A stretch of 64,000 bases of DNA. It comes from Caldilineaceae bacterium (lineage in GTDB: Bacteria > Chloroflexota > Anaerolineae > Caldilineales > Caldilineaceae). Location: positions 1 through 64,000 of the forward strand of contig JAJEDJ010000034.1 of NCBI GenBank assembly GCA_022821545.1, read 5' to 3'. Below, one piece after another: positions 1 to 64,000 of this stretch (the stretch's first letter is position 1; each line of letters opens with the position of its first letter). The position numbers were made by a program, and so were the translations under genes. A model generated the notes under the pieces. It ran no database searches. It saw only the letters and a program-made list of their open reading frames with translations, and was not told the DNA's origin.

Positions 1-837
1 CTCGCCGGGCTCCAGTTCGACGGAGACCGCTGTCTGGCCCTTGCCGTAGTGGAGATGCCGCTCGTCGGTGGGGATGATCTCCCCGGTGGGAATGAAGTCG
101 GTGTCGACGAGGATGTGGAAATGTCCTGCGCCGTCGTTGACTTCGCCGGAGGGCTCGACGACGAGTCCGGTTGCCGTCATAACAACTTCAAAGGATGACG
201 AGACGGTCGTGCCGTCAAGGGGATCAAAGAAGGCCACTGACTGTTCGGGGGCGCCTTCCTCGACGAAGACGACGATCGTGTCGCGGTACTCGTCCCCTTC
301 CAGGGCGGTATGGAGACCGTCGGCGAACTGCAGGTGCAGTGTGTGCTCACCCGGCGTGAGCGTCAATTCCGCCTCAAGTGAGCCGTCTCCGTAATGGAGG
401 TGCCGCTCGTCGGCGGGGATAATCTCCCCGGCAGGGATGAAATCCGTATCGACGAGAATGTGCATGTGCCCGGAACCGGGAACTACCTCGCCCGACGGAT
501 CAACCGTCACCCCTACTGCACCCATTCTCACAATGAAAGTGGGCGGTACGATAGCGTTGCTCGTAGGCTGTCGGAAGAAGGCCTCGGGCGGGACAGGCTC
601 CTCCTGGCTCTCTTCGTCCTGCGAAGGCGCTTCGGGCGTCGCCTCCTCGTCAGCCTCCTGTTCAGCCTCGGCTTCCGTTTCAGCGTCGGCTGCGGCCAGG
701 GTCGCCAGCCGTTCCGCGTCGCGGGCCGACTTCAGATCGGCGCGAAAAGTATCGACCGCCGAATTGATGACATAAATGAGAATAAGAAGGCCCAGGATGG
801 GGCCGCCGACTCGGATCAAGGGGTGAACTCTGTTCAT
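1..837 (-). CDS. DUF4399 tandem-repeat protein, membrane-anchored (3' end outside window)
   Basis: An open frame of 279 codons runs from the ATG at 837 off the left edge without a stop. Residues about 9-26 form one hydrophobic segment (membrane anchor or uncleaved signal). An acidic Ala/Glu-rich linker follows (about 40-85). Two copies of the same domain come next, each with a His-x-His-Ile-Leu-Val-Asp-Thr-Asp-Phe-Ile-Pro core (near residues 124-134 and 239-250) followed by an E-R-H-L-H-Y-G element and L-x-P-G-E. This His/Asp pattern matches DUF4399, a beta-sandwich family of unknown function often found in exported proteins. Inferred role: a surface-exposed, possibly metal-binding protein held on the outer face of the membrane. 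The second repeat is cut by the window edge. No function beyond the family can be claimed. Confidence 0.8.
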   Translation of the reverse strand, partial: MNRVHPLIRVGGPILGLLILIYVINSAVDTFRADLKSARDAERLATLAAADAETEAEAEQEADEEATPEAPSQDEESQEEPVPPEAFFRQPTSNAIVPPTFIVRMGAVGVTVDPSGEVVPGSGHMHILVDTDFIPAGEIIPADERHLHYGDGSLEAELTLTPGEHTLHLQFADGLHTALEGDEYRDTIVVFVEEGAPEQSVAFFDPLDGTTVSSSFEVVMTATGLVVEPSGEVNDGAGHFHILVDTDFIPTGEIIPTDERHLHYGKGQTAVSVELEPGE

Positions 838-1029
838 TGAGACGCTCCGTCGGAGTAAGTGTCGTAGTCCGTATCGTCAGTCCAGCTGGCAGCCTGCCAA
901 CTGTCATTGGGCAGTTTCCCACACGGAATTATACTGTTTCCGAATTGGCTTGCAAGTGGGAAGGCGTTTCCTGTGCGAAAAAAAGCCAGCAATTCCTTTC
1001 ATCTGTTCGGTCCATCAAGCATGTCGCGG

Positions 1030-4000
1030 TCACATTGCGACGGCGGGCTCGGGCTCAGGTTCGTCCACCCCAATCGCCTGCAATTCGTCTTTCTCCAGTC
1101 TGAGGCTAATGACCCTGCTGACCCCGTCATCACCCATTGTAATGCCGAAAATGCTGTCGGCGATTTCGAGAGTGCGCCGGTTGTGAGTGATTACGATGAA
1201 CTGAGTGCGTTCGCGCAGCAGGTCCATGGCAGAACGGAGCCGGTCGACGTTCGCCTCGTCAAGAGTTGCATCCACCTCGTCGAGGACGCAGAACGGGGTT
1301 GGGCTGACGCGCAGGATGGCAAAGACGAGGGCGCAAGCTGTCAAGGAGCGTTCTCCGCCTGAGAGGAGGTCCAGGCTCTGCGTGCGCTTACCCGGGAGAC
1401 GGGCGAAGATCTCTATGCCCGTATTCAGAATGTCGGCCGGTTCGGTCATGGAGAGCTGTGCCGTTCCTCCCTGGAGCAGCAGCTTGAAGAAACCTGCGAA
1501 TTCGGTGGAAACCGCCTCGAACGTGCGGCGCAGGTCTCCCTCCATGCGAGTGTCCAGTTCACTGATGACCTGCTGCAAATCTCGGGCGGCCCTTTCGAGA
1601 TCATCCGACTGTGTCTGGAGGAAGCGAAAGCGGCTGGCAACCTCTTCGTACTCCCGCGGCGCGTCCGGGTTGACGCCGCTCAATCGCCGGACGCGCGCGC
1701 GCGTCTCCTTGACATCATCCTTCAGTCCGGCCGGCAACTCGTGGACGACGGGCAGTTGGGCGACGAGCGCCTGCAGTGGGAGCGGGGGTTGATAAGCAAG
1801 ACCGGCGGCCTCCTCCATATCGGCGAGGCCGAAGTCCTGGCGGATCTCGCGTCGAAGGCCTTGCAAGCGGTCTTCGGTTCGTTGCAGGGCGAGCCGGGAG
1901 GAGGTCCAGTCTGACTCCGTCTGCAATACGAGCTGCTGCCCAGCTCTCTCTTCCTCCTCGGCGCGGGCAAGGTCCCCGTCCAGCTGCTTCAGGTCGGATT
2001 CCAGTTCAGTAATCTTGCGCCGGTGCGCGTCGCTTTCGGCATTCAGCTCACATTCCTCGGCAGTTGCCCGGCCGATGTCGCGGCGCAGCCCGTCCGCTTC
2101 CTCGACCAGCTGCGTCTGCCGGTCAGACAGCCGCTGAAGCTGGCCGTCGATCTGAATCAGCGTGCGTCCCTTATCGGCTTCGAGCGCGCGCCGGTTTTTC
2201 AGATTCTCTTGCGCGACGGCGGCCTCGGCTCGCAGGTCGGCCAGCTGGCGGAGCATCCCGTCGGGGCTGGCCTGGGCGGCCCGTTCAGCCAGCGCGGCCT
2301 GTTCCCGGGCGTCGGCCAGCGTAGCGGCGGACTCCTTCATGGCCGCTCTGAGCTGCTCCTCTTTCGTGTCCAGGACCGCCAGTTCAGAGCCGGTCTGCTC
2401 GAGTCCCCGCAGATGCCAGGCAGCTTCCTGTTCTGCCCGGGCAGCGCGGGTCCTGGCCTGCTCCAGCGCAGCCTGCTGCCGCTGCACGCCGCCGAGAAGG
2501 TGTTGCCGCCGTTTTTCCAGGTCCGCCCTGGTCCTGGCCAGCCCCTCGACCTCAAGTCGGGCTGCCTGGGTCCTTTCCTTCGCAAGTCGGGCCTCTGACC
2601 TGGCACGGTCCAGTTCTGCGGGCAGTTCGCGCGCTTCCCTTTCCCAGGCCAGCGCCGATCTGCGTTGCCGGCTGCCTTCATTACCGCCGGTGACTGCCCC
2701 TCCCGGGCGAATGATCTCCCCTTCCAGCGTGACGACTGTCGGCAGCGCGACGTAGCTGGAGGCCAGGCCGGCGGGACGGCGGCCGTTTCTTGAAATACGC
2801 GCATGCTGGTCAAGCGCGTGGCGGGCCGCCGCGAGATCGCTGGCGATCCAGACCCGCTGCAAGAGATGATGAATTGCAGGGGAAACTTCGGAATCGTACC
2901 GGACTGACCTGGCTGCGTTGCCAACAATTCCATTGGAACTGGGCGCTGGGATCGGTCCTCTCGATCGCAGACGGTCGAGAGGGAGAAATGTGGCGCGTCC
3001 GGCTCCTGCGCTCGTCAGAAACTCGATGGCCCCCTGCGCGTCCTGCCACGTCGCGGCAATCACGTTCTGCAGGGCGGCCCCCAGGGCAACTTCGATGGCC
3101 CGTTCCAGCCGGGCCGGAACCTGAATTCGCGAGGCAACGGTGCCCAGGATCCCCTGCAGTCTGCCTTGCTCCGACGCCTGCAGAATGGAGCGAACGGCGC
3201 TGGCGTAGACGGTCCCTGGTCCGCGAACCGGCTGCAGCAGGTCGAGTCTTGTCTGAATGCGCTCGACTTCCCTATGGCCCCGGTTCCCTTCCTCTTCCAC
3301 AGTGCGCAGCGTGACGTTCGCGGCTTCAATGGACTCGGCAAGCGCCTGGATCTCAGCATGGACACTGTCGATATTGGAGGCGCGTGCAGCGTTTTCCGCT
3401 TCCAACGCGGTCAAATCGGAAGCGGCCTTTTCGGCCGCCGCGGCGCGCTGTCGCATATCGTCCTGGTGTTGCGCCAATCTCTCCTTCAGGGCAGAGCGAC
3501 GTTCATCCAACTGCTCCAGACGGCTGCGGTGTTCAGCGAACCGGTTTTCTGCATTGCGCGCCGCCGCGGCGGCTTCGCGCGCCCGTTCCTGGGCGGCGTT
3601 CCGTTGCCTTTCCCGTTCGGCAAGTTGGAATTGAAGGCTGTCAAGGCTTTGCTGACAGCTGTCTCGCCTCCCCTGGACCTGCACAAGCTCGACGCGCATT
3701 TCTTCCAGCCGCTGCCGCACTGCCTCCTTTTCTGCTTGAAGACGGAAACCCTCGGCTTTCAGATCTTCCTGGCGGGCCGCAACCTGTTTGAGCCGTTCCT
3801 GGGACACGGCGAGACGGCGGATTACTTCGGCGGTTCGGCGGTGGCGGGCCTCGCTAATCTGGTTGCGTTCGCCCTGCTCGGCGCGCAACCTGGTCTGGCG
3901 GAGTCGCAGATCGTCGAGTCTGGCGTGGACTTCATCCAACCTCTCTCGGCGGGTCTGGGTGGAGATCCTGTCCTGCTCGGCCTTCTGTTTGGCCTGTGTG

Positions 4001-4725
4001 AGGTCGCTGAGCGTACGGTTCCATTCGAAACCGTACCAGACCCGGAGCAGGTCCTTCAGGTCCGTTTCGATCTGGAGCTTTTCGAGCGCCCTGTCTGCCT
4101 GCCGCTTCAGGCTGGTGAGGCGGGGCGAAAGCTCGGCCAGAACATCGCGGACCCGGTCAAGGTTCAGTTGTGTCGCCGCCAACCTTCTCAGGGCCGCGTG
4201 TCGTTTCTGTTGATAGCCGGTGATGCCCGCAGCCTCCTCGAAAAGCGCACGCCTTTCTTCGGGTCTCAGGCTGAGGACTCGGTCGATCAGCCCCTGTCCG
4301 ATCACCGCATAGGCCCGCCTTCCCAACCCGCTTGGCCCCAGCAGCTGTGTAATGTCCTGCAAGCGGACCTTCTGGCCGTTTACCAGGTACTCGTTGTCAC
4401 CGTCGCGGTAGGCGCGGCGGGTGATCTCCACTTCGCTGAAATCGACGTTGAGTTCGCCGGCTTCATTGTCGAGGATGATGCTGACTGCTGCCATTCCCTG
4501 TCTGGCTCTTTTGTCACTCCCCGAGAAGATGACGTCAACCGTCTTCTTCGAGCGCAGCAGTCCGAAGCTTTGCTCGCCCAGACACCAGCGGATGGCATCG
4601 GCAACGTTACTCTTTCCGCATCCGTTTGGCCCAACGATCGCGGTTATGCCGGAACCCAGGCTGAATTCAGTCGGCTGGGCAAAGGTCTTGAATCCTTTAA
4701 GGGTTACGCTCTTGATCCGAAGCAT
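1030..4725 (-). CDS. smc: Chromosome segregation protein SMC
   Basis: A 1231-residue SMC ATPase, which dimerises and acts with ScpA/ScpB to organise and separate chromosomes. Residues 1-40 are the classic N-terminus with Walker A GPNGCGKSN at 32-40. Long charged coiled coils (about 165-495 and 665-1040, rich in Arg/Glu/Gln) flank a hinge at about 500-660 that contains RGPGTVYASAV. The C-terminal head has the ABC signature LSGGERS at 1121 and Walker B FCVLDEVDATLDE just after. The frame extends 70 codons further upstream, but that stretch is basic low-quality sequence, and MLRIKSVTLKGFKTFA at 4725 is the conserved family start. scpA and scpB are not in the window. The length is usual for the family. 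Confidence 0.97.
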   Translation of the reverse strand: MLRIKSVTLKGFKTFAQPTEFSLGSGITAIVGPNGCGKSNVADAIRWCLGEQSFGLLRSKKTVDVIFSGSDKRARQGMAAVSIILDNEAGELNVDFSEVEITRRAYRDGDNEYLVNGQKVRLQDITQLLGPSGLGRRAYAVIGQGLIDRVLSLRPEERRALFEEAAGITGYQQKRHAALRRLAATQLNLDRVRDVLAELSPRLTSLKRQADRALEKLQIETDLKDLLRVWYGFEWNRTLSDLTQAKQKAEQDRISTQTRRERLDEVHARLDDLRLRQTRLRAEQGERNQISEARHRRTAEVIRRLAVSQERLKQVAARQEDLKAEGFRLQAEKEAVRQRLEEMRVELVQVQGRRDSCQQSLDSLQFQLAERERQRNAAQERAREAAAAARNAENRFAEHRSRLEQLDERRSALKERLAQHQDDMRQRAAAAEKAASDLTALEAENAARASNIDSVHAEIQALAESIEAANVTLRTVEEEGNRGHREVERIQTRLDLLQPVRGPGTVYASAVRSILQASEQGRLQGILGTVASRIQVPARLERAIEVALGAALQNVIAATWQDAQGAIEFLTSAGAGRATFLPLDRLRSRGPIPAPSSNGIVGNAARSVRYDSEVSPAIHHLLQRVWIASDLAAARHALDQHARISRNGRRPAGLASSYVALPTVVTLEGEIIRPGGAVTGGNEGSRQRRSALAWEREARELPAELDRARSEARLAKERTQAARLEVEGLARTRADLEKRRQHLLGGVQRQQAALEQARTRAARAEQEAAWHLRGLEQTGSELAVLDTKEEQLRAAMKESAATLADAREQAALAERAAQASPDGMLRQLADLRAEAAVAQENLKNRRALEADKGRTLIQIDGQLQRLSDRQTQLVEEADGLRRDIGRATAEECELNAESDAHRRKITELESDLKQLDGDLARAEEEERAGQQLVLQTESDWTSSRLALQRTEDRLQGLRREIRQDFGLADMEEAAGLAYQPPLPLQALVAQLPVVHELPAGLKDDVKETRARVRRLSGVNPDAPREYEEVASRFRFLQTQSDDLERAARDLQQVISELDTRMEGDLRRTFEAVSTEFAGFFKLLLQGGTAQLSMTEPADILNTGIEIFARLPGKRTQSLDLLSGGERSLTACALVFAILRVSPTPFCVLDEVDATLDEANVDRLRSAMDLLRERTQFIVITHNRRTLEIADSIFGITMGDDGVSRVISLRLEKDELQAIGVDEPEPEPAVAM

Positions 4726-4991
4726 ATCAAACGTAGACGGGCGGAGACTGTTCGCTGCTTGCCGGCAGCCTGCGGCGCCCTTCTGTATAGTGCCGGTATT
4801 TACAGACCTTCTACATCGTGGGGCGGCATACCGCAGGGGGACAGACCGCGAGTATGCCGGATTGAACGGTGATCCTGAAACCGAGACGCGTTCCCGCTTG
4901 GGCCGACGTCTGCGGCTGGCATTTGCCCAGAACATCCGAGTATCCGCGACAGTTCATATTCTTGCCAATGGATACTGCGCTTCACTGTGCT

Positions 4992-5747
4992 TCACAATGC
5001 CCAGATAGTGCGCCAAAGGCCCGGAAGCAGGAATTCCAGAACCAGCCCGATGGCAATCAGGGCGACGGACACCGCTGCAAGACGGCGCTGCCTCGCAAAG
5101 TAATGCGTCGGCCTCCAGATGTTGATCAATAGGGGTTGCGCCAGCATGACGACGAGGCCGGCATATCCAGCCAGCGTCGCCAGTCTCCAGGGCATCAACC
5201 CGAGAAGCAGACCCTGCGGCCCTTCCAGCGCCAGGCGTCCTACCCCGAACCCGAACTGATTCACGGCCCGCATGAGAAACCACAGGCCGACCAGACCCGC
5301 CGAGAGCAGGCTGCCCAGGAGAATGCCGAAAAGCTCAATCAGGCGCGCCCCGGGACTCTGAAGAATGGAGCCCGGGAGGCTGAGGCCGGTCGCGGACCAC
5401 TCAAGCAAGGCGCGATGATGGGCAAAGCCGTCATGAATCGCCCTCTCAAACACAAGGGGAAGGAGCGCCGAGCCGGCGATCATCACGAGGAGCTGCAGTG
5501 AGAGCCAGGTGGAGAGCACAACGATCGCTGTGCCTGTTCTGCCTCTCCGAAGCGGCGCGGCCAGAAAGAGCGTTAAGGCCACTGTCTGCGCGATCGGCAG
5601 GAAATTCGGTTGTCCCAGGGCAGCGGGCAGAGCCGTCGTGAGCAAGGCGAAGAATCCGAAAGTAATGTAGTAGATGGGATCCTTCACCAGGTCATAGTGA
5701 CGCGGCTTTGGCGTGCCATTTGGCGCGGCCTGAACGGAATCATGCAT
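4992..5747 (-). CDS. Polytopic membrane protein, unknown function
   Basis: A 251-residue protein with about six hydrophobic segments (near residues 18-38, 45-62, 70-95, 125-150, 175-198 and 213-236), separated by short basic loops. The start chosen is the ATG at 5747 (MHDSVQ). The frame can be extended 14 codons upstream, but those residues look non-coding. I do not recognise a family: no catalytic motif, no CPBP-type Glu-Glu motif and no transporter signature could be found. It lies 266 bp upstream of smc on the same strand, and that gap shows no obvious gene. It is likely a real gene because hydrophobic segments and basic loops alternate regularly through its whole length. Confidence 0.65.
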   Translation of the reverse strand: MHDSVQAAPNGTPKPRHYDLVKDPIYYITFGFFALLTTALPAALGQPNFLPIAQTVALTLFLAAPLRRGRTGTAIVVLSTWLSLQLLVMIAGSALLPLVFERAIHDGFAHHRALLEWSATGLSLPGSILQSPGARLIELFGILLGSLLSAGLVGLWFLMRAVNQFGFGVGRLALEGPQGLLLGLMPWRLATLAGYAGLVVMLAQPLLINIWRPTHYFARQRRLAAVSVALIAIGLVLEFLLPGLWRTIWAL

Positions 5748-5917
5748 ATTCTGATTATAGCATTCGTTGGGGAGGATGGGCGAAAGCAAGCGAATTGGCC
5801 GTGGGAGGTAGTCGCTGCCAGTTGGGCCGGCCAGGACGGACCTGTGCCTCGACGCCCTGCATACGACCCTGAGCGTTCAAACCGCGAGCTGAACTCAGCC
5901 GGTTCGCCGCAGACCTG

Positions 5918-5926
5918 TGGTATACT
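5918..5926 (+). promoter_or_regulatory. Extended -10 promoter element
   Basis: TGGTATACT reads as an extended -10 (TG-n-TATACT) about 80 bp upstream of the nucleotidyltransferase start at 6006. No good -35 hexamer is visible, which is acceptable for an extended -10 promoter. It is the best promoter candidate for the 6006-7129 pair. The match rests on one hexamer. Confidence 0.4.
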
Positions 5927-6005
5927 GCACAAATGGACGGAGAACGCCGGTCCGGGACCCAATTCGCATATCCTTCAGGGCCGTCTGTCGCCGCCCTGTT
6001 CAGGA

Positions 6006-6698
6006 ATGGTGACCTTGTCTCGCGCTACTTCTGAACGGTCGGGAGAGCGGGCGGCTCCGTCTGAAAGCAAGCCTCCTGGAAGTGATGTTCGTGTAGCGGC
6101 GGTGGTGGCTGCGGCCGGATTCAGCAGCAGAATGGGCCGCTTCAAACCACTGTTGCCGTGGAGGCGCGGCTCCGTTATTGAGGCCGTTGTTGCCGGGCTG
6201 ACCGGCGGTGGAGCCGCTCCCGTCTATGTCGTGACCGGCCATCGCGGGTCCGATATTGCCGAACGTCTGAGCTTGGGCGCTGCCGTGGCCGTCCCTAATC
6301 CCGACTACCGGAAGAACGAGATGCTGCGCTCCTATCAGGTGGGAATCGAAGCGTTGTGTCGAGACGGCGGGCCGGTACAGGGCGCCCTGCTGGCGCTGGG
6401 AGACCAGCCGCACATACCGGCCGCCGTAGTTCGGCAGATCATTGACAAAGCGCGGGCAGTCCCTGCGGCGGTGGTCGTTCCCAGCTACATGCGCCGGCGC
6501 GGGCATCCCGTCTATCTCCCCCAAAGGCAGTTTTCCAGGCTGCTGCGTCTGGAAAGCGGGCGGTCGCTTCGAGATCTGTTGGCGGCGATAGAGGAAGAGA
6601 TCGTCTACGAGGCGGTGGAGAGCGATTGCATAAGGCGGGACATGGATGTGCCGGCCGAGTATGAGTCCTTGCGGGCGGAATTTGAGTGGGCGGAATGA
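6006..6698 (+). CDS. MobA/MocA-like nucleotidyltransferase
   Basis: A 230-residue NTP-transferase domain protein. The N-terminal nucleotide-binding signature AAGFSSRMGRFKPLLPW (residues 36-52) is typical of the molybdenum cofactor cytidylyl- or guanylyltransferase group (MocA/MobA). Further family marks are VTGHRGSDI, ALGDQPHIP with the metal-binding Asp, and GHPVYLP. Its probable role is attaching CMP or GMP to molybdopterin, feeding xanthine-dehydrogenase-type enzymes. The downstream XdhC-type genes support this. The start is uncertain: ATG 6006 or GTG 6009 both precede about 28 weakly conserved residues. The longer frame from 5610 is rejected because it crosses the promoter region and has no family similarity. 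No molybdenum hydroxylase gene is in the window. Confidence 0.85.
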   Translation: MVTLSRATSERSGERAAPSESKPPGSDVRVAAVVAAAGFSSRMGRFKPLLPWRRGSVIEAVVAGLTGGGAAPVYVVTGHRGSDIAERLSLGAAVAVPNPDYRKNEMLRSYQVGIEALCRDGGPVQGALLALGDQPHIPAAVVRQIIDKARAVPAAVVVPSYMRRRGHPVYLPQRQFSRLLRLESGRSLRDLLAAIEEEIVYEAVESDCIRRDMDVPAEYESLRAEFEWAE

Positions 6699-6775
6699 AG
6701 CGGCATCCGATTCGGGATCATTCGTCATTTTGAGCGCGCCGCCGCGCCAGGGCGGCCGAAAGGAACGGGAAGACC

Positions 6776-7129
6776 TTGACCGCGACACTGTATCACTACT
6801 TGAGAGAGATGCTTGAGGAAGAGCAAGCCGTTGCCATAGCGACTATCGTCGACGCCAAGGGTTCCGTTCCCAGGGAAGTAGGCGCGAAGATGGTCATTCA
6901 CCCGTTGGGCCGGCATGTCGGAACGGTGGGCGGAGGCTGCGGTGAAGCGGACGTGATACGGGCCGGGCTGGATGTTATCCATGACGGGATTCCGCGCACG
7001 GTTCACGTTGACCTCACTGAAGACATTTCCATGAACAGTTTGGGCGTTTGCGGGGGCGTTATGGACGTGTTTGTAGAGCGCTGGGATGGCGCCGCTGAAG
7101 GGGGCTCGCCCGGCGGCGGAAACAGCTAA
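6776..7129 (+). CDS. XdhC/CoxI N-terminal domain protein (stand-alone)
   Basis: A 117-residue protein starting at TTG 6776 behind AGGAACGGGAAG. It covers only the N-terminal XdhC/CoxI domain: KGSVPREVGAKM (residues 28-39), then the glycine-rich GTVGGGCGEADV with its conserved Cys. XdhC-type proteins bind molybdenum cofactor, promote its sulfuration and insert it into xanthine/CO-dehydrogenase-like hydroxylases. The NAD-binding Rossmann half is absent here and is supplied by the separate gene at 8196. The protein ends in a Gly/Ser-rich tail and a normal stop, so this is a genuine small protein and not a truncated reading. It is 77 bp downstream of the nucleotidyltransferase, suggesting co-transcription. 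Confidence 0.85.
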   Translation: MTATLYHYLREMLEEEQAVAIATIVDAKGSVPREVGAKMVIHPLGRHVGTVGGGCGEADVIRAGLDVIHDGIPRTVHVDLTEDISMNSLGVCGGVMDVFVERWDGAAEGGSPGGGNS

Positions 7130-7166
7130 CGCCGGCTGCAAGCGCGGCAAGAGGAGCGCCTGGCGC

Positions 7167-7961
7167 CTATTCCGGCTGGCCTTCCTCGTCCATGTCCGCG
7201 TCCGATTCAAGAGTGGGAATGCGGCTATGCAGGTGGACAGGCCGCGTTTTCTCTCGAACGCGAAGATTTATCAGTTCGACTGCGAGAGAGAAGGCCATGG
7301 CGAAATAGGCATAGTTTTTCAGATGTAGCTCCTCAACCGCTTCGTGGAGCCACCCTTCCAGAACAAGCAGGAAACCAATCAGAATCAGAAAGGCAAGCGC
7401 CAGTATCTTCATCGTCGGATGGCGTTCTACATAGGAGGCGATAGGCCCGGCGAAGATCAGCATAACGGCAGCCGCCGCGACGATTGCAGGTACCATTACC
7501 CAGAGGTTTCCTGAGATTCCCACCGCAGTGATAACTGAGTCGAGTGAGAAAACAAGGTCCACGATGATGATCTGGGTGATGACCGAGACGAAGGTTGCAG
7601 TGGCCTTGGTCTTGCCTTCATGCCCGCCCGCTTCGAGCTTTTCGTGGATTTCGAAGGTGCTCTTGCCGATCAGGAAGAGGCCCCCGACAAGAAGAATCAG
7701 GTCGCGTCCGGAAACGTCATGGTTGAACAGAGTGAACAGCGGGAACGTCAGCCTCATAATCCAGGCGATGCTGAAAAGGAGCGCGATGCGGGCAAGCACA
7801 GCCAGTCCGATCCCGGTAGAGCGGGCCTTGGCCTGCTGGTTTTCGGGCAGCTTGCCGCTGAGGATGGCTATAAAGATGACGTTGTCAATGCCGAGAACGA
7901 TTTCAAGCAGGACGAGCGTTAGCAGCGCTACCAGGTTCTCGGCTTGAAAGATTTCAGTCAT
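7167..7961 (-). CDS. TerC family integral membrane protein
   Basis: A 264-residue membrane protein with about seven hydrophobic helices. Both TerC hallmarks are present: the acidic helix motif EIVLGIDNVIFIAIL near the N-terminus and VDLVFSLDSVITAVGI in mid-protein, with their intramembrane Asp residues. TerC proteins are linked to tellurite resistance and, in better studied cases, to Mn export and metal loading of secreted proteins. The specific metal here cannot be read from sequence. The gene lies opposite to and between the two XdhC-type genes, so it interrupts the molybdenum-hydroxylase maturation set. Its C-terminal 35 residues are charged and probably cytoplasmic. Confidence 0.92.
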   Translation of the reverse strand: MTEIFQAENLVALLTLVLLEIVLGIDNVIFIAILSGKLPENQQAKARSTGIGLAVLARIALLFSIAWIMRLTFPLFTLFNHDVSGRDLILLVGGLFLIGKSTFEIHEKLEAGGHEGKTKATATFVSVITQIIIVDLVFSLDSVITAVGISGNLWVMVPAIVAAAAVMLIFAGPIASYVERHPTMKILALAFLILIGFLLVLEGWLHEAVEELHLKNYAYFAMAFSLAVELINLRVREKTRPVHLHSRIPTLESDADMDEEGQPE

Positions 7962-8135
7962 GCAGTCCCTGGCTCCTTGTCATTGCGGACGAAAGGCGAG
8001 GCAGTTGCCGGCAACTGCCGGCTGGAGGCGGTGGCATTTCATTTGACGGATTCTAGCACTTGTAAATTCACGTGTCTAGCGCCGGGCGCGACGCTGGACG
8101 AATCCGGCAAGCCGGGACCGCTCACCTGACTGGGG

Positions 8136-8161
8136 CATAGAGGGTCGACATAGAGGGTCGA
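8136..8161. repeat. 13-bp tandem duplication
   Basis: Two perfect copies of CATAGAGGGTCGA sit back to back upstream of the gene at 8196. A decayed third copy may follow. Confidence 0.85.
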
Positions 8162-8195
8162 CACAGCGGGTATACGCAGTGGGTCACTGAAAGAG

Positions 8196-9053
8196 ATGCA
8201 AAAGAATTCGCTCAACGCGCTCATAGAAGCCATAGACAATAGAGAGGCCGTGGCTCTCGTTACCGTCACATCAGGTGAAGGCGCCTTTGCCCAGGCGGTC
8301 GGTCGCAATGCGGTCGTCCGGTCTCAGCTGGACGGTTGTCAGGAGGTCGAACTGGGTCTCGGCAACTGGAACGAGCCTGTGCTCCGCGACGCCAGGTTGG
8401 CGGTTGCAAGCAAGAAGCACCGGCATTTCAGCTACGAAGAAGTGGGCGGGCGCTTCACCGTGTTTGTAGAAGTGCAGCCCCGGCCTCCGCACCTGATTAT
8501 CGCCGGCGCAGGCCACATCGCGGTGCCGCTGGCCTCGATTGCGAAGACGTGCGAATTCCTGGTTACGGTAATCGACGATCGCCCCCAGTACGCGCACAAG
8601 GCGCGGTTTCCAACCGCAGACGGGGTCGTCGCCGGGCCCTTTCGGCAGACTTTGGTCGACTTAAGGCAGGGCAAGGAGACCTTTGACAATGACACCTATG
8701 TTGTGCTCGTTACTCGCGGGCATCAACATGACATAGACTGCCTCTTGGAACTGCTGGATGATCCTCTTGCCTATTTGGGCATGATCGGAAGCCGGCGGCG
8801 CATTCGGGCCGTGTTTGAGCTACTTGAAAAGGAGCAGAGTATCCCGGCCTCAAAGTTTGACCGCGTACGCGCCCCGATCGGCATCGACATCGGGGCGATT
8901 ACACCGGCTGAGATAGCGGTCTGTATTATGGCGGAGATCATCTGCATTTTGCGTGAAGGACCGCTTCCGGGCCTGAGCGAACAGATTCAAAGGGAGCGCA
9001 TCGAACGCAGGAATCGAGCGCAGGCAAGGGTAGGGGAAGGCGGCAACGGGTGA
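8196..9053 (+). CDS. XdhC family protein with Rossmann domain
   Basis: A 285-residue XdhC-type maturation factor. The first about 95 residues are a diverged XdhC/CoxI-like domain. Residues about 98-250 form the C-terminal Rossmann-like domain with [32 protein letters not shown] and LGMIGSRRR, followed by [22 protein letters not shown]. Family role: binding and sulfurating molybdenum cofactor before insertion into xanthine-dehydrogenase-like enzymes. Its partner is probably the short protein at 6776. Its stop overlaps the GTG start of the methyltransferase by 4 bp (GTGA), so the two are translationally coupled. Confidence 0.9.
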
Positions 9054-9883
9054 GCCTCATGCAGGGATTTGAGAACGTCGCGTCCTTCAACCGCAACGCG
9101 TGGGATAGAGCGGTCGAGCGCAAGAGCAGATGGACGGTCCCTGTCGGTGATGAGACGATAGCGGCGGCGCGGAGCGGTAAGTGGGAGATCCTGATTACGC
9201 CTACCAAGCCCGTGCCGGCATCGTGGTTTCCCGACTTCCGCAATGCTGAAATCCTCTGTCTGGCTGCGGGCGGTGGGCAACAGGGCCCGATACTGGCAGC
9301 CGCCGGCGAAAACGCCGGCGCGCGCGTAACGGTATTGGACAACTCACCGCGCCAGCTGGCGCAGGACCGTTTCGTGGCCGGGCGCGACGGACTGCAACTG
9401 ACAACGGTCGAAGGCGATATGCGTGACCTGGGCGCGTTTTCAGACGGGGCGTTCGATCTGGTCGTTCATCCCTGTTCCAATCTGTTCATTCCTGACGTAC
9501 GCCCGGTATGGAAGGAGTGCGCCCGGGTGCTCAAGCGCGGCGGCGTCCTGCTGGCCGGGTTTGTGAACCCCGTACTGTATCTGTTTGACCAGAAGAAGAT
9601 CGATGATGGCATTCTGGAGGTGCGCCACCGCCTCCCATACTCGGACCTCACCAGCATCTCGGAGTCGGAACGGAACGCATATATGCGCGCGCAAGAGGCG
9701 CTCGAGTTCGGGCACACATTGACGGACCAAATTGGCGGTCAGCTCGATGCCGGTTTCGCAGTCACCGGCTTTTACGAGGACCGTTGGGAGGGCCAGCCGC
9801 CGGCGGACTACACCGACACCTACATTGCTTCAAGCGCAGTAAAAGTTCGGCAGTTGCAGCAAGGATATTGTTGCGGTTTTTGA
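9050..9883 (+). CDS. Class I SAM-dependent methyltransferase
   Basis: A 277-residue Rossmann methyltransferase. The SAM-binding motif I is [19 protein letters not shown] (about residues 66-84), followed by the acidic end of strand 2 ([11 protein letters not shown]), the motif II region ([11 protein letters not shown]) and [13 protein letters not shown]. The substrate is not deducible. The GTG at 9050 overlaps the preceding stop; ATG 9059 is an alternative start three codons in. The C-terminal GYCCGF tail holds two adjacent cysteines. Co-transcription with xdhC is likely, but a functional link is not shown. Confidence 0.88.
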
Positions 9884-10004
9884 GGATTCAGAAAGCTGGA
9901 CTACAATTGAGATAACTGTCTCTTGTACAGTTCACCCGGTTTGCACGGAAACTTTCAGGCCCGCCAGGGCCGCGTCCTTGCCAGAGGGTAGTTAGAGGAG
10001 ATTC

Positions 10005-10229
10005 ATGCACTTAGCAAAGGAGCTGCAAAAAATGGCGTATGCGCACACGAACTCCAAGGGCAGAACGTACTATCTGCATTCAAAGGAAACGACGCTGCGT
10101 AACGGAAGACAACAGACCCTTTACTTCTTCGCCAAGGAAGAAAAGGAGGGTAGCCTGGCGGCAGTTCCGGAGGGTTACGAAGTCTCCGAGAGCAAGAACG
10201 GTCTACCGGTATTGAAACGCTCGAGATAA
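10005..10229 (+). CDS. Small conserved-looking protein, unknown function
   Basis: A 74-residue basic protein preceded by a good ribosome binding site (GAGGAG, 7-8 bp before the ATG). A second in-frame ATG lies at 10032. The centre, HTNSKGRTYYLHSKETTL followed by RNGRQQTLYFFAKE, has the look of a compact aromatic and basic beta-hairpin module that I associate with short conserved hypothetical proteins of Chloroflexota and Cyanobacteria. That association is recollection, not a search. The C-terminus reads EGYEVSESKNGLPVLKR. It sits 69 bp before sufE on the same strand and may share its transcript. Confidence 0.75.
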   Translation: MHLAKELQKMAYAHTNSKGRTYYLHSKETTLRNGRQQTLYFFAKEEKEGSLAAVPEGYEVSESKNGLPVLKRSR

Positions 10230-10298
10230 GCGCGCGATATAGATGTGACGACTGCGCTGCGCCGGCAGCAAAGCGGATGGAAGCGCAGACCCTGTTTT

Positions 10299-10766
10299 AT
10301 GGATTTCGACCTTACCCTTGAAGAAAAGATTGACCGGACTCCACCGCCTCTGCGGGCGATCATCGAAGATTTCCGCAGCATGGAGCCGCGGGAGCGGCTG
10401 GAGTCTCTCCTCGATTTCGCCTTGAGTATGCCGGATCTTCCCGGCTTTCTTCACGACGCCCGCGATCAGATGGAGCAGGTCCACGAATGCCAGACGCCGA
10501 TTTTCGTGTTCGCAGACATCGTAGACGCCGGCGTGCATGTCTATATCGATGTGCCGAAAGAGTCGCCTACGGTGCGGGGCTATGCCGCCATTGTGCAGGA
10601 AGGCCTGGAACGGGCGGCCCCGGACACGGTCTTGCACACGCCGGACGATATTCACTATCTGCTTGGTCTGCATGAGGCGATCTCTCCGCAAAGACTGCGC
10701 GGCCTGCATGTCCTCATGGCCTATCTGAAGAGGCAAGTTACCGCAAAAATGGCAAAAAGTGAATAG
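10299..10766 (+). CDS. sufE: SufE family sulfur acceptor protein
   Basis: A 155-residue SufE-fold protein, which takes persulfide sulfur from a cysteine desulfurase (SufS) for Fe-S cluster assembly. The helix LLDFALSMPDLP is followed by the active loop VHECQTPIFVFADI, with acceptor Cys64. The later region GYAAIVQEGLERA and ISPQRLRGLHVLMAYLKRQ match the conserved C-terminal half. The ATG at 10299 (MDFDLT) is chosen; the frame is open upstream to 10245, but that part is not conserved-looking. It overlaps the following peptidase gene by 8 bp. sufS and sufBCD are not nearby. Confidence 0.88.
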   Translation: MDFDLTLEEKIDRTPPPLRAIIEDFRSMEPRERLESLLDFALSMPDLPGFLHDARDQMEQVHECQTPIFVFADIVDAGVHVYIDVPKESPTVRGYAAIVQEGLERAAPDTVLHTPDDIHYLLGLHEAISPQRLRGLHVLMAYLKRQVTAKMAKSE

Positions 10767-11814
10767 TGCGCTGACTGACGTTCAGGGAATCCTTGTTGGT
10801 CACTGGTCAGATCCCGTTCATGGGACCGGCTGTACTGTCGTGCTGACCCCTGAAGGAAGTTGCGGCGGTGTCGATGTGCGCGGTTCGGCGCCAGGGACGC
10901 GGGAGACTGCCCTGCTTGATCCCGTGAACCGCGTGGACAGGGTCCACGGTCTGCTTCTGAGCGGGGGCTCGGCCTTCGGGCTGGGCGCCGCGCATGGCGT
11001 CGTAGACTGGCTGGCGGAAAGGGGTTACGGCTGGTTCACGCCGGCGGCACGGGTGCCGATAGTGCCGGCCGCAATCCTTTACGACCTGGGATTCGCAGGA
11101 TCGTCGGTCTTTCCCAAACAGGAAGACGCCCTCGCGGCCTGCGAGGCGGCCACTTCTGAGGACATAAGTCGCGGTTCGGTCGGCGCCGGGGTTGGCTGTA
11201 CCGTCGGGAAACTTTTTGGCTTTGATCGTTGTACCAGGGGCGGGTTGGGTCAGGCGTCTACCGCTCTGCCCGGCGGAGTTGTCGTTTCGGCGCTGGTCGC
11301 AGTCAACGCGGTCGGAGACGTCGTGGACCCGGTGCGTGCCCAGCTGGTGGCCGGGGCGCGTGATCCGCAGAGCGGCGAATTGGTGGACAGCCTTTCAGTA
11401 GCGGCCGCCTCCTTTGACTCCTACCTCTTTCGGCCGCCGAGTTCAAACGCCGACCGGTCTACGCCTCCGCCCCACAGCCCCGATTCGGAAAACATGCACG
11501 CTGTCCGGGAAAATACCACCATCGGCGTCGTCGCAACCAATCTCACTCTCTCCAAAACGGATGTGACCAAGCTGGCGCAGATGGGCCAGACAGGAATAAG
11601 CCGTACGACCCGGCCCGCGCATACCCTCTATGACGGCGACTGCCTGTTTGCACTGGCAACAGGGTCGCTGCAGGCGCAGGTTGAGCTGAGTCTGCTCGGC
11701 GCGGTTGCCGCGGAGGTCGTCGCAGCCGCAGTTCTCGACGGCGTTCTCAACGCGACCACTGCGCACGGCGTGCCGGCCGCCTCAGGACTGACCCCGCGCC
11801 CGCTCTCACAATGA
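10759..11814 (+). CDS. P1 (DmpA/BapA-like, S58) aminopeptidase
   Basis: A 351-residue member of the N-terminal-nucleophile-like P1 peptidase family, which cleaves itself into two chains and removes N-terminal residues or beta-amino acids. Marks: VGHWSDPVHGTGCTVVL at the start, LLSGGSAFGLGAAHGVVDWLAERG, GSVGAGVGCTVGK, and the self-cleavage region ENTTIGVVATNLTLSKTD (about residue 250), where Thr is the likely new N-terminal nucleophile. TLYDGDCLFALATG follows. A Pro/Ser-rich linker just before the cleavage site is probably exposed. GTG start at 10759, overlapping sufE. Confidence 0.9.
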   Translation: MNSALTDVQGILVGHWSDPVHGTGCTVVLTPEGSCGGVDVRGSAPGTRETALLDPVNRVDRVHGLLLSGGSAFGLGAAHGVVDWLAERGYGWFTPAARVPIVPAAILYDLGFAGSSVFPKQEDALAACEAATSEDISRGSVGAGVGCTVGKLFGFDRCTRGGLGQASTALPGGVVVSALVAVNAVGDVVDPVRAQLVAGARDPQSGELVDSLSVAAASFDSYLFRPPSSNADRSTPPPHSPDSENMHAVRENTTIGVVATNLTLSKTDVTKLAQMGQTGISRTTRPAHTLYDGDCLFALATGSLQAQVELSLLGAVAAEVVAAAVLDGVLNATTAHGVPAASGLTPRPLSQ

Positions 11815-11818
11815 TCCT

Positions 11819-12628
11819 CTAAACTGGTTGAGCGTCCTGCTCAGTCCGACCATATTCGAGGACCGGTCCGTCCAGGCACAGAACGCTGCCATTCAGCTCG
11901 CAGGAGCCGCAGATCCCGATGGCGCAGCGCATGTATGCCTCCCACGACAGCTGGCGGGGGATGTTGTGCTCGTCACCCAAGCTGTCGATGGCGGCGAGCA
12001 TTCCGTGCGGCCCGCAAGCGCACAACAGATCGGTCTCACCGGATCTCAGGGAATCTGACAGCAGATCGGTGACGAGGCCCGTGGAACCGGCGCTGCCGTC
12101 CTCGGTGCAAGTGAGCACCTCCAGCGGGACGCCTGGGCTCATGGCCTCTTTCTGCAGGGCGTTGAAACGATCAACGTAGAGCAGGTCGGCAGCCGTGCCC
12201 GCGCCGATGATGACGGTCGCGCCCTCCAGCTGCCGCCGCCAGGTCTGCGCCAGCCAGAGGAGGGGGGCCACGCCGTATCCTCCTCCGACGAATGCGGCGC
12301 GCAGCCCGGAACCGGGGAGTCGAAAGCTCGTTCCGAACGGGCCGCGAATCCAGAGCGGATCGCCGGGACCCATCGCATGCAACAGGTTTGTGAAGGGGCC
12401 GACCGCGGTAACCATCAGCGTTACCGGGTCGGCGGCGACCAGGGAAAAGGGCTTCTCATCGAAGCGGGGCAACCAGGCCATCACGAACTGCCCGGGCAGA
12501 GCGTCCAGGCTGAGATCGATGGTGAAGGTCTTCGTGCGGTAATTGTCCGTTTCTACGGAGAGGATCGGGAAGGGGGCAGGCAGGCCCAGAGAGCCGGAAT
12601 GGGCACACCCGTCGCTAAGAATACGCAT
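11819..12628 (-). CDS. pyrK: Dihydroorotate dehydrogenase electron transfer subunit-like protein
   Basis: A 269-residue ferredoxin-reductase-type protein. FAD domain: LPGQFVMAWLPRFDEKPFSL. NAD-binding part: FVGGGYGVAPLLWLA and LLCACGPHGML. The C-terminal [2Fe-2S] site has the PyrK Cys pattern MRCAIGICGSCEL then VLCLDGPV. PyrK passes electrons from the PyrDB flavin to NAD+ in pyrimidine synthesis. No pyrD gene lies in the window, so a related oxidoreductase partner is possible. It converges with the S58 peptidase gene (4-bp gap). The start at 12628 is not backed by a clear ribosome binding site and could lie a few codons downstream. Confidence 0.85.
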   Translation of the reverse strand: MRILSDGCAHSGSLGLPAPFPILSVETDNYRTKTFTIDLSLDALPGQFVMAWLPRFDEKPFSLVAADPVTLMVTAVGPFTNLLHAMGPGDPLWIRGPFGTSFRLPGSGLRAAFVGGGYGVAPLLWLAQTWRRQLEGATVIIGAGTAADLLYVDRFNALQKEAMSPGVPLEVLTCTEDGSAGSTGLVTDLLSDSLRSGETDLLCACGPHGMLAAIDSLGDEHNIPRQLSWEAYMRCAIGICGSCELNGSVLCLDGPVLEYGRTEQDAQPV

Positions 12629-12665
12629 ATATGCACCGTCAGGGCGCGGCGGCGTTTACTTCCGT

Positions 12666-13091
12666 TCAGGCCCGTTTCATAATGACGACCGGGATAACGC
12701 GGTCGGTCTTGGCCTGGTATTCGTTGTACGCCGGCCAGATTTCCGCCATCATGTTCCACAGGGACGGCTTTTCCTCCGCGGAGGCCGTCTGTGCCGTGGC
12801 GTCGAAGACGTCGGCGCCGACCCGCAGCTTGACGGCCGGCGTCTCGACCAGATTGAGATACCAGGAGGGGTGATGTGTGGCGCCGCCGCGGGAGGCGACG
12901 ATCACGTACGTCTCCTCTCCTTCGACTTTGCCGTAGATGAGAGGGGTCGTGCGGGCATTCCCTGTGCGCCGCCCGGTTGTCGTCAGCAGCAACGTGGGGA
13001 CACCGTTCCAGATGTGGCCGTCCTCGCCATTGGATTCGAGATAGCGGCCAATGTGCTCCTTTACCCAGCCCGGTACTTCTCGTTCGGCCAT
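12666..13091 (-). CDS. Deazaflavin (F420)-dependent nitroreductase (Ddn) family protein
   Basis: A 141-residue split-beta-barrel flavoprotein with the Ddn-family core LLLTTTGRRTGNARTTPLIYG, then YVIVASRGGATHHPSWYLNL and VKLRVGADVF. Family members reduce substrates with F420H2 or related flavins. Here the cofactor is inferred from the family only. The ATG at 13091 (MAEREV) is preferred over the upstream ATG at 13121, which falls within the tandem repeat and would add ten low-quality residues. The 13-bp repeat array directly upstream probably overlaps its 5' untranslated region or promoter. Confidence 0.85.
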   Translation of the reverse strand: MAEREVPGWVKEHIGRYLESNGEDGHIWNGVPTLLLTTTGRRTGNARTTPLIYGKVEGEETYVIVASRGGATHHPSWYLNLVETPAVKLRVGADVFDATAQTASAEEKPSLWNMMAEIWPAYNEYQAKTDRVIPVVIMKRA

Positions 13092-13104
13092 GACTGTCTT
13101 CTCC

Positions 13105-13150
13105 TCAACTATGGTATTCAACTATAGTGCTCAACTACAGTACTCAACTC
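13105..13150. repeat. 13-bp tandem repeat, about 3.5 copies
   Basis: Units at 13105, 13118 and 13131 each start TCAACTA and vary slightly (TCAACTATGGTAT, TCAACTATAGTGC, TCAACTACAGTAC), with a partial copy after. The period is exactly 13 bp. It sits immediately 5' of the minus-strand Ddn-like gene. Confidence 0.9.
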
Positions 13151-13315
13151 TTATCCTCTACTGATGCGCCTTCGCTGCCTGCATATCAGTCTGGCCCAGT
13201 CTATCACATTGAAGGCCGTTTTGCACGACCCTGACGCTTTTTTCCTTCTTGCAATCGCGGCGTGTACGCGTTATCCTCATCAGCGACCAGGTTGAAAACC
13301 GCCAAGGAGGGTATC

Positions 13316-14074
13316 ATGATCCTTTCCCCTGCCCAGGTTGAAGCATACAAACGCGACGGTTACATCAGGGCAATCGATGTCATTGACGGCCCCCGGATAT
13401 CCGGTTACCGGGAAGCCTTCGATGATCTGGAGTCCCGGGTCGGTAAGGAAACGGCTCAGATCGGACTGGTTGACTACCACTTTGAAGAGGAGTTCATTTG
13501 GAAGCTGGCCGCGCACCCAACGATTCTGGACACAATCGAAGCGCTGATCGGTCCGAACGTGCTGCTGCTGGCGACCCACTTTTTCAACAAATATGGTGAA
13601 GGCGAAGAGGCGGAGGCATTTGTCGCCTGGCACCAGGACGTTACTTTCTGGGGCCTGGAGCCGCCGCAGGCAGTCACGGCCTGGTACGCAGTCGATGACA
13701 GCGACGTGGAGAACGGCTGCATGCAGGTGATTCCCGGCACGCACGTCTCCGGCATCGTTGAGCACGGCAAGGCCGAGCAGACGGGAAACCTTCTCAGCAT
13801 CAATCAGGAGGTCCACGTTTCGCCGGAGGAAGCCGCGACCGCCGTGGACCTGCCGCTGCAGGCCGGCCAGATCTCGATTCACGACGGTACCCTCATTCAC
13901 GGCAGCCTTCCCAACCGCTCGAACAGGCGGCGCTGCGGGCTCACGCTGCGCTACGTGCCCACGTCTGTCAGGCAGGCAGAGGACAACTCCCTGGATGGCC
14001 GCTGGAGGCCGGTCCTGGTACGGGGGAAGGATGAAGAGAATAACTTTGGTGAATTCAAGACCCCTTGGCAGTGA
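13316..14074 (+). CDS. Phytanoyl-CoA dioxygenase (PhyH) family protein, cassette A
   Basis: A 252-residue Fe(II)/2-oxoglutarate-dependent oxygenase of the PhyH family. The iron triad is visible as WHQDVTFW (His106, Asp108) and LIHGSLPN (His195), with Arg205 or Arg206 nearby for 2-oxoglutarate. The double-stranded beta-helix core includes NGCMQVIPGTH. The start at ATG 13316 is fixed by AAGGAGGG 7-8 bp upstream. It is the first gene of cassette A, 11 bp before a sulfatase. Substrate unknown; by context probably a small molecule imported or released by the cassette. Family members hydroxylate very diverse compounds, so the phytanoyl name should not be read as substrate. Confidence 0.93.
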   Translation: MILSPAQVEAYKRDGYIRAIDVIDGPRISGYREAFDDLESRVGKETAQIGLVDYHFEEEFIWKLAAHPTILDTIEALIGPNVLLLATHFFNKYGEGEEAEAFVAWHQDVTFWGLEPPQAVTAWYAVDDSDVENGCMQVIPGTHVSGIVEHGKAEQTGNLLSINQEVHVSPEEAATAVDLPLQAGQISIHDGTLIHGSLPNRSNRRRCGLTLRYVPTSVRQAEDNSLDGRWRPVLVRGKDEENNFGEFKTPWQ

Positions 14075-14085
14075 GGACTTGAGCG

Positions 14086-15906
14086 ATGCCAGGGGAACAG
14101 CCCAACGTCGTCTTTGTCCTTACCGATGACCAGGGGTACGGCGATCTGTCGTGCCACGGCAATCCCATTCTGAAAACGCCCCACCTTGACGCCCTCCATG
14201 CGGTCAGCGCTCGTTTGACCGATTACCACGTAGGGCCGACGTGCGCGCCGACCCGGGCCGGTCTGCTGACCGGTCACTATGCAAACAGCACGGGGGTCTG
14301 GCACACGATCGGAGGGCGATCTCTGCTGAGGTCCGACGAAACCAGCATGGCCGACTACTTTCGGCGCAGCGGCTACGCAACCGGGATTTTCGGCAAGTGG
14401 CATCTGGGGGACAATGCGCCGTACCGTCCGCAAGACCGCGGCTTCGAGACCGTTGTCGTACACGGCGGCGGTGGAATCGGCCAGACGCCCGATTACTGGG
14501 GCAACAGCTACTTTGACGACAGCTACTGGGACGGGGAGCAACATTCGCGCTACCAAGGATACTGCACCGATGTCTGGTTCCGGGAAGCGTTGAAGTTCAT
14601 CGAGCGCAACGCGGCGAGAAGGTTTTTCTGTTATATCCCCACCAATGCGCCCCATTCTCCCCATCTGGTTGACCCAGCGTTCAGCGATCCCTATCTGCCA
14701 GTGACCCCGCACGAAGAGCGCGCCAGATTTTACGGCATGGTTGCCAACATTGATGAAAATGTCGGCGGCCTGCGGCGCAGGCTGGCAGAGCTGGGGCTGG
14801 CTGAAAACACTATCTTTATCTTCATGACCGATAACGGTTCTGCGGGCGGTGTGGCCGTCGACGAAGACCAGTTCGTTACAAGCGGGTTTAACGCCGGCAT
14901 GCGCGGGCAGAAGGGCTCGGAGTACGACGGGGGGCACCGCGTTCCCTTCTTTCTCCACTGGCCCGCGGGCGGGATCAGCGCCGGACGCGATGTTGACGAA
15001 GTTACCGCCAACGTGGATGTGCTGCCGACGCTGATCGATTTGTGCCGCCTGGACGGCGCTGAATCTGCCGACTTTGACGGTCGAAGCTTTGCGCGCCTGC
15101 TGCAGCCCGAAGAAGGCGAAAACCCCGTCTGGCCCGACAGGGCGCTTGTTACGGATTCGCAAAGGCTGGCGTATCCGGTCAAGTGGCGCAAGAGCGCGGT
15201 TATGACAGGCCGCTGGCGTCTTGTTAACGGGCGAGAGCTGTACGCGATCAAGGAGGACCCGGAGCAGCGGCAGGACGTTGCCGCGGCCCGTCCCGATCTT
15301 GTATCTGAGCTGCGTCGGGCCTACGACCAGTGGTGGGAAGAGGTCTCGCGTCAGTTTGACGAAGACATTCCAATCGCCATTGGTGGACCGGGCGCGCACA
15401 AGCTGCGCTTGAATACGCATGACTGGCGAAACGAGGACTGCGAGTGCGCCTGGAACCAGAGCCTGGTGCGGCAGGGACTGATCTGCAACGGCCACTGGGA
15501 GGTTGACGTCGTTGAGGCTGGGAGATACAGCTTCACGCTGCGCCGCTGGCCCGAGGAGGAGGGAGCGGCAATCCGGGCCGGACTGGAAGGGGGCGCGCCG
15601 AAGGCGTTCAGAGACATCGCCATCCAGCCGGCTGAGGAAGGGCAGGCCCTGGAGAACGCACGAGGCAGCGAACCCTCTCTGAAAGCGCGGATACCCTGGG
15701 GCGGAGGCGTCGCCTTGCCTGTGTGCCGCGCCCGCATTGCGATCGCAGGCGAAGAAGCCGGTGCGGAAGTCGGCCGCGACGAAGTGGGGGCGCGTTTCAC
15801 ACTTTCGCTGCCTGCGGGCCCTGCGCGCCTGCAGACCTGGTTCGAGACCGAAGACGGCGAAGAGCTGGGCGCATACTATGTATACGTGGAGCGGTTGGGG
15901 CCATAG
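14086..15906 (+). CDS. Arylsulfatase-type sulfatase (formylglycine class)
   Basis: A 606-residue sulfatase. The N-terminal metal site VFVLTDDQGYGD has Asp14 and Asp15. The formylglycine motif CAPTR (Cys53 to Arg57), followed by AGLLTG, is the canonical C-x-P-x-R. Further catalytic residues lie in FGKWHLGD, TNAPHSPH and FMTDNGS. Residues about 440-606 form an additional C-terminal domain, probably beta-rich. No obvious signal peptide is present, so it may act in the cytoplasm on imported sulfated sugar. A formylglycine-generating enzyme is needed for activity and is not in the window. It lies between PhyH and the aminotransferase on one transcript. Confidence 0.94.
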   Translation: MPGEQPNVVFVLTDDQGYGDLSCHGNPILKTPHLDALHAVSARLTDYHVGPTCAPTRAGLLTGHYANSTGVWHTIGGRSLLRSDETSMADYFRRSGYATGIFGKWHLGDNAPYRPQDRGFETVVVHGGGGIGQTPDYWGNSYFDDSYWDGEQHSRYQGYCTDVWFREALKFIERNAARRFFCYIPTNAPHSPHLVDPAFSDPYLPVTPHEERARFYGMVANIDENVGGLRRRLAELGLAENTIFIFMTDNGSAGGVAVDEDQFVTSGFNAGMRGQKGSEYDGGHRVPFFLHWPAGGISAGRDVDEVTANVDVLPTLIDLCRLDGAESADFDGRSFARLLQPEEGENPVWPDRALVTDSQRLAYPVKWRKSAVMTGRWRLVNGRELYAIKEDPEQRQDVAAARPDLVSELRRAYDQWWEEVSRQFDEDIPIAIGGPGAHKLRLNTHDWRNEDCECAWNQSLVRQGLICNGHWEVDVVEAGRYSFTLRRWPEEEGAAIRAGLEGGAPKAFRDIAIQPAEEGQALENARGSEPSLKARIPWGGGVALPVCRARIAIAGEEAGAEVGRDEVGARFTLSLPAGPARLQTWFETEDGEELGAYYVYVERLGP

Positions 15907-15989
15907 GAGATCGGCAACTCCCCTCCGATTCAGTGAACGAGCAGTTCGACACTAAACAGTGGACGGATAACAGTGCATGGAGAAGAGAG

Positions 15990-17267
15990 ATGACCCAGGT
16001 GGAGAGCCGGAAACTGGCCATACACGGCGGCGAGCCGGCAAAGCAGAAGCCGGACCCGCCGATGTATCCCGGTGGCATGGCGATCGCGCAGGAGGAAGAG
16101 GCGGAGGTTCTGGAAGTGTTGCGGGCGAAACGTCTCTTTCGGTACTACGGGCCCGGCGAGGCGGATTCGAAGGCTACGCTGCTGGAGAAGGCGTTTGCCG
16201 AAAAGAAGGGCTCGCAATACGCCGTCGCGGTCACATCCGGTACGGCGGCGCTTGTCTGCGGCCTGCACGGCATTGGCATCGGGCCGGGCGATGAGGTGAT
16301 CGTACCGGCGTACACATGGATTGCTTCGGCCTCCGCGGTCGTCGCGGCCGGCGGCATCCCTGTGATCGCCGAGGTAGACGAGACGCTGCTGATGGACCCG
16401 CAGGACGTTGAGCGCAAGATAACGCCTTACACGAAGGCGATCATGCCCGTGCATATGCGCGGCGCCCCCTGCCGGATGGATGAGCTGATGGCGCTGGCAA
16501 ACGAGCACGGGCTCAGAGTCATCGAGGACGTTGCCCAGGCAAACGGTGGCAGCTACAAGGGGCAGGCGTTGGGGACCTTTGGCGACGTGGGCTGCTTTAG
16601 CCTCCAGTTCAACAAGATTATCACGTCCGGCGAGGGCGGCATGGTGGTTACCGACGACGAATCCGTGTGGAAACGCTCGAACATGTTTCATGACGTGATC
16701 GGCGCGTTGCAGCTCAAGTTCAACGTGGAAGAGCTGCTCTGCGGCGTTAACTTTCGCATGCCCGAGCTTCTGGCGGCCGTCGCCCTGCCCCAGCTTGCCC
16801 GGCTGGACGGCCTTATCGATGACATGCGGCATCGCAAACGGATAATCAAGGCCGGCATTGCGGACGTGGCTGAACGCAAGGGCATCAGCTTCCGCGCAAT
16901 GGCCGATCCGGACGGGGATACTGCGATCGCCGCTGTATTTTTCCTGGACAGCCCGGAACGGGCCGAGTCCGTTTCGGAGGCGCTGCGTGCCGAAAACATC
17001 GGCGCCGGCACGCTCTATTCCCCCGACCAAATCGACTATCACGTCTACGCACACTGGGTCCCGATTATCAACCAGCGCTCGTGGACGGATGCCGGTGGCC
17101 CCTGGCGATGGGCGCAACGGGAGATCGAATACCGGCAGGACATGTGCCCGCGCAGCCTTGACCTGCTCGGTCGCGCTGTGCATCTGAACGTCAGCCCCTT
17201 ACTGACCAACGAAGATGTTGAAGAGACGGTCGAGGGATTGAATAAGGTGCTGGAAGAGATGGGTTAG
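15990..17267 (+). CDS. DegT/DnrJ/EryC1/StrS family PLP-dependent aminotransferase
   Basis: A 425-residue fold-type I aminotransferase of the sugar-aminotransferase group. SGTAALVCGL (PLP phosphate loop), VIVPAYTWIASASAV, VIEDVAQANGG (Asp180 to the pyridine N) and FSLQFNKIITSGEGG with Schiff-base Lys209 are all intact. Such enzymes transaminate keto-sugars, with Glu or Gln as donor, or act in reverse. In this cassette, handling of an amino sugar is a fair inference. The start at ATG 15990 sits within GAGAGATGACC; the frame extends much further upstream but overlaps the sulfatase and is not conserved. Confidence 0.93.
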   Translation: MTQVESRKLAIHGGEPAKQKPDPPMYPGGMAIAQEEEAEVLEVLRAKRLFRYYGPGEADSKATLLEKAFAEKKGSQYAVAVTSGTAALVCGLHGIGIGPGDEVIVPAYTWIASASAVVAAGGIPVIAEVDETLLMDPQDVERKITPYTKAIMPVHMRGAPCRMDELMALANEHGLRVIEDVAQANGGSYKGQALGTFGDVGCFSLQFNKIITSGEGGMVVTDDESVWKRSNMFHDVIGALQLKFNVEELLCGVNFRMPELLAAVALPQLARLDGLIDDMRHRKRIIKAGIADVAERKGISFRAMADPDGDTAIAAVFFLDSPERAESVSEALRAENIGAGTLYSPDQIDYHVYAHWVPIINQRSWTDAGGPWRWAQREIEYRQDMCPRSLDLLGRAVHLNVSPLLTNEDVEETVEGLNKVLEEMG

Positions 17268-17400
17268 CCCTGAAGAGTGGCCATGCTGCCGAGGCCAACA
17301 CATTGACGTTCCGGAAGGTACCTGCTTTCATATCTCACTAGTTTACCGTAGAGGCGGCGCACCTGTGTCGTCCATCAAGAAAGCCAAGGAGGTTTCCACC

Positions 17401-18741
17401 ATGGCTACCGGTACAAAGTTGTCCAGACGAGATTTCCTGGTTCGAACTGCCACTGTGGCTGGCGTGGCCGCAGTGGGGGCGGGTCTGTCCGCCTGTGCGC
17501 CGGCTGTACCTGCCGCAGAAGGTGACGGCGGGGACATGCCGGCGATGGAGGTTGTCACGCTCACCATGTGGAAGGGTCCCCACAAGGCCGCGGGTGATGA
17601 GACGAAGCTGTGCGCGCAGCCCACACTGGACGTGCTCGAGGAGATGCACCCCGAGATCAGTGTAGACTTCAGCGAGATCCCCTGGGGCCAGTACAACGAG
17701 AAGTTCACCGCCGCGTTCGCCGCCGATCAGGGCCCGGACGTGAGCTACCAGACGGAGTCGTTCCCCCGCTTCGTGAATGCCGGGCACATCATGCCGCTGG
17801 ACGATATGATCGAGTCGAGCTCGTTCGACCGCTCCTACTTCTACGAGCGGGCGTGGGAGCCGGGCACATACGGCGGCACGACCTATTCGTTCCCATGGAT
17901 CATCGGCGGCTCCAACCTTTTCTGGAACAAGGACCTCTTTGAACAGGCTGGATGGGATCCCGATACCCCGCCGGATACGATCGACGATTTCGTGGCCGTC
18001 GCCCAGGACATTACCGCCCTGTCCGATGATGTCTACGGGTTCGCCACGCATCCCAAGGGCTGGCACGAGAACGGTCAGTGGCCGCGTCGATTCGGCGGAC
18101 ACTGGTTCAACGAAGACCTCACGGAGTGCATTGTCAACTCCGCCGAGGCCTACGACGGCTGGCACTTCTTCAATTCCCTGTTTCACGATATCGGGATTGC
18201 AATGCCGGGGGCGATTTCCGGGCAGGAACCCGGTGTTGGCGGGTACTTCCGCGACGGAAAAGTCGGCATGATCACCGCTCAGAACGTCTTCGCCAACTCC
18301 GTCCGCAGCGAGAAGCCCGACTTCAACCTCGGCGCCTCCCGCATGGCCACCGGCCCGGCTGAAGGCGCGCGGGGCCGTGCCTGCTATGGCGGCGTCGGCA
18401 TGCTGGCAATCGCCGCAAAGACGGAATATCCCGACGAATCCTGGACCGTAATCGACACCCTGGTTACGCCCGATCTGCTCACCTCATGGATCGGCTGCCT
18501 CGGCTTCATGAGTGTTTCGCCTCACGTAAACTTCTATCCGGATGATCCGGTATTGACGACTGCCCAGACGACGCTTGAATATACCTTCTTCTGGCCCTAT
18601 CGCGGCTGGATCTTCAAGTTCTGGGATATCGAAGGCACGTCAATCGAATCGTTTGTCCTCGGCCACCGCACAGTCGAGGAAGCGATTGAGGATATGGTTG
18701 TCCAGATCAACGATATGCTCCGCGAGGAAGAAGGATCCTGA
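17401..18741 (+). CDS. Carbohydrate ABC transporter substrate-binding lipoprotein, cassette A
   Basis: A 446-residue extracytoplasmic sugar-binding protein (SBP family 1). The N-terminus has a twin-arginine type signal (SRRDFLVRTATVAG) ending in a lipobox around LSACAP, so it should be exported folded and lipid-anchored. Mid-protein features such as GPDVSYQTESFPRFVNAG and PWIIGGSNLFWNKDLFEQAG are typical of the family. AAGGAGGT 7 bp before ATG 17401 fixes the start over the in-frame GTG at 17365. It is followed by a perfect hairpin (18762-18794) and two permease genes. No ATPase gene is linked. Confidence 0.94.
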   Translation: MATGTKLSRRDFLVRTATVAGVAAVGAGLSACAPAVPAAEGDGGDMPAMEVVTLTMWKGPHKAAGDETKLCAQPTLDVLEEMHPEISVDFSEIPWGQYNEKFTAAFAADQGPDVSYQTESFPRFVNAGHIMPLDDMIESSSFDRSYFYERAWEPGTYGGTTYSFPWIIGGSNLFWNKDLFEQAGWDPDTPPDTIDDFVAVAQDITALSDDVYGFATHPKGWHENGQWPRRFGGHWFNEDLTECIVNSAEAYDGWHFFNSLFHDIGIAMPGAISGQEPGVGGYFRDGKVGMITAQNVFANSVRSEKPDFNLGASRMATGPAEGARGRACYGGVGMLAIAAKTEYPDESWTVIDTLVTPDLLTSWIGCLGFMSVSPHVNFYPDDPVLTTAQTTLEYTFFWPYRGWIFKFWDIEGTSIESFVLGHRTVEEAIEDMVVQINDMLREEEGS

Positions 18742-18761
18742 TCGTACAGATCAGTAAGGTG

Positions 18762-18794
18762 GGGGCTGCCGCGTTCAACATGCGCGGCAGCCCC
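18762..18794 (+). promoter_or_regulatory. Perfect 12-bp intergenic hairpin after binding-protein gene
   Basis: GGGGCTGCCGCG (18762-18773) pairs perfectly with CGCGGCAGCCCC (18783-18794) over a 9-nt loop. No T-tract follows, so simple intrinsic termination is unlikely. The position, 20 bp after the binding-protein stop and before the permease, fits an RNA 3'-end-protecting or partial attenuating element as known between malE and malF. Confidence 0.8.
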
Positions 18795-18850
18795 GCACGC
18801 CTCCCGGCAAGAGTCCTGCTGAAACAGCCTCGCCCGCGAACGGATCCGAG

Positions 18851-19777
18851 ATGACGACAACGTCCGCAGCGCCCCCGAAGAGCAGCCTTCCTCCTACTTC
18901 CTTCTGGCGGCGCGCCGCAGTCAGGCGCAACTTGAATGCCTATGCATTCATCGTTCCCTTCATCATCCTCTTTGTCGTCTTCAATATTGGGCCCTTCTTC
19001 TGGGCTCTGTGGCTCTCTCTCCTCCGAGGCGACCTGGTGGACCAGGTCAAGCCGTTCGTCGGCTTTCAGAACTACCTGAGCCTCACGACCGATGACATTA
19101 CCCTGAAGGTATTCAGAAACTCCTTACAGTACACGGTTTCGGTCGTGCCCATCGCCGTCATCACCGCGCTCGGTCTTGCCTTTCTCATCGGCAACAAGCT
19201 CGTTCGTTTCAAAGACTTCTACCGCGCAGTCGTCTTCTTTCCACTGCTTGCCTCGGCCGCGGCCACCGCCCAGATCTGGAGCTACATTCTGGCCCCCAGT
19301 TTCGGCGTGATGACCTATCTTCTCGGCCTGGTCGGCATCCCGGAAGTGTACTGGCTGTCCAATCCGAAAGTGGCCCTGTACGGCATCCTTCTGATTGAGT
19401 GGTGGCGCGGGATCGGCTTCCACATTATTCTCTTCCTGGCCGCCATGCTCGGCGTTCCCGAAGAGTTGCAGGAGGCGGCGCGCATTGACGGGGCCAACGC
19501 CTGGCAGGTCGCCACGCGCGTCACCATTCCCTTGATGCGGCCCGTTATCCTCTTCTCGATTGTGATGGGCACGATCTGGGCCTTTCAGCTATTCGATACC
19601 GTTTTCGTTCTTACGAATGGCGGCCCAGTGCATGCAACCGCAACCATCGTCTGGTACATCTACAACCATGCTTTCCGATACGGCCAGGTCGGTATGGCAG
19701 CTGCCATGGGCGTCGTGCTCTTGCTGATCATCATGCCGATCTCCTACGTGCAGATGCGAGTGTTGGGCGAAAGATAG
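18851..19777 (+). CDS. Sugar ABC transporter permease (MalF type), cassette A
   Basis: A 308-residue inner-membrane permease with six predicted helices. The cytoplasmic EAA loop EELQEAARIDGANAWQ (about residues 204-219), which docks the ATPase, is intact. The N-terminal about 25 residues are Ser/Thr/Pro-rich and cytoplasmic. It pairs with the second permease 54 bp downstream. Family role: one half of the translocation pore of a carbohydrate importer. Confidence 0.93.
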   Translation: MTTTSAAPPKSSLPPTSFWRRAAVRRNLNAYAFIVPFIILFVVFNIGPFFWALWLSLLRGDLVDQVKPFVGFQNYLSLTTDDITLKVFRNSLQYTVSVVPIAVITALGLAFLIGNKLVRFKDFYRAVVFFPLLASAAATAQIWSYILAPSFGVMTYLLGLVGIPEVYWLSNPKVALYGILLIEWWRGIGFHIILFLAAMLGVPEELQEAARIDGANAWQVATRVTIPLMRPVILFSIVMGTIWAFQLFDTVFVLTNGGPVHATATIVWYIYNHAFRYGQVGMAAAMGVVLLLIIMPISYVQMRVLGER

Positions 19778-19831
19778 ACCTTCAGACCCCTGGGCGTTTA
19801 CGGCGTTGATTCGCGATAAAGGTTCTGTGCC

Positions 19832-20692
19832 ATGACCCAATTAAAACTCGGCGGCAGATGGCCGAAACTGGTCCGTATTCTGCCGCAGGCTGCGGTGATC
19901 TACCTGCTGCTCGCCGCCCTGGTCATCATCATGTTGGGTCCCTACCTTTACATCTTTTCCTCCTCCTTCAAGGAGACCTATACGCTCATATCGATTCCGC
20001 CAAGGCTGTTTCCGGAGGAGTTTGTCTGGGACAACTATACCTATATCCTGACAGAGCTTCCTTTCAGTCTGTGGTTTGTGAACACGATTCTCGTTGCTGT
20101 GCTGGTAACGCTGGGCACCGTGATAATCGACGCGCTGGCGGCCTACGCATTCGCCAAGAAGCAGTTCTGGGGACGCGACGTTCTTTTCGGCCTGATGCTG
20201 GCCACCATTATGATTCCCGGGGCGCTGCTTCTGATCCCCGCCTTCCTGATCACCAACTGGCTGGGCTTGCTCAACTCCTATGGCGGCCTCATCATTCCCG
20301 CCCTGGCGAACGTGCTGGGAGTCTTCCTGCTGCGCCAGTTCATGCAGACTATTCCGGAGGAACTCGAACACGCCGCCCGCATCGACGGTTGCACCGATTT
20401 CGGCGTCTTTTGGCGCATCATCATGCCGCTTTCGGCGCCTGCCCTGGCGACCCTTTCGATCGTCGTCTTTACTTCCCAGTGGAACAATCTTGTCTGGCCT
20501 CTTGTCGTCCTGAACAACAAGAAGCTCTACACGCTTCCACTGGGCCTGGCGCTCCTTCGCGGCGAGTTCCAGGTGAACTACGGCATTACCTCGGCCGCTG
20601 CATTCCTGAGCGTGCTTCCGCTGATCATCGTCTTCCTCTTCCTCCAGCGCTACTTCCTGGAAGGCCTGACTGTGGGAGCAGTGAAGGGCTAG
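19832..20692 (+). CDS. Sugar ABC transporter permease (MalG type), cassette A
   Basis: A 286-residue permease with six helices, the EAA loop EELEHAARIDGCTDFGVFW, and the MalG-group C-terminus (RYFLEGLTVGAVKG). It forms the heterodimeric pore with the upstream permease. Start ATG at 19832. The next gene, a deacetylase, begins 65 bp later and is probably on the same transcript. Confidence 0.93.
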   Translation: MTQLKLGGRWPKLVRILPQAAVIYLLLAALVIIMLGPYLYIFSSSFKETYTLISIPPRLFPEEFVWDNYTYILTELPFSLWFVNTILVAVLVTLGTVIIDALAAYAFAKKQFWGRDVLFGLMLATIMIPGALLLIPAFLITNWLGLLNSYGGLIIPALANVLGVFLLRQFMQTIPEELEHAARIDGCTDFGVFWRIIMPLSAPALATLSIVVFTSQWNNLVWPLVVLNNKKLYTLPLGLALLRGEFQVNYGITSAAAFLSVLPLIIVFLFLQRYFLEGLTVGAVKG

Positions 20693-20757
20693 AAACAGCT
20701 ACTGACTCTGGACACCACGATTACTGGCGTAAACCCACCTGGGTGGAGAGGAGCACA

Positions 20758-21654
20758 ATGACGGTCTATTCATGGAGTATTGACGACGCCGGCACGGGCG
20801 GCAGCGCGATGGTGGAATCCCTGCGCCGGTCGACGGAGTTCTTCAGTTCACGCGGCCTCGGGTCTACCTGGTTCACCGTGCCCAAGGGCGGCGGCAAACC
20901 GATGACGCCCGAGTGGAAGGAGGCCCTGATCGCCGCCCGGGACCTGGGCCATGACATTCAACTGCATGGGCTGACGCACGCCGACTGCTACGAGTTCGGG
21001 CCGCCCGCGTGGCCGGCTACCTCCATCCTGCCCACGCTGCAGTCGGACTTCGACGCACGCCGCGAGGAGTTGATGCCCCGCTATACCGTGGACAATCTCC
21101 GCGACCGAATCGAGGAAGGGCTGGAGATCTTCGCCATGGATTTGGGGGTCGAGCCGAACGTGTTCCGCGCCCCTTGCGGCGCAATCTCCAAGCCTATGTT
21201 CAGCGCGCTGCGCGAGGTCGGGATCGGCTATCATACCTGCATGTATATCAGCGGCAGCGGTTACGCCCATCTTCCCCACAATGGCGGGGACCTTTCACAG
21301 GATTGGGTCGACAATATCCCCTACCATCCCTTCAGATGGTACGACGACGTCATCGAAGTGCCGATTCTGAACGAATACACCTGGCGCGGATCAGGGCAGC
21401 GCAGCGAGGAGTTTATCGACCTGGCGCGCCAGGATCTGGACCGCATCGGCGAGCACAGCCCGATCGTCATCATGCTGATGCACACGCACGGCATTGCCGA
21501 CGACTACGAGCACACCTTCCGCATGATCGACGCGGTCTCGGAGCACGTGGGCAAGAAGCCGGGCGCATCCTTTGCGACGATGGGCGAGCTGGCAGCCTCC
21601 GGGGCCCTGGCTGAGGCCGCCACCGTTGACGGACCGGACATCCTGCCCGTTTGA
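20758..21654 (+). CDS. NodB-like polysaccharide deacetylase family protein
   Basis: A 298-residue protein of the carbohydrate esterase 4 / NodB fold. Motif 1 SIDDAG (Asp9/Asp10), motif 2 HGLTH (His70, His74), motif 3 VFRAPCG (Arg137) and a late MLMHTHG give a complete metal and catalytic set. Family members remove N-acetyl groups from amino-sugar polymers, or act on related amides such as allantoin or formamides. The lack of a signal peptide suggests action on an imported substrate. Start ATG 20758 follows GGAGAGGAG. The longer frame from 19858 overlaps the permease out of frame and is not real. Stop overlaps a possible TTG start of the next gene. Confidence 0.9.
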   Translation: MTVYSWSIDDAGTGGSAMVESLRRSTEFFSSRGLGSTWFTVPKGGGKPMTPEWKEALIAARDLGHDIQLHGLTHADCYEFGPPAWPATSILPTLQSDFDARREELMPRYTVDNLRDRIEEGLEIFAMDLGVEPNVFRAPCGAISKPMFSALREVGIGYHTCMYISGSGYAHLPHNGGDLSQDWVDNIPYHPFRWYDDVIEVPILNEYTWRGSGQRSEEFIDLARQDLDRIGEHSPIVIMLMHTHGIADDYEHTFRMIDAVSEHVGKKPGASFATMGELAASGALAEAATVDGPDILPV

Positions 21655-21680
21655 CGCCGGCTACACCTGGGAAACGAGCA

Positions 21681-23072
21681 ATGAACATCATCGTCATAAT
21701 TTCGGACACCTTCAGATACGACAACCTGTTTGAGCGCGCCGCGGCGATGCCGGTGCGCACGCCCCACCTCGACCGCTTTTCGGAGCGCTGCGTGAGCCTC
21801 TCCGGGCTGTACACCGGCAGCTTCCCGACGATTCCGCATCGCACCGATTTCACGACCGGACGTGTCGGCTGGCCGTGGTACCCGTGGCAGGACCGGCGGC
21901 GGAGCAGCCAAAATCATCTGCCCGTAATCCTCAGGGAAGCCGGATATGTCAGCCAGCTTCTGGGAGACTGCCCGCACCTCGTGCGCGCGGCCTTCTTCGA
22001 GGGGTTCGACGGCGCCCACACCCTGCCCGGCCAGGAGGGAAATACCTATTTCCTTGGCATGAACTACCCCATTGAACATGCCATGGCCGACGAAAAGACG
22101 CGCAATGTCGGCAACCACTTCCAGGGCCGCAATCTGATCGACCTCCACACGTGGATAAACCGCCGCTGGTACCGGGAGATCGACCGCTTCGCGCCGCGTA
22201 CGGCTGAGCTGGCGGTGGAGTGGCTGGAGGAGAATGACCGGCACAGTCCCTTCTTCCTGTGGGTTGACTTCTTTGATCCCCACGAACCCTGGGACCCGCC
22301 GGAGTACATGGTCCGCCGCTACGACCCCGACTACGACGGCCCCCCAATGCTGCATCCCAACTATGGGAAAGCCAGTGACTACACCGAGGCCGAGCTGCGC
22401 AATCTGCGCGCCCACTACTGCGCCGAGGCTGAACTGGTCGACCGCTGGGTCGGGCGCATCCTGACAAAGATTGACGACCTGGATCTCTGGCGCAACTCGA
22501 TCGTCGTATTCATGTCCGATCACGGATTCAGTCTCGGCGAACACAACCGTACCGGCAAGTCGAACATAAGCAAGTTCGACGACCGCTATTGGCCGCTCTA
22601 TCCTGAAATCGTACACATTCCCTTCCTGGTGGCCGCGCCCGGCCTGGAAGGGGGGCGGACCGTCGATGCCCTGCTGCGGCCGGCCGACATCGCGCCGACG
22701 CTGCTTGACTTGGCAGGACTGCAGGTCGAGACGCCGGAGCCGCTGCACGGACGCTCATTTGCGGGGCATCTGCGAGGGGAAAGCAGTGCGCCCCTCCATG
22801 ACTGTGTCGTGTCCTCGACCTATACGCGTCTGGAGGACGGCAAACTGCCCCCCAATCGCGTGACGCCGATGCTGTACACGGACCGCTGGGCCTATGCGCC
22901 GGTCGGCTCCTACGGGGAAAGGCAGCTTTTCGATCTGGCGGCCGACCCGCTGACCGAGACGAATCTGGCCGATGATCATGGTGATGTTGCGGACGACCTC
23001 CATGACGCCTTTATTCAGGAACTTCGCAAGCTGGATGCGCCGGATGAGGCAGTTGAGGTCTGGCGGTCATAG
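21681..23072 (+). CDS. Sulfatase-fold hydrolase with Thr at the formylglycine position
   Basis: A 463-residue alkaline-phosphatase-superfamily protein. IIVISDTFRYDNL gives the first metal Asp (Asp9), and VFMSDHGFSLGEH the second metal pair. The active-site loop reads GSFPTIPHRTDFTTG, in which the C/S-x-P-x-R motif becomes Thr50-Ile-Pro-His-Arg54. Thr cannot be converted to formylglycine, but Thr is the nucleophile in other members of this superfamily, such as phosphoethanolamine transferases. It may therefore be a phospho- or sulfo-ester hydrolase or transferase of a different mechanism, or an inactive homologue. ATG 21681 is chosen; TTG 21651, overlapping the deacetylase stop, is possible. 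Last gene of cassette A. Confidence 0.88.
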   Translation: MNIIVIISDTFRYDNLFERAAAMPVRTPHLDRFSERCVSLSGLYTGSFPTIPHRTDFTTGRVGWPWYPWQDRRRSSQNHLPVILREAGYVSQLLGDCPHLVRAAFFEGFDGAHTLPGQEGNTYFLGMNYPIEHAMADEKTRNVGNHFQGRNLIDLHTWINRRWYREIDRFAPRTAELAVEWLEENDRHSPFFLWVDFFDPHEPWDPPEYMVRRYDPDYDGPPMLHPNYGKASDYTEAELRNLRAHYCAEAELVDRWVGRILTKIDDLDLWRNSIVVFMSDHGFSLGEHNRTGKSNISKFDDRYWPLYPEIVHIPFLVAAPGLEGGRTVDALLRPADIAPTLLDLAGLQVETPEPLHGRSFAGHLRGESSAPLHDCVVSSTYTRLEDGKLPPNRVTPMLYTDRWAYAPVGSYGERQLFDLAADPLTETNLADDHGDVADDLHDAFIQELRKLDAPDEAVEVWRS

Positions 23073-23161
23073 CGCTGCCGGGCCGGCGCCTGTTGCCGCG
23101 GCTCCCGGCCCGCCCCGAAGCGGGATCCTGTGCGGCGAACGCGAATCAAAGCGCCCGGAAT

Positions 23162-23191
23162 TTGGACATGACAATCGACAGAGGTTATTAT
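23162..23191 (+). promoter_or_regulatory. Candidate promoter for cassette B
   Basis: TATTAT at 23186-23191 is a near-consensus -10, with a weak TTGGAC 18 bp upstream (23162-23167). It lies in the 212-bp gap before the cassette B binding-protein gene. The -35 match is poor, so this is tentative. Confidence 0.3.
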
Positions 23192-23284
23192 CCTTGCGGT
23201 GGCGCACTAGCCCCCTGTACGCGCGCCCATTTTGACGAACCATTTTACCCTTTTACCCATTTTCTTACACGGAGGGATGACTGA

Positions 23285-24649
23285 ATGGACACTCAGAAGA
23301 TGCTTTCGCGCCGCCGCTTCCTGCAGGTTTCAGGCTTGGCGACAAGCGCGGCCCTGCTCGCGGCCTGCCCCGCGCCCGCAGCTGCCCCGGCAGCCGGCAG
23401 CGGCGATGGCGGAGCGATGATGGAGAAGAAGAAGCTGGAAGCCTGGTCCCGCATGACCGACCTGGCGCAGGAGTCGATTAAGGAAATTATCGACATCTAC
23501 AACGAAAAGAACACGATGAACGTGGAGGTGGAGTTCGTCTACATCGCCCGCACCGCCGGCAGCCAGGCCGATGAGAAGCTGCTGACCGCCGTCGCCGGCG
23601 GAACGCCGCCTGCGCTCCACTACGCCGACCGCTTCACGGTCCCGCAGTTTGCCCATGAAGGCTTCTTCACCGACATCACCGACTTCGCCGAAGCCGCCGG
23701 TGTCACCAAGGAGCTCTACTTCGACTTTGCCTGGGACGAGACCGTTTACAAGGGCGGCATCTACGCCCTCTCGTTCGACACCGACACCCGCGCCCTCTGG
23801 TACAACATGGACATCATGGAAGAGGCCGGCGTTGACCCCATGTCGCCGCCGTCCAACCTGGACGAGCTGCGCGCGGCCACCGAGGCGCTCACCGTGCGCG
23901 ACGATACGGGAGCAGTCACCCGCTACGGTTTCAACCCCATCTATGACCAGGCGTGGCTCTACACCTGGGGCTTTGGCTTTGGCGGTTCCTTCCAGGACGA
24001 CGACCGCCGCATCACCTTTGCCCATCCCCAAAACATCGAGGCGATGCAGTTCGTCAAGTCCTTCGTCGACGAAATCGGCGTCGAGGACATCGATGCCATG
24101 CTGGCGGCCTGCGCCGGCGGCAACTGCCGCGGCGAGAACGACTACTTCTGGACCGGGCAGAGCGCGATGACCTGCAGCGGCAACTGGAAAGTGGCGCAGC
24201 ACCATCGCTACAAGCCGGACACCAACTACGGCGTCGTGCCCATGCCGGGCCCCGACGGCCCCGCACCCGGCGCAAGCTGGGCCGGTGGTTGGAGTTGGGC
24301 CGTGCCCTTCGGCTATGACGACGTAGAGGCTGCTTTTGACGCCTGCTTCTACCTCTGCGGCCCCGAAGGCCAGCTCAAGTACAACAAGGACACCTTCCAC
24401 ATTCCCACCATTAAGTCCGCCGCCGAGGACCCATTCTTCTACGAAGACCCGCTGCACGCCGTCTTCATGGACCTGCTGCCGGTCTCCCATGCCCGCCCGC
24501 CGATTCCGTTGGGCTCCAAGCTGTGGGACCTGCAGGTCAAGGCCTTCCGCGACGAGATTCCGCACGGCCTCAAGACGCCTGAGCAGGCGCTGATGGACAT
24601 CGACGAAGAGATCAACGCCGGTCTGGAAGAGATTGGCTTCTTCAGCTAG
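23285..24649 (+). CDS. Carbohydrate ABC transporter substrate-binding lipoprotein, cassette B
   Basis: A 454-residue sugar-binding protein. The N-terminus LSRRRFLQVSGLATSAALLAAC is a twin-arginine signal with a lipobox at about Cys28, and an Ala/Pro-rich tether follows. The family fold is shown by AGGTPPALHYADRFTVPQFA, SFDTDTRALWYNMDIMEEAG and AGGWSWAVPFGYDDVEAAF. ACGGAGGGATGACTG precedes the ATG at 23285. A perfect hairpin (24761-24786) and two permease genes follow; no ATPase gene is linked. The bound sugar cannot be read from sequence. Confidence 0.94.
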   Translation: MDTQKMLSRRRFLQVSGLATSAALLAACPAPAAAPAAGSGDGGAMMEKKKLEAWSRMTDLAQESIKEIIDIYNEKNTMNVEVEFVYIARTAGSQADEKLLTAVAGGTPPALHYADRFTVPQFAHEGFFTDITDFAEAAGVTKELYFDFAWDETVYKGGIYALSFDTDTRALWYNMDIMEEAGVDPMSPPSNLDELRAATEALTVRDDTGAVTRYGFNPIYDQAWLYTWGFGFGGSFQDDDRRITFAHPQNIEAMQFVKSFVDEIGVEDIDAMLAACAGGNCRGENDYFWTGQSAMTCSGNWKVAQHHRYKPDTNYGVVPMPGPDGPAPGASWAGGWSWAVPFGYDDVEAAFDACFYLCGPEGQLKYNKDTFHIPTIKSAAEDPFFYEDPLHAVFMDLLPVSHARPPIPLGSKLWDLQVKAFRDEIPHGLKTPEQALMDIDEEINAGLEEIGFFS

Positions 24650-24760
24650 TCGACCTGTCGCCTGTCGTATCTCTGAGGTGTTTTAAGTCTGAGTGGTTTG
24701 CAGTTCGGCATCTGAAGCAGACCGATCCGGCGCCCGAACGCGACAAGAGACTGTAGAGAA

Positions 24761-24786
24761 GGTAGCGGCTCCATTGAGCCGCTACC
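24761..24786 (+). promoter_or_regulatory. Perfect 11-bp intergenic hairpin after binding-protein gene
   Basis: GGTAGCGGCTC (24761-24771) pairs with GAGCCGCTACC (24776-24786) over a 4-nt loop. There is no T-tract. It stands 112 bp after the binding-protein stop and 75 bp before the permease start. Confidence 0.8.
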
Positions 24787-24811
24787 TGACTTCTACCATA
24801 TGGATGCCGGC

Positions 24812-24839
24812 AGTACTGCAACACTAGTACTGCAACACT
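24812..24839. repeat. 14-bp tandem duplication
   Basis: AGTACTGCAACACT occurs twice back to back with no mismatch, between the hairpin and the permease start at 24862. Confidence 0.88.
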
Positions 24840-24861
24840 GCCCGGCGCACAGAATCCCGCC

Positions 24862-25797
24862 ATGGCTACTGCCGCTGCTACTGCTAACGTGCCCCGCCGC
24901 CGCCTCTCCCAGGGTACGCGGCATACGATCAACGGGCTGCTTTTCGCCTCTCCCTGGATCTTCGGTCTGCTCGTCTTCTGGATCTATCCCACGCTGGCGT
25001 CTGCCTACTACAGCTTCACCAAGTACAACGGCGTCAGAAACCCGACCTGGACCGGGCTCGCCAACTATATTGAGTTGTTTACGAAGGACGAGGAGTTCCT
25101 CGCCGCGGTCTACAACACCGTCTATTTCGCAGTCGTCTCCATTCCCCTGGCGATCATCTTCGCCTTCGGACTGGCGATGATGTTGAACGCCAAGATTCGG
25201 GGACAGGTTGTCTACCGCACTATCTACTTCCTTCCTACCCTGGTTCCTGAAGTCGCTTTGGCCCTGGTTTGGATTTTCATCTTTACCCCCCACAACGGCC
25301 TGATTGCGGCCCCCTTCAGAGCCTTCGGGTCGCGTGGCCCTTGCTGGTTGACCTGCGCTGAATGGGCAAGGCCGACCCTCGTCCTGCTCGCCCTTTGGAT
25401 TATCGGTCAGCAGATCATTTTGTATCTCGCCGGACTGCAGGATGTCCCCCAGGACCTGTACGATGCCGCCGATGTGGATGGCGCCAACTTCCTGTCGAAG
25501 TTCCGCAATGTGACCGTCCCCATTCTGACGCCGGTCGTCTTTTTCCACCTGATTACCTCCGTGATTGGCGCCCTCAACTTCTTTGCCATTCCCTACATTA
25601 TGACAGGGGGTACTGGCTTTCCCGCCAATTCGACACTCTTCTATTCAATCTATCTCTATAAAAACGCGTTTCATTACCTTGAAATGGGCTATGCCTCGGC
25701 AATGGCTTGGCTGCTCTTCATGTTTACACTGGTCGTTACCCTGATCATCTTCAGATCGGCGCGTCTGTGGGTCTTTTATGCAGGAGGCGAAGACTAG
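24862..25797 (+). CDS. Sugar ABC transporter permease (MalF type), cassette B
   Basis: A 311-residue permease with six helices. Its ATPase-contact loop reads QDLYDAADVDGANFLSKF, with Asp where most members have Arg (AARIDGA to AADVDGA). Ribosome binding site before ATG 24862 is weak. The N-terminus is Ala/Thr-rich. It pairs with the following permease, whose start lies 1 bp beyond this stop codon. Confidence 0.92.
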   Translation: MATAAATANVPRRRLSQGTRHTINGLLFASPWIFGLLVFWIYPTLASAYYSFTKYNGVRNPTWTGLANYIELFTKDEEFLAAVYNTVYFAVVSIPLAIIFAFGLAMMLNAKIRGQVVYRTIYFLPTLVPEVALALVWIFIFTPHNGLIAAPFRAFGSRGPCWLTCAEWARPTLVLLALWIIGQQIILYLAGLQDVPQDLYDAADVDGANFLSKFRNVTVPILTPVVFFHLITSVIGALNFFAIPYIMTGGTGFPANSTLFYSIYLYKNAFHYLEMGYASAMAWLLFMFTLVVTLIIFRSARLWVFYAGGED

Positions 25798-25798
25798 G

Positions 25799-26695
25799 AT
25801 GGTCGCTGACAGCCAGCAGGTCCAGTCCCAATTTGCGCAAGACCATGCCAGGCGGCTCATGGCCAGGCGTGTGCGAAACCTCATCCGCAGCGTGCTCATC
25901 CATGCCAGCCTGATCCCCGCGGCCTTTGTCTTCACCTTGCCCTTCCTTTGGATGCTGTCTACGTCGCTCAAACCCGACGTCCAGTTCTACGCCTACCCGC
26001 CTGTCGTCATCCCCTACCCGTTCCAGTGGTCGAACTACCCTGATGCAGTAAAGTTCATCACCTTCTTCCTCTATCTTCGCAATACGCTCACAATTGCCGT
26101 ACTTGCGACAATTGGCGTGCTGATCTCTTCCTCTCTGGTAGCCTACAGCCTCGCTCGCATTCCCTGGCGCGGACGAAACTTCCTCTTCATCCTCACGATA
26201 GCGACGCTGATGCTGCCCTTCCAAGTTACAATGATTCCTCTGTTTATCGTCTTCAAGAATCTCGGCTGGGTGAACTCCTGGTTGCCCCTGATCGTTCCGC
26301 ACTGGTTCGGTGGTGCGCTGTACATCTTCTTGCTCCGTCAGTTCTTCATGACAATTCCGATGGAACTGTCGGAAGCGGCCCGTATCGACGGCGCCAACGA
26401 GTTGAAGATCTACTATTCGATACTCCTGCCGCTGTCCAAACCCGCGCTCGCGACCGTCGCCATCTTTGAGTTCATCGCCCGCTGGCGCGACTACATTGGG
26501 CCCCTTATCTATCTTAGCGATCAGGAACAGTACACTTTGTCGCTGGGAATCTACGAGTATCAGACCCAGTATGGAGCCGAGTGGGGCCTGCTCATGGCGG
26601 CGTCCGTGCTGATCACACTGCCGATTATTCTCCTCTTTTTCTTCTTGCAGAAGACCTTTGTGCAAGGCATCGCCTTGACCGGAATCAAAGGCTAG
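25799..26695 (+). CDS. Sugar ABC transporter permease (MalG type), cassette B
   Basis: A 298-residue permease with six helices and the EAA loop MELSEAARIDGANELKIYY. The C-terminus KTFVQGIALTGIKG is the MalG-type ending. ATG 25799 is chosen because AGGAGG at 25782-25787 sits 11 bp upstream; an in-frame ATG at 25778 overlaps the preceding gene and has no such site. Second half of the cassette B pore. Confidence 0.92.
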   Translation: MVADSQQVQSQFAQDHARRLMARRVRNLIRSVLIHASLIPAAFVFTLPFLWMLSTSLKPDVQFYAYPPVVIPYPFQWSNYPDAVKFITFFLYLRNTLTIAVLATIGVLISSSLVAYSLARIPWRGRNFLFILTIATLMLPFQVTMIPLFIVFKNLGWVNSWLPLIVPHWFGGALYIFLLRQFFMTIPMELSEAARIDGANELKIYYSILLPLSKPALATVAIFEFIARWRDYIGPLIYLSDQEQYTLSLGIYEYQTQYGAEWGLLMAASVLITLPIILLFFFLQKTFVQGIALTGIKG

Positions 26696-26753
26696 ATCTT
26701 CTCCCCCTCACACTATCCGCACGCAGAGTTATTGACGCAGTGAGGACATAAGA

Positions 26754-28043
26754 ATGCCCATACGGCTGGCACTGATCGGATGCGGCAGGATTTCCCGTCG
26801 CCACGTCCTGGCGATGAAGGACCTGCAGGAACGCGGAAGAGGCGATTTTGTCGTGACCGCCGTATGCGATGCCAACCCACAGGCGGCATCGGAACGCGCC
26901 GACATGTTCGAGGAGCTCCTGGGCCGGCGCCCTGTTGTCTACGGCACGCATGAGGAGCTTCTCGCCAGCGCGCGGGTCGACGCGGCCGACCTGTGTTTGC
27001 CGCACGGTTTCCATCACGGAATCGCTGTGGACTGTATGGAGGCCGGCCTCCACGTTCTCTGCGAAAAGCCCCTCGGCATCACGATCAAGGCCTGCCGCAC
27101 GATGATCGAGGCGGCTGAGCGGACCGGACGCGTTCTGTCCACCGCCGCGCCTCACCGCCGCCAGCCGGGTCAGCGCACCGTCAAATGGGTCTTCGATGAG
27201 TCCGGTCTGATCGGTCGGCCCCTGAGCTTCTTTCATCAGTATCGGTCCTCTGCCGTTCTCCCTGCCGCAGCGGGACAGGCGGACGCCCGGCCGAACCCTT
27301 CGCAACTCTGGGGCCCGCAGGCCGGGGATTCAGGCGGACCCCTCCCGGAGCACAAACGATGGCGCCGCGACAGGCTGATGTCCGGTGGGGGCCCGGTGCT
27401 CGACAGCGGTTTCCACTACTGCGACTCGCTGCGCTACTTCTTTGGTGAAGTCGAGACAGTTTACGCCGTCCTGCAGTCAGTGAAATCGGGAATGCCGCAA
27501 CGCTTCGGTGACGCGCCGGAGGATACTGTATTCGTTACCTTAACCTTCAAGAACGGGGTCACCGGCAGCTGGGCTTGGAGCCTGGCCGCCCCCGGCGAAG
27601 AGGCCTATGACGTGACCTTCTACGGGAGCCGCGGCTCACTTCGAGACACGACCGCGGCCCCATTTTCAATCTTTCACCTGTTCCAGCGCACGCCCGAAAA
27701 GCTGGAAACGGCGCGCCTGGAGAGTTCCGACGGATCAGTCTACAATATGAAGCAGTTGGAAGCGATGCACAGGGCGTCGCTGTCGGAGGAGGAAGAGGAG
27801 TTCCTGTACCCGGGCGGCGCAACGGACGGGTTTGCCATCGAGATCTGGGAGTTTCTGGAGGTCCTGCGCGGCAACAGGGAGGCGCCGGAAATCGACGGCC
27901 GCGAAGGTATGCGCTCGCTGGCGCTGGGCGACGCCATCTATGAATCGGGCCTCACCGGCGACGTTGTGCTTGTTGACGACGTCCTCGATGGTTCTCGCTC
28001 TGTATTTCAAGACCCGATCGACGATCATTGGGGACTGTCGTAG
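26754..28043 (+). CDS. Gfo/Idh/MocA family oxidoreductase
   Basis: A 429-residue NAD(P)-dependent sugar or inositol dehydrogenase-type protein. The Rossmann motif LALIGCGRISRRH is at the N-terminus, with the hallmark HVLCEKPLGITI near residue 100 and LDSGFHYCDSLRYFFGEVE in the C-terminal alpha/beta domain. Such enzymes oxidise or reduce sugar hydroxyls. In cassette B it would act on the imported sugar. It lies 58 bp after the permease gene and 33 bp before PhyH. Confidence 0.93.
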   Translation: MPIRLALIGCGRISRRHVLAMKDLQERGRGDFVVTAVCDANPQAASERADMFEELLGRRPVVYGTHEELLASARVDAADLCLPHGFHHGIAVDCMEAGLHVLCEKPLGITIKACRTMIEAAERTGRVLSTAAPHRRQPGQRTVKWVFDESGLIGRPLSFFHQYRSSAVLPAAAGQADARPNPSQLWGPQAGDSGGPLPEHKRWRRDRLMSGGGPVLDSGFHYCDSLRYFFGEVETVYAVLQSVKSGMPQRFGDAPEDTVFVTLTFKNGVTGSWAWSLAAPGEEAYDVTFYGSRGSLRDTTAAPFSIFHLFQRTPEKLETARLESSDGSVYNMKQLEAMHRASLSEEEEEFLYPGGATDGFAIEIWEFLEVLRGNREAPEIDGREGMRSLALGDAIYESGLTGDVVLVDDVLDGSRSVFQDPIDDHWGLS

Positions 28044-28076
28044 CTGGGATTGGGCAAGACGGACAGGAGGGAATTC

Positions 28077-29015
28077 ATGTCAATCGGTATGAGTCGACGG
28101 CAACGAGCGGATTTTGACGAAAACGGGTTCATTATTCTTGAGGATTTCCTGGCAAATGCTGAGCTGGACAGGCTGCTGGCGGCAATCGATGAAGTCGCAG
28201 AGGAGGTGAGAGAGGTCCAGGGACTGGGGCCTGAGGATCCGTTCGCCGTGCGCAATGCGCTTTCACATCATGATGCCTTCCTGGACCTGATCGATCACCC
28301 GCGCATGCTCCCGCTGGTGGTGGACGCCATCGGCTGGAACATCCAAATCCGCACCACCCATCTGGACTACCGGCCCCCCTACCCCGAAGACCTCCAACCC
28401 GGCACACTCGGTGTCGGAGACGGCGCCGACCAGGAGATCGGCTACCGAAACCTCTCCTGGCACCCCGATCTCGCCAGCGACTCCCTCTTCATGGGTCCCT
28501 CGCTTGACGGGCGCCTGCCGTTCATGGAGATCAAGGTTTTCTATGTACTTTCGGACTTGAGCGAATCGCAAAGCGGAAACCTCTGGATGGTTCCGGGCAG
28601 CCATCTCCGTTCGCCGAACGAGCTGCGGCAGAATGGCAGGCAGGTTGATCCCAACGAGGCCATGGAACTGCGCCTGAAACCTGGCGCAGCCGTCGTGTGG
28701 CGGACGGCTGTCTGGCACTGCGTCGGCCCCAATCTCTCTCAACGGACTCGCAAGATTATGCACGTTGGCTACCACTACCGCTGGCTGCGCCCTACCGACT
28801 ACGTCAGCCAGGACCAGGCTCTCATCGAGCGGAGTACACCGATACGCAGACAGCTGTTGGGGGCGCTGGCCAGCGGCGGCGATCCCCTGGGCGCTGACTC
28901 GGCTTTCCATCCCTCTTCGCAGTACTGGCTGACGAAGAATGAGGACGATGTGCCGCTGCGTGCCTGGGCCGAGGCTCGCGGCGTCGGCCGCGAAGGTCAC
29001 TTTACCGCCCTCTGA
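28077..29015 (+). CDS. Phytanoyl-CoA dioxygenase (PhyH) family protein, cassette B
   Basis: A 312-residue Fe(II)/2-oxoglutarate oxygenase. Iron ligands: SWHPDLASD (His129, Asp131) and VWHCVGPNL (His214), with Arg224 as the likely 2-oxoglutarate contact. The core SGNLWMVPGSHLRSP is typical. ATG 28077 is preceded by ACAGGAGGG; a start at 28050 is less likely. It follows the Gfo/Idh gene directly, so both probably modify the same imported compound. Confidence 0.92.
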   Translation: MSIGMSRRQRADFDENGFIILEDFLANAELDRLLAAIDEVAEEVREVQGLGPEDPFAVRNALSHHDAFLDLIDHPRMLPLVVDAIGWNIQIRTTHLDYRPPYPEDLQPGTLGVGDGADQEIGYRNLSWHPDLASDSLFMGPSLDGRLPFMEIKVFYVLSDLSESQSGNLWMVPGSHLRSPNELRQNGRQVDPNEAMELRLKPGAAVVWRTAVWHCVGPNLSQRTRKIMHVGYHYRWLRPTDYVSQDQALIERSTPIRRQLLGALASGGDPLGADSAFHPSSQYWLTKNEDDVPLRAWAEARGVGREGHFTAL

Positions 29016-29094
29016 CAGGCAATTGGCCTTGGAAAACGACTGGACCAGGAGAGCCTGATTGATCTGAAGAATGGCAAACGCAATAGTCTGCACC

Positions 29095-29120
29095 GCTCTG
29101 GCCAGTAGCTCTGGCCAGTA
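29095..29120. repeat. 13-bp tandem duplication
   Basis: GCTCTGGCCAGTA occurs twice in direct succession (29095, 29108), followed by a decayed third start. It is 25 bp upstream of the small membrane protein gene at 29145. Confidence 0.87.
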
Positions 29121-29144
29121 GCGCTGTAGGGAGGATATGAAGTC

Positions 29145-29507
29145 ATGGGAAAGTTGATCCAGCCTGTAATTTACAACATTATCACGATAGCCGCCTTGTT
29201 GACTGCCCTGGTCCAACTGTTGATAGTCGCGCCAGGCCGCACGACGCCAACAACGACCGAGGCAGTTCAGCTTCTTGTCGAGCTTGCCCAGGACACCGAC
29301 GCCGTGGACGAGTCCTTGAGCGTGCGCCTGGCGAATGATCTGGATCGGCGCCGGTTGTTCAACATCAGCATGACAGTCACGATGGGCATCGCAATTGTGG
29401 CCAATGTCATCGCGAACTATCTTGCCCGCGGGAGACACAGCAGAAACCTTGACAGGATTCGCCGGCTGGAGGCGGAACTGCAGGGATTGCAAGCAAGGAG
29501 GTCCTAA
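29145..29507 (+). CDS. Small two-helix membrane protein with C-terminal coil, paralogue 1
   Basis: A 120-residue protein of unknown family. Helix 1 is at about residues 10-28, helix 2 at about 73-93. The 45-residue loop between them contains DESLSVRLAND. Just after helix 2 comes RGRH, then a charged coil (RIRRLEAELQGLQ). It is clearly homologous to the next gene: both share GKL/GRL-x-QPV at the start, LSVRLA in the loop, and ANV-x-ANY-x-x-RGRH at the end of helix 2. Start at ATG 29145 behind GGGAGG. With the coil inside, both termini would face the cytoplasm. Function unknown. Confidence 0.75.
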   Translation: MGKLIQPVIYNIITIAALLTALVQLLIVAPGRTTPTTTEAVQLLVELAQDTDAVDESLSVRLANDLDRRRLFNISMTVTMGIAIVANVIANYLARGRHSRNLDRIRRLEAELQGLQARRS

Positions 29508-29508
29508 A

Positions 29509-29859
29509 GTGGAGGGCAGACTTTTTCAACCCGTACTGTTCAACCTGGTTACGATTGTGGCGATGATGGTCTCACTCTTCCTGCTCGTTACCGTATCGCA
29601 AAATACCGCAACCGATGAGGTCGTCGAACTGTTTGAAGCGCTTTCCGATGAAGGCGGGATAGAGGATGAAACGCTGAGCGTGCGTCTCGCTGCCGAGCAG
29701 GACGAGCGCCTGCGCTTAGCCAACTATGTCTTGGTGACGCTGATGATCGCTATCTTTGCCAACGTTGTCGCAAACTATTTCGGCAGAGGAAGGCACTTTG
29801 AAAATACCGCAAGGATTCGTGAACTGGAGGCCGAGATACGCGGAATACGAGGGAGTTAG
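29509..29859 (+). CDS. Small two-helix membrane protein with C-terminal coil, paralogue 2
   Basis: A 116-residue tandem paralogue of the preceding gene, starting at GTG 29509, 1 bp after its stop codon, behind AAGGAGG (29494-29501 region). The layout is the same: helix at about 9-27, loop with DETLSVRLAAEQ, second helix at about 70-90, then GRGRHF and a coil (RIRELEAEIRGI). The loops differ most and the membrane and juxtamembrane parts least, which suggests a heteromeric pair. I know no family for these and claim no function. Confidence 0.75.
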   Translation: MEGRLFQPVLFNLVTIVAMMVSLFLLVTVSQNTATDEVVELFEALSDEGGIEDETLSVRLAAEQDERLRLANYVLVTLMIAIFANVVANYFGRGRHFENTARIRELEAEIRGIRGS

Positions 29860-30006
29860 CGCTTTCGGCCTGCTTGCTCACGACCTGCTCCCTTGAATTC
29901 ACTCACGCCATTGGCTCTACTGCAACCAACAAAATCTCGGCCCTGCCTTCCTGCAAATAGGTAGGCTTAGTGGCTACGAAGCGGTCAACTGAAACGGTTA
30001 CTTGAA

Positions 30007-31569
30007 ATGGCAGACATTTCAGACTTTCACTCGGTGAAGGCCCGCGTCTTCGCCGATTTGGGCCTCTATCAGCAGGTCTCAGGGCTCTACGACGGGCAGT
30101 GGCTCTCGGGCGAAGGCCGCCGCCGCGTTGCCGTCCATTCACCGATAAACGGCGAATGGCTGGCCGATGTCGCCGTAGGAGACGGGAAAGACTATGATCG
30201 GTTGATCGAACGGGCCTGGTCCTCCTTCGATGAGTGGTCCCAAGTGCCTGCGCCCAAGAGAGGCGAGGTCATACGGGCCATCGGCGACCGTCTGCGTGAG
30301 TATATTGAGAGCCTGGGCCTGCTGGTAACGCTGGAGGTGGGCAAGACGCCGGTCGAGGGCAAGGGCGAAGTGCAGGAGATGATCGACATAGCCGACTTTG
30401 CCGTCGGGCTCTCCCGGCAGTTGTACGGCATGACGATTGCCAGCGAGCGCCAACACCACCGCCTCTACGAGCAGTGGCATCCGCACGGCGTCGTCGGCGT
30501 CATCACCGCGTTCAACTTCCCCTGCGCGGTCTGGTCTTGGAACGCCTTCATCGCCTCGGTCATCGGCAACGTGGTCGTTTGGAAGCCGTCGCCTGACGCG
30601 GCCCTCACTGCGATTGCCGTAACCAATATCGTAAATGAGGTGCTTGACGAGCATGGCCTTCCCGCGCTGTTCTTCCTGGCGATCGATGGCGGCGGCGAAA
30701 TGGGGCGGCGCATGAGTTCGGACCGCAGGCTGCCGCTGCTCTCCTTTACGGGTTCGGTCAAAACCGGACGGGAGGTGGCGGTCAGGGTGGGCGAACGGCT
30801 GGGCCGCACGATCCTGGAGCTTGGCGGAAACAATGCCGCCATTGTCACGCCCGACGCCGACATGGAGATTGCGCTGCGCGGGGTCGCTTTTGGCGCGCTG
30901 GCGACGGCCGCTCAGCGCTGTACGACCACCCGGCGCCTCATCCTGCACGAGAGCCTGTTTGACAGCTTCCTTCCCCGCCTTGTTGAAGCCTACCGTACTG
31001 TTAGAGTGGGAAGCCCGTTGGATCCGGAGGTCCTCGTTGGCCCCCTGATCAGCGGACGAGCGGCTGAGAGCTACGCGGCTGCAATTCGGAGGGCGGAAGA
31101 ATGCGGCGGACGCGTGCTGGTCGGAAACGCTCAGTTGGAGCTGGCGGGACTCGAACGCGGGAACTACGTGGCGCCCACCCTGATCGAAGGGCTGCCGCCG
31201 GACTCCGATATCGTCGCTGAAGAGACCTTTGCGCCGATTCTCTACGTCCTTGGTTACTCGGATCTGGAGGAGGCCTTCGCCATCCACAACTGCGTGCCCC
31301 AGGGTCTGTCGTCCGCGATTTTCAGCAACAATCTGCGGGAGGTTGAAGCCTTTCTGAGCGTCGTGGGCAGCGACTGCGGGCTGGCCGGCGTCAACACAGG
31401 CACGGCCGGCGCGGAGATCGGCGGGGCGTTCGGCGGCGAGAAGGATACCGGCGGCGGAAGGGAGAGCGGGTCCGACGCCTGGAAAGCCTACGCCCGGCGC
31501 CAGACGGTTACTGTGAACTACGGCGCTGAGCTTCCTCTTGCCCAGGGGGTCACGTTCGACGTCAACTAG
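30007..31569 (+). CDS. Aldehyde dehydrogenase, ALDH7 (antiquitin / alpha-aminoadipate semialdehyde) type
   Basis: A 520-residue NAD(P)+-dependent aldehyde dehydrogenase. The substrate channel and NAD-site motif EQWHPHGVVGVITAFNFPCA has Asn170, with Lys193 (VVWKPSP), Glu271 (LELGGNNA) and catalytic Cys305 (AQRCTTTRR). The ALDH7 signature NTGTAGAEIGGAFGGEKDTG is present near the C-terminus. In lysine catabolism this class oxidises alpha-aminoadipate semialdehyde / piperideine-6-carboxylate. No other lysine catabolic gene is present, so it may serve another aldehyde made in cassette B. It is separated from the small membrane proteins by a 147-bp gap. Confidence 0.92.
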   Translation: MADISDFHSVKARVFADLGLYQQVSGLYDGQWLSGEGRRRVAVHSPINGEWLADVAVGDGKDYDRLIERAWSSFDEWSQVPAPKRGEVIRAIGDRLREYIESLGLLVTLEVGKTPVEGKGEVQEMIDIADFAVGLSRQLYGMTIASERQHHRLYEQWHPHGVVGVITAFNFPCAVWSWNAFIASVIGNVVVWKPSPDAALTAIAVTNIVNEVLDEHGLPALFFLAIDGGGEMGRRMSSDRRLPLLSFTGSVKTGREVAVRVGERLGRTILELGGNNAAIVTPDADMEIALRGVAFGALATAAQRCTTTRRLILHESLFDSFLPRLVEAYRTVRVGSPLDPEVLVGPLISGRAAESYAAAIRRAEECGGRVLVGNAQLELAGLERGNYVAPTLIEGLPPDSDIVAEETFAPILYVLGYSDLEEAFAIHNCVPQGLSSAIFSNNLREVEAFLSVVGSDCGLAGVNTGTAGAEIGGAFGGEKDTGGGRESGSDAWKAYARRQTVTVNYGAELPLAQGVTFDVN

Positions 31570-31596
31570 GGAGACAGGCCGTATAGTGCTTCCCGG

Positions 31597-32613
31597 CTAG
31601 TTGCCCGCGGGGTACCTTCGACCTTGGGCTACGGCATGGATGCGTTCCACCGGACCCCCCAGGGGAACAAGGATGGCGGCGAACGTTGTGACCCCGCCTG
31701 CTGCGATTACATTGTTCTCAGGCGCGACCGTGCGCGCCGCAATGATCCGGTCCAGGGAGTCGTATGCCGTCAGGATGACCTGCACCTCCATCGACTCGTC
31801 CTGGCCGACGTTGCGCACTGTGCCTGTGACGCTGTATGAACTGTGAAGCTCTCCTTCGAAGGTCAGCTCCTCTACAACCAGGTCCCTGTAGTAACCCCCT
31901 TCATACGCCGGTACGCCGCTGAGCGGGAAGATCTGGTAGCTTGCGAACTCTTTGGGCGCCTTTTCAAAGAGGATTGCGAACGGCGCCACGCCGCCCGGCT
32001 CGACAAGGTTCAACAGAACGAAGCCCCGTTCCTCCGCCAGGACATTCTGGTCGGCGTCCAGGAGCTTAACGCCGATCTGCACCTGCTCCAGCGTGAATGC
32101 GCTGCTGTTTTCTACTTCTCCCAAGACCCAGAGTCCGCCTAGAGGCGTGAAGCTGAAGTGGATCTTCTGATGAGCGAAAGGAGCCGGAGTCGGCGTTGGT
32201 CTGGCGCCTGCCGCTCCTACATCGTCTGCAACCGGGAACGGAATCACCAGCTGCTGGCCCTGCTGCAGCGTGCGCGGGTCCAGAATGTTGTTTTCCTCTT
32301 GCAAAGCTGCAACGGTTACCCCGTACTGTTCGGCGATGCCTGCCAGCGTGTCGCCTGGCGCCACCAGGTAGATGGTCGGTTCCGGGGTCGCCGTCATCGT
32401 CGCCGTTGGGGGAGGCGTAAAGGGGGCCGGTGTCGCAGTGGGGACCGGCGTCGGAGTGGAGGGAGGCGAGAAGGTTCCGACAGGCTCAGGCACAGGGGTG
32501 GAAGTTGGGATCAGGGTGATGACTTGCCCGCACCCCGACAGGAAAAACAGCCCCGCAACTGCTCCAACGGCAAACACGGTTACTTTTCTCGCTACCGTCG
32601 AAAGATGTTTCAT
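31597..32613 (-). CDS. LysM-domain lipoprotein
   Basis: A 338-residue exported lipoprotein. The signal peptide ends in a lipobox LSGC (Cys28). A Pro/Thr-rich tether (about 33-80) follows, then one LysM peptidoglycan-binding domain (about 81-126; YLVAPGDTLAGIAEQYGVT to GQQLVIP). The C-terminal 200 residues contain two FxxLGGL/VxGxVxN-like stretches, with WVLGEVENSSAFTLEQVQIGV and SVTGTVRNVGQDESMEVQ resembling FxLYD-type beta domains. Likely role: a cell-wall-attached protein of unknown binding function. It is divergent from the phosphoesterase gene. Confidence 0.88.
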   Translation of the reverse strand: MKHLSTVARKVTVFAVGAVAGLFFLSGCGQVITLIPTSTPVPEPVGTFSPPSTPTPVPTATPAPFTPPPTATMTATPEPTIYLVAPGDTLAGIAEQYGVTVAALQEENNILDPRTLQQGQQLVIPFPVADDVGAAGARPTPTPAPFAHQKIHFSFTPLGGLWVLGEVENSSAFTLEQVQIGVKLLDADQNVLAEERGFVLLNLVEPGGVAPFAILFEKAPKEFASYQIFPLSGVPAYEGGYYRDLVVEELTFEGELHSSYSVTGTVRNVGQDESMEVQVILTAYDSLDRIIAARTVAPENNVIAAGGVTTFAAILVPLGGPVERIHAVAQGRRYPAGN

Positions 32614-32681
32614 TCGTATTGGCGCCTGTGTTTAAGCAGGCAGTATATCACATCCCCTATTCATTGCCGACACGATTCCGG

Positions 32682-32703
32682 TCGGATATACTTCGGATAT
32701 ACA
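32682..32703. repeat. 11-bp tandem duplication
   Basis: TCGGATATACT is followed at once by TCGGATATACA (10 of 11 identical) in the divergent gap between the LysM lipoprotein and phosphoesterase genes. The TATAC core could also act as a -10-like element. Confidence 0.8.
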
Positions 32704-32756
32704 ACTGCAACGTCTGCGAAAACGCTGCAATTCAGGACCGAAATGGGGGAGTAGGG

Positions 32757-33266
32757 ATGAGAGTTGCGATTCTTTCGGATAGCCACGATAACATCTGGAA
32801 TCTCGAGAAGGCGCTTGCCGCCGTGTCTTCGGAGGGCTGCGACATTATATTGCACTGCGGCGACCTGGTAGCCCCCTTCATCGTCGCCCAAATTGCACAG
32901 GCGTTTGACGGACCCGTCCACATAATCGAAGGCAACAACGACGGCGACGGCAGACTTCAGCAACAGGTCGCCTCCGGATTCCCGCAGGTAACGCTCCACG
33001 GGCCTTACGCCGAACTTGAGCTGGGCGGGCGCCAAGTTGCCCTGATCCACTATCCGGAGCCGGCGCGGCGCATCGCGCAGTGCGGCCTGTTCGACTTGGT
33101 CTGCTATGGCCACGACCACCAACACCACCATGAGCGGATCGGCGACTGCCTTTTGGTCAATCCGGGAGAGCTGATGGGCCGCTACGGCAACCCGAGTTGG
33201 GGGATATACGACTGCGCCGGTCATCGCTACTCCTTGCAGGAAATCCGGACCTCCCGCGCCGGCTGA
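32757..33266 (+). CDS. YfcE/MJ0936-type metallophosphoesterase
   Basis: A 169-residue calcineurin-like phosphodiesterase of the YfcE family. All metal motifs are seen: SDSHDN (Asp8, His10), HCGDLV (Asp36), GNND (Asn60), IHYP (His98) and YGHDHQHHH (His119, His121). Family enzymes hydrolyse phosphodiesters in a Mn2+-dependent way; the natural substrate is usually unknown. ATG 32757 lies close behind GGGGGAGTAGGG. RNase Z follows 64 bp downstream on the same strand. Confidence 0.92.
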   Translation: MRVAILSDSHDNIWNLEKALAAVSSEGCDIILHCGDLVAPFIVAQIAQAFDGPVHIIEGNNDGDGRLQQQVASGFPQVTLHGPYAELELGGRQVALIHYPEPARRIAQCGLFDLVCYGHDHQHHHERIGDCLLVNPGELMGRYGNPSWGIYDCAGHRYSLQEIRTSRAG

Positions 33267-33330
33267 GCCCCGTTGTCAAGAGCGTCCGACTCCACTTTCC
33301 GCCCGAATCTTCTAACCGGGAGACAATCCC

Positions 33331-34290
33331 TTGTTTGAACTGGTCTTTCTGGGTACCTCGGCTTCGGCTCCTTCTGTTCACCGCGGCCTGTCCGCCGCCA
33401 TGGTGATGGTGCAGGAACACCGCTTCCTTATCGACTGCGGCGAAGGCACGCAGCGCCAGATTCTGCGCAGCGGGCTTGGCTTTCGTCGCCTGGACAAAAT
33501 ACTTCTCACCCACGGTCACCTAGACCACATTCTCGGACTCGGAGGGCTCGCCAGCACACTCGGTCACTGGGAGACGCTGGAGGAGTTGGACATATACGCC
33601 GGCAGGCCCGCGCTCGCCCGGGTCAACCGTCTGATGGAGGTCGTCTTTGGTGTTGGCAACGTTTCTCAGGCGGGCGTCAGTCTGAACCTGATCGATCCGG
33701 GAACGCTGTTTGAGGGGAAGGCCTTTGCCCTCTCGGCCTTTTCCGTGCCCCATCGCGGCAGCGGCTGCTACGGCTTTACGTTCGAGGAGGAGACGCGGTC
33801 TCCGTTCGACAACGCGAAGGCAGAGGCCCTGGGCGTACCTGCCGGGCCCGAGCGGCGCGAGTTGGTGTCGGGGCGGCCGGTCGTCCTGCCGGACGGGCGC
33901 ACCGTTCAACCGCAAGAGGTCTTGGGTGAACCGCAGAAGGGTGCGAAGCTCTGTTTTGTCGGTGACGTCAGTCGCACCGGGCCGCTGCACAAGATAGTTG
34001 CCGGGGCGGATCTGCTGGCTATCGAAGCGACGTACCTTGAAGAGGAACGTGAACTGGCGAAGAGCCACGGCCACATTACAGCGCGCGCCGCGGCTCGGCT
34101 GGCGCTGAAGGCCGGTGTCAAGCAGTTGGTACTCCACCACATAAGCCGCCGCTACCACGCCAGGCAGATTCTGGAAGAGGCCCGGGCCGTCTTTCCCAAA
34201 ACCGAAGTCGCCGGCGATCTCGATCTCTTCAGGGTCCGCAGGGGCAAGCCGGTCGAATTTCAGGCCGGGCCCAGGTACGTGGTTCGCTGA
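33331..34290 (+). CDS. rnz: Ribonuclease Z (tRNA 3'-processing endonuclease)
   Basis: A 319-residue metallo-beta-lactamase-fold RNase Z, which trims tRNA precursors lacking an encoded CCA. The zinc motif [11 protein letters not shown] (His61, His63, Asp65, His66) is intact. [17 protein letters not shown] is the usual start, and [11 protein letters not shown] plus [17 protein letters not shown] continue the pattern. Start is TTG 33331 behind CGGGAGA. This fits the tRNA-Leu at 42582, which has no encoded CCA directly after the discriminator. Confidence 0.95.
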
Positions 34291-34363
34291 TGGGCCTGTT
34301 GCGGCAGGTCAGGCCGGGGCTGTCGCGTTTCACCCTGGCCGCTTTTCTGCGCCGGATCCCGGG

Positions 34364-37072
34364 TCAGGAGCGCAACGACCCGCCAGTCTCCCTCTCGACA
34401 GTGCGGATGATTCGCTGCCTGAGCCGGTTGACCTCTTTCTCCTTCAAGTTGTGGTCCTGGCTCTGGTAGGTTACGCGATACGCCAGCGACTTGCAGCCTG
34501 CCGGCAATGGCTCCCCCCGGTATATGTCGAACAGCTCCACGGAAGTAAGCGCTGGCTCCCCTTCGCGTCCGCCTCCATCTACAATCGCGTCGCGCAAGCG
34601 GCGTTGCGTGACCTCCTCCTTCACGACGAACGCCAGGTCTTCCACCACCGGAGGGTAGACACTGATTGGCGCCATCTGCGAAAGCCGCCAGCTTGGCCGC
34701 ACCAGCGGCGCCACCTTCAGTTCCGCCAGTACCACGCGTTCACCCCCCAGTCCAAATGCGCTTCGGACCTGCGGATGCAGTTCTCCGACGACACCCAGTT
34801 CCTCGTCCTGCAGTGAGACGAGCGCGCACCGGGGTCCGAACAGCGTCTCGCCAACTGCGTCGTCGCCGCCGCTTTCCGGATGGGCGCTGAACAGATACTC
34901 GCTCTGCTGGAAACCGAGCCTCTCCAGGACTGTTTCAACAATTCCCTTCAGGTCGAAGAAATCAAAAAGCTCCGACTCATTTTGCGCCGGTTCCGATGCA
35001 GCGCTGGTTCGATGCGCGTCGCGCAGACCGCGCAGCGCGATGCACAATCTGCGCTCCTCCTCAGGCAGTTTCGTGTCTGAGGTCTCCCCAACGGTATCCC
35101 CGCCCGCCGCAGGCTGCGGTCGATAGGTGCGCCCGATCTCAAAGACGGCCAGCCGGTCCAGGTAGCGCAGGTTGTAAGCCAGGTTTTCAAGCGCGCTCAC
35201 GATCAGATTTCTCCTCATCACGCGGCGCTCCGGTGAGAGTGGATTCGTCAGTGCAACGAAGCGGCTGGGATCGCTTGCCGCGCCCCCGTCTTCGTCGCTC
35301 GACGAACGGCCCCCTCCTGCCCCGGTTAGTCTGGCGTGATTTTCCGGCGTGGTGAGCGTGTGGTTCACCGTATCCTGCAACCCGCATCCAATCAGAATGT
35401 CGCGGATATTCTCCTCCGTCTCCAGCGCGGCGTTGCGCCGCTGGGGAGGCAATACCGTATCGAGGAGCGTTTCGGAGACCTTGTCGTAACCGACCACGCG
35501 CGCGACCTCTTCCGTCAAATCGGCGGGCAAAGACACGTCGAGCCGGTGCCAGGGCGCCGTTGCAGCGATCACCGGTTCGCCTTCAGCGCGGGCCAGCCCG
35601 AACCGGGCGCTTTCAGGAGGATCCTCCGGCAGATCGGGCAACTCTTCAACGTCAAACTCCAGCCGCTGCAGAGCCGAGCTAATCTCCGAGAGAGACAGGT
35701 CCATGCCCAGAAGTCGCTTCACGTCGCTGCGGGAAGTGAAAACTGTGACCTGGGGCTGCCGTACCGGGTAGGTGTCGACGATTCCCGGAACCACCCGGCC
35801 GCCGGCAAACTGCCGCATCAGGTCGGCCGCGCGCCGGGCGGCCAGCTCGTTCAAGGAGGCCGGCACGCCGCGCGTGAAGCGGTGGCTGGCCTCACTGTGC
35901 AGACGCAGCGTTTGCGAGGTACGGCGATTGTTAATGCCGTCGAAAGTGGCCGATTCAAGCAGGATGTTCCTGGTCCCCTCATGCACCTCCGTTTCGCCGC
36001 CCCCCATCACGCCGGCGATGGCAACCGCGCCTGACTTGTCCGCGATGACCAGCATCGAGGGTTCGAGATTGCGCTGTTGACCGTCAAGCGTTTCAAGAAT
36101 CTCGCCTTCCCTGGCGGTGCGCACGATGATGGTTGGCTTGGAGTCGCCGAGCTTCTCGGCCCTGGCCGCGAGCAGATCGTAATCAAATGCGTGCAGCGGC
36201 TGGCCCGTCTCCAGCATGACGTAGTTTGTTACGTCTACGATGTTATTGATGGGCCGCATACCCGCGCTGGACAGCCGCTCCTGCAGCCACTTCGGCGATT
36301 CGCCGACTTCGATTTCGCGCACGACCGTTCCGGTGAAGCGCTGACACAGGTCGGGGTCGTCAATGTAAGCCGACACGTACTCTTGGGCAAGGTCTTCCCC
36401 CTCGGATGCGTCGACGTCTTCAGGCAGGTGGAGAGCGCCGCCGGTCAGGGCCCGCACCTCTCTGGCGACGCCCCACATCGAGAGGCAACGCGCCATGTCA
36501 GGCGTCAAATCAATTTCCAGGATTTCGTCGCCCAGGTAGTCGCGCAGCGGCTTTCCCGTGGGAGCGTCTTCCGGCAGCAGAAGAATGCCTTCGTGTTCTT
36601 CGCTGAGTCCTAGCTCCAGCTCTGAACAGACCATGCCCCGCGACTCGACGCCGCGGATTTTGGCCTTCTTCAGCCTCTTGCGGGGCCGGGGCCGCCTGTC
36701 GCTATAGGCGTCGATAAGCTGCGCGCCCTCGCGCGCAAAGGCGACCTTGAGAACGGGCAGGTCGCCTGCGGAAAGCGAACGCTCCTTATACTGGAAAAGA
36801 TTGGGCGCGCCGGTCACGACCCGTTGAAGTGGCTGCTCCCCGGCGCCATCGAAGCTCTCGTGAGCTACGTCCACGAGGACCAGCCGGTCGGCGTCAGGAT
36901 GTGGAAGAACGGCCGCGACCTGGCCGACCACTATCTTGTCTTCGTCCCACCATTCGCCGGTATTGGTCAGGCTCGCCTCTTCCAGGCCGGCCAGGGTCAA
37001 CCGCTCCGCCAGCTTTGGTGTGGGAACAGGGATGTCTACGTACTCTCGCAGCCAGGACAATGGGACTAGCAT
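34364..37072 (-). CDS. pheT: Phenylalanyl-tRNA synthetase beta subunit
   Basis: A 902-residue Phe[18 protein letters not shown] is the usual start. An EMAP/tRNA-binding domain ([21 protein letters not shown]) follows at about 50-150, then B3/B4 editing, B5, the catalytic-like core and a C-terminal FDX-ACB anticodon-binding domain with [12 protein letters not shown]. It is longer than common forms (about 800). The extra length includes low-complexity insertions, for example a Gly/Ser/Asp-rich stretch near residue 600 and an Ala/Gly/Thr-rich one about 50 residues later. pheS is not in the window, so the alpha subunit is encoded elsewhere, unlike the usual pheST operon. Confidence 0.96.
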
Positions 37073-37180
37073 ACTCTTTTCTCAACTGACGCAGCGGCAT
37101 CTGGCCGTTGCCAGGCGCCGGTGATGGACGCTGAATTTCCGGTGATTGTAGCAGAAGATGGTGGAAAAGCGCAGATTCTT

Positions 37181-37783
37181 CTAGGCAAGCTGACCGCAAG
37201 CTAAAGCGTTGTAGACGAGATCGTGTGAAAGAGAACGCCAGTGCCCCCAGCAGCGCCGGAAGGAGTCCAAACTCCGCAACTCCTGGGCGACGGCGCCCAG
37301 TTTCTGTGCGGGCACCGTTCGAAAACCTGCGATTTCCTCCGTATCGCTCGGGCTGAACGCCTCGCTCAGACTCTGAAGGTAGAAAATGTAGCTGGCGAAG
37401 GGGATGACAGAATCTTCATCGACAAAGTGACAGTCCAGGACACCCAGGAAACGGCACACCTGGACCTTCTGTCCGGTCTCCTCCGCGATTTCCCGGAAGA
37501 GCGCACTTTCGACCGATTCTCCGCGTTCAATGCGCCCGGTGGGCAGGCGGTAGATCGGTCTCTCGTAACGGTGTTTCGTATGCAGCAGGATTTCACCGTT
37601 GAGCTGCCGGATTGCAAATACGACCTCTCCCCTGCGGTTCGGGTCCGCCTGCCCCCGATAGGAGCGCATGTAGGCGTCCGTTTCGATGCAATGGCGGCGG
37701 CAAAGAGGTTGCCCGTACTTGCTTGCAAGGGCCAGGATTTCCGACTGGTCTATCTGGGGCGCTACGGTTAGCTGTGATGACAT
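37181..37783 (-). CDS. NUDIX hydrolase
   Basis: A 200-residue Nudix pyrophosphatase. The Nudix box reads GRIERGESVESALFREIAEE followed by TG, a full match to G-x5-E-x7-RE-x-x-EE-x-G. Flanking sequence YRLPTGR and FLGVLDCHF is consistent. It hydrolyses a nucleoside diphosphate linked to another group; the substrate is not deducible. It lies about 110 bp downstream of pheT in the same direction. Confidence 0.9.
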   Translation of the reverse strand: MSSQLTVAPQIDQSEILALASKYGQPLCRRHCIETDAYMRSYRGQADPNRRGEVVFAIRQLNGEILLHTKHRYERPIYRLPTGRIERGESVESALFREIAEETGQKVQVCRFLGVLDCHFVDEDSVIPFASYIFYLQSLSEAFSPSDTEEIAGFRTVPAQKLGAVAQELRSLDSFRRCWGHWRSLSHDLVYNALACGQLA

Positions 37784-37853
37784 TGCGGCGCCTAACGCGT
37801 CGAAGATGGTGACTTCCCGATGAGTGCTGCCAGGACCTGAGCGTTGAATCTTG

Positions 37854-37891
37854 TGGAGATCAAACTCTCTCGTGGAGATCTGATGGAGATC
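37854..37891. repeat. Three copies of TGGAGATC
   Basis: TGGAGATC occurs at 37854, 37873 and 37884, in the short gap between the DUF4062-like gene and the Nudix gene. Spacing is irregular (19 and 11 bp). Confidence 0.6.
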
Positions 37892-37909
37892 TAACGATAG
37901 CGGGCAGGG

Positions 37910-38518
37910 TCAGAGTTCGTCGAGATCTTCGGCGATCAGAGACTGGGCCTCGGCGGGATCGAGTATAACGCCGCCGCCTTCGGCCCCACCGGGAACGCCA
38001 ACGCCTCTCACGCCCGACTGGGACTGGGAGACCGAGCTTTCGAGCCCCCTCCGCAGTTTCTGTCTGCTCTGCTGCAACCCTTCAACTTCCATCAACTGCA
38101 ATCCGTAACGATTTTCGGGATGGAGAAGTGTGTCGATAAGGTCCAGGCCAATCTGCTGGCCCAGCTGGCGGCTGTTCTGAAAGGGCTTCCACGGCGCGTG
38201 GGCAATGCGCAGGAACTCCCTTCCCGCCTGCGTCCGCATTCCGTCCAGTTTGTAGGGAATAATGGTCCTTTCAAGGCGGATGGCCAGTTGCCATTCGGCG
38301 CCGAAAGGCGCTGTGATATCCCTTCCAAGCAGAAAGTAGATCCTGTCCACGTTGCTGATCAGTTCAAACAGGGTGTCGTAGTCGACCCCTTCGGCCGGCG
38401 TTCGGCGGATTTCGGCGCCCACCTGCACCGGCAGCTCTGCCAGCGTGCGCCCGACAAGCGCCCTTTCCTGTTCCAGATCTTTGGTTGCGCTTACGAAGAT
38501 GCGAAGTTTCTCAGCCAT
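37910..38518 (-). CDS. DUF4062-like domain protein
   Basis: A 202-residue protein whose N-terminus KLRIFVSATKDLEQERALVG resembles the DUF4062 domain (a TIR-like alpha/beta fold that usually starts IFVSSTxxDLxxER). The next 100 residues (DRIYFLLGRDITAPFGAEWQ) continue an alpha/beta pattern. The C-terminal 60 residues are Gln/Ser/Gly-rich and look disordered. DUF4062 domains are often coupled to NTPase or TPR effector domains; here no such domain is attached. The function is unknown. Family placement is by motif recall and should be treated as moderate. Confidence 0.7.
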   Translation of the reverse strand: MAEKLRIFVSATKDLEQERALVGRTLAELPVQVGAEIRRTPAEGVDYDTLFELISNVDRIYFLLGRDITAPFGAEWQLAIRLERTIIPYKLDGMRTQAGREFLRIAHAPWKPFQNSRQLGQQIGLDLIDTLLHPENRYGLQLMEVEGLQQSRQKLRRGLESSVSQSQSGVRGVGVPGGAEGGGVILDPAEAQSLIAEDLDEL

Positions 38519-38647
38519 AGCGAACGTACTGCAACCTGAGAGGGTCCCGAGGAGATTGATTACTGGCTGTTTCGATTCTCTCGAACTGCCATAACGCTAT
38601 TTTCCACGATCAGGCGCGCAATCGCCAAAATCCGCTATGGTTGACAG

Positions 38648-38679
38648 TAGTTTATGGGCACTCTAGTTTATGGGCACTC
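38648..38679. repeat. 16-bp tandem duplication
   Basis: TAGTTTATGGGCACTC is present twice with no mismatch and no spacer, between the DUF4062-like gene and gmd. Confidence 0.9.
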
Positions 38680-38725
38680 TGAGGGAGTGACAGAAGCCCG
38701 CGACAGGCGACGAGCTTGTAGACGG

Positions 38726-39715
38726 TCAAGCCGAAGACGCGGCGTCCCGCCTCTGCCGGCGCTCCCAGTACGCAAGATCTGCGTCAACCATGAGGCGGGC
38801 CAGCTCGGAAAACGAGACGGTCGGCTCCCATCCGAGCTGGCGCCCGGCCTTGGATGCATCGCCGACAAGAAGGTCCACTTCAGCGGGTCGGTACAAGCTG
38901 TCGTCCTGGACGACGTAAGCCTCCCAGTCCAGGTCGACGTGACTGAAAGACTCTTCGAGGAATTCGCGCACACTGTGCGTTTCGCCGGTGGCTACCACAT
39001 AGTCCTCCGCACTGTCCTGCTGCAACATGAGCCACATTGCCCGCACGTAGTCCCGCGCATAGCCCCAGTCGCGGCGGGAATCCAGGTTGCCCAACCTCAG
39101 CTCATCGGCCAGACCCAGCTTGATGCGCGCCGCGGCGTTGGTGATCTTATGGGTCACGAACTCCAGGCCGCGCCGGGGGCTCTCGTGGTTGAAGAGAATG
39201 CCGGAACAGGCGTAAATGTCGTAGCTCTCCCGGTAGTTGACCGTAATCCAGTGGCCGTAGACCTTCGCCGCGCCGTAGGGGCTGCGGGGATAGAAAGGCG
39301 TTCGTTCGGTCTGGGGGACCTCGCGGACTTTGCCGAACATTTCGCTGCTGCTCGCCTGGTAAAAGCGGATCGAGGGATCCACGATGCGGATGGCGTCAAG
39401 CAGGCGCGTGACGCCCAGTGCGGTGAACTCACCGGTCAGGACCGGCTGCGTAAAGCTGGTCGGGACAAAACTCTGGGCGGCAAGATTGTAGACTTCCTGC
39501 GGCCGGTACGCCTGCAGGATGCTGATCAGGCTCATCTGATCGAGCAAATCGCCCTGGACGATCTCGATTTCGTCCTGAATGTGCCTGATGCGGTCGAAGT
39601 TGATGGTGCTCGTACGGCGGACCATCCCGATGACCTTGTATCCTTGCTTGAGAAGAAGCTCGGCCAGGTAGCTTCCATCCTGTCCGGTTACTCCTGTTAT
39701 CAATGCGGTAGGCAT
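38726..39715 (-). CDS. gmd: GDP-mannose 4,6-dehydratase
   Basis: A 329-residue extended short-chain dehydrogenase. The NADP-binding motif [20 protein letters not shown] is at the N-terminus, then [22 protein letters not shown], the catalytic region SSSEMFG with [10 protein letters not shown] (Tyr-x-x-x-Lys), and FNHESPRRG. It converts GDP-D-mannose into GDP-4-keto-6-deoxy-D-mannose. ATG 39715 (MPTALITG) is the true start; 54 further upstream codons overlap the intergenic space. It is 38 bp downstream of rmd on one transcript. Confidence 0.95.
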
Positions 39716-39753
39716 GAACTGTGCTCCTGTGGGCAGCCGCTCCGCCATCTCCC

Positions 39754-40731
39754 TCATCCACCTGGGGACAAGGCGCCGGTTCTTCCCCGCCAGTAACGGA
39801 GGACATCTGTCAGGCTCTCGCGCAGGGAGATGGCGGGAACCCAGTTGGTTGTCCTGTAGAATCTCTCCGGATTGCAAACGATGCGCGGCGCGTCGCTGGG
39901 CCGCAGCCGCTCCGGGTCCTGTTCCACACTGATCGGAACGCTGCTCAGACCGAGCAGAATATCCAGCAGCGCCTGGACAGGGACCGCTGAACCGGCGCCG
40001 ACGTTGTACACGCCGCCGGCCTCTCCATGTTGAAGGGCAAGCCAGTAGGCGCGGACCATGTCTCGGACGTCGGTGTAGTCGCGTTCGGCTTCCAGGTTCC
40101 CCACTTTGAGGACAGGCGCCAGCAGACCTCCTTCTATTTCGGAGATCTGTCGCGCAAAAGCGCTGGCGACGAAACTGTCGGACTGTCCCGGTCCGATATG
40201 GTTGAAGCTTCGAACGCGCACCGTGGCAAGTCCATAGTTGAACCAGTACTGCTGCGCCATCAGGTCCTGCGCGACCTTGCTTATGCCGTAGGGAGAGTTG
40301 GGGCGCAAGGGTGTCTCTTCGTCAACCGGTAGGTCGTCAGGCCTGATCAGGCCGTAGACCTCTGAAGAGGCGACGACGAGTACGCGGGCGTCGGGAGTGT
40401 GGCGCCGCATCGCCTCCAGCAAGTTCAGCTGGCAGCTGATGTTCAGTTCATACGCTGCCCACGGCTGGTCCCAACTGGCGCGGACGTCGCTCCAGGCGGC
40501 GAGATGAAAGACATACTGCGGCTTGACGCTCCTGACTACCTGGTCGGCCCATGAGGAATTGCGCAGGTCCCCCTTATGCAGACACAGCCGGTCACGCATC
40601 TCCTGAATTCGACCGTCGGCGCGATGGACAGTGCCGTGGATTTCCACGGGCTGGTTGAAACTGTCGGACAATAGGTAGCCCGCCAGGGCTGAACCCACAA
40701 AACCGGAGATTCCGGTGATCAAGACGCGCAC
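39754..40731 (-). CDS. rmd: GDP-6-deoxy-4-keto-D-mannose reductase (Rmd type)
   Basis: A 325-residue extended SDR. NAD(P) motif [19 protein letters not shown], then [25 protein letters not shown] and [11 protein letters not shown] (Tyr-x-x-x-Lys), and [11 protein letters not shown]. In a pair with Gmd this would reduce the 4-keto group to give GDP-D-rhamnose, a sugar donor for surface glycans. GDP-L-fucose synthase is the alternative, but the residues following YG fit Rmd better. This call relies on neighbourhood and recall of the family. Confidence 0.85.
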
Positions 40732-40896
40732 GAACTCTTCCTTTCCTCAAAAGGCAATTATAGCAGACGCAGTCAACGCAGCGCGAACCGCGGCCGGGAA
40801 TGCCTGCATCCCGGAACTGGAGGATCCCCCCCAAAAGGTAAGGTGAATTCCAGAATATATCATAATATCTCATCCTGCGTCATAGCTTGTCATAAT

Positions 40897-40912
40897 GTGT
40901 CAACAAAGTGTC
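40897..40912. repeat. Direct repeat copy 1, GTGTCAACAAAGTGTC
   Basis: It matches 41073-41088 except one base. Each copy contains two GTGTC half-sites 11 bp apart, about one helical turn. Confidence 0.75.
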
Positions 40913-40984
40913 AAAATCCTTCGCCGCACTCTCGATTGATCCACTGAAAATCAAGGGGTTTTGCCCCCGAAAATTTTTTTTATC

Positions 40985-41014
40985 CTGCCAAAATCTGCCA
41001 AAATCTGCCAAATT
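40985..41014. repeat. 10-bp tandem repeat, three copies
   Basis: CTGCCAAAAT occurs twice perfectly, and a third copy (CTGCCAAATT) differs by one base. Confidence 0.85.
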
Positions 41015-41072
41015 CCAATGATTCTCTCTCTGCTTGAACCGCTAGACGGAACGGGGAAGACCCCGACCACAC

Positions 41073-41088
41073 GTGTCAATAAAGTGTC
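41073..41088. repeat. Direct repeat copy 2, GTGTCAATAAAGTGTC
   Basis: Second copy of the element at 40897, 176 bp away, with a single C-to-T difference. Confidence 0.75.
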
Positions 41089-41260
41089 TAAACCCGTCAG
41101 AACGGTTCACCGTCTTCACGATAGAACCGTCAAATGAAGCGGGGCCCGCGGTGCAATTCGAGGCTTCTGCAATTCAAGGCATCGTAGTTACCTTCATCTC
41201 TTGAGGTGATATACTCTTGTTCACGGGACTGGCGCATGCAGCGACCGCTGAGGGATTACG

Positions 41261-42475
41261 ATGAATAGTCCGCAAACGAATCGACCGACACTTGTCTCCG
41301 GACTGGACTGCGCCGGCTTGTCGCGAAAACTTGCAGTCGGCGCCCTCCTTCTCTCTCTGGCCGTCCTGCTGGTCGCTTGCACGCGCGAGGCGAGGCTGTA
41401 CGACCATCTGGACGCGAACCGGCCTATGCTGTTCGTCCCCGCATCCAATGATGACAGCGTCAAGGAATTTGAAATCGTGGCTGGGACGCCTGCACGCGCG
41501 ATTGCAGAGAATCTGGCGGCGGCCGGGCTGGTCCTCGACGCCGAACTGTTTGAAGCTTACGTGAGGTCGATTGGCCGGGCACAGGAGTTGAAAGCGGGAA
41601 CGTTCCTGCTGCGTGCCGGCATGACGCCGGTGCAGATCGCTGAAGCCCTGCTGGCCGCGCAAGCCCCGGGCGTCCCCGTCACGATTCGCGAGGGCTGGCG
41701 CTTCGAGCAGGTCGCCGACGCCCTCGAGCAGGAGGGCGTCGTTTCAGGGGAGGACTACCGGCGCACGGCGCAGACGCCCGACCTCGAGGCGCTGAGCAAG
41801 TTGGCCCCCTCCAATGCGGCCACCGGGCCCGGCGTCGATCCGCCCGCCTGCTGTGAAGTCAAAATAGACCGTTGGCCCTTTCTGGAAGCGCTGCCCCCGG
41901 GCGCCACCCTTGAAGGCTTCCTTTTTCCCGCGACCTACGATCTGCCGGCTGTGGAGCCGTCAGCCGCCGAGCTGATAGCGCGTCAGTTGGATGCCTTTGC
42001 GGTTCGCATCATGCCGTTGTACCAGAAGGCCGAAGCCGATGGCGATGCCCCGTTTGGCCTCTACGAACTCCTGATCCTGGCCAGTATCGTCGAAAGGGAG
42101 GCGGTGGTGCCAGAGGAACGGCCAACCATCGCGGGTGTCCTCTACAACCGGCTGACCAGCGACATGCTGCTTGAAATCGACGCTACCGTTCAGTATGCAA
42201 TGGGCTACCAGCCCCAAAGTGGTCAGTGGTGGAAGACTCCCGTCTTCCTGGAAGAATACCAGGGCGTCCACAGTCCCTACAATACATATCTGCATAAAGG
42301 GTTGCCGCCCGGACCGATTTCAAGTCCTGGCGAGGAGTCCTTTCGGGCCGTGCTGTACCCTGAACGGCATGGATACCTCTACTACGTTGCGGATGCTGAC
42401 GGCAGCGGCGCTCACGTCTTCGCGCAGACCTACTCGGAGCACTTGGAGAATGTCCAGCGCTATATGAACCGGTAA
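41261..42475 (+). CDS. mltG: MltG-like endolytic peptidoglycan transglycosylase
   Basis: A 404-residue YceG/MltG family protein, thought to cut nascent glycan strands and stop their elongation. Residues 25-40 form a hydrophobic segment ending in LLVAC, so it may be a lipoprotein; most MltG have a plain transmembrane anchor. A LysM-like part (about 68-135) precedes the catalytic domain. The motif [14 protein letters not shown] carries the catalytic Glu (278 or 280), followed by [21 protein letters not shown] and [17 protein letters not shown] Pro/Cys insertion (PPACCEV, about 194-200) is unusual. Confidence 0.93.
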
Positions 42476-42544
42476 CAGTCTCCGTAAACTGGAATCCCCT
42501 GCCTGCGTCCCGCCGTCCGGCCTTCAACGCCTGGACCCAAACAG

Positions 42545-42573
42545 TTGACACCGGCGATTGGATTCCCTAGAAT
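42545..42573 (+). promoter_or_regulatory. Sigma-70-type promoter of tRNA-Leu
   Basis: TTGACA at 42545-42550 and TAGAAT at 42568-42573 are separated by exactly 17 bp. The -10 ends 8 bp before the mature tRNA 5' end, so the primary transcript would start at or very near it. Confidence 0.8.
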
Positions 42574-42581
42574 TGACCTGG

Positions 42582-42664
<83 letters not shown>

Positions 42665-42929
42665 CCTTCCCTCGCTCTCCGCAAACGCACACTTCCTTCT
42701 GGAGAGACAGCCCGGCGCCGTTAGCCGTCCTAAGCAAGTGCAATAGGTCGACAGATTTGACAATCAGTCCCCTCTGAACGAAACTAGGCGCACTTCCCCC
42801 AGATAGCAGTCCAATTCAGATTGGCGCATTGCATCTGACATTGGTTGGCGGTGCCGTGCGCATGGCGTGCTGCAATCCGCCGCTGTCACTTCCAATCTTT
42901 TTTCCACAACTCCATAGGAGGGAAATTCA

Positions 42930-44990
42930 GTGAAGCAGACCAGACTGATCGCGAGTTTATTCCTGATTCTTGGCCTTGTTCTGGCAGGCTGCGGCGGCGG
43001 TCAGCCGCAAGAGGCAGAGATGGCCGAAGAACCGGCGATGGAAGAAGAGGCCGCGTCCGAAGACGACTCCATGGCCGATGAGGGCATGATGGGCGAATTC
43101 ACCGGCCAGGTTGTCCAGTACAACACCATCGCCGAATATGAGGCGGCCACGGGCAACGAAATCACCACGTTCCAGCAGTCGCCTATACTGGATGCTATGG
43201 TTGCCGACGGCAGTCTGCCCCCGGTTGAAGAGCGCCTGCCGGATGAGCCCCTGGTGATGCAGCCGGCCGACCAGATCGGCGAGTACGGCGGCACCATGCG
43301 CAATACCCACGAGGGCAACTTCGACTTCCTCGAGGACCTGCTGCGCGAGTTCCCGCACGTCTACGGCTCCAACATGCAGGGCGTCCTGCCCAACGTGTTT
43401 ATGAACGCCGAGACCAGCGCCGACGGTCTTTCGACGACCTTCACCATCCGCCCCGGCATCAAGTGGTCTGACGGCCATCCCTTCGGCGCCGACGACTTCG
43501 TATTCTGGTACGAAGCGATCGCGGCGAACGAAGAGCTGAACCCCAACGGCGTCAACAACATGAAGGTTGGCGGCGAAATGGGTACGGTCACCAAGGTCGA
43601 CGAGAACACGATCGTGATGCAATTCAAGGCGCCCTACGGTGTGTTGCTTGAACGCCTCAACCGCTGGCGTCCCATGCCGTATGCCCCCGCCCACTATCTG
43701 AAACAGTTCCATCCCGACTATACCGACCCGGACGATGTCAATGCGCTGGCCGAAGAGAGAGGTTTCTCCAACTGGGTCGAGCTGTTCCAGGCAGAGCACG
43801 ACTGGTACGGCAATCCCGACGAACCCACGATCTTCGCCTGGAAAGCCGTTACCCGCGGCGCCAGTGTTCCCGTTCAGGAGCTGGAAAGGAACCCGTACTA
43901 CTGGAAGATCGACACCGCCGGCAACCAGTTGCCCTATGTAGACCACATCAACAGGCCCAACCTCGGTGACCGCGAAGCGATTCTGCTCGACGTTATCGCC
44001 GGCCAGACCGACTACATGAACCCGTATACGCTCGGTTACCTCACCAACTACCCGGTCCTCAAGCAGAACGAAGAGAGCGGCGGCTACAGGGTGCTGCCTC
44101 AGTTCGGCTGGTCGGACGTGCTGGGCGTGGTAACGTTCAACATGTCGATTGACGACGACGTTCTGCGAGAGCTGTTCCGCAACAAGGAGTTCCGCGTTGC
44201 CCTGTCGATCGGTTACGACCGCGACAGGATCAACGAGGTCGTCTTCAACGGCCTTTACAAGCCTTCGCAGGTTGCGCCGCCCGACGCATCCGTCTATAAC
44301 GGCGCCGACCCCGGCTTCAAGCTGCACACCGAACACGATCCGGATCGCGCAAATGAGATCCTGGATGGCTTGGGCCTGACCTGGAACGATGACCAGAGCC
44401 AGCGCCTGCTGCCCGATGGTCGACCCTTTGAGCTTTCCGCCCAGGTCCACACCGGCTGGGTGCAGCAGGTTCCCATCGCCGAGCTGATCGCACAGGGCTG
44501 GGAAGACATCGGCCTCAAGACGACCATCGTTCCCCTGGATGGACGCCTGCATACTGAGCGCCGGCTCGCGGGAGACTACGAGCTGCAGGTACGCCCCGTC
44601 AACTGGGCCGGCCAGGCCCCCATCATCGGCGCCATGCGCGGCGAACCGATGCCTATCAGCAATAGCTGGCTCGTGAACCCGCCGTGGGCGCAGTATGTCA
44701 TGTCCGGTGGCGCTGAGGGCGAGGAACCCCCGGACGGCGTCAAGCGGCTCTACGAGATCTTCGAGGAGTTCATCGCCGAACCGGACGCCCAGAAACGCTT
44801 CGACCTGGAAACTGAAATGTACAAGATTCACCAGGACAACCTGTGGGTCATCGGCTCGATCAAGCAGCCTGGAGACCTCGAAGCGGTCTGGTACGCGGTC
44901 TTCTCGGACCGCATGTACAACATCCCCAACCCGGTGGCCCCCGAGTGGTACTACGCCGCTCCCGAAACCTGGGCCTACCGCTCCGAATAA
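42930..44990 (+). CDS. Oligopeptide-type ABC transporter substrate-binding lipoprotein, cassette C
   Basis: A 686-residue SBP family 5 protein. The signal MKQTRLIASLFLILGLVLAGC ends at lipobox Cys21, followed by an unusually acidic Glu/Ala/Met linker (about 25-50). The family core includes TTFTIRPGIKWSDGHPFGADDFVFWYEAI and VALSIGYDRDRINEVVFNGL. GTG 42930 is preceded by TAGGAGGG. The substrate may be a peptide, oligosaccharide or opine; this large size class is often seen for oligosaccharides. A hairpin and the permease-ATPase genes follow. Confidence 0.93.
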   Translation: MKQTRLIASLFLILGLVLAGCGGGQPQEAEMAEEPAMEEEAASEDDSMADEGMMGEFTGQVVQYNTIAEYEAATGNEITTFQQSPILDAMVADGSLPPVEERLPDEPLVMQPADQIGEYGGTMRNTHEGNFDFLEDLLREFPHVYGSNMQGVLPNVFMNAETSADGLSTTFTIRPGIKWSDGHPFGADDFVFWYEAIAANEELNPNGVNNMKVGGEMGTVTKVDENTIVMQFKAPYGVLLERLNRWRPMPYAPAHYLKQFHPDYTDPDDVNALAEERGFSNWVELFQAEHDWYGNPDEPTIFAWKAVTRGASVPVQELERNPYYWKIDTAGNQLPYVDHINRPNLGDREAILLDVIAGQTDYMNPYTLGYLTNYPVLKQNEESGGYRVLPQFGWSDVLGVVTFNMSIDDDVLRELFRNKEFRVALSIGYDRDRINEVVFNGLYKPSQVAPPDASVYNGADPGFKLHTEHDPDRANEILDGLGLTWNDDQSQRLLPDGRPFELSAQVHTGWVQQVPIAELIAQGWEDIGLKTTIVPLDGRLHTERRLAGDYELQVRPVNWAGQAPIIGAMRGEPMPISNSWLVNPPWAQYVMSGGAEGEEPPDGVKRLYEIFEEFIAEPDAQKRFDLETEMYKIHQDNLWVIGSIKQPGDLEAVWYAVFSDRMYNIPNPVAPEWYYAAPETWAYRSE

Positions 44991-45017
44991 TCTGCCCGTC
45001 AGGATTTCCGAAACAAA

Positions 45018-45041
45018 GGGAGGCCGCATGTGCGGCCTCCC
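45018..45041 (+). promoter_or_regulatory. Perfect 11-bp intergenic hairpin after binding-protein gene
   Basis: GGGAGGCCGCA (45018-45028) pairs with TGCGGCCTCCC (45031-45041). The formal loop is 2 nt, so a 10-bp stem with a 4-nt loop is realistic. No T-tract. It lies 27 bp after the binding-protein stop. Confidence 0.8.
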
Positions 45042-45059
45042 GACTCTGAGTCACGACAG

Positions 45060-46046
45060 ATGCTGTTATTCATCTTGAGAAGACTGATCGTCATGATACC
45101 TGTGACGATCCTGATCAGTGTCATTGGCTTCATCATCATTCAGGCGCCGCCCGGCGACTTCGTGAGTTCCTACATCGCCGGCTTGGAGGCCCAGGGCGAC
45201 ATCATTGAACCGGAGTTGATCGACTCGCTCAGGGCGCGCTACGGTCTTGGTGAACCAATCTATGTACAGTACTTCAGGTGGGTCTCAAGCTTCGTTGAGG
45301 GCGATCTCGGTTACTCGATGATCTACCGCGAGCCGGTTGTGGACGTCATTGCCCAGCGGCTGCCCTCCAGCTTTACCATCTCGCTCCTCTCTTTGATCCT
45401 GGTATTCGCGATCGGCATCCCCATTGGCATCCTTTCGGCTACAAAACAGTACTCGCTTGCAGACTACTCCTTTACCGTTGTCGGGTTCTTGGGCGTGGCT
45501 ACGCCCAATTTCCTGCTGGCCCTGGTGGGGCTCTGGCTGCTGTTCAAGTGGACCGGCAACGTAGCCATAGGTCTTTACTCCCCGGAGATGCAGAATGCGC
45601 CCTTTGGCCTGGCCAAGTTCCTGGATCTGGTTGGCCACATCTGGTTGCCCGCACTGATCGTAGGTACCGCGGGGACCGCAGAACTGATCAGGACGATGCG
45701 CGCAAACCTTTTGGACGAGCTCCCCAAGCAGTATGTCACTGTCGCCCGCGCGCGCGGCGTCAAGCCGACCAAGCTGCTCTACAAGTATCCCTTGCGCATC
45801 GCGATCAATCCTGTGATCAGCACCGTTGGCTGGCTCTTGCCCGTGCTGGTTGAGGGTGAAGTCCTGGTCTCCCTGGTCTTGGGGCTGCCGACGATTGCCC
45901 CCGTTCTGCTGGACTCGCTCCTGCAGCAGGACATGTTCCTGGCTACGAGTATTATCATGATCCTGGGAATCCTTACGCTCATTGGCACCCTTCTGTCGGA
46001 TATTCTGCTGGCCATCGTCGATCCGCGTATTCGGGGGGCCGTATGA
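45060..46046 (+). CDS. Oligopeptide ABC transporter permease (DppB/OppB type), cassette C
   Basis: A 328-residue permease. The N-terminal MLLFILRRLIVMIPVTILISV is the usual OppB start; FVEGDLGYSMIYREPV and the EAA-like loop ELPKQYVTVARARGVKPTKLLYK are typical. About six helices. ATG 45060 is chosen because the in-frame upstream codons overlap the hairpin region. It overlaps the next gene by 4 bp (ATGA). Confidence 0.93.
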   Translation: MLLFILRRLIVMIPVTILISVIGFIIIQAPPGDFVSSYIAGLEAQGDIIEPELIDSLRARYGLGEPIYVQYFRWVSSFVEGDLGYSMIYREPVVDVIAQRLPSSFTISLLSLILVFAIGIPIGILSATKQYSLADYSFTVVGFLGVATPNFLLALVGLWLLFKWTGNVAIGLYSPEMQNAPFGLAKFLDLVGHIWLPALIVGTAGTAELIRTMRANLLDELPKQYVTVARARGVKPTKLLYKYPLRIAINPVISTVGWLLPVLVEGEVLVSLVLGLPTIAPVLLDSLLQQDMFLATSIIMILGILTLIGTLLSDILLAIVDPRIRGAV

Positions 46047-47107
46047 CCGGGATTCAGCGTGGGGGAACTGCAATGGATGAGCTGGCGCCCCCTGACTCGG
46101 CTATGAACGGCTCGCTGCTGTCCGTGCGCAATCTGCAGACCCATTTCTTCTCGCGCGAAGGAGTGGTCAAGGCTGTCGACGGCGTGAGTTTCGATATCAG
46201 ACCGGGCGAGATTCTCGGAATCGCCGGCGAGAGCGGTTGCGGAAAGAGCGTTACCAGCCAGTCGATCCTCCGCATCCTTCCCAGGAACGGCAAAATCGTG
46301 GGAGGCGAAATCCTCTTCCAAAACGATGACCGCACGATAGATCTGGCGACCGAAGATGCCGATGGCCGCGTACTCCGCGACATTCGGGGCAAAGAGATCG
46401 CCATGATCTTCCAGGAGCCGATGACTGCCTTCAGCCCTGTCCATACCATCGGCGATCAGATCATCGAGACCATCCGCATTCACCAGGAAGTCAGCAAGGA
46501 GGAGGCCCACGACCAGGCCGTCGAAATGCTGCGGCGGGTCGGCATGCCCAATCCGGCGCGCAACATAGACGAGTACACCTTTAATCTGAGCGGCGGTATG
46601 CGCCAGCGGGCGATGGTGGCCCTTTCACTCTCTTGCCGGCCCAAACTGCTGATCGCCGACGAGCCGACTACGGCGGTTGACGTGACGATTCAGGCCCAGA
46701 TGCTGGAGCTGCTTCGGGACATCCAGGCCGATCTGGGAATGGCGATCATAATGATCACCCACGATTTGGGCGTGATTGCCGAGCTGACTGACCGGGTCAT
46801 GATCATGTACCTGGGCAAGGAGGTGGAGCACGGAACGGTGGAGGATGTCTTCCACCGGCCGCAGCATCCCTACACCCGCGGCCTGCTGGCATCGATCCCG
46901 AAGATGGAGCCGGGCAGAGTGGAAATCGAACCGATTGAGGGCGTCGTGCCCAACCCCTACGCCATGCCGTCCGGCTGCAAGTTTCATACCCGCTGCCCTG
47001 ACTTTATCGCCGGCGTCTGTGAGAAACTCGATCCCCCCCTTACCGAAGTTGCCAAAGGTCACGAAGTGAGCTGCTTCCTCTACGGCGGCAAGGAGGGGCT
47101 CGAGTGA
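46043..47107 (+). CDS. Oligopeptide ABC transporter ATP-binding protein (DppD/OppD type)
   Basis: A 354-residue ABC ATPase. Walker [11 protein letters not shown], signature [15 protein letters not shown], Walker [13 protein letters not shown] and switch His (MITHDLGV) are intact. The C-terminal oligopeptide-type extension carries the [10 protein letters not shown] cysteine motif that can bind an Fe-S cluster in this subfamily. It starts by ATGA overlap with the permease and ends with a 4-bp overlap with the second ATPase. Confidence 0.95.
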
Positions 47108-48192
47108 CGGCAACCACACGCGCGATGAACATGAACGAGCGCGCCATCATCTCGGTTCGCAACCTCGTAAAGCACTTCCCGATAGAGGCGGGCTTTCTGC
47201 GCCGTCAGGTTGGCGTTGTCAAGGCGGTTGATGATCTGAACTTCGACCTGAATGAGGGCGAGACGCTGGCCCTGGTCGGGGAGAGCGGTTGCGGCAAGAC
47301 TACCACCAGCCACTGCATCATCCAGGCCCAGCGACCTACCGCGGGCCGTGTCCTCTTCCGAATCGGAGACGCGGAGCCGATGGATCTCACGCAGATGGAG
47401 AAAGGCGAGCTCAAGGAAGCTCGTCGCAACATCCGCATGATCTACCAGGATCCATATTCATCGTTGAACCCGCGCATGACCCTGCTCCAGATTATCGGCG
47501 AGCCGCTGGTTATTCATCGCATGGTCAAGAGTCAGGACGATCTGCAGGAACGGGTGGCGGAGCTGCTGCGTCTCGTGCGCCTCGATCCTTCGACAATGAA
47601 CAGGTATCCGCACGCCTTCAGCGGCGGCCAGCGCCAGCGTATCGCGATTGCACGCGCCCTCTCCCTTTCGCCCAAGGTTGTGATCGCAGATGAAGCGGTG
47701 TCGGCTTTGGACGTGTCGGTCCAGGCGCAGATTCTGAATCTGCTCAAGGAGCTCCAGAACCAGCTCGGCCTCACCTACCTCTTCGTTGCCCACAATCTGG
47801 CCGTCGTCAAGTACGAGGCCGATCGGGTTGCCGTGATGTACGCCGGCAAAATCGTCGAGATCGGCGAGACCGAGGCCCTGTACACCAATCCCAGGCACCC
47901 GTATACCGAGGCGTTGATCTCTGCGGCGCCCAATCCGGATCCCGACACAAAGCACCGGGAGCGGATCGTGCTCTCAGGCGAGGTGGCCGACCCCGGCAAC
48001 CTTCCTGGCGGCTGCGCCTTCCATCCCCGCTGCCGTTATGCGGAGGACCGCTGCAGGCAGGAAATACCTGAACTGATCGAAGTCGGCGGAAACGAGGGGC
48101 AGGCGCACCAGGCTGCCTGCCACTTCGCGGACAGCCTGGACCTAACGGGAATCGCAGGCGCTATTCTGCGCGAGGAAGGTGAAAGCGCATGA
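47104..48192 (+). CDS. Oligopeptide ABC transporter ATP-binding protein (DppF/OppF type)
   Basis: A 362-residue ABC ATPase: Walker [11 protein letters not shown], signature FSGGQRQRIAIARAL, Walker B VVIADEAVSALD (Ala-Val where most members have Pro-Thr/Val-Ser), switch FVAHNLAVV. The C-terminal CAFHPRCRYAEDRC is the oligopeptide-type Cys motif. GTG start at 47104 in a 4-bp overlap. It overlaps the downstream permease by 4 bp. Confidence 0.95.
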   Translation: MTATTRAMNMNERAIISVRNLVKHFPIEAGFLRRQVGVVKAVDDLNFDLNEGETLALVGESGCGKTTTSHCIIQAQRPTAGRVLFRIGDAEPMDLTQMEKGELKEARRNIRMIYQDPYSSLNPRMTLLQIIGEPLVIHRMVKSQDDLQERVAELLRLVRLDPSTMNRYPHAFSGGQRQRIAIARALSLSPKVVIADEAVSALDVSVQAQILNLLKELQNQLGLTYLFVAHNLAVVKYEADRVAVMYAGKIVEIGETEALYTNPRHPYTEALISAAPNPDPDTKHRERIVLSGEVADPGNLPGGCAFHPRCRYAEDRCRQEIPELIEVGGNEGQAHQAACHFADSLDLTGIAGAILREEGESA

Positions 48193-49340
48193 CGCAGGCA
48201 GCAGGCGCGGCGCCCATAGACGGGGTCGTCGCAGGAGACGGGACCGACCAGCGAATTCTGGTCGCTTCACAGTGGCAGTTGATCCGCTGGCGCTTCTTGC
48301 GGCACAAGCTGGCGGTCATTTCCCTGGTTGTACTCGGGTTGTTCTACTTTGTTGCCGTTTTCGCAGAGTTCGTGGCCCCCTACGACCCCTATATCTTCAG
48401 AGAAGAACTGACTCTGGCGCCCCCGCACACGGTTCGCTTCATCGACCCTGAAGGCAACTTTCACCTTCGTCCCTTTATCCATCCCTTCAAGAAAAGCCTG
48501 GACCCGGAAACTTATGCTGCGATCTTCGTCGAAGATGAGACCGTAATGCAGCCGCTGGGCCTCTTCGTGCGCAGCGACCCCTACAAGCTGTGGGGCCTGT
48601 TCGAGAGCGAAATCCATCTGTTTGGCCTGCAGGATCCGGAGGCACGCCTTTCGCTTCTGGGACAGGATACCGTGGGGCGCGATCTCTTTACCCGCATCGT
48701 TTACGGCGCGCGCATCTCGCTCACCATAGGTCTGGTGGGCGTTGCCATGAGCTTTTTCCTGGGCATTCTGATTGGCGGCCTGTCCGGTTACCTCGGCGGG
48801 ACAGTGGATATGGTAATCCAGCGTGTGATCGAATCGTTACGCGCCTTGCCGACCTTGCCGCTGTGGATGGCCCTCAGCATCGCGCTGCCCTCGGACTGGC
48901 CGGTGGTTAGAACCTACTTCGCAATCGTCTTGATCTTGTCGATCGTTGGCTGGACAAGCATCGCGCGCGTCGTTCGTGGACGTTTCTTCGCCCTCCGTGA
49001 GGAGGACTTCGTCGGCGCGGCGGAACTGGACGGAGCCGGCAACCTGCGTATAATCTTTCGCTATCTCCTCCCCTCCTTTATGAGTTACATTATTGCCAGG
49101 CTGACGCTTGCCATTCCGCAGATGATTCTGGGCGAGACTGCCCTCAGTTTTATCGGTCTCGGCCTGCAGGCGCCCGCCATCAGTTGGGGCGTGCTGCTGA
49201 AGGATGCGCAGGCGATTCGCGTTCTTGCCCTGTCGCCCTGGCTTCTGTTGCCGACTGTCTTCATCGTGGTCAGCATCCTCGCATTCAATTTCGTCGGCGA
49301 CGGCCTGCGGGACGCTTCCGACCCCTATTCGCACGTCTAG
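48189..49340 (+). CDS. Oligopeptide ABC transporter permease (DppC/OppC type), cassette C
   Basis: A 383-residue permease, longer than the usual about 300 because of an extracytoplasmic insert of about 80 residues after the first helix (roughly residues 63-150, including a HLRPFIHPFKKSLDP stretch). After the insert come LLGQDTVGRDLFTRIVYGARISL and the EAA-like loop LREEDFVGAAELDGAGNLRIIF. About six helices. The gene order binding protein-B-D-F-C is unlike the common A-B-C-D-F. Confidence 0.93.
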   Translation: MTQAAGAAPIDGVVAGDGTDQRILVASQWQLIRWRFLRHKLAVISLVVLGLFYFVAVFAEFVAPYDPYIFREELTLAPPHTVRFIDPEGNFHLRPFIHPFKKSLDPETYAAIFVEDETVMQPLGLFVRSDPYKLWGLFESEIHLFGLQDPEARLSLLGQDTVGRDLFTRIVYGARISLTIGLVGVAMSFFLGILIGGLSGYLGGTVDMVIQRVIESLRALPTLPLWMALSIALPSDWPVVRTYFAIVLILSIVGWTSIARVVRGRFFALREEDFVGAAELDGAGNLRIIFRYLLPSFMSYIIARLTLAIPQMILGETALSFIGLGLQAPAISWGVLLKDAQAIRVLALSPWLLLPTVFIVVSILAFNFVGDGLRDASDPYSHV

Positions 49341-49413
49341 CCCTCCCTCCAAGTCTCTGGACAGGAGCGTTGCACTTCCGGCGCTTCTGCGCAGCCCAAA
49401 GGAAGAACGGAAA

Positions 49414-50289
49414 ATGAACGCCTTTTTCGACGCCAGCGACCTCAAGCACGATGGACCCGCCCTCCGCCGCCAGGCTGACCGTGACGGTTATCTCTTCATT
49501 CGGAACTTCGTTGATAAGGAGGCCATACTTCAGGCCCGCAAGGACATAGTTTCTGTCTTGCGCGAGGTCGGATGGATCGACGCCGGGGACGACCCCCACG
49601 CCACGGATACCAGCCACCCGCCCCATATATCGGGAGAACCCGAGTTTTCGCCGGTCTACGACATGGTCCAGTGCCTCGAATCCTTTCACACCCTCGCGCA
49701 CGACAGCGCCATCGAGAGCGTCATCGGCCATCTTCTCGGTAGCGACATACTCCTGCAGCCCAGCAATATCGCCCGCTTCATCTTCCCGACCAATCTGGAG
49801 CAGACGACCCCTGCGCACCAGGATTTCGTGCATATTCAGGGGACGCCTGACGTTTGGACCGCCTGGCTGCCCCTGGGCGACTGCCCCCACTCCATGGGTG
49901 GCTTGAGCGTGCTGTCCGGTTCGCACAAGCATGGCATCCTGCCGGTCTCGCGGTCTCTCGGTGCCGGAGGACTGAGGGCGCATTTTGAGAAGATCGGCGG
50001 GGAGTGGGTCTCAAGCCCGTTCGAGAACGGGGACATCCTCTTCTTCCACAGCCACACCGTGCATAAAGGTCTGCCAAACCTGTCCGGGAATCGAATCCGG
50101 CTGTCGGTTGACTACCGCTACCAGAGGGCGTCGGACCCGGTCATGGACAAGGTCCTGACCCCGCACCAGGGCCGGCTCTCGTGGGAAGAGGTCTACAAAG
50201 GGTGGAAGTCGACTGAATTCCAGTATCACTGGCAGAAGTACGAGCTCACTCCTGTCGAAAAGGTACCGTTTCAGCCGGTTGAGGAATGA
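49414..50289 (+). CDS. Phytanoyl-CoA dioxygenase (PhyH) family protein, cassette C
   Basis: A 291-residue Fe(II)/2-oxoglutarate oxygenase. Iron ligands are in TPAHQDFVH (His135, Asp137) and HSHTVHKGL (His217), with Arg227 or Arg229 for 2-oxoglutarate. MGGLSVLSGSHKHG is the core strand pair. ATG 49414 follows GGAAGAACGG. It is 73 bp after the permease stop and closes cassette C, then meets the minus-strand cassette D end-on. Confidence 0.92.
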   Translation: MNAFFDASDLKHDGPALRRQADRDGYLFIRNFVDKEAILQARKDIVSVLREVGWIDAGDDPHATDTSHPPHISGEPEFSPVYDMVQCLESFHTLAHDSAIESVIGHLLGSDILLQPSNIARFIFPTNLEQTTPAHQDFVHIQGTPDVWTAWLPLGDCPHSMGGLSVLSGSHKHGILPVSRSLGAGGLRAHFEKIGGEWVSSPFENGDILFFHSHTVHKGLPNLSGNRIRLSVDYRYQRASDPVMDKVLTPHQGRLSWEEVYKGWKSTEFQYHWQKYELTPVEKVPFQPVEE

Positions 50290-50409
50290 AGCTGGCGCCG
50301 GTTCCGCAACGCGCTTCTCAGCAATAAACGCCGCAGCCGGCAACCCGGCCGCCTTTCTCGCCCAGGCCGCAGGAACTCACTTTCGGGCAGAATTCATCGC
50401 CGGCAGAGC

Positions 50410-51657
50410 TCACCGTCGAGCAGGGTGAAACTCGATCAGCTGGCTTTCCTGAATGGTGCGCATGTTCATCTCATACTGGAGCGGGGAGTCGAACTCGAAC
50501 GCCAGCCGGCCGCGTGACTTGGCCAGATAGGTGGCGAAAAGCTGGCCGGGAACGCAGTAGACCAGCGGAGACAGCGCCTCCGATACCGACCCGGCGACCG
50601 GCAATGTAACGTCGGCTGCCTCAGCAAGATCCCGGTTGCTTTCGTCGCAGACCACCACGCCGCAACCTCCCATCGTCCTGGTCGTGTGCAGCAGCTCCCG
50701 GACCCGGCTGACGCTGCGGCCCTGGGGCGCTATGAACAGGACCTGCGTACCCGGCCCGGTGAGGAAGAACTGCTCGTGCGCCCACTCTTCCAGCTCCTGG
50801 GAGACGCCGTATACGCGCGGAAGTTCATAGGTCTTGGCTGCGTAGAACAGGCTGGTGGCAATGCTGGGGCCGGAGCCGAGAAACGTGTAGCTCTCGATGG
50901 CCTTGACCTGCTCGGCATAGGCTGCCGCCGCCGGCGTGCAGATGCGCACAGTCTCGGCGATCAGCCCGGCTGTGGACCCTAACTCCGCCCGCAGCGCGTC
51001 CGCCTCACCCTCTGTAATGCGGCCCCGCACGACCCCGGTCTGGAATGCGATCAGATATAGGGTGGTCAGGCTGGCCAGGTAGTTGACCAGGCCGAACGAG
51101 CCCCGCCGCGGTTCGTCGTCCTCTTCGCTGGTCGCCAGGTTGCTGGGCATTCCAATCAGCTCTCCTGCGACCCGGACGCTCTGATCGAGGATCGTTTCGG
51201 CCTCTTGGGCCAGCCAGCCCTCCGAATTGCCCGTAATCGCGACCGTGCGCGCGCCGCCCAGCCGCGCATTGACGAGCGCTTCGACCGAGCGGGTCGCCTT
51301 GCCGGAATTCGATATCCCGAATACCAGGGAGCCGGGGGGTACAAACTCGGCGGCATAGCGTCCGAACTCGAGGGCTTCGAGCGCTTCGGTGGGAACGCCG
51401 GCATAACGGGCGAAAGCGTAGCGGGCGGCCAGGCCCGCAAAGTAGGAGTCGCCGCATCCGGTGATGTAAATGTGGGAACTCTCCGCGAGCAGGGAGGGGT
51501 CCATGGCTTCCAGCTGCGGCTGGACCGAACTGATCACCGCGGGGATGGCCGGGCCTTGGTTGCTGATTTCATTCAGCATGTCTTCGATGGTGACCGGTAT
51601 CGGTTCGCCGAATTCGGCCTGCCGGATAGGGCGGGCGACTGTCTCATCTCTTTCCAT
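50410..51657 (-). CDS. Double-SIS-domain sugar isomerase-like protein (GlmS/AgaS-like, no glutaminase domain)
   Basis: A 415-residue protein with two sugar-isomerase (SIS) domains: the first with IYITGCGDSYFAG and VFGISNSGKATRSVEAL (about 60-200), the second with YTFLGSGPSIATSLFYAAK and QELEEWAHEQFFLTGPGTQVLFIAP (about 255-380). It resembles the isomerase half of glucosamine-6-phosphate synthase but lacks the N-terminal Cys amidotransferase domain, so it may be an amino-sugar phosphate isomerase/deaminase or lyase. ATG 51657 is chosen; the frame is open further upstream without conservation. Last gene of cassette D. Confidence 0.88.
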   Translation of the reverse strand: MERDETVARPIRQAEFGEPIPVTIEDMLNEISNQGPAIPAVISSVQPQLEAMDPSLLAESSHIYITGCGDSYFAGLAARYAFARYAGVPTEALEALEFGRYAAEFVPPGSLVFGISNSGKATRSVEALVNARLGGARTVAITGNSEGWLAQEAETILDQSVRVAGELIGMPSNLATSEEDDEPRRGSFGLVNYLASLTTLYLIAFQTGVVRGRITEGEADALRAELGSTAGLIAETVRICTPAAAAYAEQVKAIESYTFLGSGPSIATSLFYAAKTYELPRVYGVSQELEEWAHEQFFLTGPGTQVLFIAPQGRSVSRVRELLHTTRTMGGCGVVVCDESNRDLAEAADVTLPVAGSVSEALSPLVYCVPGQLFATYLAKSRGRLAFEFDSPLQYEMNMRTIQESQLIEFHPARR

Positions 51658-51682
51658 TTCTGCCTCTTGCCAAGTGAAGTGG

Positions 51683-51710
51683 GGTCGCTGGTGGCTGGTC
51701 GCCGGTGGTA
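51683..51710. repeat. Imperfect 14-bp tandem duplication
   Basis: GGTCGCTGGTGGCT is followed by GGTCGCCGGTGGTA (11 of 14 identical), in the short gap between the Rieske and SIS genes. Confidence 0.5.
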
Positions 51711-51737
51711 GTCTGCTACGCGTGCTGCGAGGCCGCT

Positions 51738-52130
51738 CTACATGACAATGAATACCTGGCCGTCTTCGACCGAAACCTCGTAGGTGCGTAGTCTGAGGTC
51801 GTAGCCAAAGGCCTTCCCGCTGCGAATGTCGTACTCCATCCCATGCCCCGGGCAGACCAGAACTTCGCCTTCGTGGGCCCACTCGGTCTCCCAGCACGTA
51901 TCCGCGTTACAGATCACCGTGCCCTGCAGCCGGCCCCTGCTCAGCGGGGCGGACTGATGCGGGCAGCGGCCAAAAAGTGCGAAAAAATCTCCTTCGACGT
52001 TGAACACCGCGATCTGTACGCTGCCAACGCTGACCTCCATGCGCGTGCCGGCAGGAAAGTCGCTGAGCCTGGCAACGGGGATCTTGCGTCGCGGACGCCT
52101 GCTGCCGGAGCGTGGCTTTTCTGAACTCAT
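51738..52130 (-). CDS. Rieske [2Fe-2S] ferredoxin-like protein
   Basis: A 130-residue Rieske domain. Cluster ligands: GRCPHQ (Cys56, His58) and VCPGHGMEYD (Cys93, His96). The first 17 residues are basic. There is no attached oxygenase domain, so it is an electron carrier or a small subunit. It starts by ATGA overlap with the upstream amidohydrolase gene, so the two are translationally coupled. By family knowledge it could carry electrons to an oxygenase; PhyH enzymes do not normally need one, so its partner is unclear. Confidence 0.9.
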   Translation of the reverse strand: MSSEKPRSGSRRPRRKIPVARLSDFPAGTRMEVSVGSVQIAVFNVEGDFFALFGRCPHQSAPLSRGRLQGTVICNADTCWETEWAHEGEVLVCPGHGMEYDIRSGKAFGYDLRLRTYEVSVEDGQVFIVM

Positions 52131-53302
52131 TTTCGAGCCGTCAGCCCAAAGAAGCGCAGCGCGTTCTCGCCAAGAATCTTGCGCCGAAGCGCATCGTCCA
52201 TCTCATAGCGCATAAAACCCGCGATCAGGTCCCTTTCCAGGTGCGGCCAGTCGGAGGCCCACATCGTCGTGTCCCGGCCCTGGTACAGATCGATCAGCTT
52301 GGCCAGGTCGCCGCGGCGTGGCAGAGCCTCCAGCTCGTGTGTGCCGATGTACCAGTCCCGGATGTACTCGCTTGGCTTCTTCTCCAGCGCCGGCAACTCG
52401 GTGCGGTAGCGCAGGTATGCGGCGTCAAGCCGGTACATGATGAAAGGCATCCACGTGAGTCCGGCCTCCAGAATCGCGAATTTCAGGTTGGGGAAGCGGA
52501 CGGGGATGCCGGCGCATACGACGGACATAATCTGTAGCATTGACGTGAACGGGAAGCCCATGCTGTTGACCTGCATGAGCGTATGAAAGTGGGCCACACG
52601 CAGAGGATAGTTGTCGTGGATCAGGGCCTCTATGCCATGGAAGCTGATGGGAAGGTCGTGCCTGGCCGCGGCCTCGAAGATCGGCCAGTACTTCTCGTCG
52701 CCGATTGGCGGGTTGACGCCCGCGTCGGGAATGCAGACGCTGACGACGTCGGGGTGGCCTGCATGGCGGTCGATCTCCAGCGCCGCCCGTGCCGGCTGCT
52801 GCGGCGCCACGACGATGGCTATCTTGACGCCCTCCAGATTCTTGTAGGCGTCAACCATGTACTGGTTATAGGCTGTGGCCAGGGCGGCCGCCCATTCCGG
52901 TTCGGGCAGATAGCCGATGGGAAGGAGTTCGCTGGGAAAGAGAATGCTGTAGTCGATGATCCCCTTCTCCATTCTCGCGAGAAGGTCCTCCTTGGTGGCC
53001 AGCTTGGCGCGCGGCGGCTTGTCGTAGGAGGAGCCGAGCCAGGCGATGTGGGCTATCATGTTGCGCAGCGAGTTGCCCGGCTCTCCCTTGAAGTCGGCCT
53101 GAAGCACTGTCTCCATTCGCTTGCGGAAGTGGCCCTCCATATAGTCGAGCATGAACATGAGCGTGTCATCGACATGCACGTCAACGTCGACTATCGTGAG
53201 GCCTGAGAGCTCTTCGCCGTACTGGTCGAGATCTTCGTCCTGGACGGGATTTAAGGAGGGCTCGACTCTTTGCACTGTGACCGGCTGACCTTCATTCGCC
53301 AA
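52127..53302 (-). CDS. Amidohydrolase family 2 (ACMSD-like) metal-dependent hydrolase/decarboxylase
   Basis: A 391-residue TIM-barrel amidohydrolase. The first-strand metal motif VDVDVHVDD has Asp41-Val-His43; HDLPISFHGIEA supplies mid-barrel His; and MWASDWPHLERD has the late Asp351. This pattern fits the ACMSD and related decarboxylase group. Start is TTG 53302 behind CAGGAG. The first 35 residues are an acidic extension. Role in cassette D unknown: hydrolysis or decarboxylation of an imported acid is plausible. Confidence 0.88.
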   Translation of the reverse strand: MANEGQPVTVQRVEPSLNPVQDEDLDQYGEELSGLTIVDVDVHVDDTLMFMLDYMEGHFRKRMETVLQADFKGEPGNSLRNMIAHIAWLGSSYDKPPRAKLATKEDLLARMEKGIIDYSILFPSELLPIGYLPEPEWAAALATAYNQYMVDAYKNLEGVKIAIVVAPQQPARAALEIDRHAGHPDVVSVCIPDAGVNPPIGDEKYWPIFEAAARHDLPISFHGIEALIHDNYPLRVAHFHTLMQVNSMGFPFTSMLQIMSVVCAGIPVRFPNLKFAILEAGLTWMPFIMYRLDAAYLRYRTELPALEKKPSEYIRDWYIGTHELEALPRRGDLAKLIDLYQGRDTTMWASDWPHLERDLIAGFMRYEMDDALRRKILGENALRFFGLTARK

Positions 53303-53418
53303 CTGAGAATCTCCTGACGAGCCTGTTGTGGGAGGCGGCCTGAACGCTTGAGTGTGAACGCCTGCGCCTGTCGTTCAGGCTCTGTCGAGTTTAACAGACC
53401 GTAGCGCGGGCGCACAAA

Positions 53419-54321
53419 TCAACTGGCTGAATGGCCGTTGCGGCGCCCTCTGGCCGCGCGCGGGTTCATCGCGTCGATCAGGCCGTCACCGACCAGGTTG
53501 ACGCTCAGGACAAGCAGGGTCAACACGAGACCGGGAAATCCGGGGTACCAGGGGGCGACAGTGATGTAACCGCGTCCGTCGCTGATGATTGAGCCCAGGC
53601 TCGGGGTCGGCGGCTGAATGCCGAAGCCAAAGAAGCTCAGCCCTGCTTCGTACATGATGGCGCCCGGTATGCCCATCGAAAAAGCGACGATGATCGGCCC
53701 CATGCAGTTGGGAAGGACGTGTCGCAGCAGAATGCGCCAGTTGCCCGCGCCTATGCTGCGCGCCGCCTCCACGTATGTCTGCTCTCTGATGGCCAGGACC
53801 TGTCCCCGCACCAGGCGCGCCACGTCCGGCCAGGCCACCAGCGCCAGCGCCAGGCACACCGTCAGCAGTCCGGGCCCGAGCACGGCCGTCACTGTCATCG
53901 CCAGCAGAATGACGGGGAAGGCGAGCATGATGTCGGTGATGCGCATGATGATACTGTCAACGATCGTCGGGAAATAGCCTGAAATCAGCCCGAGCAAGGT
54001 GCCCGCCGCCATTGACAGGCCCCGTACCAGGAGGCCGACTATCAGAGAGGTGCGCAGGCCGAAGACAACCCGGGCAAAGATGTCCCTCCCCAGCTGGTCG
54101 GTGCCGAACAGGTTGCGGGCGTTAGGAGCAAAAGGCGGCGTGATCGTCTCGCCGTCCCGCTCGCGCCGCATCTCGATTTGCGTGGGGTCGCTGACGATAA
54201 AGGGCGCCAGGGCTGCCAGCAGCACGAAGACGAGAATGACCCCTGCGCCGACCAGCGGCAGACGGGCCTGCAGCAAGCGCCGCCAGTCAAACGTAGCGGA
54301 TTCGCGGATTGATAAACGCAT
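53419..54321 (-). CDS. Peptide/nickel-type ABC transporter permease (DppC type), cassette D
   Basis: A 300-residue permease with FGTDQLGRDIFARVVFGLRTSL, the EAA-like loop IREQTYVEAARSIGAGNWRI and FGIQPPTPSLGSII. Six helices. It overlaps the upstream permease gene by 35 bp, indicating tight coupling. No ATPase gene belongs to this operon. Confidence 0.93.
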   Translation of the reverse strand: MRLSIRESATFDWRRLLQARLPLVGAGVILVFVLLAALAPFIVSDPTQIEMRRERDGETITPPFAPNARNLFGTDQLGRDIFARVVFGLRTSLIVGLLVRGLSMAAGTLLGLISGYFPTIVDSIIMRITDIMLAFPVILLAMTVTAVLGPGLLTVCLALALVAWPDVARLVRGQVLAIREQTYVEAARSIGAGNWRILLRHVLPNCMGPIIVAFSMGIPGAIMYEAGLSFFGFGIQPPTPSLGSIISDGRGYITVAPWYPGFPGLVLTLLVLSVNLVGDGLIDAMNPRAARGRRNGHSAS

Positions 54322-55213
54322 ACAGGAGGTCCACTGCCAGGTTGACCAGGGATACGGAGACGGCCAGTACGATCACGGAGGCCTGCAGGGCCGGAAGATC
54401 GCGAAAAACCAGGGCGTCATAGGCGTACTTGCCAATGCCGGGCCACGCGAAAACGACCTCGATTATCGGGATGCCCCCAAGCAAACGTACGAAGTCGGTG
54501 CCGATGGTGGTTACGATTGGAATCAGCGCATTGGGGAGAACATGCCGCCGGATGACCAGTACGCCCCTCAACCCCTTGGCGCGTGCCGTGCGAATGTAGT
54601 CCTCCCCCAGGACCTCGATCAGGGCGGCGCGCGTGATTCTGGCCAGGAGACCCAGCGAAGGCAATGCCAGGGTAACGGCGGGCAGCACGACAAACTGGTC
54701 GAAGCCGGAGCCGTATCCGGAGGGAGGTAGGAGCCGCAGAAAAACCGCGAAAACGATCTGCAGCATCAGGGCCAGCCAGAAGAGCGGAAAGGAAAGATTC
54801 AATGCCGCTATCGTCATGATCAGACGGTCGGCCCAGCCGTTGCGGTGCGTGGCCGCGACGATACCCAGCCAGATGCCCAGGAGCGCGCTCGTAACTTCGG
54901 CGGCCAGCGCCAGCTGCACCGTCTTGGGAAAAACTTCCAGGAGATCTCCGAGGATCGGGCGGCGCGACTGGTAGGATCGTCCGAACTCGCCTCTCGCCAG
55001 GTCCCACAGATTGTCCAGGTACTGGACCCAGAGGGGGCGGTCGAATCCCATCTCCTCCCGGATCGTTTCAACCACGTCGGGGTTGGCGAAAGGGCCGGCC
55101 ATCATGCGGGCGGGGTCTCCCGGCAGAATGTTCAGCAGGGCAAACAGAACGGTGACCAGCCCGATGAGAATGGGGATGAACTGTAGGAGGCGTCGAACCG
55201 TATAACCGAGCAT
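54287..55213 (-). CDS. Peptide/nickel-type ABC transporter permease (DppB type), cassette D
   Basis: A 308-residue permease starting MLGYTVRRLLQFIPILIGLVTV, with FGRSYQSRRPI and the EAA-like loop VLGEDYIRTARAKGLRGVLV. It forms the pore with the DppC-type partner. It follows the PhyH gene (104-bp gap), an unusual place, since the binding protein normally directly precedes the permease. Confidence 0.93.
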   Translation of the reverse strand: MLGYTVRRLLQFIPILIGLVTVLFALLNILPGDPARMMAGPFANPDVVETIREEMGFDRPLWVQYLDNLWDLARGEFGRSYQSRRPILGDLLEVFPKTVQLALAAEVTSALLGIWLGIVAATHRNGWADRLIMTIAALNLSFPLFWLALMLQIVFAVFLRLLPPSGYGSGFDQFVVLPAVTLALPSLGLLARITRAALIEVLGEDYIRTARAKGLRGVLVIRRHVLPNALIPIVTTIGTDFVRLLGGIPIIEVVFAWPGIGKYAYDALVFRDLPALQASVIVLAVSVSLVNLAVDLLYAFINPRIRYV

Positions 55214-55317
55214 GGGGGGCAGCGGCGGCCTTAGTGAAGGTTTCTCGCACGCCTGGCGCGGACCCGGGAAACAGGTACGCGATTACCGGTGTTCCGAAAA
55301 CAGCGGCGGACGTCTTT

Positions 55318-56445
55318 TCAGAGGCCGAGGTCTTTCAAATTGTAATTCCTGAGAATGCTTGCCCGTGTCCCCTCGCTCCAGCGGTTGGCCTCTTCCTCGC
55401 CGGCCAGGGGCTGGTAAACGTAGCGATCTTCGTGAGGAAAGCGCTGGTGGCGTGCGTCGATTGCGAGCGCGATCACCCGTGAGCGTTCGCGGACCCGTTC
55501 CTCGTCGTAGACGACCTCCTGGCCTCCGTGAACTGTTCGAACATTGAGGACGCAACTGCGGCGGTGAAAGCCGAAATTGATCGTGATTCTCCTGTCCGGC
55601 GACGTATTGGCGAAAGAGGCGTGCAGGGCCTGCCGGTTGGACATGACGACGTCGCCCGGCTCGCAGACCATCGGCACCGCTCCGGGTAGCCGGTCCGAGC
55701 CGTTCTCTTCTACCAATCCCTTGATGTCGGATTTGCCCTCTTTGTGCGAGCCGGGAAGCAGCCAGACGCCGTTCTCGGCAGTACTCCCGTACAGCTGCGC
55801 CATAAAGTTGAAACCGTGTGAGCCCTCGTCCAGGTCGGGGCTGTCCCAATGGGTGGTTCCGTCGTGGTGCCAGGCGACCGACGGGCCAAGACCGGCGCGC
55901 TTCACGATGACCGATTCGGTGAATGGCGTAAAGTCCGGGCCGTTGATGCTTGCTGCGATCGCCAGCAGTTGCGGATGACCGTAGAGCCTGAGGCAAGAAT
56001 CCATGATCTGGAGGGGGCTGCCGATACTGTTTATGACATAGTCGGGGGCATCGGCAGGCGGCGCCGGCTCGCTCATCTTGGCTGGGTGGCGTCCGCTGAC
56101 CAGGTCCGTGCCGCCGTAGGGATCGCTCAGCGGCTTGGCGAAGCGGAACGTAGGCCGGGCCAGGTCGCTGCCAAGTGCAGGGCGGCCCTGCGCGTCTACC
56201 ACGGCGTCCTTCGTGTACGGCGCCCGCTCGAAGGCCTGCTCCATGTCCGCGCGCAGGTCTTCGAGCTCCTCTGCGCTCAGCGCGCCCTCCAGAACGTAGA
56301 AACCGCAGCGCCAGTAAGCGTCCAGGATCTCCTGGTCGAGCGTGCCGTCGTCGTTGAACCGGATCGGCCCTCGGTTTCCCAATTCAAAGGCTTTGCGCCC
56401 TCCTTCGCGGACGTAGCTCTCCAGTGTCCCCGTATTCCCGTCCAT
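55318..56445 (-). CDS. Phytanoyl-CoA dioxygenase (PhyH) family protein, cassette D (second)
   Basis: A 375-residue Fe(II)/2-oxoglutarate oxygenase, the largest PhyH in the window. Iron ligands: AWHHDGTTHW (His193, Asp195) and RQALHASF (His275), with Arg285 or Arg286 for 2-oxoglutarate. The core has NGVWLLPGSHKEG. ATG 56445 is fixed by AAGGAGG just upstream; a 16-bp hairpin sits immediately 5' of that site. It lies between the binding-protein and permease genes. Confidence 0.93.
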   Translation of the reverse strand: MDGNTGTLESYVREGGRKAFELGNRGPIRFNDDGTLDQEILDAYWRCGFYVLEGALSAEELEDLRADMEQAFERAPYTKDAVVDAQGRPALGSDLARPTFRFAKPLSDPYGGTDLVSGRHPAKMSEPAPPADAPDYVINSIGSPLQIMDSCLRLYGHPQLLAIAASINGPDFTPFTESVIVKRAGLGPSVAWHHDGTTHWDSPDLDEGSHGFNFMAQLYGSTAENGVWLLPGSHKEGKSDIKGLVEENGSDRLPGAVPMVCEPGDVVMSNRQALHASFANTSPDRRITINFGFHRRSCVLNVRTVHGGQEVVYDEERVRERSRVIALAIDARHQRFPHEDRYVYQPLAGEEEANRWSEGTRASILRNYNLKDLGL

Positions 56446-56465
56446 TCCTGCCTCCTTGTGACCCG

Positions 56466-56508
56466 GTGCGCCGCACGCGTACCTGGTTCCGATACGCGTG
56501 CGGCGCAC
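56466..56508 (-). promoter_or_regulatory. Perfect 16-bp intergenic hairpin after binding-protein gene
   Basis: GTGCGCCGCACGCGTA (56466-56481) pairs completely with TACGCGTGCGGCGCAC (56493-56508) over an 11-nt loop. It lies 111 bp after the binding-protein stop and just upstream of the AAGGAGG site of the PhyH gene (a gap of about 7-10 bp). No T-tract in the direction of transcription. Confidence 0.85.
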
Positions 56509-56619
56509 TGGTTTGCTGTTCTGGCGTCTCGCTCAAGACCATTCATTTGAGCTGCGCCTGGCGAACTCTGCAATGAGAAGGGACGCCGGACGCGTGGCGC
56601 CGGTTGTCTGCTTGCCCGC

Positions 56620-58278
56620 CTACTCGGTTACCCAGACCCGGTGAAACATGTGCGTATCCATCGGCGACGGAACATAGTTCTGCACGCGAGGCGTCGATAC
56701 GTCGACATAGATATTGTGGGTCAGCGGAATGTAAGGCAGGTCTTCGGCGAACTGGGCGTCCACCTCCTGGTAGAGACGGGCGCGTTCGGCGTCGTCGATA
56801 GTGGCGCGGGCGGTGGCGATATTGGCGTCCACGTCGGCGTTTTCGTAGCGCGCGTAGTTTCCGCCGCCGCCGAGATTGTCGGAGTGCATGAGCGGAAAGT
56901 AGAAGCCGTCAGGGTCGGCGTAGTCGGTCACCCGGTACATCCAGGCGAGGTCGTAGCTGCCCGACTCCAGCGCTTCCATGTAGGGCCCGAACTCCGTCGG
57001 TTTAATCTCGATGTTGATGCCGATCTCTTTCAGGTTGGCCTGGTAGATTTCCAGCAGCTTGATCAGGTTGCCCCAGGGCGGCAGAATGACGTCGAATGTC
57101 CCGGGTACACCGTCTGCAAATCCGGCCTCGGCCATTAGCGCCTTTGCCGCATCGAGGTTGGTTGGGTAGTTCAGGACCGCGGCCTCATCGTATCCAAGCA
57201 GCCCGGGAGGAAGCAGGCCCTGGGCGACGTTCGCGCGTCCTTGCAGGCTGGCGATGATGGCATCCAGGTCGAGAGCGTAGCGGACGGCCTGCCGCAATTT
57301 GGGATTGGTTCCGAACGGTTCGTTGTCAAGGTTGACGGCTATGAAGTCAGTGTGGAAAGTCTCTGCCCAGCCCAGCTTTTCCTTGTAGACCGGGTCGGTG
57401 CTGAACCTATCCCAATGCGCCGGTGGAACCCAGGCCATGTCCAGTCGCCCGGCGTCCAGTTCTACGATGCGCGTGTTTTCGTCGCCAATGAAGCGGAACA
57501 TGACCGCATCCAGGTAGGGGCGTCCGTTCCAGTACTCTTCAAAGGCGTTGAGTGTTACATCCTGGTTGAGATTCCACTCGCCCAAAGAGAACGGGCCGGC
57601 GGCGACGACATTCTGGCCGAAGTCTTCACCCCACTTTTCGACCTCTTCCTGCGGAACGACGGCCAGGTTGATGCTGGCCAGCATTGCCTTGAACGGAGCC
57701 AGCGGTTCGGCCAGCTCGATTTCCAGCGTCCCGGCGTCAACCACTCTGATGCCGCTGACTTCGTCGGCGGAACCGTCCTGAAACGCCTCTGCGCCGACGA
57801 TGATCGAGAGCATCCAGGCCTTGGGGCTCCTGGTTTCCGGATTCAGAACGCGTTCAAAGCTGTACTTGAAGTCGTCCGCCGTGATTTCGCGGCCGTTGTG
57901 GAACTTCGCGCCCGCGCGCAGGTTGAATGTCCAGGTCTTGCCGTCCTCAGACACTTCAAAGCTCTCGGCGATGGCCGGTTCGATCTCGCGGCCATCCGGC
58001 GAGAGGCGGAAGAGACCTTCAAGCAGATTGGGAGCGATAACCCCTTGGTCCCAACCGGCGATGGCGGCAGGATCAAAGCTCTTCGGATCGGATGAGACAA
58101 AGCCGGCCACGACGCCGCCCATTCTCGGCCCTTCAGCCTCCCCCGATTCAGCTGTCATCGAGTCGTCGGCCGGGGCGGACTCGGTCGAAGCCGCAGGCGC
58201 GGGAACACAGGCGATCAAAAGCGACGCCAGTAGAACAAGACAAAGTGCCAGCTTCGTCACATGCTTCATTGACTTCAT
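56620..58278 (-). CDS. Peptide-type ABC transporter substrate-binding lipoprotein, cassette D
   Basis: A 552-residue SBP family 5 protein. The signal peptide MKHVTKLALCLVLLASLLIAC (after MKS) ends in a lipobox, followed by an Ala/Ser/Asp-rich tether. The SBP5 core appears as TWTFNLRAGAKFHNGREITADDFKYSFERVL and LRQAVRYALDLDAII. ATG 58278 is chosen because GAGGAG lies 8 bp upstream; longer frames run into the 18-19-bp repeat. The ligand is not deducible (peptide, opine or oligosaccharide). Confidence 0.93.
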   Translation of the reverse strand: MKSMKHVTKLALCLVLLASLLIACVPAPAASTESAPADDSMTAESGEAEGPRMGGVVAGFVSSDPKSFDPAAIAGWDQGVIAPNLLEGLFRLSPDGREIEPAIAESFEVSEDGKTWTFNLRAGAKFHNGREITADDFKYSFERVLNPETRSPKAWMLSIIVGAEAFQDGSADEVSGIRVVDAGTLEIELAEPLAPFKAMLASINLAVVPQEEVEKWGEDFGQNVVAAGPFSLGEWNLNQDVTLNAFEEYWNGRPYLDAVMFRFIGDENTRIVELDAGRLDMAWVPPAHWDRFSTDPVYKEKLGWAETFHTDFIAVNLDNEPFGTNPKLRQAVRYALDLDAIIASLQGRANVAQGLLPPGLLGYDEAAVLNYPTNLDAAKALMAEAGFADGVPGTFDVILPPWGNLIKLLEIYQANLKEIGINIEIKPTEFGPYMEALESGSYDLAWMYRVTDYADPDGFYFPLMHSDNLGGGGNYARYENADVDANIATARATIDDAERARLYQEVDAQFAEDLPYIPLTHNIYVDVSTPRVQNYVPSPMDTHMFHRVWVTE

Positions 58279-58293
58279 TGCTTTCTCCTCAAT

Positions 58294-58349
58294 GTGTGTG
58301 GATTCGGTCAGAGTGGTGGATTCGGACACAGTGTGTGGATTCGGACAAC
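58294..58349. repeat. 18-19-bp tandem repeat, three copies
   Basis: Units at 58294, 58313 and 58331 share GTGGATTCGG (e.g. GTGTGTGGATTCGGTCAGA). Lengths are 19, 18 and 19 bp. The array lies just upstream of the cassette D binding-protein gene. Confidence 0.87.
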
Positions 58350-58398
58350 CGTCCCGTCCCTTATGCTGCGCCAAAGTTATCAAATCGACATTTCGATG

Positions 58399-59457
58399 TC
58401 AAGCGTCCAAATCCTGGCGTCCGCGGCGCCCCCGCAGAAGCTGCAACCTCGAATGTGCCTGGTCCGCGCCAACATTAAGGGCGTGAAGGACGCCGAAATC
58501 CTCAATAATGAAAGATGCCGAGACGGCCCCGTAAAGGGCGGCCTGACCGGGGTCTTGGGTCTGGGCCATCCCGACCAGAAAGCCGCCGCAGAAAGCGTCG
58601 CCGGCCCCGGTAGGATCGACGGCCTCGGTCGGGTACGTCGGGATCTGAATCCAGTCCGCCTCCCCTCGCAGAAGCAGCCGCAAACCGCGGGCGCCCATCT
58701 TGACGCCGACTCCGTTCGGACCCAACGCCAGCAGGCGCCGCGCTGCCTCGAAAACGTGTCCCCCTTCCCCCCCGCCGTCCTCTTCGGCAGAGAAAACGGC
58801 GTCGGCATGGATAGTCAGTTCCTCAATGCTGGGCAACAGGTAGTCGATGTTCCTGAGAAGGGCGAAGTCTACCTCGCCCTCCTTGTCCCAGTCCCACCAG
58901 GGCCAGTCGAAGCTGATGACGACCTGGTCCCCTCGCAGCTCCTTGAGAAAGCTGGCGTTGGCGCGGCTGCAGGGTAGCGGTCCCGGGGCCAGATGGACGT
59001 GTGATGATCTGCCGGCTATGTCGGCAAATTGCGTGAGGTCAGGGCAGAAACTGGGCCAGATGCGGCGGTGGAGCGGGCTGCCCGTGTCGGTGTACTCGCT
59101 TTCGAGGTCGATGATTTCGCCGGCATGGGCAGGCAGGAGGTCGCGTGCCTCTTCGATGCGATCGGTGCGGCTGCCGTCGGCAAAATAGAATGCGCGCGAG
59201 CGCAGCAGGTGTGGATCTGGAATTTCGGTTATGCCCGACACGTCGATGCCTGCGCCGGCCAGCTGGTCCAGCCACGTTGTGGGATAGTCGGAACCGACCA
59301 CGCTGACCAGGCTGACGTGGACGCCCCACAGGCGCATCCCGGCGGCCGCATAGACCGCGTTGCCGCCAAGCTGACGCGGCGAGATCTGCCCGTCGGGGGT
59401 GACCACGTCGTCCAGTGTGCAGTTGCCCACCGCAAGAAAAGAGCCGGCTGCGCTCAC
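58399..59457 (-). CDS. PfkB family carbohydrate/nucleoside kinase
   Basis: A 352-residue ribokinase-fold protein. ISPRQLGGNAVYAAAGMRLWG is the substrate-side Gly motif (usually GGAxxN), and DPTGAGDAFCGGFL is the PfkB signature 2 with the catalytic Asp. In between, two stretches of about 30 residues are insertions relative to typical ribokinase (total usually about 310). GTG 59457 is the assigned start; the ribosome binding site is weak. It would phosphorylate an imported sugar or nucleoside in cassette D. Confidence 0.9.
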   Translation of the reverse strand: MSAAGSFLAVGNCTLDDVVTPDGQISPRQLGGNAVYAAAGMRLWGVHVSLVSVVGSDYPTTWLDQLAGAGIDVSGITEIPDPHLLRSRAFYFADGSRTDRIEEARDLLPAHAGEIIDLESEYTDTGSPLHRRIWPSFCPDLTQFADIAGRSSHVHLAPGPLPCSRANASFLKELRGDQVVISFDWPWWDWDKEGEVDFALLRNIDYLLPSIEELTIHADAVFSAEEDGGGEGGHVFEAARRLLALGPNGVGVKMGARGLRLLLRGEADWIQIPTYPTEAVDPTGAGDAFCGGFLVGMAQTQDPGQAALYGAVSASFIIEDFGVLHALNVGADQAHSRLQLLRGRRGRQDLDA

Positions 59458-59559
59458 TGGCTCACATTCCCGCGGCGGTTTTCTATCGTCATGAGTCGCG
59501 TCTGCTTCCGGTCCATGTCATGCTGTCTGCCGGGATCCGAATTGCAGTCCGTCGTCGCG

Positions 59560-60357
59560 TCAGAACCGCATACGCAGCATGGGATGGCTGAAGTTGACTG
59601 GAATCGTCTCGCCTGTGCGCGCCGACTTTGTCCCCGGCGTCATGAAATGGATGGCCAGGGCCCGGCGCTGGCGATCGGTCGTGTTCGGCGCAGTGCGGTG
59701 CAGGGTCTGGCAGTGGTGGAGCGTTATGCCGCCGGCCGGCAGGTCGCCCACGACTGCCTCGTTGTCGTCGACCAGTTTGCCCATGTCCAGCAGGACGTCG
59801 CTGCCTTGAGCCTGGTCGTGCATCATGGGACGCAGATGCGAGCCGGGAATGAACTGCATGGCGCCGTTGTCCAATTCCACGTCGTCGAGAGTGAGCCAGC
59901 AGCTGACCAGGTTCGGAGGCAGGCACCTCCAATAGGCGTTGTCCTGGTGCCAGAAGATCGGTCCCCCGTGGTGCGGCGGTTTGTACAGGCCCTGGTTGTG
60001 GAACAGCTGGATGTTTGGTCCGATTACGTCTTCGATGATGTCCAGAATGCCCTGATGGTAGATGAGCTTGTGGAACTGGACGTTGTGCTCGGAAATCTGC
60101 ATGAATTGGAGCATCTCCTGCTCCCCTTCTTCATCGTGATCATGATCATCTTCGAAGACGGCCAGGTTCCGCACCGGCCGGTCTCCGCTGCGCCCGAGAG
60201 CGAACTCTTCGTCATACTCGCCCCGCATTTCCTCGATGAGATCGTCTTCGAGTACTTTGCCTACGACCAGGAAGCCGTTTTCCCAGAAACTGGCAACCTG
60301 CGCTTGGGTCAGGACATTGAATCCGCTCTCCTGTTCGGCTGTTTCTGTCGACTGCAT
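59560..60357 (-). CDS. Phytanoyl-CoA dioxygenase (PhyH) family protein, cassette D (first)
   Basis: A 265-residue Fe(II)/2-oxoglutarate oxygenase. Iron ligands: FWHQDNAYW (His137, Asp139) and CQTLHRTAP (His220), with Arg231 for 2-oxoglutarate; LDNGAMQFIPGSHLRP is the core. A His/Asp/Glu-rich loop (VFEDDHDHDEEGEQE, about 67-81) is unusual and may be flexible or metal-binding. AAGGAG lies 8-9 bp before ATG 60357. It is the promoter-proximal gene of cassette D. Confidence 0.92.
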   Translation of the reverse strand: MQSTETAEQESGFNVLTQAQVASFWENGFLVVGKVLEDDLIEEMRGEYDEEFALGRSGDRPVRNLAVFEDDHDHDEEGEQEMLQFMQISEHNVQFHKLIYHQGILDIIEDVIGPNIQLFHNQGLYKPPHHGGPIFWHQDNAYWRCLPPNLVSCWLTLDDVELDNGAMQFIPGSHLRPMMHDQAQGSDVLLDMGKLVDDNEAVVGDLPAGGITLHHCQTLHRTAPNTTDRQRRALAIHFMTPGTKSARTGETIPVNFSHPMLRMRF

Positions 60358-60372
60358 CTAAAGGTTCTCCTT

Positions 60373-60402
60373 ATTCTGGATGTCTGCATTCTGGATGCCT
60401 GC
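60373..60402. repeat. 15-bp tandem duplication
   Basis: ATTCTGGATGTCTGC is followed directly by ATTCTGGATGCCTGC (14 of 15 identical), just upstream of the PhyH gene that ends at 60357. Confidence 0.82.
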
Positions 60403-60498
60403 CAAGTGCGGCAAACGGGTCAGCGGTTCGGCAAAACTCAGGTGTGCTGCCTAGCGGTGAGAACCAAATGCCGGCCTGCGTCCCCTCTCGCGCCGTTC

Positions 60499-60738
60499 TC
60501 AGCCCTTGATTCCCGTAATGACAATACCTTGAATGAAATAGCGCTGCGTAAGGAAGAATATCCCGATTGGAATCAAAGTGGAAACGATCGTCATGGCCAT
60601 CAGGAACTGGATATCGATCTGGGCGCGGCCAATGAAGCGGTGCAGACCCAGGGTGATCGGGAACAGTTTTGGCGAGTCGAGATAGATCAGTGGAGTGAAA
60701 AACTCATTCCAGGCCCATAAGCTCCCATCGATCTGCCT
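60499..60738 (-). pseudogene. 3' fragment of a MalG-type sugar ABC permease gene
   Basis: Reverse translation from 60717 down to the TGA at 60499 gives WAWNEFFTPLIYLDSP, KLFPITLGLHRFIG and FFLTQRYFIQGIVITGIKG, the C-terminal about 73 residues of a MalG-type permease. The upstream 200 residues, including most helices, are missing and there is no start codon. In frame just before it reads R-Q-I-D-G-S-L, and an IDG is the mark of the EAA loop that normally lies about 30 residues further upstream, so an internal deletion may also have occurred. That last point is inference. It is a relic of a lost sugar importer. Confidence 0.75.
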
Positions 60739-61139
60739 CCTTGGATTTGGAACTCCAGTTGCCGAAAGGGATTATCAGGCTTCAAGGGAATCTCCGGACC
60801 GGTCCTGAGGGTCGAGCGAGCGCTATTCCTTTTTCAATTCGTACTGCCAGGTGTCGGGTCTATTGGAGGAATTCAGCACGGCCGTAAACACCGTCCCGAT
60901 AGGACGAATGCAGCCGGCCAAAGTGTGTCGCATCTATCGCTGGAATGCGAGTACGAATTCTACTACGGCGGATCGGGATGGGCAAACACATTTCGACGAC
61001 CTGGAGCGGGCGCCGCCGGTGGGCAGCTTAGTGCTCCGGTCCGACTTCGCGGCCCAATCGGACTTTCCCGCAGAGAGACGACTCAGGAGAGAATGATCCC
61101 GCCGATACTAATGCCAGACTTGGCTGGAGGAAGAACAAT
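60739..61139. other. Gene-free region, possibly decayed coding sequence
   Basis: About 400 bp between the permease remnant and the DMFase-like gene. No convincing ORF, RNA or promoter was found. A plus-strand segment near 60940-60985 reads L-E-C-E-Y-E-F-Y-Y-G-G-S-G, protein-like but without start, length or family support. Together with the adjacent permease fragment, the stretch could be eroded former operon DNA. Confidence 0.35.
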
Positions 61140-63404
61140 TCACTGCTGGGGGATTGGAGGAAGCTCCTCTGATTCCGAAAAAGCGTCCAGCACATTCTGA
61201 GTGATGCGCGAAACGTTGTTGTCATACCCGTTGTGCGACAGACTCGCGCACCAGCATATCGATCCCACCGAGAAGACCGCGCCGTTATTCGGCGTTTCAA
61301 AGTAGACCATGTCAGCGCGCACATTCGGCCACTCTCTTCCTATCAGACTGCTGTCCGTCTGGAGGTAGTCCTCGATGACCGGACTGATCGACGGCCCATG
61401 GCCCCTGGAGGAGGCCAGCAGAACAGTGTGGTGAGGCGTACCCAGGCCGTAGTCGATGCGATCCAGCTCATCTCCGGCGGCGCCGCCATAGATCAAACCA
61501 AAGTCGCCGATGGTTTCGTCTGCCGAGATTCCCTCAAAAATGAATGCCGCCCGCCGGTCGAAACTGCCGGGCTGCCGTGTGTAGCCGGGGGCCGGATCGC
61601 TCCAGCCCTGGGCCGTGAAGCCAATGCCTGTCAGCTTGTTGGGAGCCTTGCCGCGATGTCGCCACAGTCCGCCCATCTCACCGGTCGTGCTGTGATGGCA
61701 TTCCCCGGGCGCGGAGTTCCAGGCGCGCGTACCGGCCATGCCGCGGCGGGACTCTATTATATGGGGCCGCGCCGGGTCGACGCTTGTTACCCAGTAGAAT
61801 CCATTTCCCCCCAGGTAGGCGAGCCGCCCGCCCCGGCCAAGAAACTCTTCCAGCGCAGCCAGCATCTGTGCTGTCCAGTATTCCGGGTGCGTACCTGTGA
61901 CCAGCACTTTGTAGTCGGCCAGAAGGTCCAGCCCGTCCTCGTGCAAGTCCCCGTCGGCGGCTACGTCATAGTCGTATCCCTTCTGCTCTAGCCAGTCGAC
62001 CACGTAGAGATCGGCTCCCAGGTTTCGCCCGCCCTTGGTTAAGATGTGGCGGTACTTGGGTCGCATGTTCACGAGGGGGCGCAAACTGGATGAGTAGCAG
62101 CAGCCGCTGCCGTCTGAGTGATTGTCGTAAAGAGACACTGCGAATTCGGGCCGCTGTGCAAGGTAATGATCGAGTGGGTCCTGGGTGAACCTCCCTTCCG
62201 GCTGGGAGGCGAAAAAGGTCTGGCCCGCCTCCATCCGGTCATTCGCGTAGGCCAGATAAGTGAACGTGGGGACAAGGAACAGGATTGGCCCCCCTGCGTC
62301 GCCGCGTGGAGGCCGAATGATGAACGGGACGTGGTCTTCCCGCCCATCTCCATCCAGGCGCGCTGCATAGATTCCGCTGCGCAGACCCTCCGGCACTGTA
62401 AACTCGAAGTCGGGCTGCCACCCTGCGTCCTCGAGATCATCCTGATGAAAGTGAATGGCGCCGTACTCATCGGTAGCCTGCTTGAAGTCGGCCTCGGTCG
62501 ATGTCCAGTTGCGGCCGGTCACGGCGCGGGTGGGCAAGTTTACGGCGGCGCCATGCATCCGGTGAGGACCGGTGTCCACTACACGCGCCGAAGACTGATC
62601 GCGTGAAAAGTCCCAGCACGCGGCAAGGTCGACCCCTGCCACCTCTTCTGGCGCAATCTCCCGTCTCAGCAGCTCGATCTCGCCGACAGTCAACGCACGG
62701 CTGAAAATGCGGGGGCTGTCGATCTTGCCGTTAAAGAGCCCGAGTGCCGCCCTGTTGTTTGCCGGATCCCTCTCAAGGCTTGACGCGGCAATGAGCAAAG
62801 GCTGGCTATTGCGGCAGCGGACGCGGCCCTGCACGGTCTTTTCGAGAGTGATCGAAGAACTGTCGGAGGGCCAGTCGGAGATCTGCCACTGGACCAGAAC
62901 CAGCCTTCCGGTCTGGCTATCGAAAGAGGCGGCGGCGAAATACCACTCGCGTGCCCTCAGCGTACGGTCTGTCGTGAACCTGGAGCTGGCGCCGCTATCG
63001 CCCAACCAGAGCTCAAGTGCCCCTGCCTCCCCAATTGCCAGGCTTATACCGCAACCGTCGGAGGACCACTTACTCAGGACCCCCTGCGCCTCTCCAATGT
63101 GAGGCGTGGTCGGCCAGATCCAGGCCTGGAGCGTAAAACTGGTTAACTCATCCAGCAATGCGCAATCGGATACAACGACAAATGAACCGGCGCGGGCGAT
63201 CTGACGCCGGCCTGGCCTGGAGCCGTCGATTGCCGTCTTCACAAGTTCTTCCTTGAAGCCGGGCCCGGCCGGGTTCTGATCGCCGTGAATCAGGCGAACC
63301 AGGGTCGAGTTGTAGCTCGGCAGGTCCGTACTCACCATGCAACAAATCTCTTCGCCTGGAGCGACGCTCAATTTGTCGGTGTAGCCTGTTAACTCGGCTG
63401 TCAT
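61140..63404 (-). CDS. N,N-dimethylformamidase large-subunit-like protein with LamG-type domain
   Basis: A 754-residue protein. The N-terminus LTGYTDKLSVAPGEEI and LVRLIHGDQNPAGPGFKEE matches the beginning of the N,N-dimethylformamidase beta subunit (DmfA2). A LamG/concanavalin-like beta domain is at about 85-245 (SFTLQAWIWPTTPH, REWYFAAASFDSQTGRL). The C-terminal 420 residues include VLVTGTHPEYWTAQML and GGRLAYLGGNGFYWVTS, as in that family. ATG 63404 is set by GGAGG 8-10 bp upstream; 30 further upstream codons are unlikely. The small subunit gene (dmfA1) is not adjacent. A true amidase activity on DMF is not assured; other N-substituted formamides or amides are possible. Confidence 0.85.
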   Translation of the reverse strand: MTAELTGYTDKLSVAPGEEICCMVSTDLPSYNSTLVRLIHGDQNPAGPGFKEELVKTAIDGSRPGRRQIARAGSFVVVSDCALLDELTSFTLQAWIWPTTPHIGEAQGVLSKWSSDGCGISLAIGEAGALELWLGDSGASSRFTTDRTLRAREWYFAAASFDSQTGRLVLVQWQISDWPSDSSSITLEKTVQGRVRCRNSQPLLIAASSLERDPANNRAALGLFNGKIDSPRIFSRALTVGEIELLRREIAPEEVAGVDLAACWDFSRDQSSARVVDTGPHRMHGAAVNLPTRAVTGRNWTSTEADFKQATDEYGAIHFHQDDLEDAGWQPDFEFTVPEGLRSGIYAARLDGDGREDHVPFIIRPPRGDAGGPILFLVPTFTYLAYANDRMEAGQTFFASQPEGRFTQDPLDHYLAQRPEFAVSLYDNHSDGSGCCYSSSLRPLVNMRPKYRHILTKGGRNLGADLYVVDWLEQKGYDYDVAADGDLHEDGLDLLADYKVLVTGTHPEYWTAQMLAALEEFLGRGGRLAYLGGNGFYWVTSVDPARPHIIESRRGMAGTRAWNSAPGECHHSTTGEMGGLWRHRGKAPNKLTGIGFTAQGWSDPAPGYTRQPGSFDRRAAFIFEGISADETIGDFGLIYGGAAGDELDRIDYGLGTPHHTVLLASSRGHGPSISPVIEDYLQTDSSLIGREWPNVRADMVYFETPNNGAVFSVGSICWCASLSHNGYDNNVSRITQNVLDAFSESEELPPIPQQ

Positions 63405-63751
63405 TCTAAACCTCCATGTCCCCTGACAAACGGTGAACTGCGTCGACTCTGAACGGATTCCGTGGACATCTTGGAAACCTGGTATCGCCGGCACACTGAC
63501 TTCCGTTTCGACTGACCCAGGGAAAATCTAGCACAGACGGCCTCGCCATTCAAGTGGAGTTTCTGGGGTGCGGGTGGGACCTCTTCCGCGTGTCAGATTT
63601 AACGGGTTGCCCTTCCAACGGTGTGGATATCCTGGCGTCAGGTTTCCGTGAATCGGCCCCTCTGTGTTACTGTAGGAGTCAGATCGGGTGGACGAATCTT
63701 CGGCAATGATTTCATGAAGTTACTTTCATAATTGAAAGTGCCAACCGCCAG
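63405..63751. other. Divergent 347-bp intergenic region
   Basis: It separates the DMFase-like gene (-) from the metal ATPase gene (+). No ORF is supported. The visible structure is an 18-bp palindrome at 63722-63739 close to the ATPase start, plus TTCATGAA at 63711-63718. Confidence 0.6.
63722..63739. promoter_or_regulatory. 18-bp palindrome, likely operator of the metal ATPase gene
   Basis: ACTTTCA-TAAT-TGAAAGT is perfectly symmetric and ends 12 bp before the ATG at 63752. The 7-bp arms with a 4-bp centre fit a dimeric regulator. Which family (ArsR, CsoR, MerR type) cannot be told from the site. Confidence 0.6.
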
Positions 63752-64000
63752 ATGAACGAAACAAAGCAATTGACAGTCCCCGTAATCGGAATGACCTGTC
63801 TCGGTTGCGCGGCTTCGGTGGAAGCCGGCAGCAAGAAGACTGGGGCGGTGGAAGAGGCTGAGGTCAACTTTGCCAGCGAGCGGCTGACTTTGACCGTCAA
63901 CGCCGGTCAACAGCCGGCGAATGAAGTGCTGGCGGAAGTGCGCCAGCAGGTCGAACGCGCCGGTTACAAGATCCCCACGCTGACTCTATCGCTGCCAGTC
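63752..64000 (+). CDS. Heavy-metal P-type ATPase or metallochaperone, N-terminal HMA domain (3' end outside window)
   Basis: 83 codons are open from ATG 63752 to the window edge. The HMA metal-binding motif GMTCLGCAASVE places Cys16 and Cys19 as the Cu(I)/Zn(II)/Cd(II)-binding pair, in a beta-alpha-beta pattern (EVNFASERLTLTV, VRQQVERAGYKI). The reading continues with TLSLPV beyond the roughly 70-residue HMA domain, which favours a P1B-type ATPase over a stand-alone chaperone. The ribosome binding site is weak. The upstream palindrome suggests metal-responsive control. Confidence 0.8.
   Translation, partial: MNETKQLTVPVIGMTCLGCAASVEAGSKKTGAVEEAEVNFASERLTLTVNAGQQPANEVLAEVRQQVERAGYKIPTLTLSLPV

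Follow-up and report, generated by a model that had tools for sequence, protein, structure and literature searches.

The window, a stretch of 64,000 nucleotides from contig JAJEDJ010000034.1 of an uncultured Caldilineaceae bacterium (Chloroflexota), contains two convergent transporter gene clusters, designated cassettes C and D. Cassette D was found to comprise the following genes:

60357-59560, minus strand: PhyH-family dioxygenase (domain match)
59457-58399, minus strand: PfkB-family kinase (domain match)
58383-56620, minus strand: SBP_bac_5 solute-binding lipoprotein (Pfam PF00496, 306.6 bits)
56508-55318, minus strand: second PhyH-family dioxygenase (domain match)
55213-54287, minus strand: DppB-type permease (BPD_transp_1, PF00528, and BPD_transp_1_N, PF19300)
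54321-53419, minus strand: DppC-type permease (BPD_transp_1, PF00528, and OppC_N, PF12911)
53302-52127, minus strand: amidohydrolase_2 (domain match)
51897-50410, minus strand: SIS-domain, GlmS-like isomerase/deglycase (domain match)

The SIS-domain protein scored under all equivalog cut-offs, and the real start of the solute-binding protein (SBP) is probably an internal Met ahead of a lipobox-like LIAC. All minus-strand genes between 50410 and 60357 were domain-checked, and no ABC ATPase gene was found among them; the only oligo_HPY (DppD/F) domains within the window were the two of cassette C. An earlier note on this DNA had described cassette D as a binding protein with DppB/DppC permeases but without DppD/DppF, and the domain checks bore this out. 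With respect to the criteria for the Opp/Dpp class (OPN), a family-5 SBP and DppB- and DppC-type permeases were present and two linked oligo_HPY ATPases were absent. Since it lacks a linked ATPase pair, cassette D was regarded as the permease/SBP part of an OPN importer rather than a complete one. The neighboring cassette C carries the following genes:

42930-44990, plus strand: SBP_bac_5 solute-binding protein, SBP5 (domain match)
45030-46046, plus strand: DppB, C-class permease (domains, tree and EAA loop)
46043-47107, plus strand: DppD, C-class ATPase (domains and tree)
47104-48192, plus strand: DppF, C-class ATPase (domains and trees)
48189-49340, plus strand: DppC (domain match)
49204-50289, plus strand: PhyH, at the end of the cassette (domain match)

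As noted before, this convergent cassette encodes both ATPases and ends 120 bp (50290-50409) from the last gene of cassette D. The distance relevant to sharing is the larger one of 6.1 kb, between the cassette D DppB and the closest cassette C ATPase gene.

No linked DppD/F was detected with cassette D in any of the genus stretches read around its DppBC, and the earlier suggestion that gene loss in D was compensated by C was therefore not upheld. Outside the genus, three of the four closest homologues examined also lacked linked DppD/F. The one examined relative with an ATPase linked to a D-like cassette was G049, where DppF occurred alone; it was 72% identical to a hub DppF (see below) and was placed in the hub-side clade. 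The ATPases found within cassette D of six sister species were considered as candidate DppD/F and rejected: the set scanned, in L328, belonged to an ECF transporter composed of a CbiQ-type T protein, two A proteins and an S component.

The window's own genome, in 58 contigs, was mapped from stretches. It contained 50 DppB-type permeases versus 23 DppD/DppF pairs (46 oligo_HPY subunits). A linked ATPase pair accompanied 21 of these DppBs, one belonged to a split system, and 28 had none. Twenty-four of the 28 ATPase-less permease pairs, including that of cassette D, were of the same class as D (D-class), and most of the other 23 were distant from any complete cassette. The check for other ATPase pairs in the genome that the earlier note had proposed gave a total of 23, of which exactly one stands without permeases or a family-5 SBP:

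G000:C32:130159-132260, outside the window, beside argH: standalone DppD-DppF pair (ABC_tran and oligo_HPY)

In this pair, here called the hub, the ATPase motifs are intact in both subunits. We take these to be Walker A (GESGSGKS in DppD, GESGCGKS in DppF), the signature (FSGGMRQR and FSGGQRQR), Walker B (LLIADEP and FIVCDEP) and the H-loop (THD and AHD). No Pfam match to a TOBE domain was obtained at an E value of ≤0.001, and the pair was not of the CUT1 MsmX type, defined by a CUT1-type ATPase with TOBE. What was found is the arrangement expected of a shared ATPase, namely ATPase genes without nearby cognate permeases together with several ATPase-less importers of the same class.

The hub pair was present in 17/17 genus genomes, its DppD at 94 to 100% identity (one copy partial). 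With an E value cut-off of ≤1e-120, the hub DppD was recovered from 56 of 61 genomes. The dN/dS of this DppD was 0.02 to 0.03, compared with 0.05 to 0.08 for dedicated DppDs, while the hub DppF was under no stronger constraint than dedicated DppFs. In all five genus genomes whose hub surroundings were read, argH lay on one side and permeases were absent. Of 16 other family members, 9 had SBP5-DppB-DppC adjoining the hub, with no second ATPase pair there; most other genera of the family keep permeases beside the hub pair, and the window's genus has lost them. Among relatives in the class, the hub was the sole ATPase pair in G053, which has three permease pairs, and G047 had 20 permease pairs versus two ATPase pairs, with 17 D-class permease pairs lacking linked ATPases. 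The hub was not found in G024 or G028, fragmented family-member assemblies that are 87% and 89% complete, though DppBs outnumbered ATPase pairs in both.

In the ATPase trees, the hub DppD grouped with the DppD of C10 (SH-aLRT of 97), and the hub DppF grouped with the DppFs of C10, C42 and C52, both apart from those of cassette C. The nearest kin of the hub ATPases were ATPases of D-class systems, not those of cassette C. The long-branch ATPases C52:54k and C52:55k were excluded from the profiles, and C52:55k also from the DppF tree. The ATPases and permeases of cassette C were assigned to another class than that of cassette D, on the basis of separate clades and different coupling-loop (EAA and Q-loop) signatures. 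Hub-linked DppBs, including those of class relatives, were distributed over at least four supported D-class clades, with none in the C-class clade. The DppB of cassette D fell outside the hub-linked clades of the permease tree, and its nearest ATPase-linked neighbor in its own genome was, with weak support, C2:3k. Its EAA loop, which is of the D/hub-linked kind, had a mean identity of 61% to 21 hub-linked loops and 38% to 16 C-class loops, a similarity that is not independent of the trees because loop similarity tracks phylogeny. These loop and clade statements do not include five hub-neighboring DppBs (G020, G021, G023, G043 and G049 downstream), which were set aside because their cassette has its own ATPases; the opposite-strand hub-neighboring DppBs of G030 and G035 were left out of the tree. 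Annotation covered 21 of 80 named loci.

The split of the genome into 58 contigs might suggest that the missing ATPase genes are assembly gaps only. However, no ATPase-less DppB lay closer than 9.7 kb to a contig end, and the same DppB excess over ATPase pairs was seen in G004, G011 and G015, each of them a single contig (46 ATPase subunits versus 39 DppBs, 42 versus 43, and 52 versus 56, respectively), leaving this reading practically no weight. Cassette D and its sisters could also be decaying, non-functional remnants after ATPase loss, as the lack of linked ATPases would allow, but the reading frames of cassette D are intact, and its DppB was recovered in 17/17 searched genus genomes (its own included) at 84 to 100% identity. 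In addition, its DppB, DppC and SBP gave dN/dS values of 0.05 to 0.09 against three one-contig genomes of the same genus (0.06 to 0.07 for DppC), indicating purifying selection and making decay highly improbable.

Borrowing of the cassette C ATPases, the sharing envisaged in the earlier note, has proximity in its favor. These are the ATPases closest to cassette D. Of 16 sister genomes, 12 have cassette C next to D and convergent with it, and one more has it just upstream of the cassette D DppB. However, no ortholog of the cassette C DppD was found in G004 (one contig) or G010, where the best match was 59%, and in both genomes cassette D is intact and the standalone pair is present. This largely refutes cassette C as the partner. 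Its membership of another class also counts against it, and the existence of 23 other D-class orphans implies that adjacency to cassette C is not required; this version was judged improbable. What survives of the earlier proposal is the sharing itself, and cassette D very likely shares an ATPase pair with a system other than cassette C. Another D-class pair with its own permeases might power D in trans, alone or redundantly with the hub. The candidates (C2:5-8k, C10:205-207k, C42:55-57k and C52:46-50k) have ATPases that fall within the hub clade or close to it, the C10 DppD is likewise present across the genus, and G047 has two ATPase pairs for 20 permease pairs. Against this, all of the candidates have permeases of their own, the standalone pair is the only one to have lost its permeases and yet be kept, with the lowest DppD dN/dS, and G053 has no pair other than the hub. 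This alternative was considered unlikely.

The preferred explanation, which we consider probable, is that the shared hub DppD-DppF pair powers cassette D and its ATPase-less D-class sisters. Cassette D would be a functional ABC importer of the Opp/Dpp class (type I) without its own ATPases, supplied with energy in trans by the hub. The hub heterodimer would dock onto the EAA loops of the cassette D DppB/DppC and in turn onto those of about 23 further D-class permease pairs that lack linked ATPases. We infer the physical docking, the energizing and the identity of the D-class ATPases responsible from sequence. More tentatively, a hub-and-spoke network may exist in this Chloroflexota class, in which a vertically inherited, nearly frozen DppD (with DppF) universally drives dozens of importers of the Opp/Dpp class and, in the window's genus, has been released from the permeases that once accompanied it. 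In such a network, DppD would be the invariant subunit and DppF could be replaced locally to form mixed heterodimers, a possibility suggested by the D-like cassette of G049, which carries DppF alone.

If the hub explanation is true, ATPase sharing, published for importers of sugars and siderophores, also occurs in the two-ATPase Opp/Dpp class, and a single motor in this genome serves about two dozen permease pairs, more than in the published examples described in the excerpts cited below. It would account for a cheap expansion of importer repertoires in these bacteria, make all hub-driven uptake routes dependent on one locus, and require correction of the annotation of such operons as incomplete. 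The D-class importers and the hub would form a natural data set for the residues that fit one ATPase pair to many permeases.

No published report of a shared Opp/Dpp-class ATPase was found in a literature search of open-licence PMC papers. The excerpt of PMC6306507 mentions many ABC transporters and not ATPase sharing, and that of PMC2821768 (Brucella) lists OPN systems with nothing on sharing. According to an excerpt of PMC7658222, ATPase multitasking had as of 2020 been reported exclusively for CUT1 importers, with MsmX of Bacillus subtilis and MsmK of Streptococcus pneumoniae as multitask ATPases of CUT1 sugar importers. As proposed for the hub, a separately encoded ATPase there serves several same-class importers without an ATPase gene (PMC7658222, in excerpt). 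The CUT1 systems differ in that a single kind of ATPase, which bears a TOBE-type regulatory domain, is used as two copies (PMC11466899, in excerpt), whereas the hub is a DppD-DppF pair with oligo_HPY of the Opp/Dpp class. In Staphylococcus aureus, the single ATPase FhuC energizes the permeases Hts, Sir and Isd, none of which has an ATPase gene in its operon, but these are type II importers and FhuC is encoded inside its own permease operon, fhuCBG (PMC10147376, in excerpt). The AppDFBCA, DppDBCE-YkfD and OppDFBCA systems of B. subtilis share the binding-protein family and both permease subunit families with cassette D, but each has two ATPases of its own (PMC11466899, in excerpt), whereas cassette D has none.

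Cassette D, the minus-strand importer, is a block of eight genes encoding PhyH, a PfkB kinase, SBP5, PhyH, DppB, DppC, amidohydrolase_2, and a SIS-domain protein, among which neither DppD nor DppF was found. Cassette C, on the plus strand, encodes SBP5, DppB, DppD, DppF, DppC, and PhyH, and the last genes of the two cassettes converge 120 bp apart. The arrangement described in the earlier note, an importer without ATPases facing a complete one, was thus borne out by gene content and spacing. The DppB, DppC, and binding protein (SBP) of D gave dN/dS values of 0.05 to 0.09 against genomes G004, G011, and G015, and D is an ordinary-looking importer that lacks ATPases. Upstream of D (window 61140-63494) lies a gene whose 784-residue product combines LamG-like and DMFA2_C (dimethylformamidase beta-like) domains; this gene adjoins D in several sister species too. 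In six sister species (G002, G016, G014, G003, G011, and G006), an insertion with two ABC proteins, absent from the window's own genome, separates D's SBP from the second PhyH; in G002 (L328:13734-17483) it is an ECF transporter module with a CbiQ-type T component, two ATPases, and an S component of weak ThiW/riboflavin similarity, and a similar ABC pair occupies the same place in the other five.

The window spans bases 1-64000 of contig C16 in a genome of 4.87 Mb and 58 contigs. The earlier note had left room for ATPase pairs elsewhere in the genome, and 23 DppD/DppF pairs (46 oligo_HPY subunits) were counted, along with 57 SBP5 matches and 50 DppB-type permeases. The DppBs were mapped in the window and in 40 stretches around oligo_HPY and SBP5 matches, with links to ATPases assigned by eye: 21 had a linked pair, one belonged to a split system on contig C24, and 28 had no linked ATPases. 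By broad permease and ATPase class, named after the two cassettes, 24 of these 28 were D-class and four C-class. Because each of the 28 is separated from the nearest contig end by 9.7 kb or more, assembly gaps do not explain them. DppBs outnumbered half the ATPase subunits in 58 of 61 genomes (own plus 60 relatives), with an excess of 14 to 33 across the 17 genus genomes, three one-contig genomes agreeing; since the DppB family model recovers 44/50 own-genome DppBs, these excesses are lower bounds on the DppB side.

Several unusual arrangements were seen during mapping. A C-class importer on C24 (67007-95224; L150, L151) is apparently split, with minus-strand DppB, SBP, and DppF at one end, DppD and DppC at the other, and complete and incomplete plus-strand systems between. 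Single open frames encode a DppD-DppF fusion (C19:110820-113009, L145; 729 residues) and a DppC-DppD fusion (C52:46495-48540, L136; 681 residues). At C32:9107-20550 (L140), a complete C-class cassette again converges with an ATPase-less D-class cassette. The four ATPase-less C-class permease pairs lie at C10:251k, C24:85k, C29:240k, and C45:171k; as three of them sit less than 7 kb from a C-class ATPase gene, sharing between neighbors may fit these pairs better than it fits D.

Only one of the 23 pairs, at C32:130159-132260 outside the window (the hub), has no nearby permeases or family-5 binding protein; its neighbors are argininosuccinate lyase, an amidase, and an HTH_25 protein. Both subunits carry Walker A, signature, Walker B, and H-loop motifs. 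At E≤1e-120, the hub DppD was matched in 56/61 genomes, at 94 to 100% identity in all 17 of the genus (G003 partial), 77 to 84% in the family, and about 63 to 77% in the class. Of the remaining five, G033 has an 85%-identical fragment, and no hub DppD was found in G024, G028, G039, or G040 (matches ≤55%). With dS of 0.5 to 1.4, dN/dS values are approximate: against G004, G011, and G015, respectively, hub DppD gave 0.031, 0.021, and 0.029 and the dedicated DppD of C10 gave 0.077, 0.055, and 0.053, while C's DppD gave 0.060 and 0.062 in the two genomes having it. Hub DppF (0.063, 0.055, and 0.062) resembles dedicated DppFs (0.037 to 0.069). The real finding lies in the pattern across the genome, in which a single, strongly conserved DppD/DppF pair stands alone.

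No permease lies beside the hub in the five genus genomes read, where it is flanked by argH and the amidase. Among 16 other family members, SBP5-DppB-DppC directly adjoins the hub without a second ATPase pair in nine, a neighboring cassette has its own ATPases in three, an opposite-strand cassette lies next to it in two, the contig ends after SBP and a DppB fragment in one, and one (G017) has no cassette. The simplest history would thus be loss of the permeases in the genus, with the ATPases retained. Hub-like pairs, whose neighborhoods were read at 21 of 80 named loci, had no permease within about 7 to 8 kb on either side at six. One of these (L239, Caldilineaceae bacterium jk18xAbins.63) matches the window's genome in gene order, with an identical hub DppD, which assigns the window to Caldilineaceae, Chloroflexota; the others (L243, L247, L248, L251, and L258; 61 to 68% identical) are likely hub orthologs.

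The most extreme relatives were G053 (97% complete), with three SBP-DppB-DppC sets and the hub pair as its only two oligo_HPY subunits, and G047 (96% complete), with four subunits and 20 permease pairs; for 17 of these pairs, no DppD/F was present in the stretches read. A few weak ABC proteins (112 to 173 bits versus about 480 to 510 for true DppD/F), not included in these counts, lie near one set in each genome and near the G047 hub. Judged from gene content, ATPase sharing would be the only ready explanation in both.

As to which pair might serve D, the earlier note had proposed that D lost its ATPases and shares those of C, and this was not borne out. D's DppB occurs in all 17 genus genomes (84 to 100% identity). 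Of 16 sister genomes, 12 have C convergent with D, and in G012 it sits just upstream of D's DppB; G003 was not judgeable, and C was not near D in G004 or G010. Genome-wide searches found no C DppD ortholog in these two (best match, 59%), and found one, at 89 to 92%, in all four other genus genomes searched likewise. Both, including the single-contig G004, keep D and the hub (DppD 94% identical in G004 and 96% in G010). C is probably a false lead as D's ATPase source.

Several comparisons place the hub with D-class systems. Hub DppD groups with C10's DppD (SH-aLRT 97) and hub DppF with those of C10, C42, and C52, whose ATPases are in every case linked to D-class permeases; those of C form a separate clade with C10:255k. 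The sequence following the DppD Q-loop, compared by a pattern that missed some rows, is class dependent, being FQDPMTSLNP in the hub and [10 protein letters not shown] or a similar sequence in the majority of C-class proteins. In relatives, the hub-adjacent permeases are spread over at least four supported D-class clades, with none placed in the C-class clade, so over time the hub has adjoined D-class permeases that differ greatly from one another. For the EAA loop of D's DppB, mean identity is 61% with the 21 hub-linked loops and 38% with the 16 C-class loops, against 27% and 51% for C's DppB, a similarity that is not independent of the trees. D's DppB itself was placed outside every hub-linked clade, and other D-class ATPase pairs, above all that of C10, could serve D. 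Also against a shared hub, G024 and G028 show a DppB excess without one; both are fragmented and <90% complete. Above threshold, D's DppB had five homologs outside the genus (44 to 49% identical). The four read are all SBP-DppB-DppC cassettes; DppD/F is absent from the stretch read in three, and the fourth (G049, L344:7236-8411) has DppF without DppD. This DppF shares 72% identity with a hub DppF and belongs to the hub-side clade; the cassette suggests that half of the ATPase pair may come in trans.

Many ABC transporters are described for sponge Chloroflexi in the available part of PMC6306507. No report of a shared Opp/Dpp ATPase pair was found in the full-text literature searched, with subscription papers outside its coverage, and the arrangement, as read from genes alone, would be a previously undescribed form of the known shared-ATPase scheme. 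According to the portion available of Leisico et al. 2020 (PMC7658222), multi-importer ATPases had until then been reported exclusively in CUT1 sugar importers; these have an ATPase common to several importers, as proposed for the hub, but the hub is a DppD/DppF pair. FhuC of S. aureus serves type II iron importers, as stated in the accessible text of an eLife 2023 study (PMC10147376), whereas D is of the Opp/Dpp class. In the B. subtilis survey, as far as its text was available (PMC11466899), App, Dpp, and Opp each have their own ATPases, whereas D has none.
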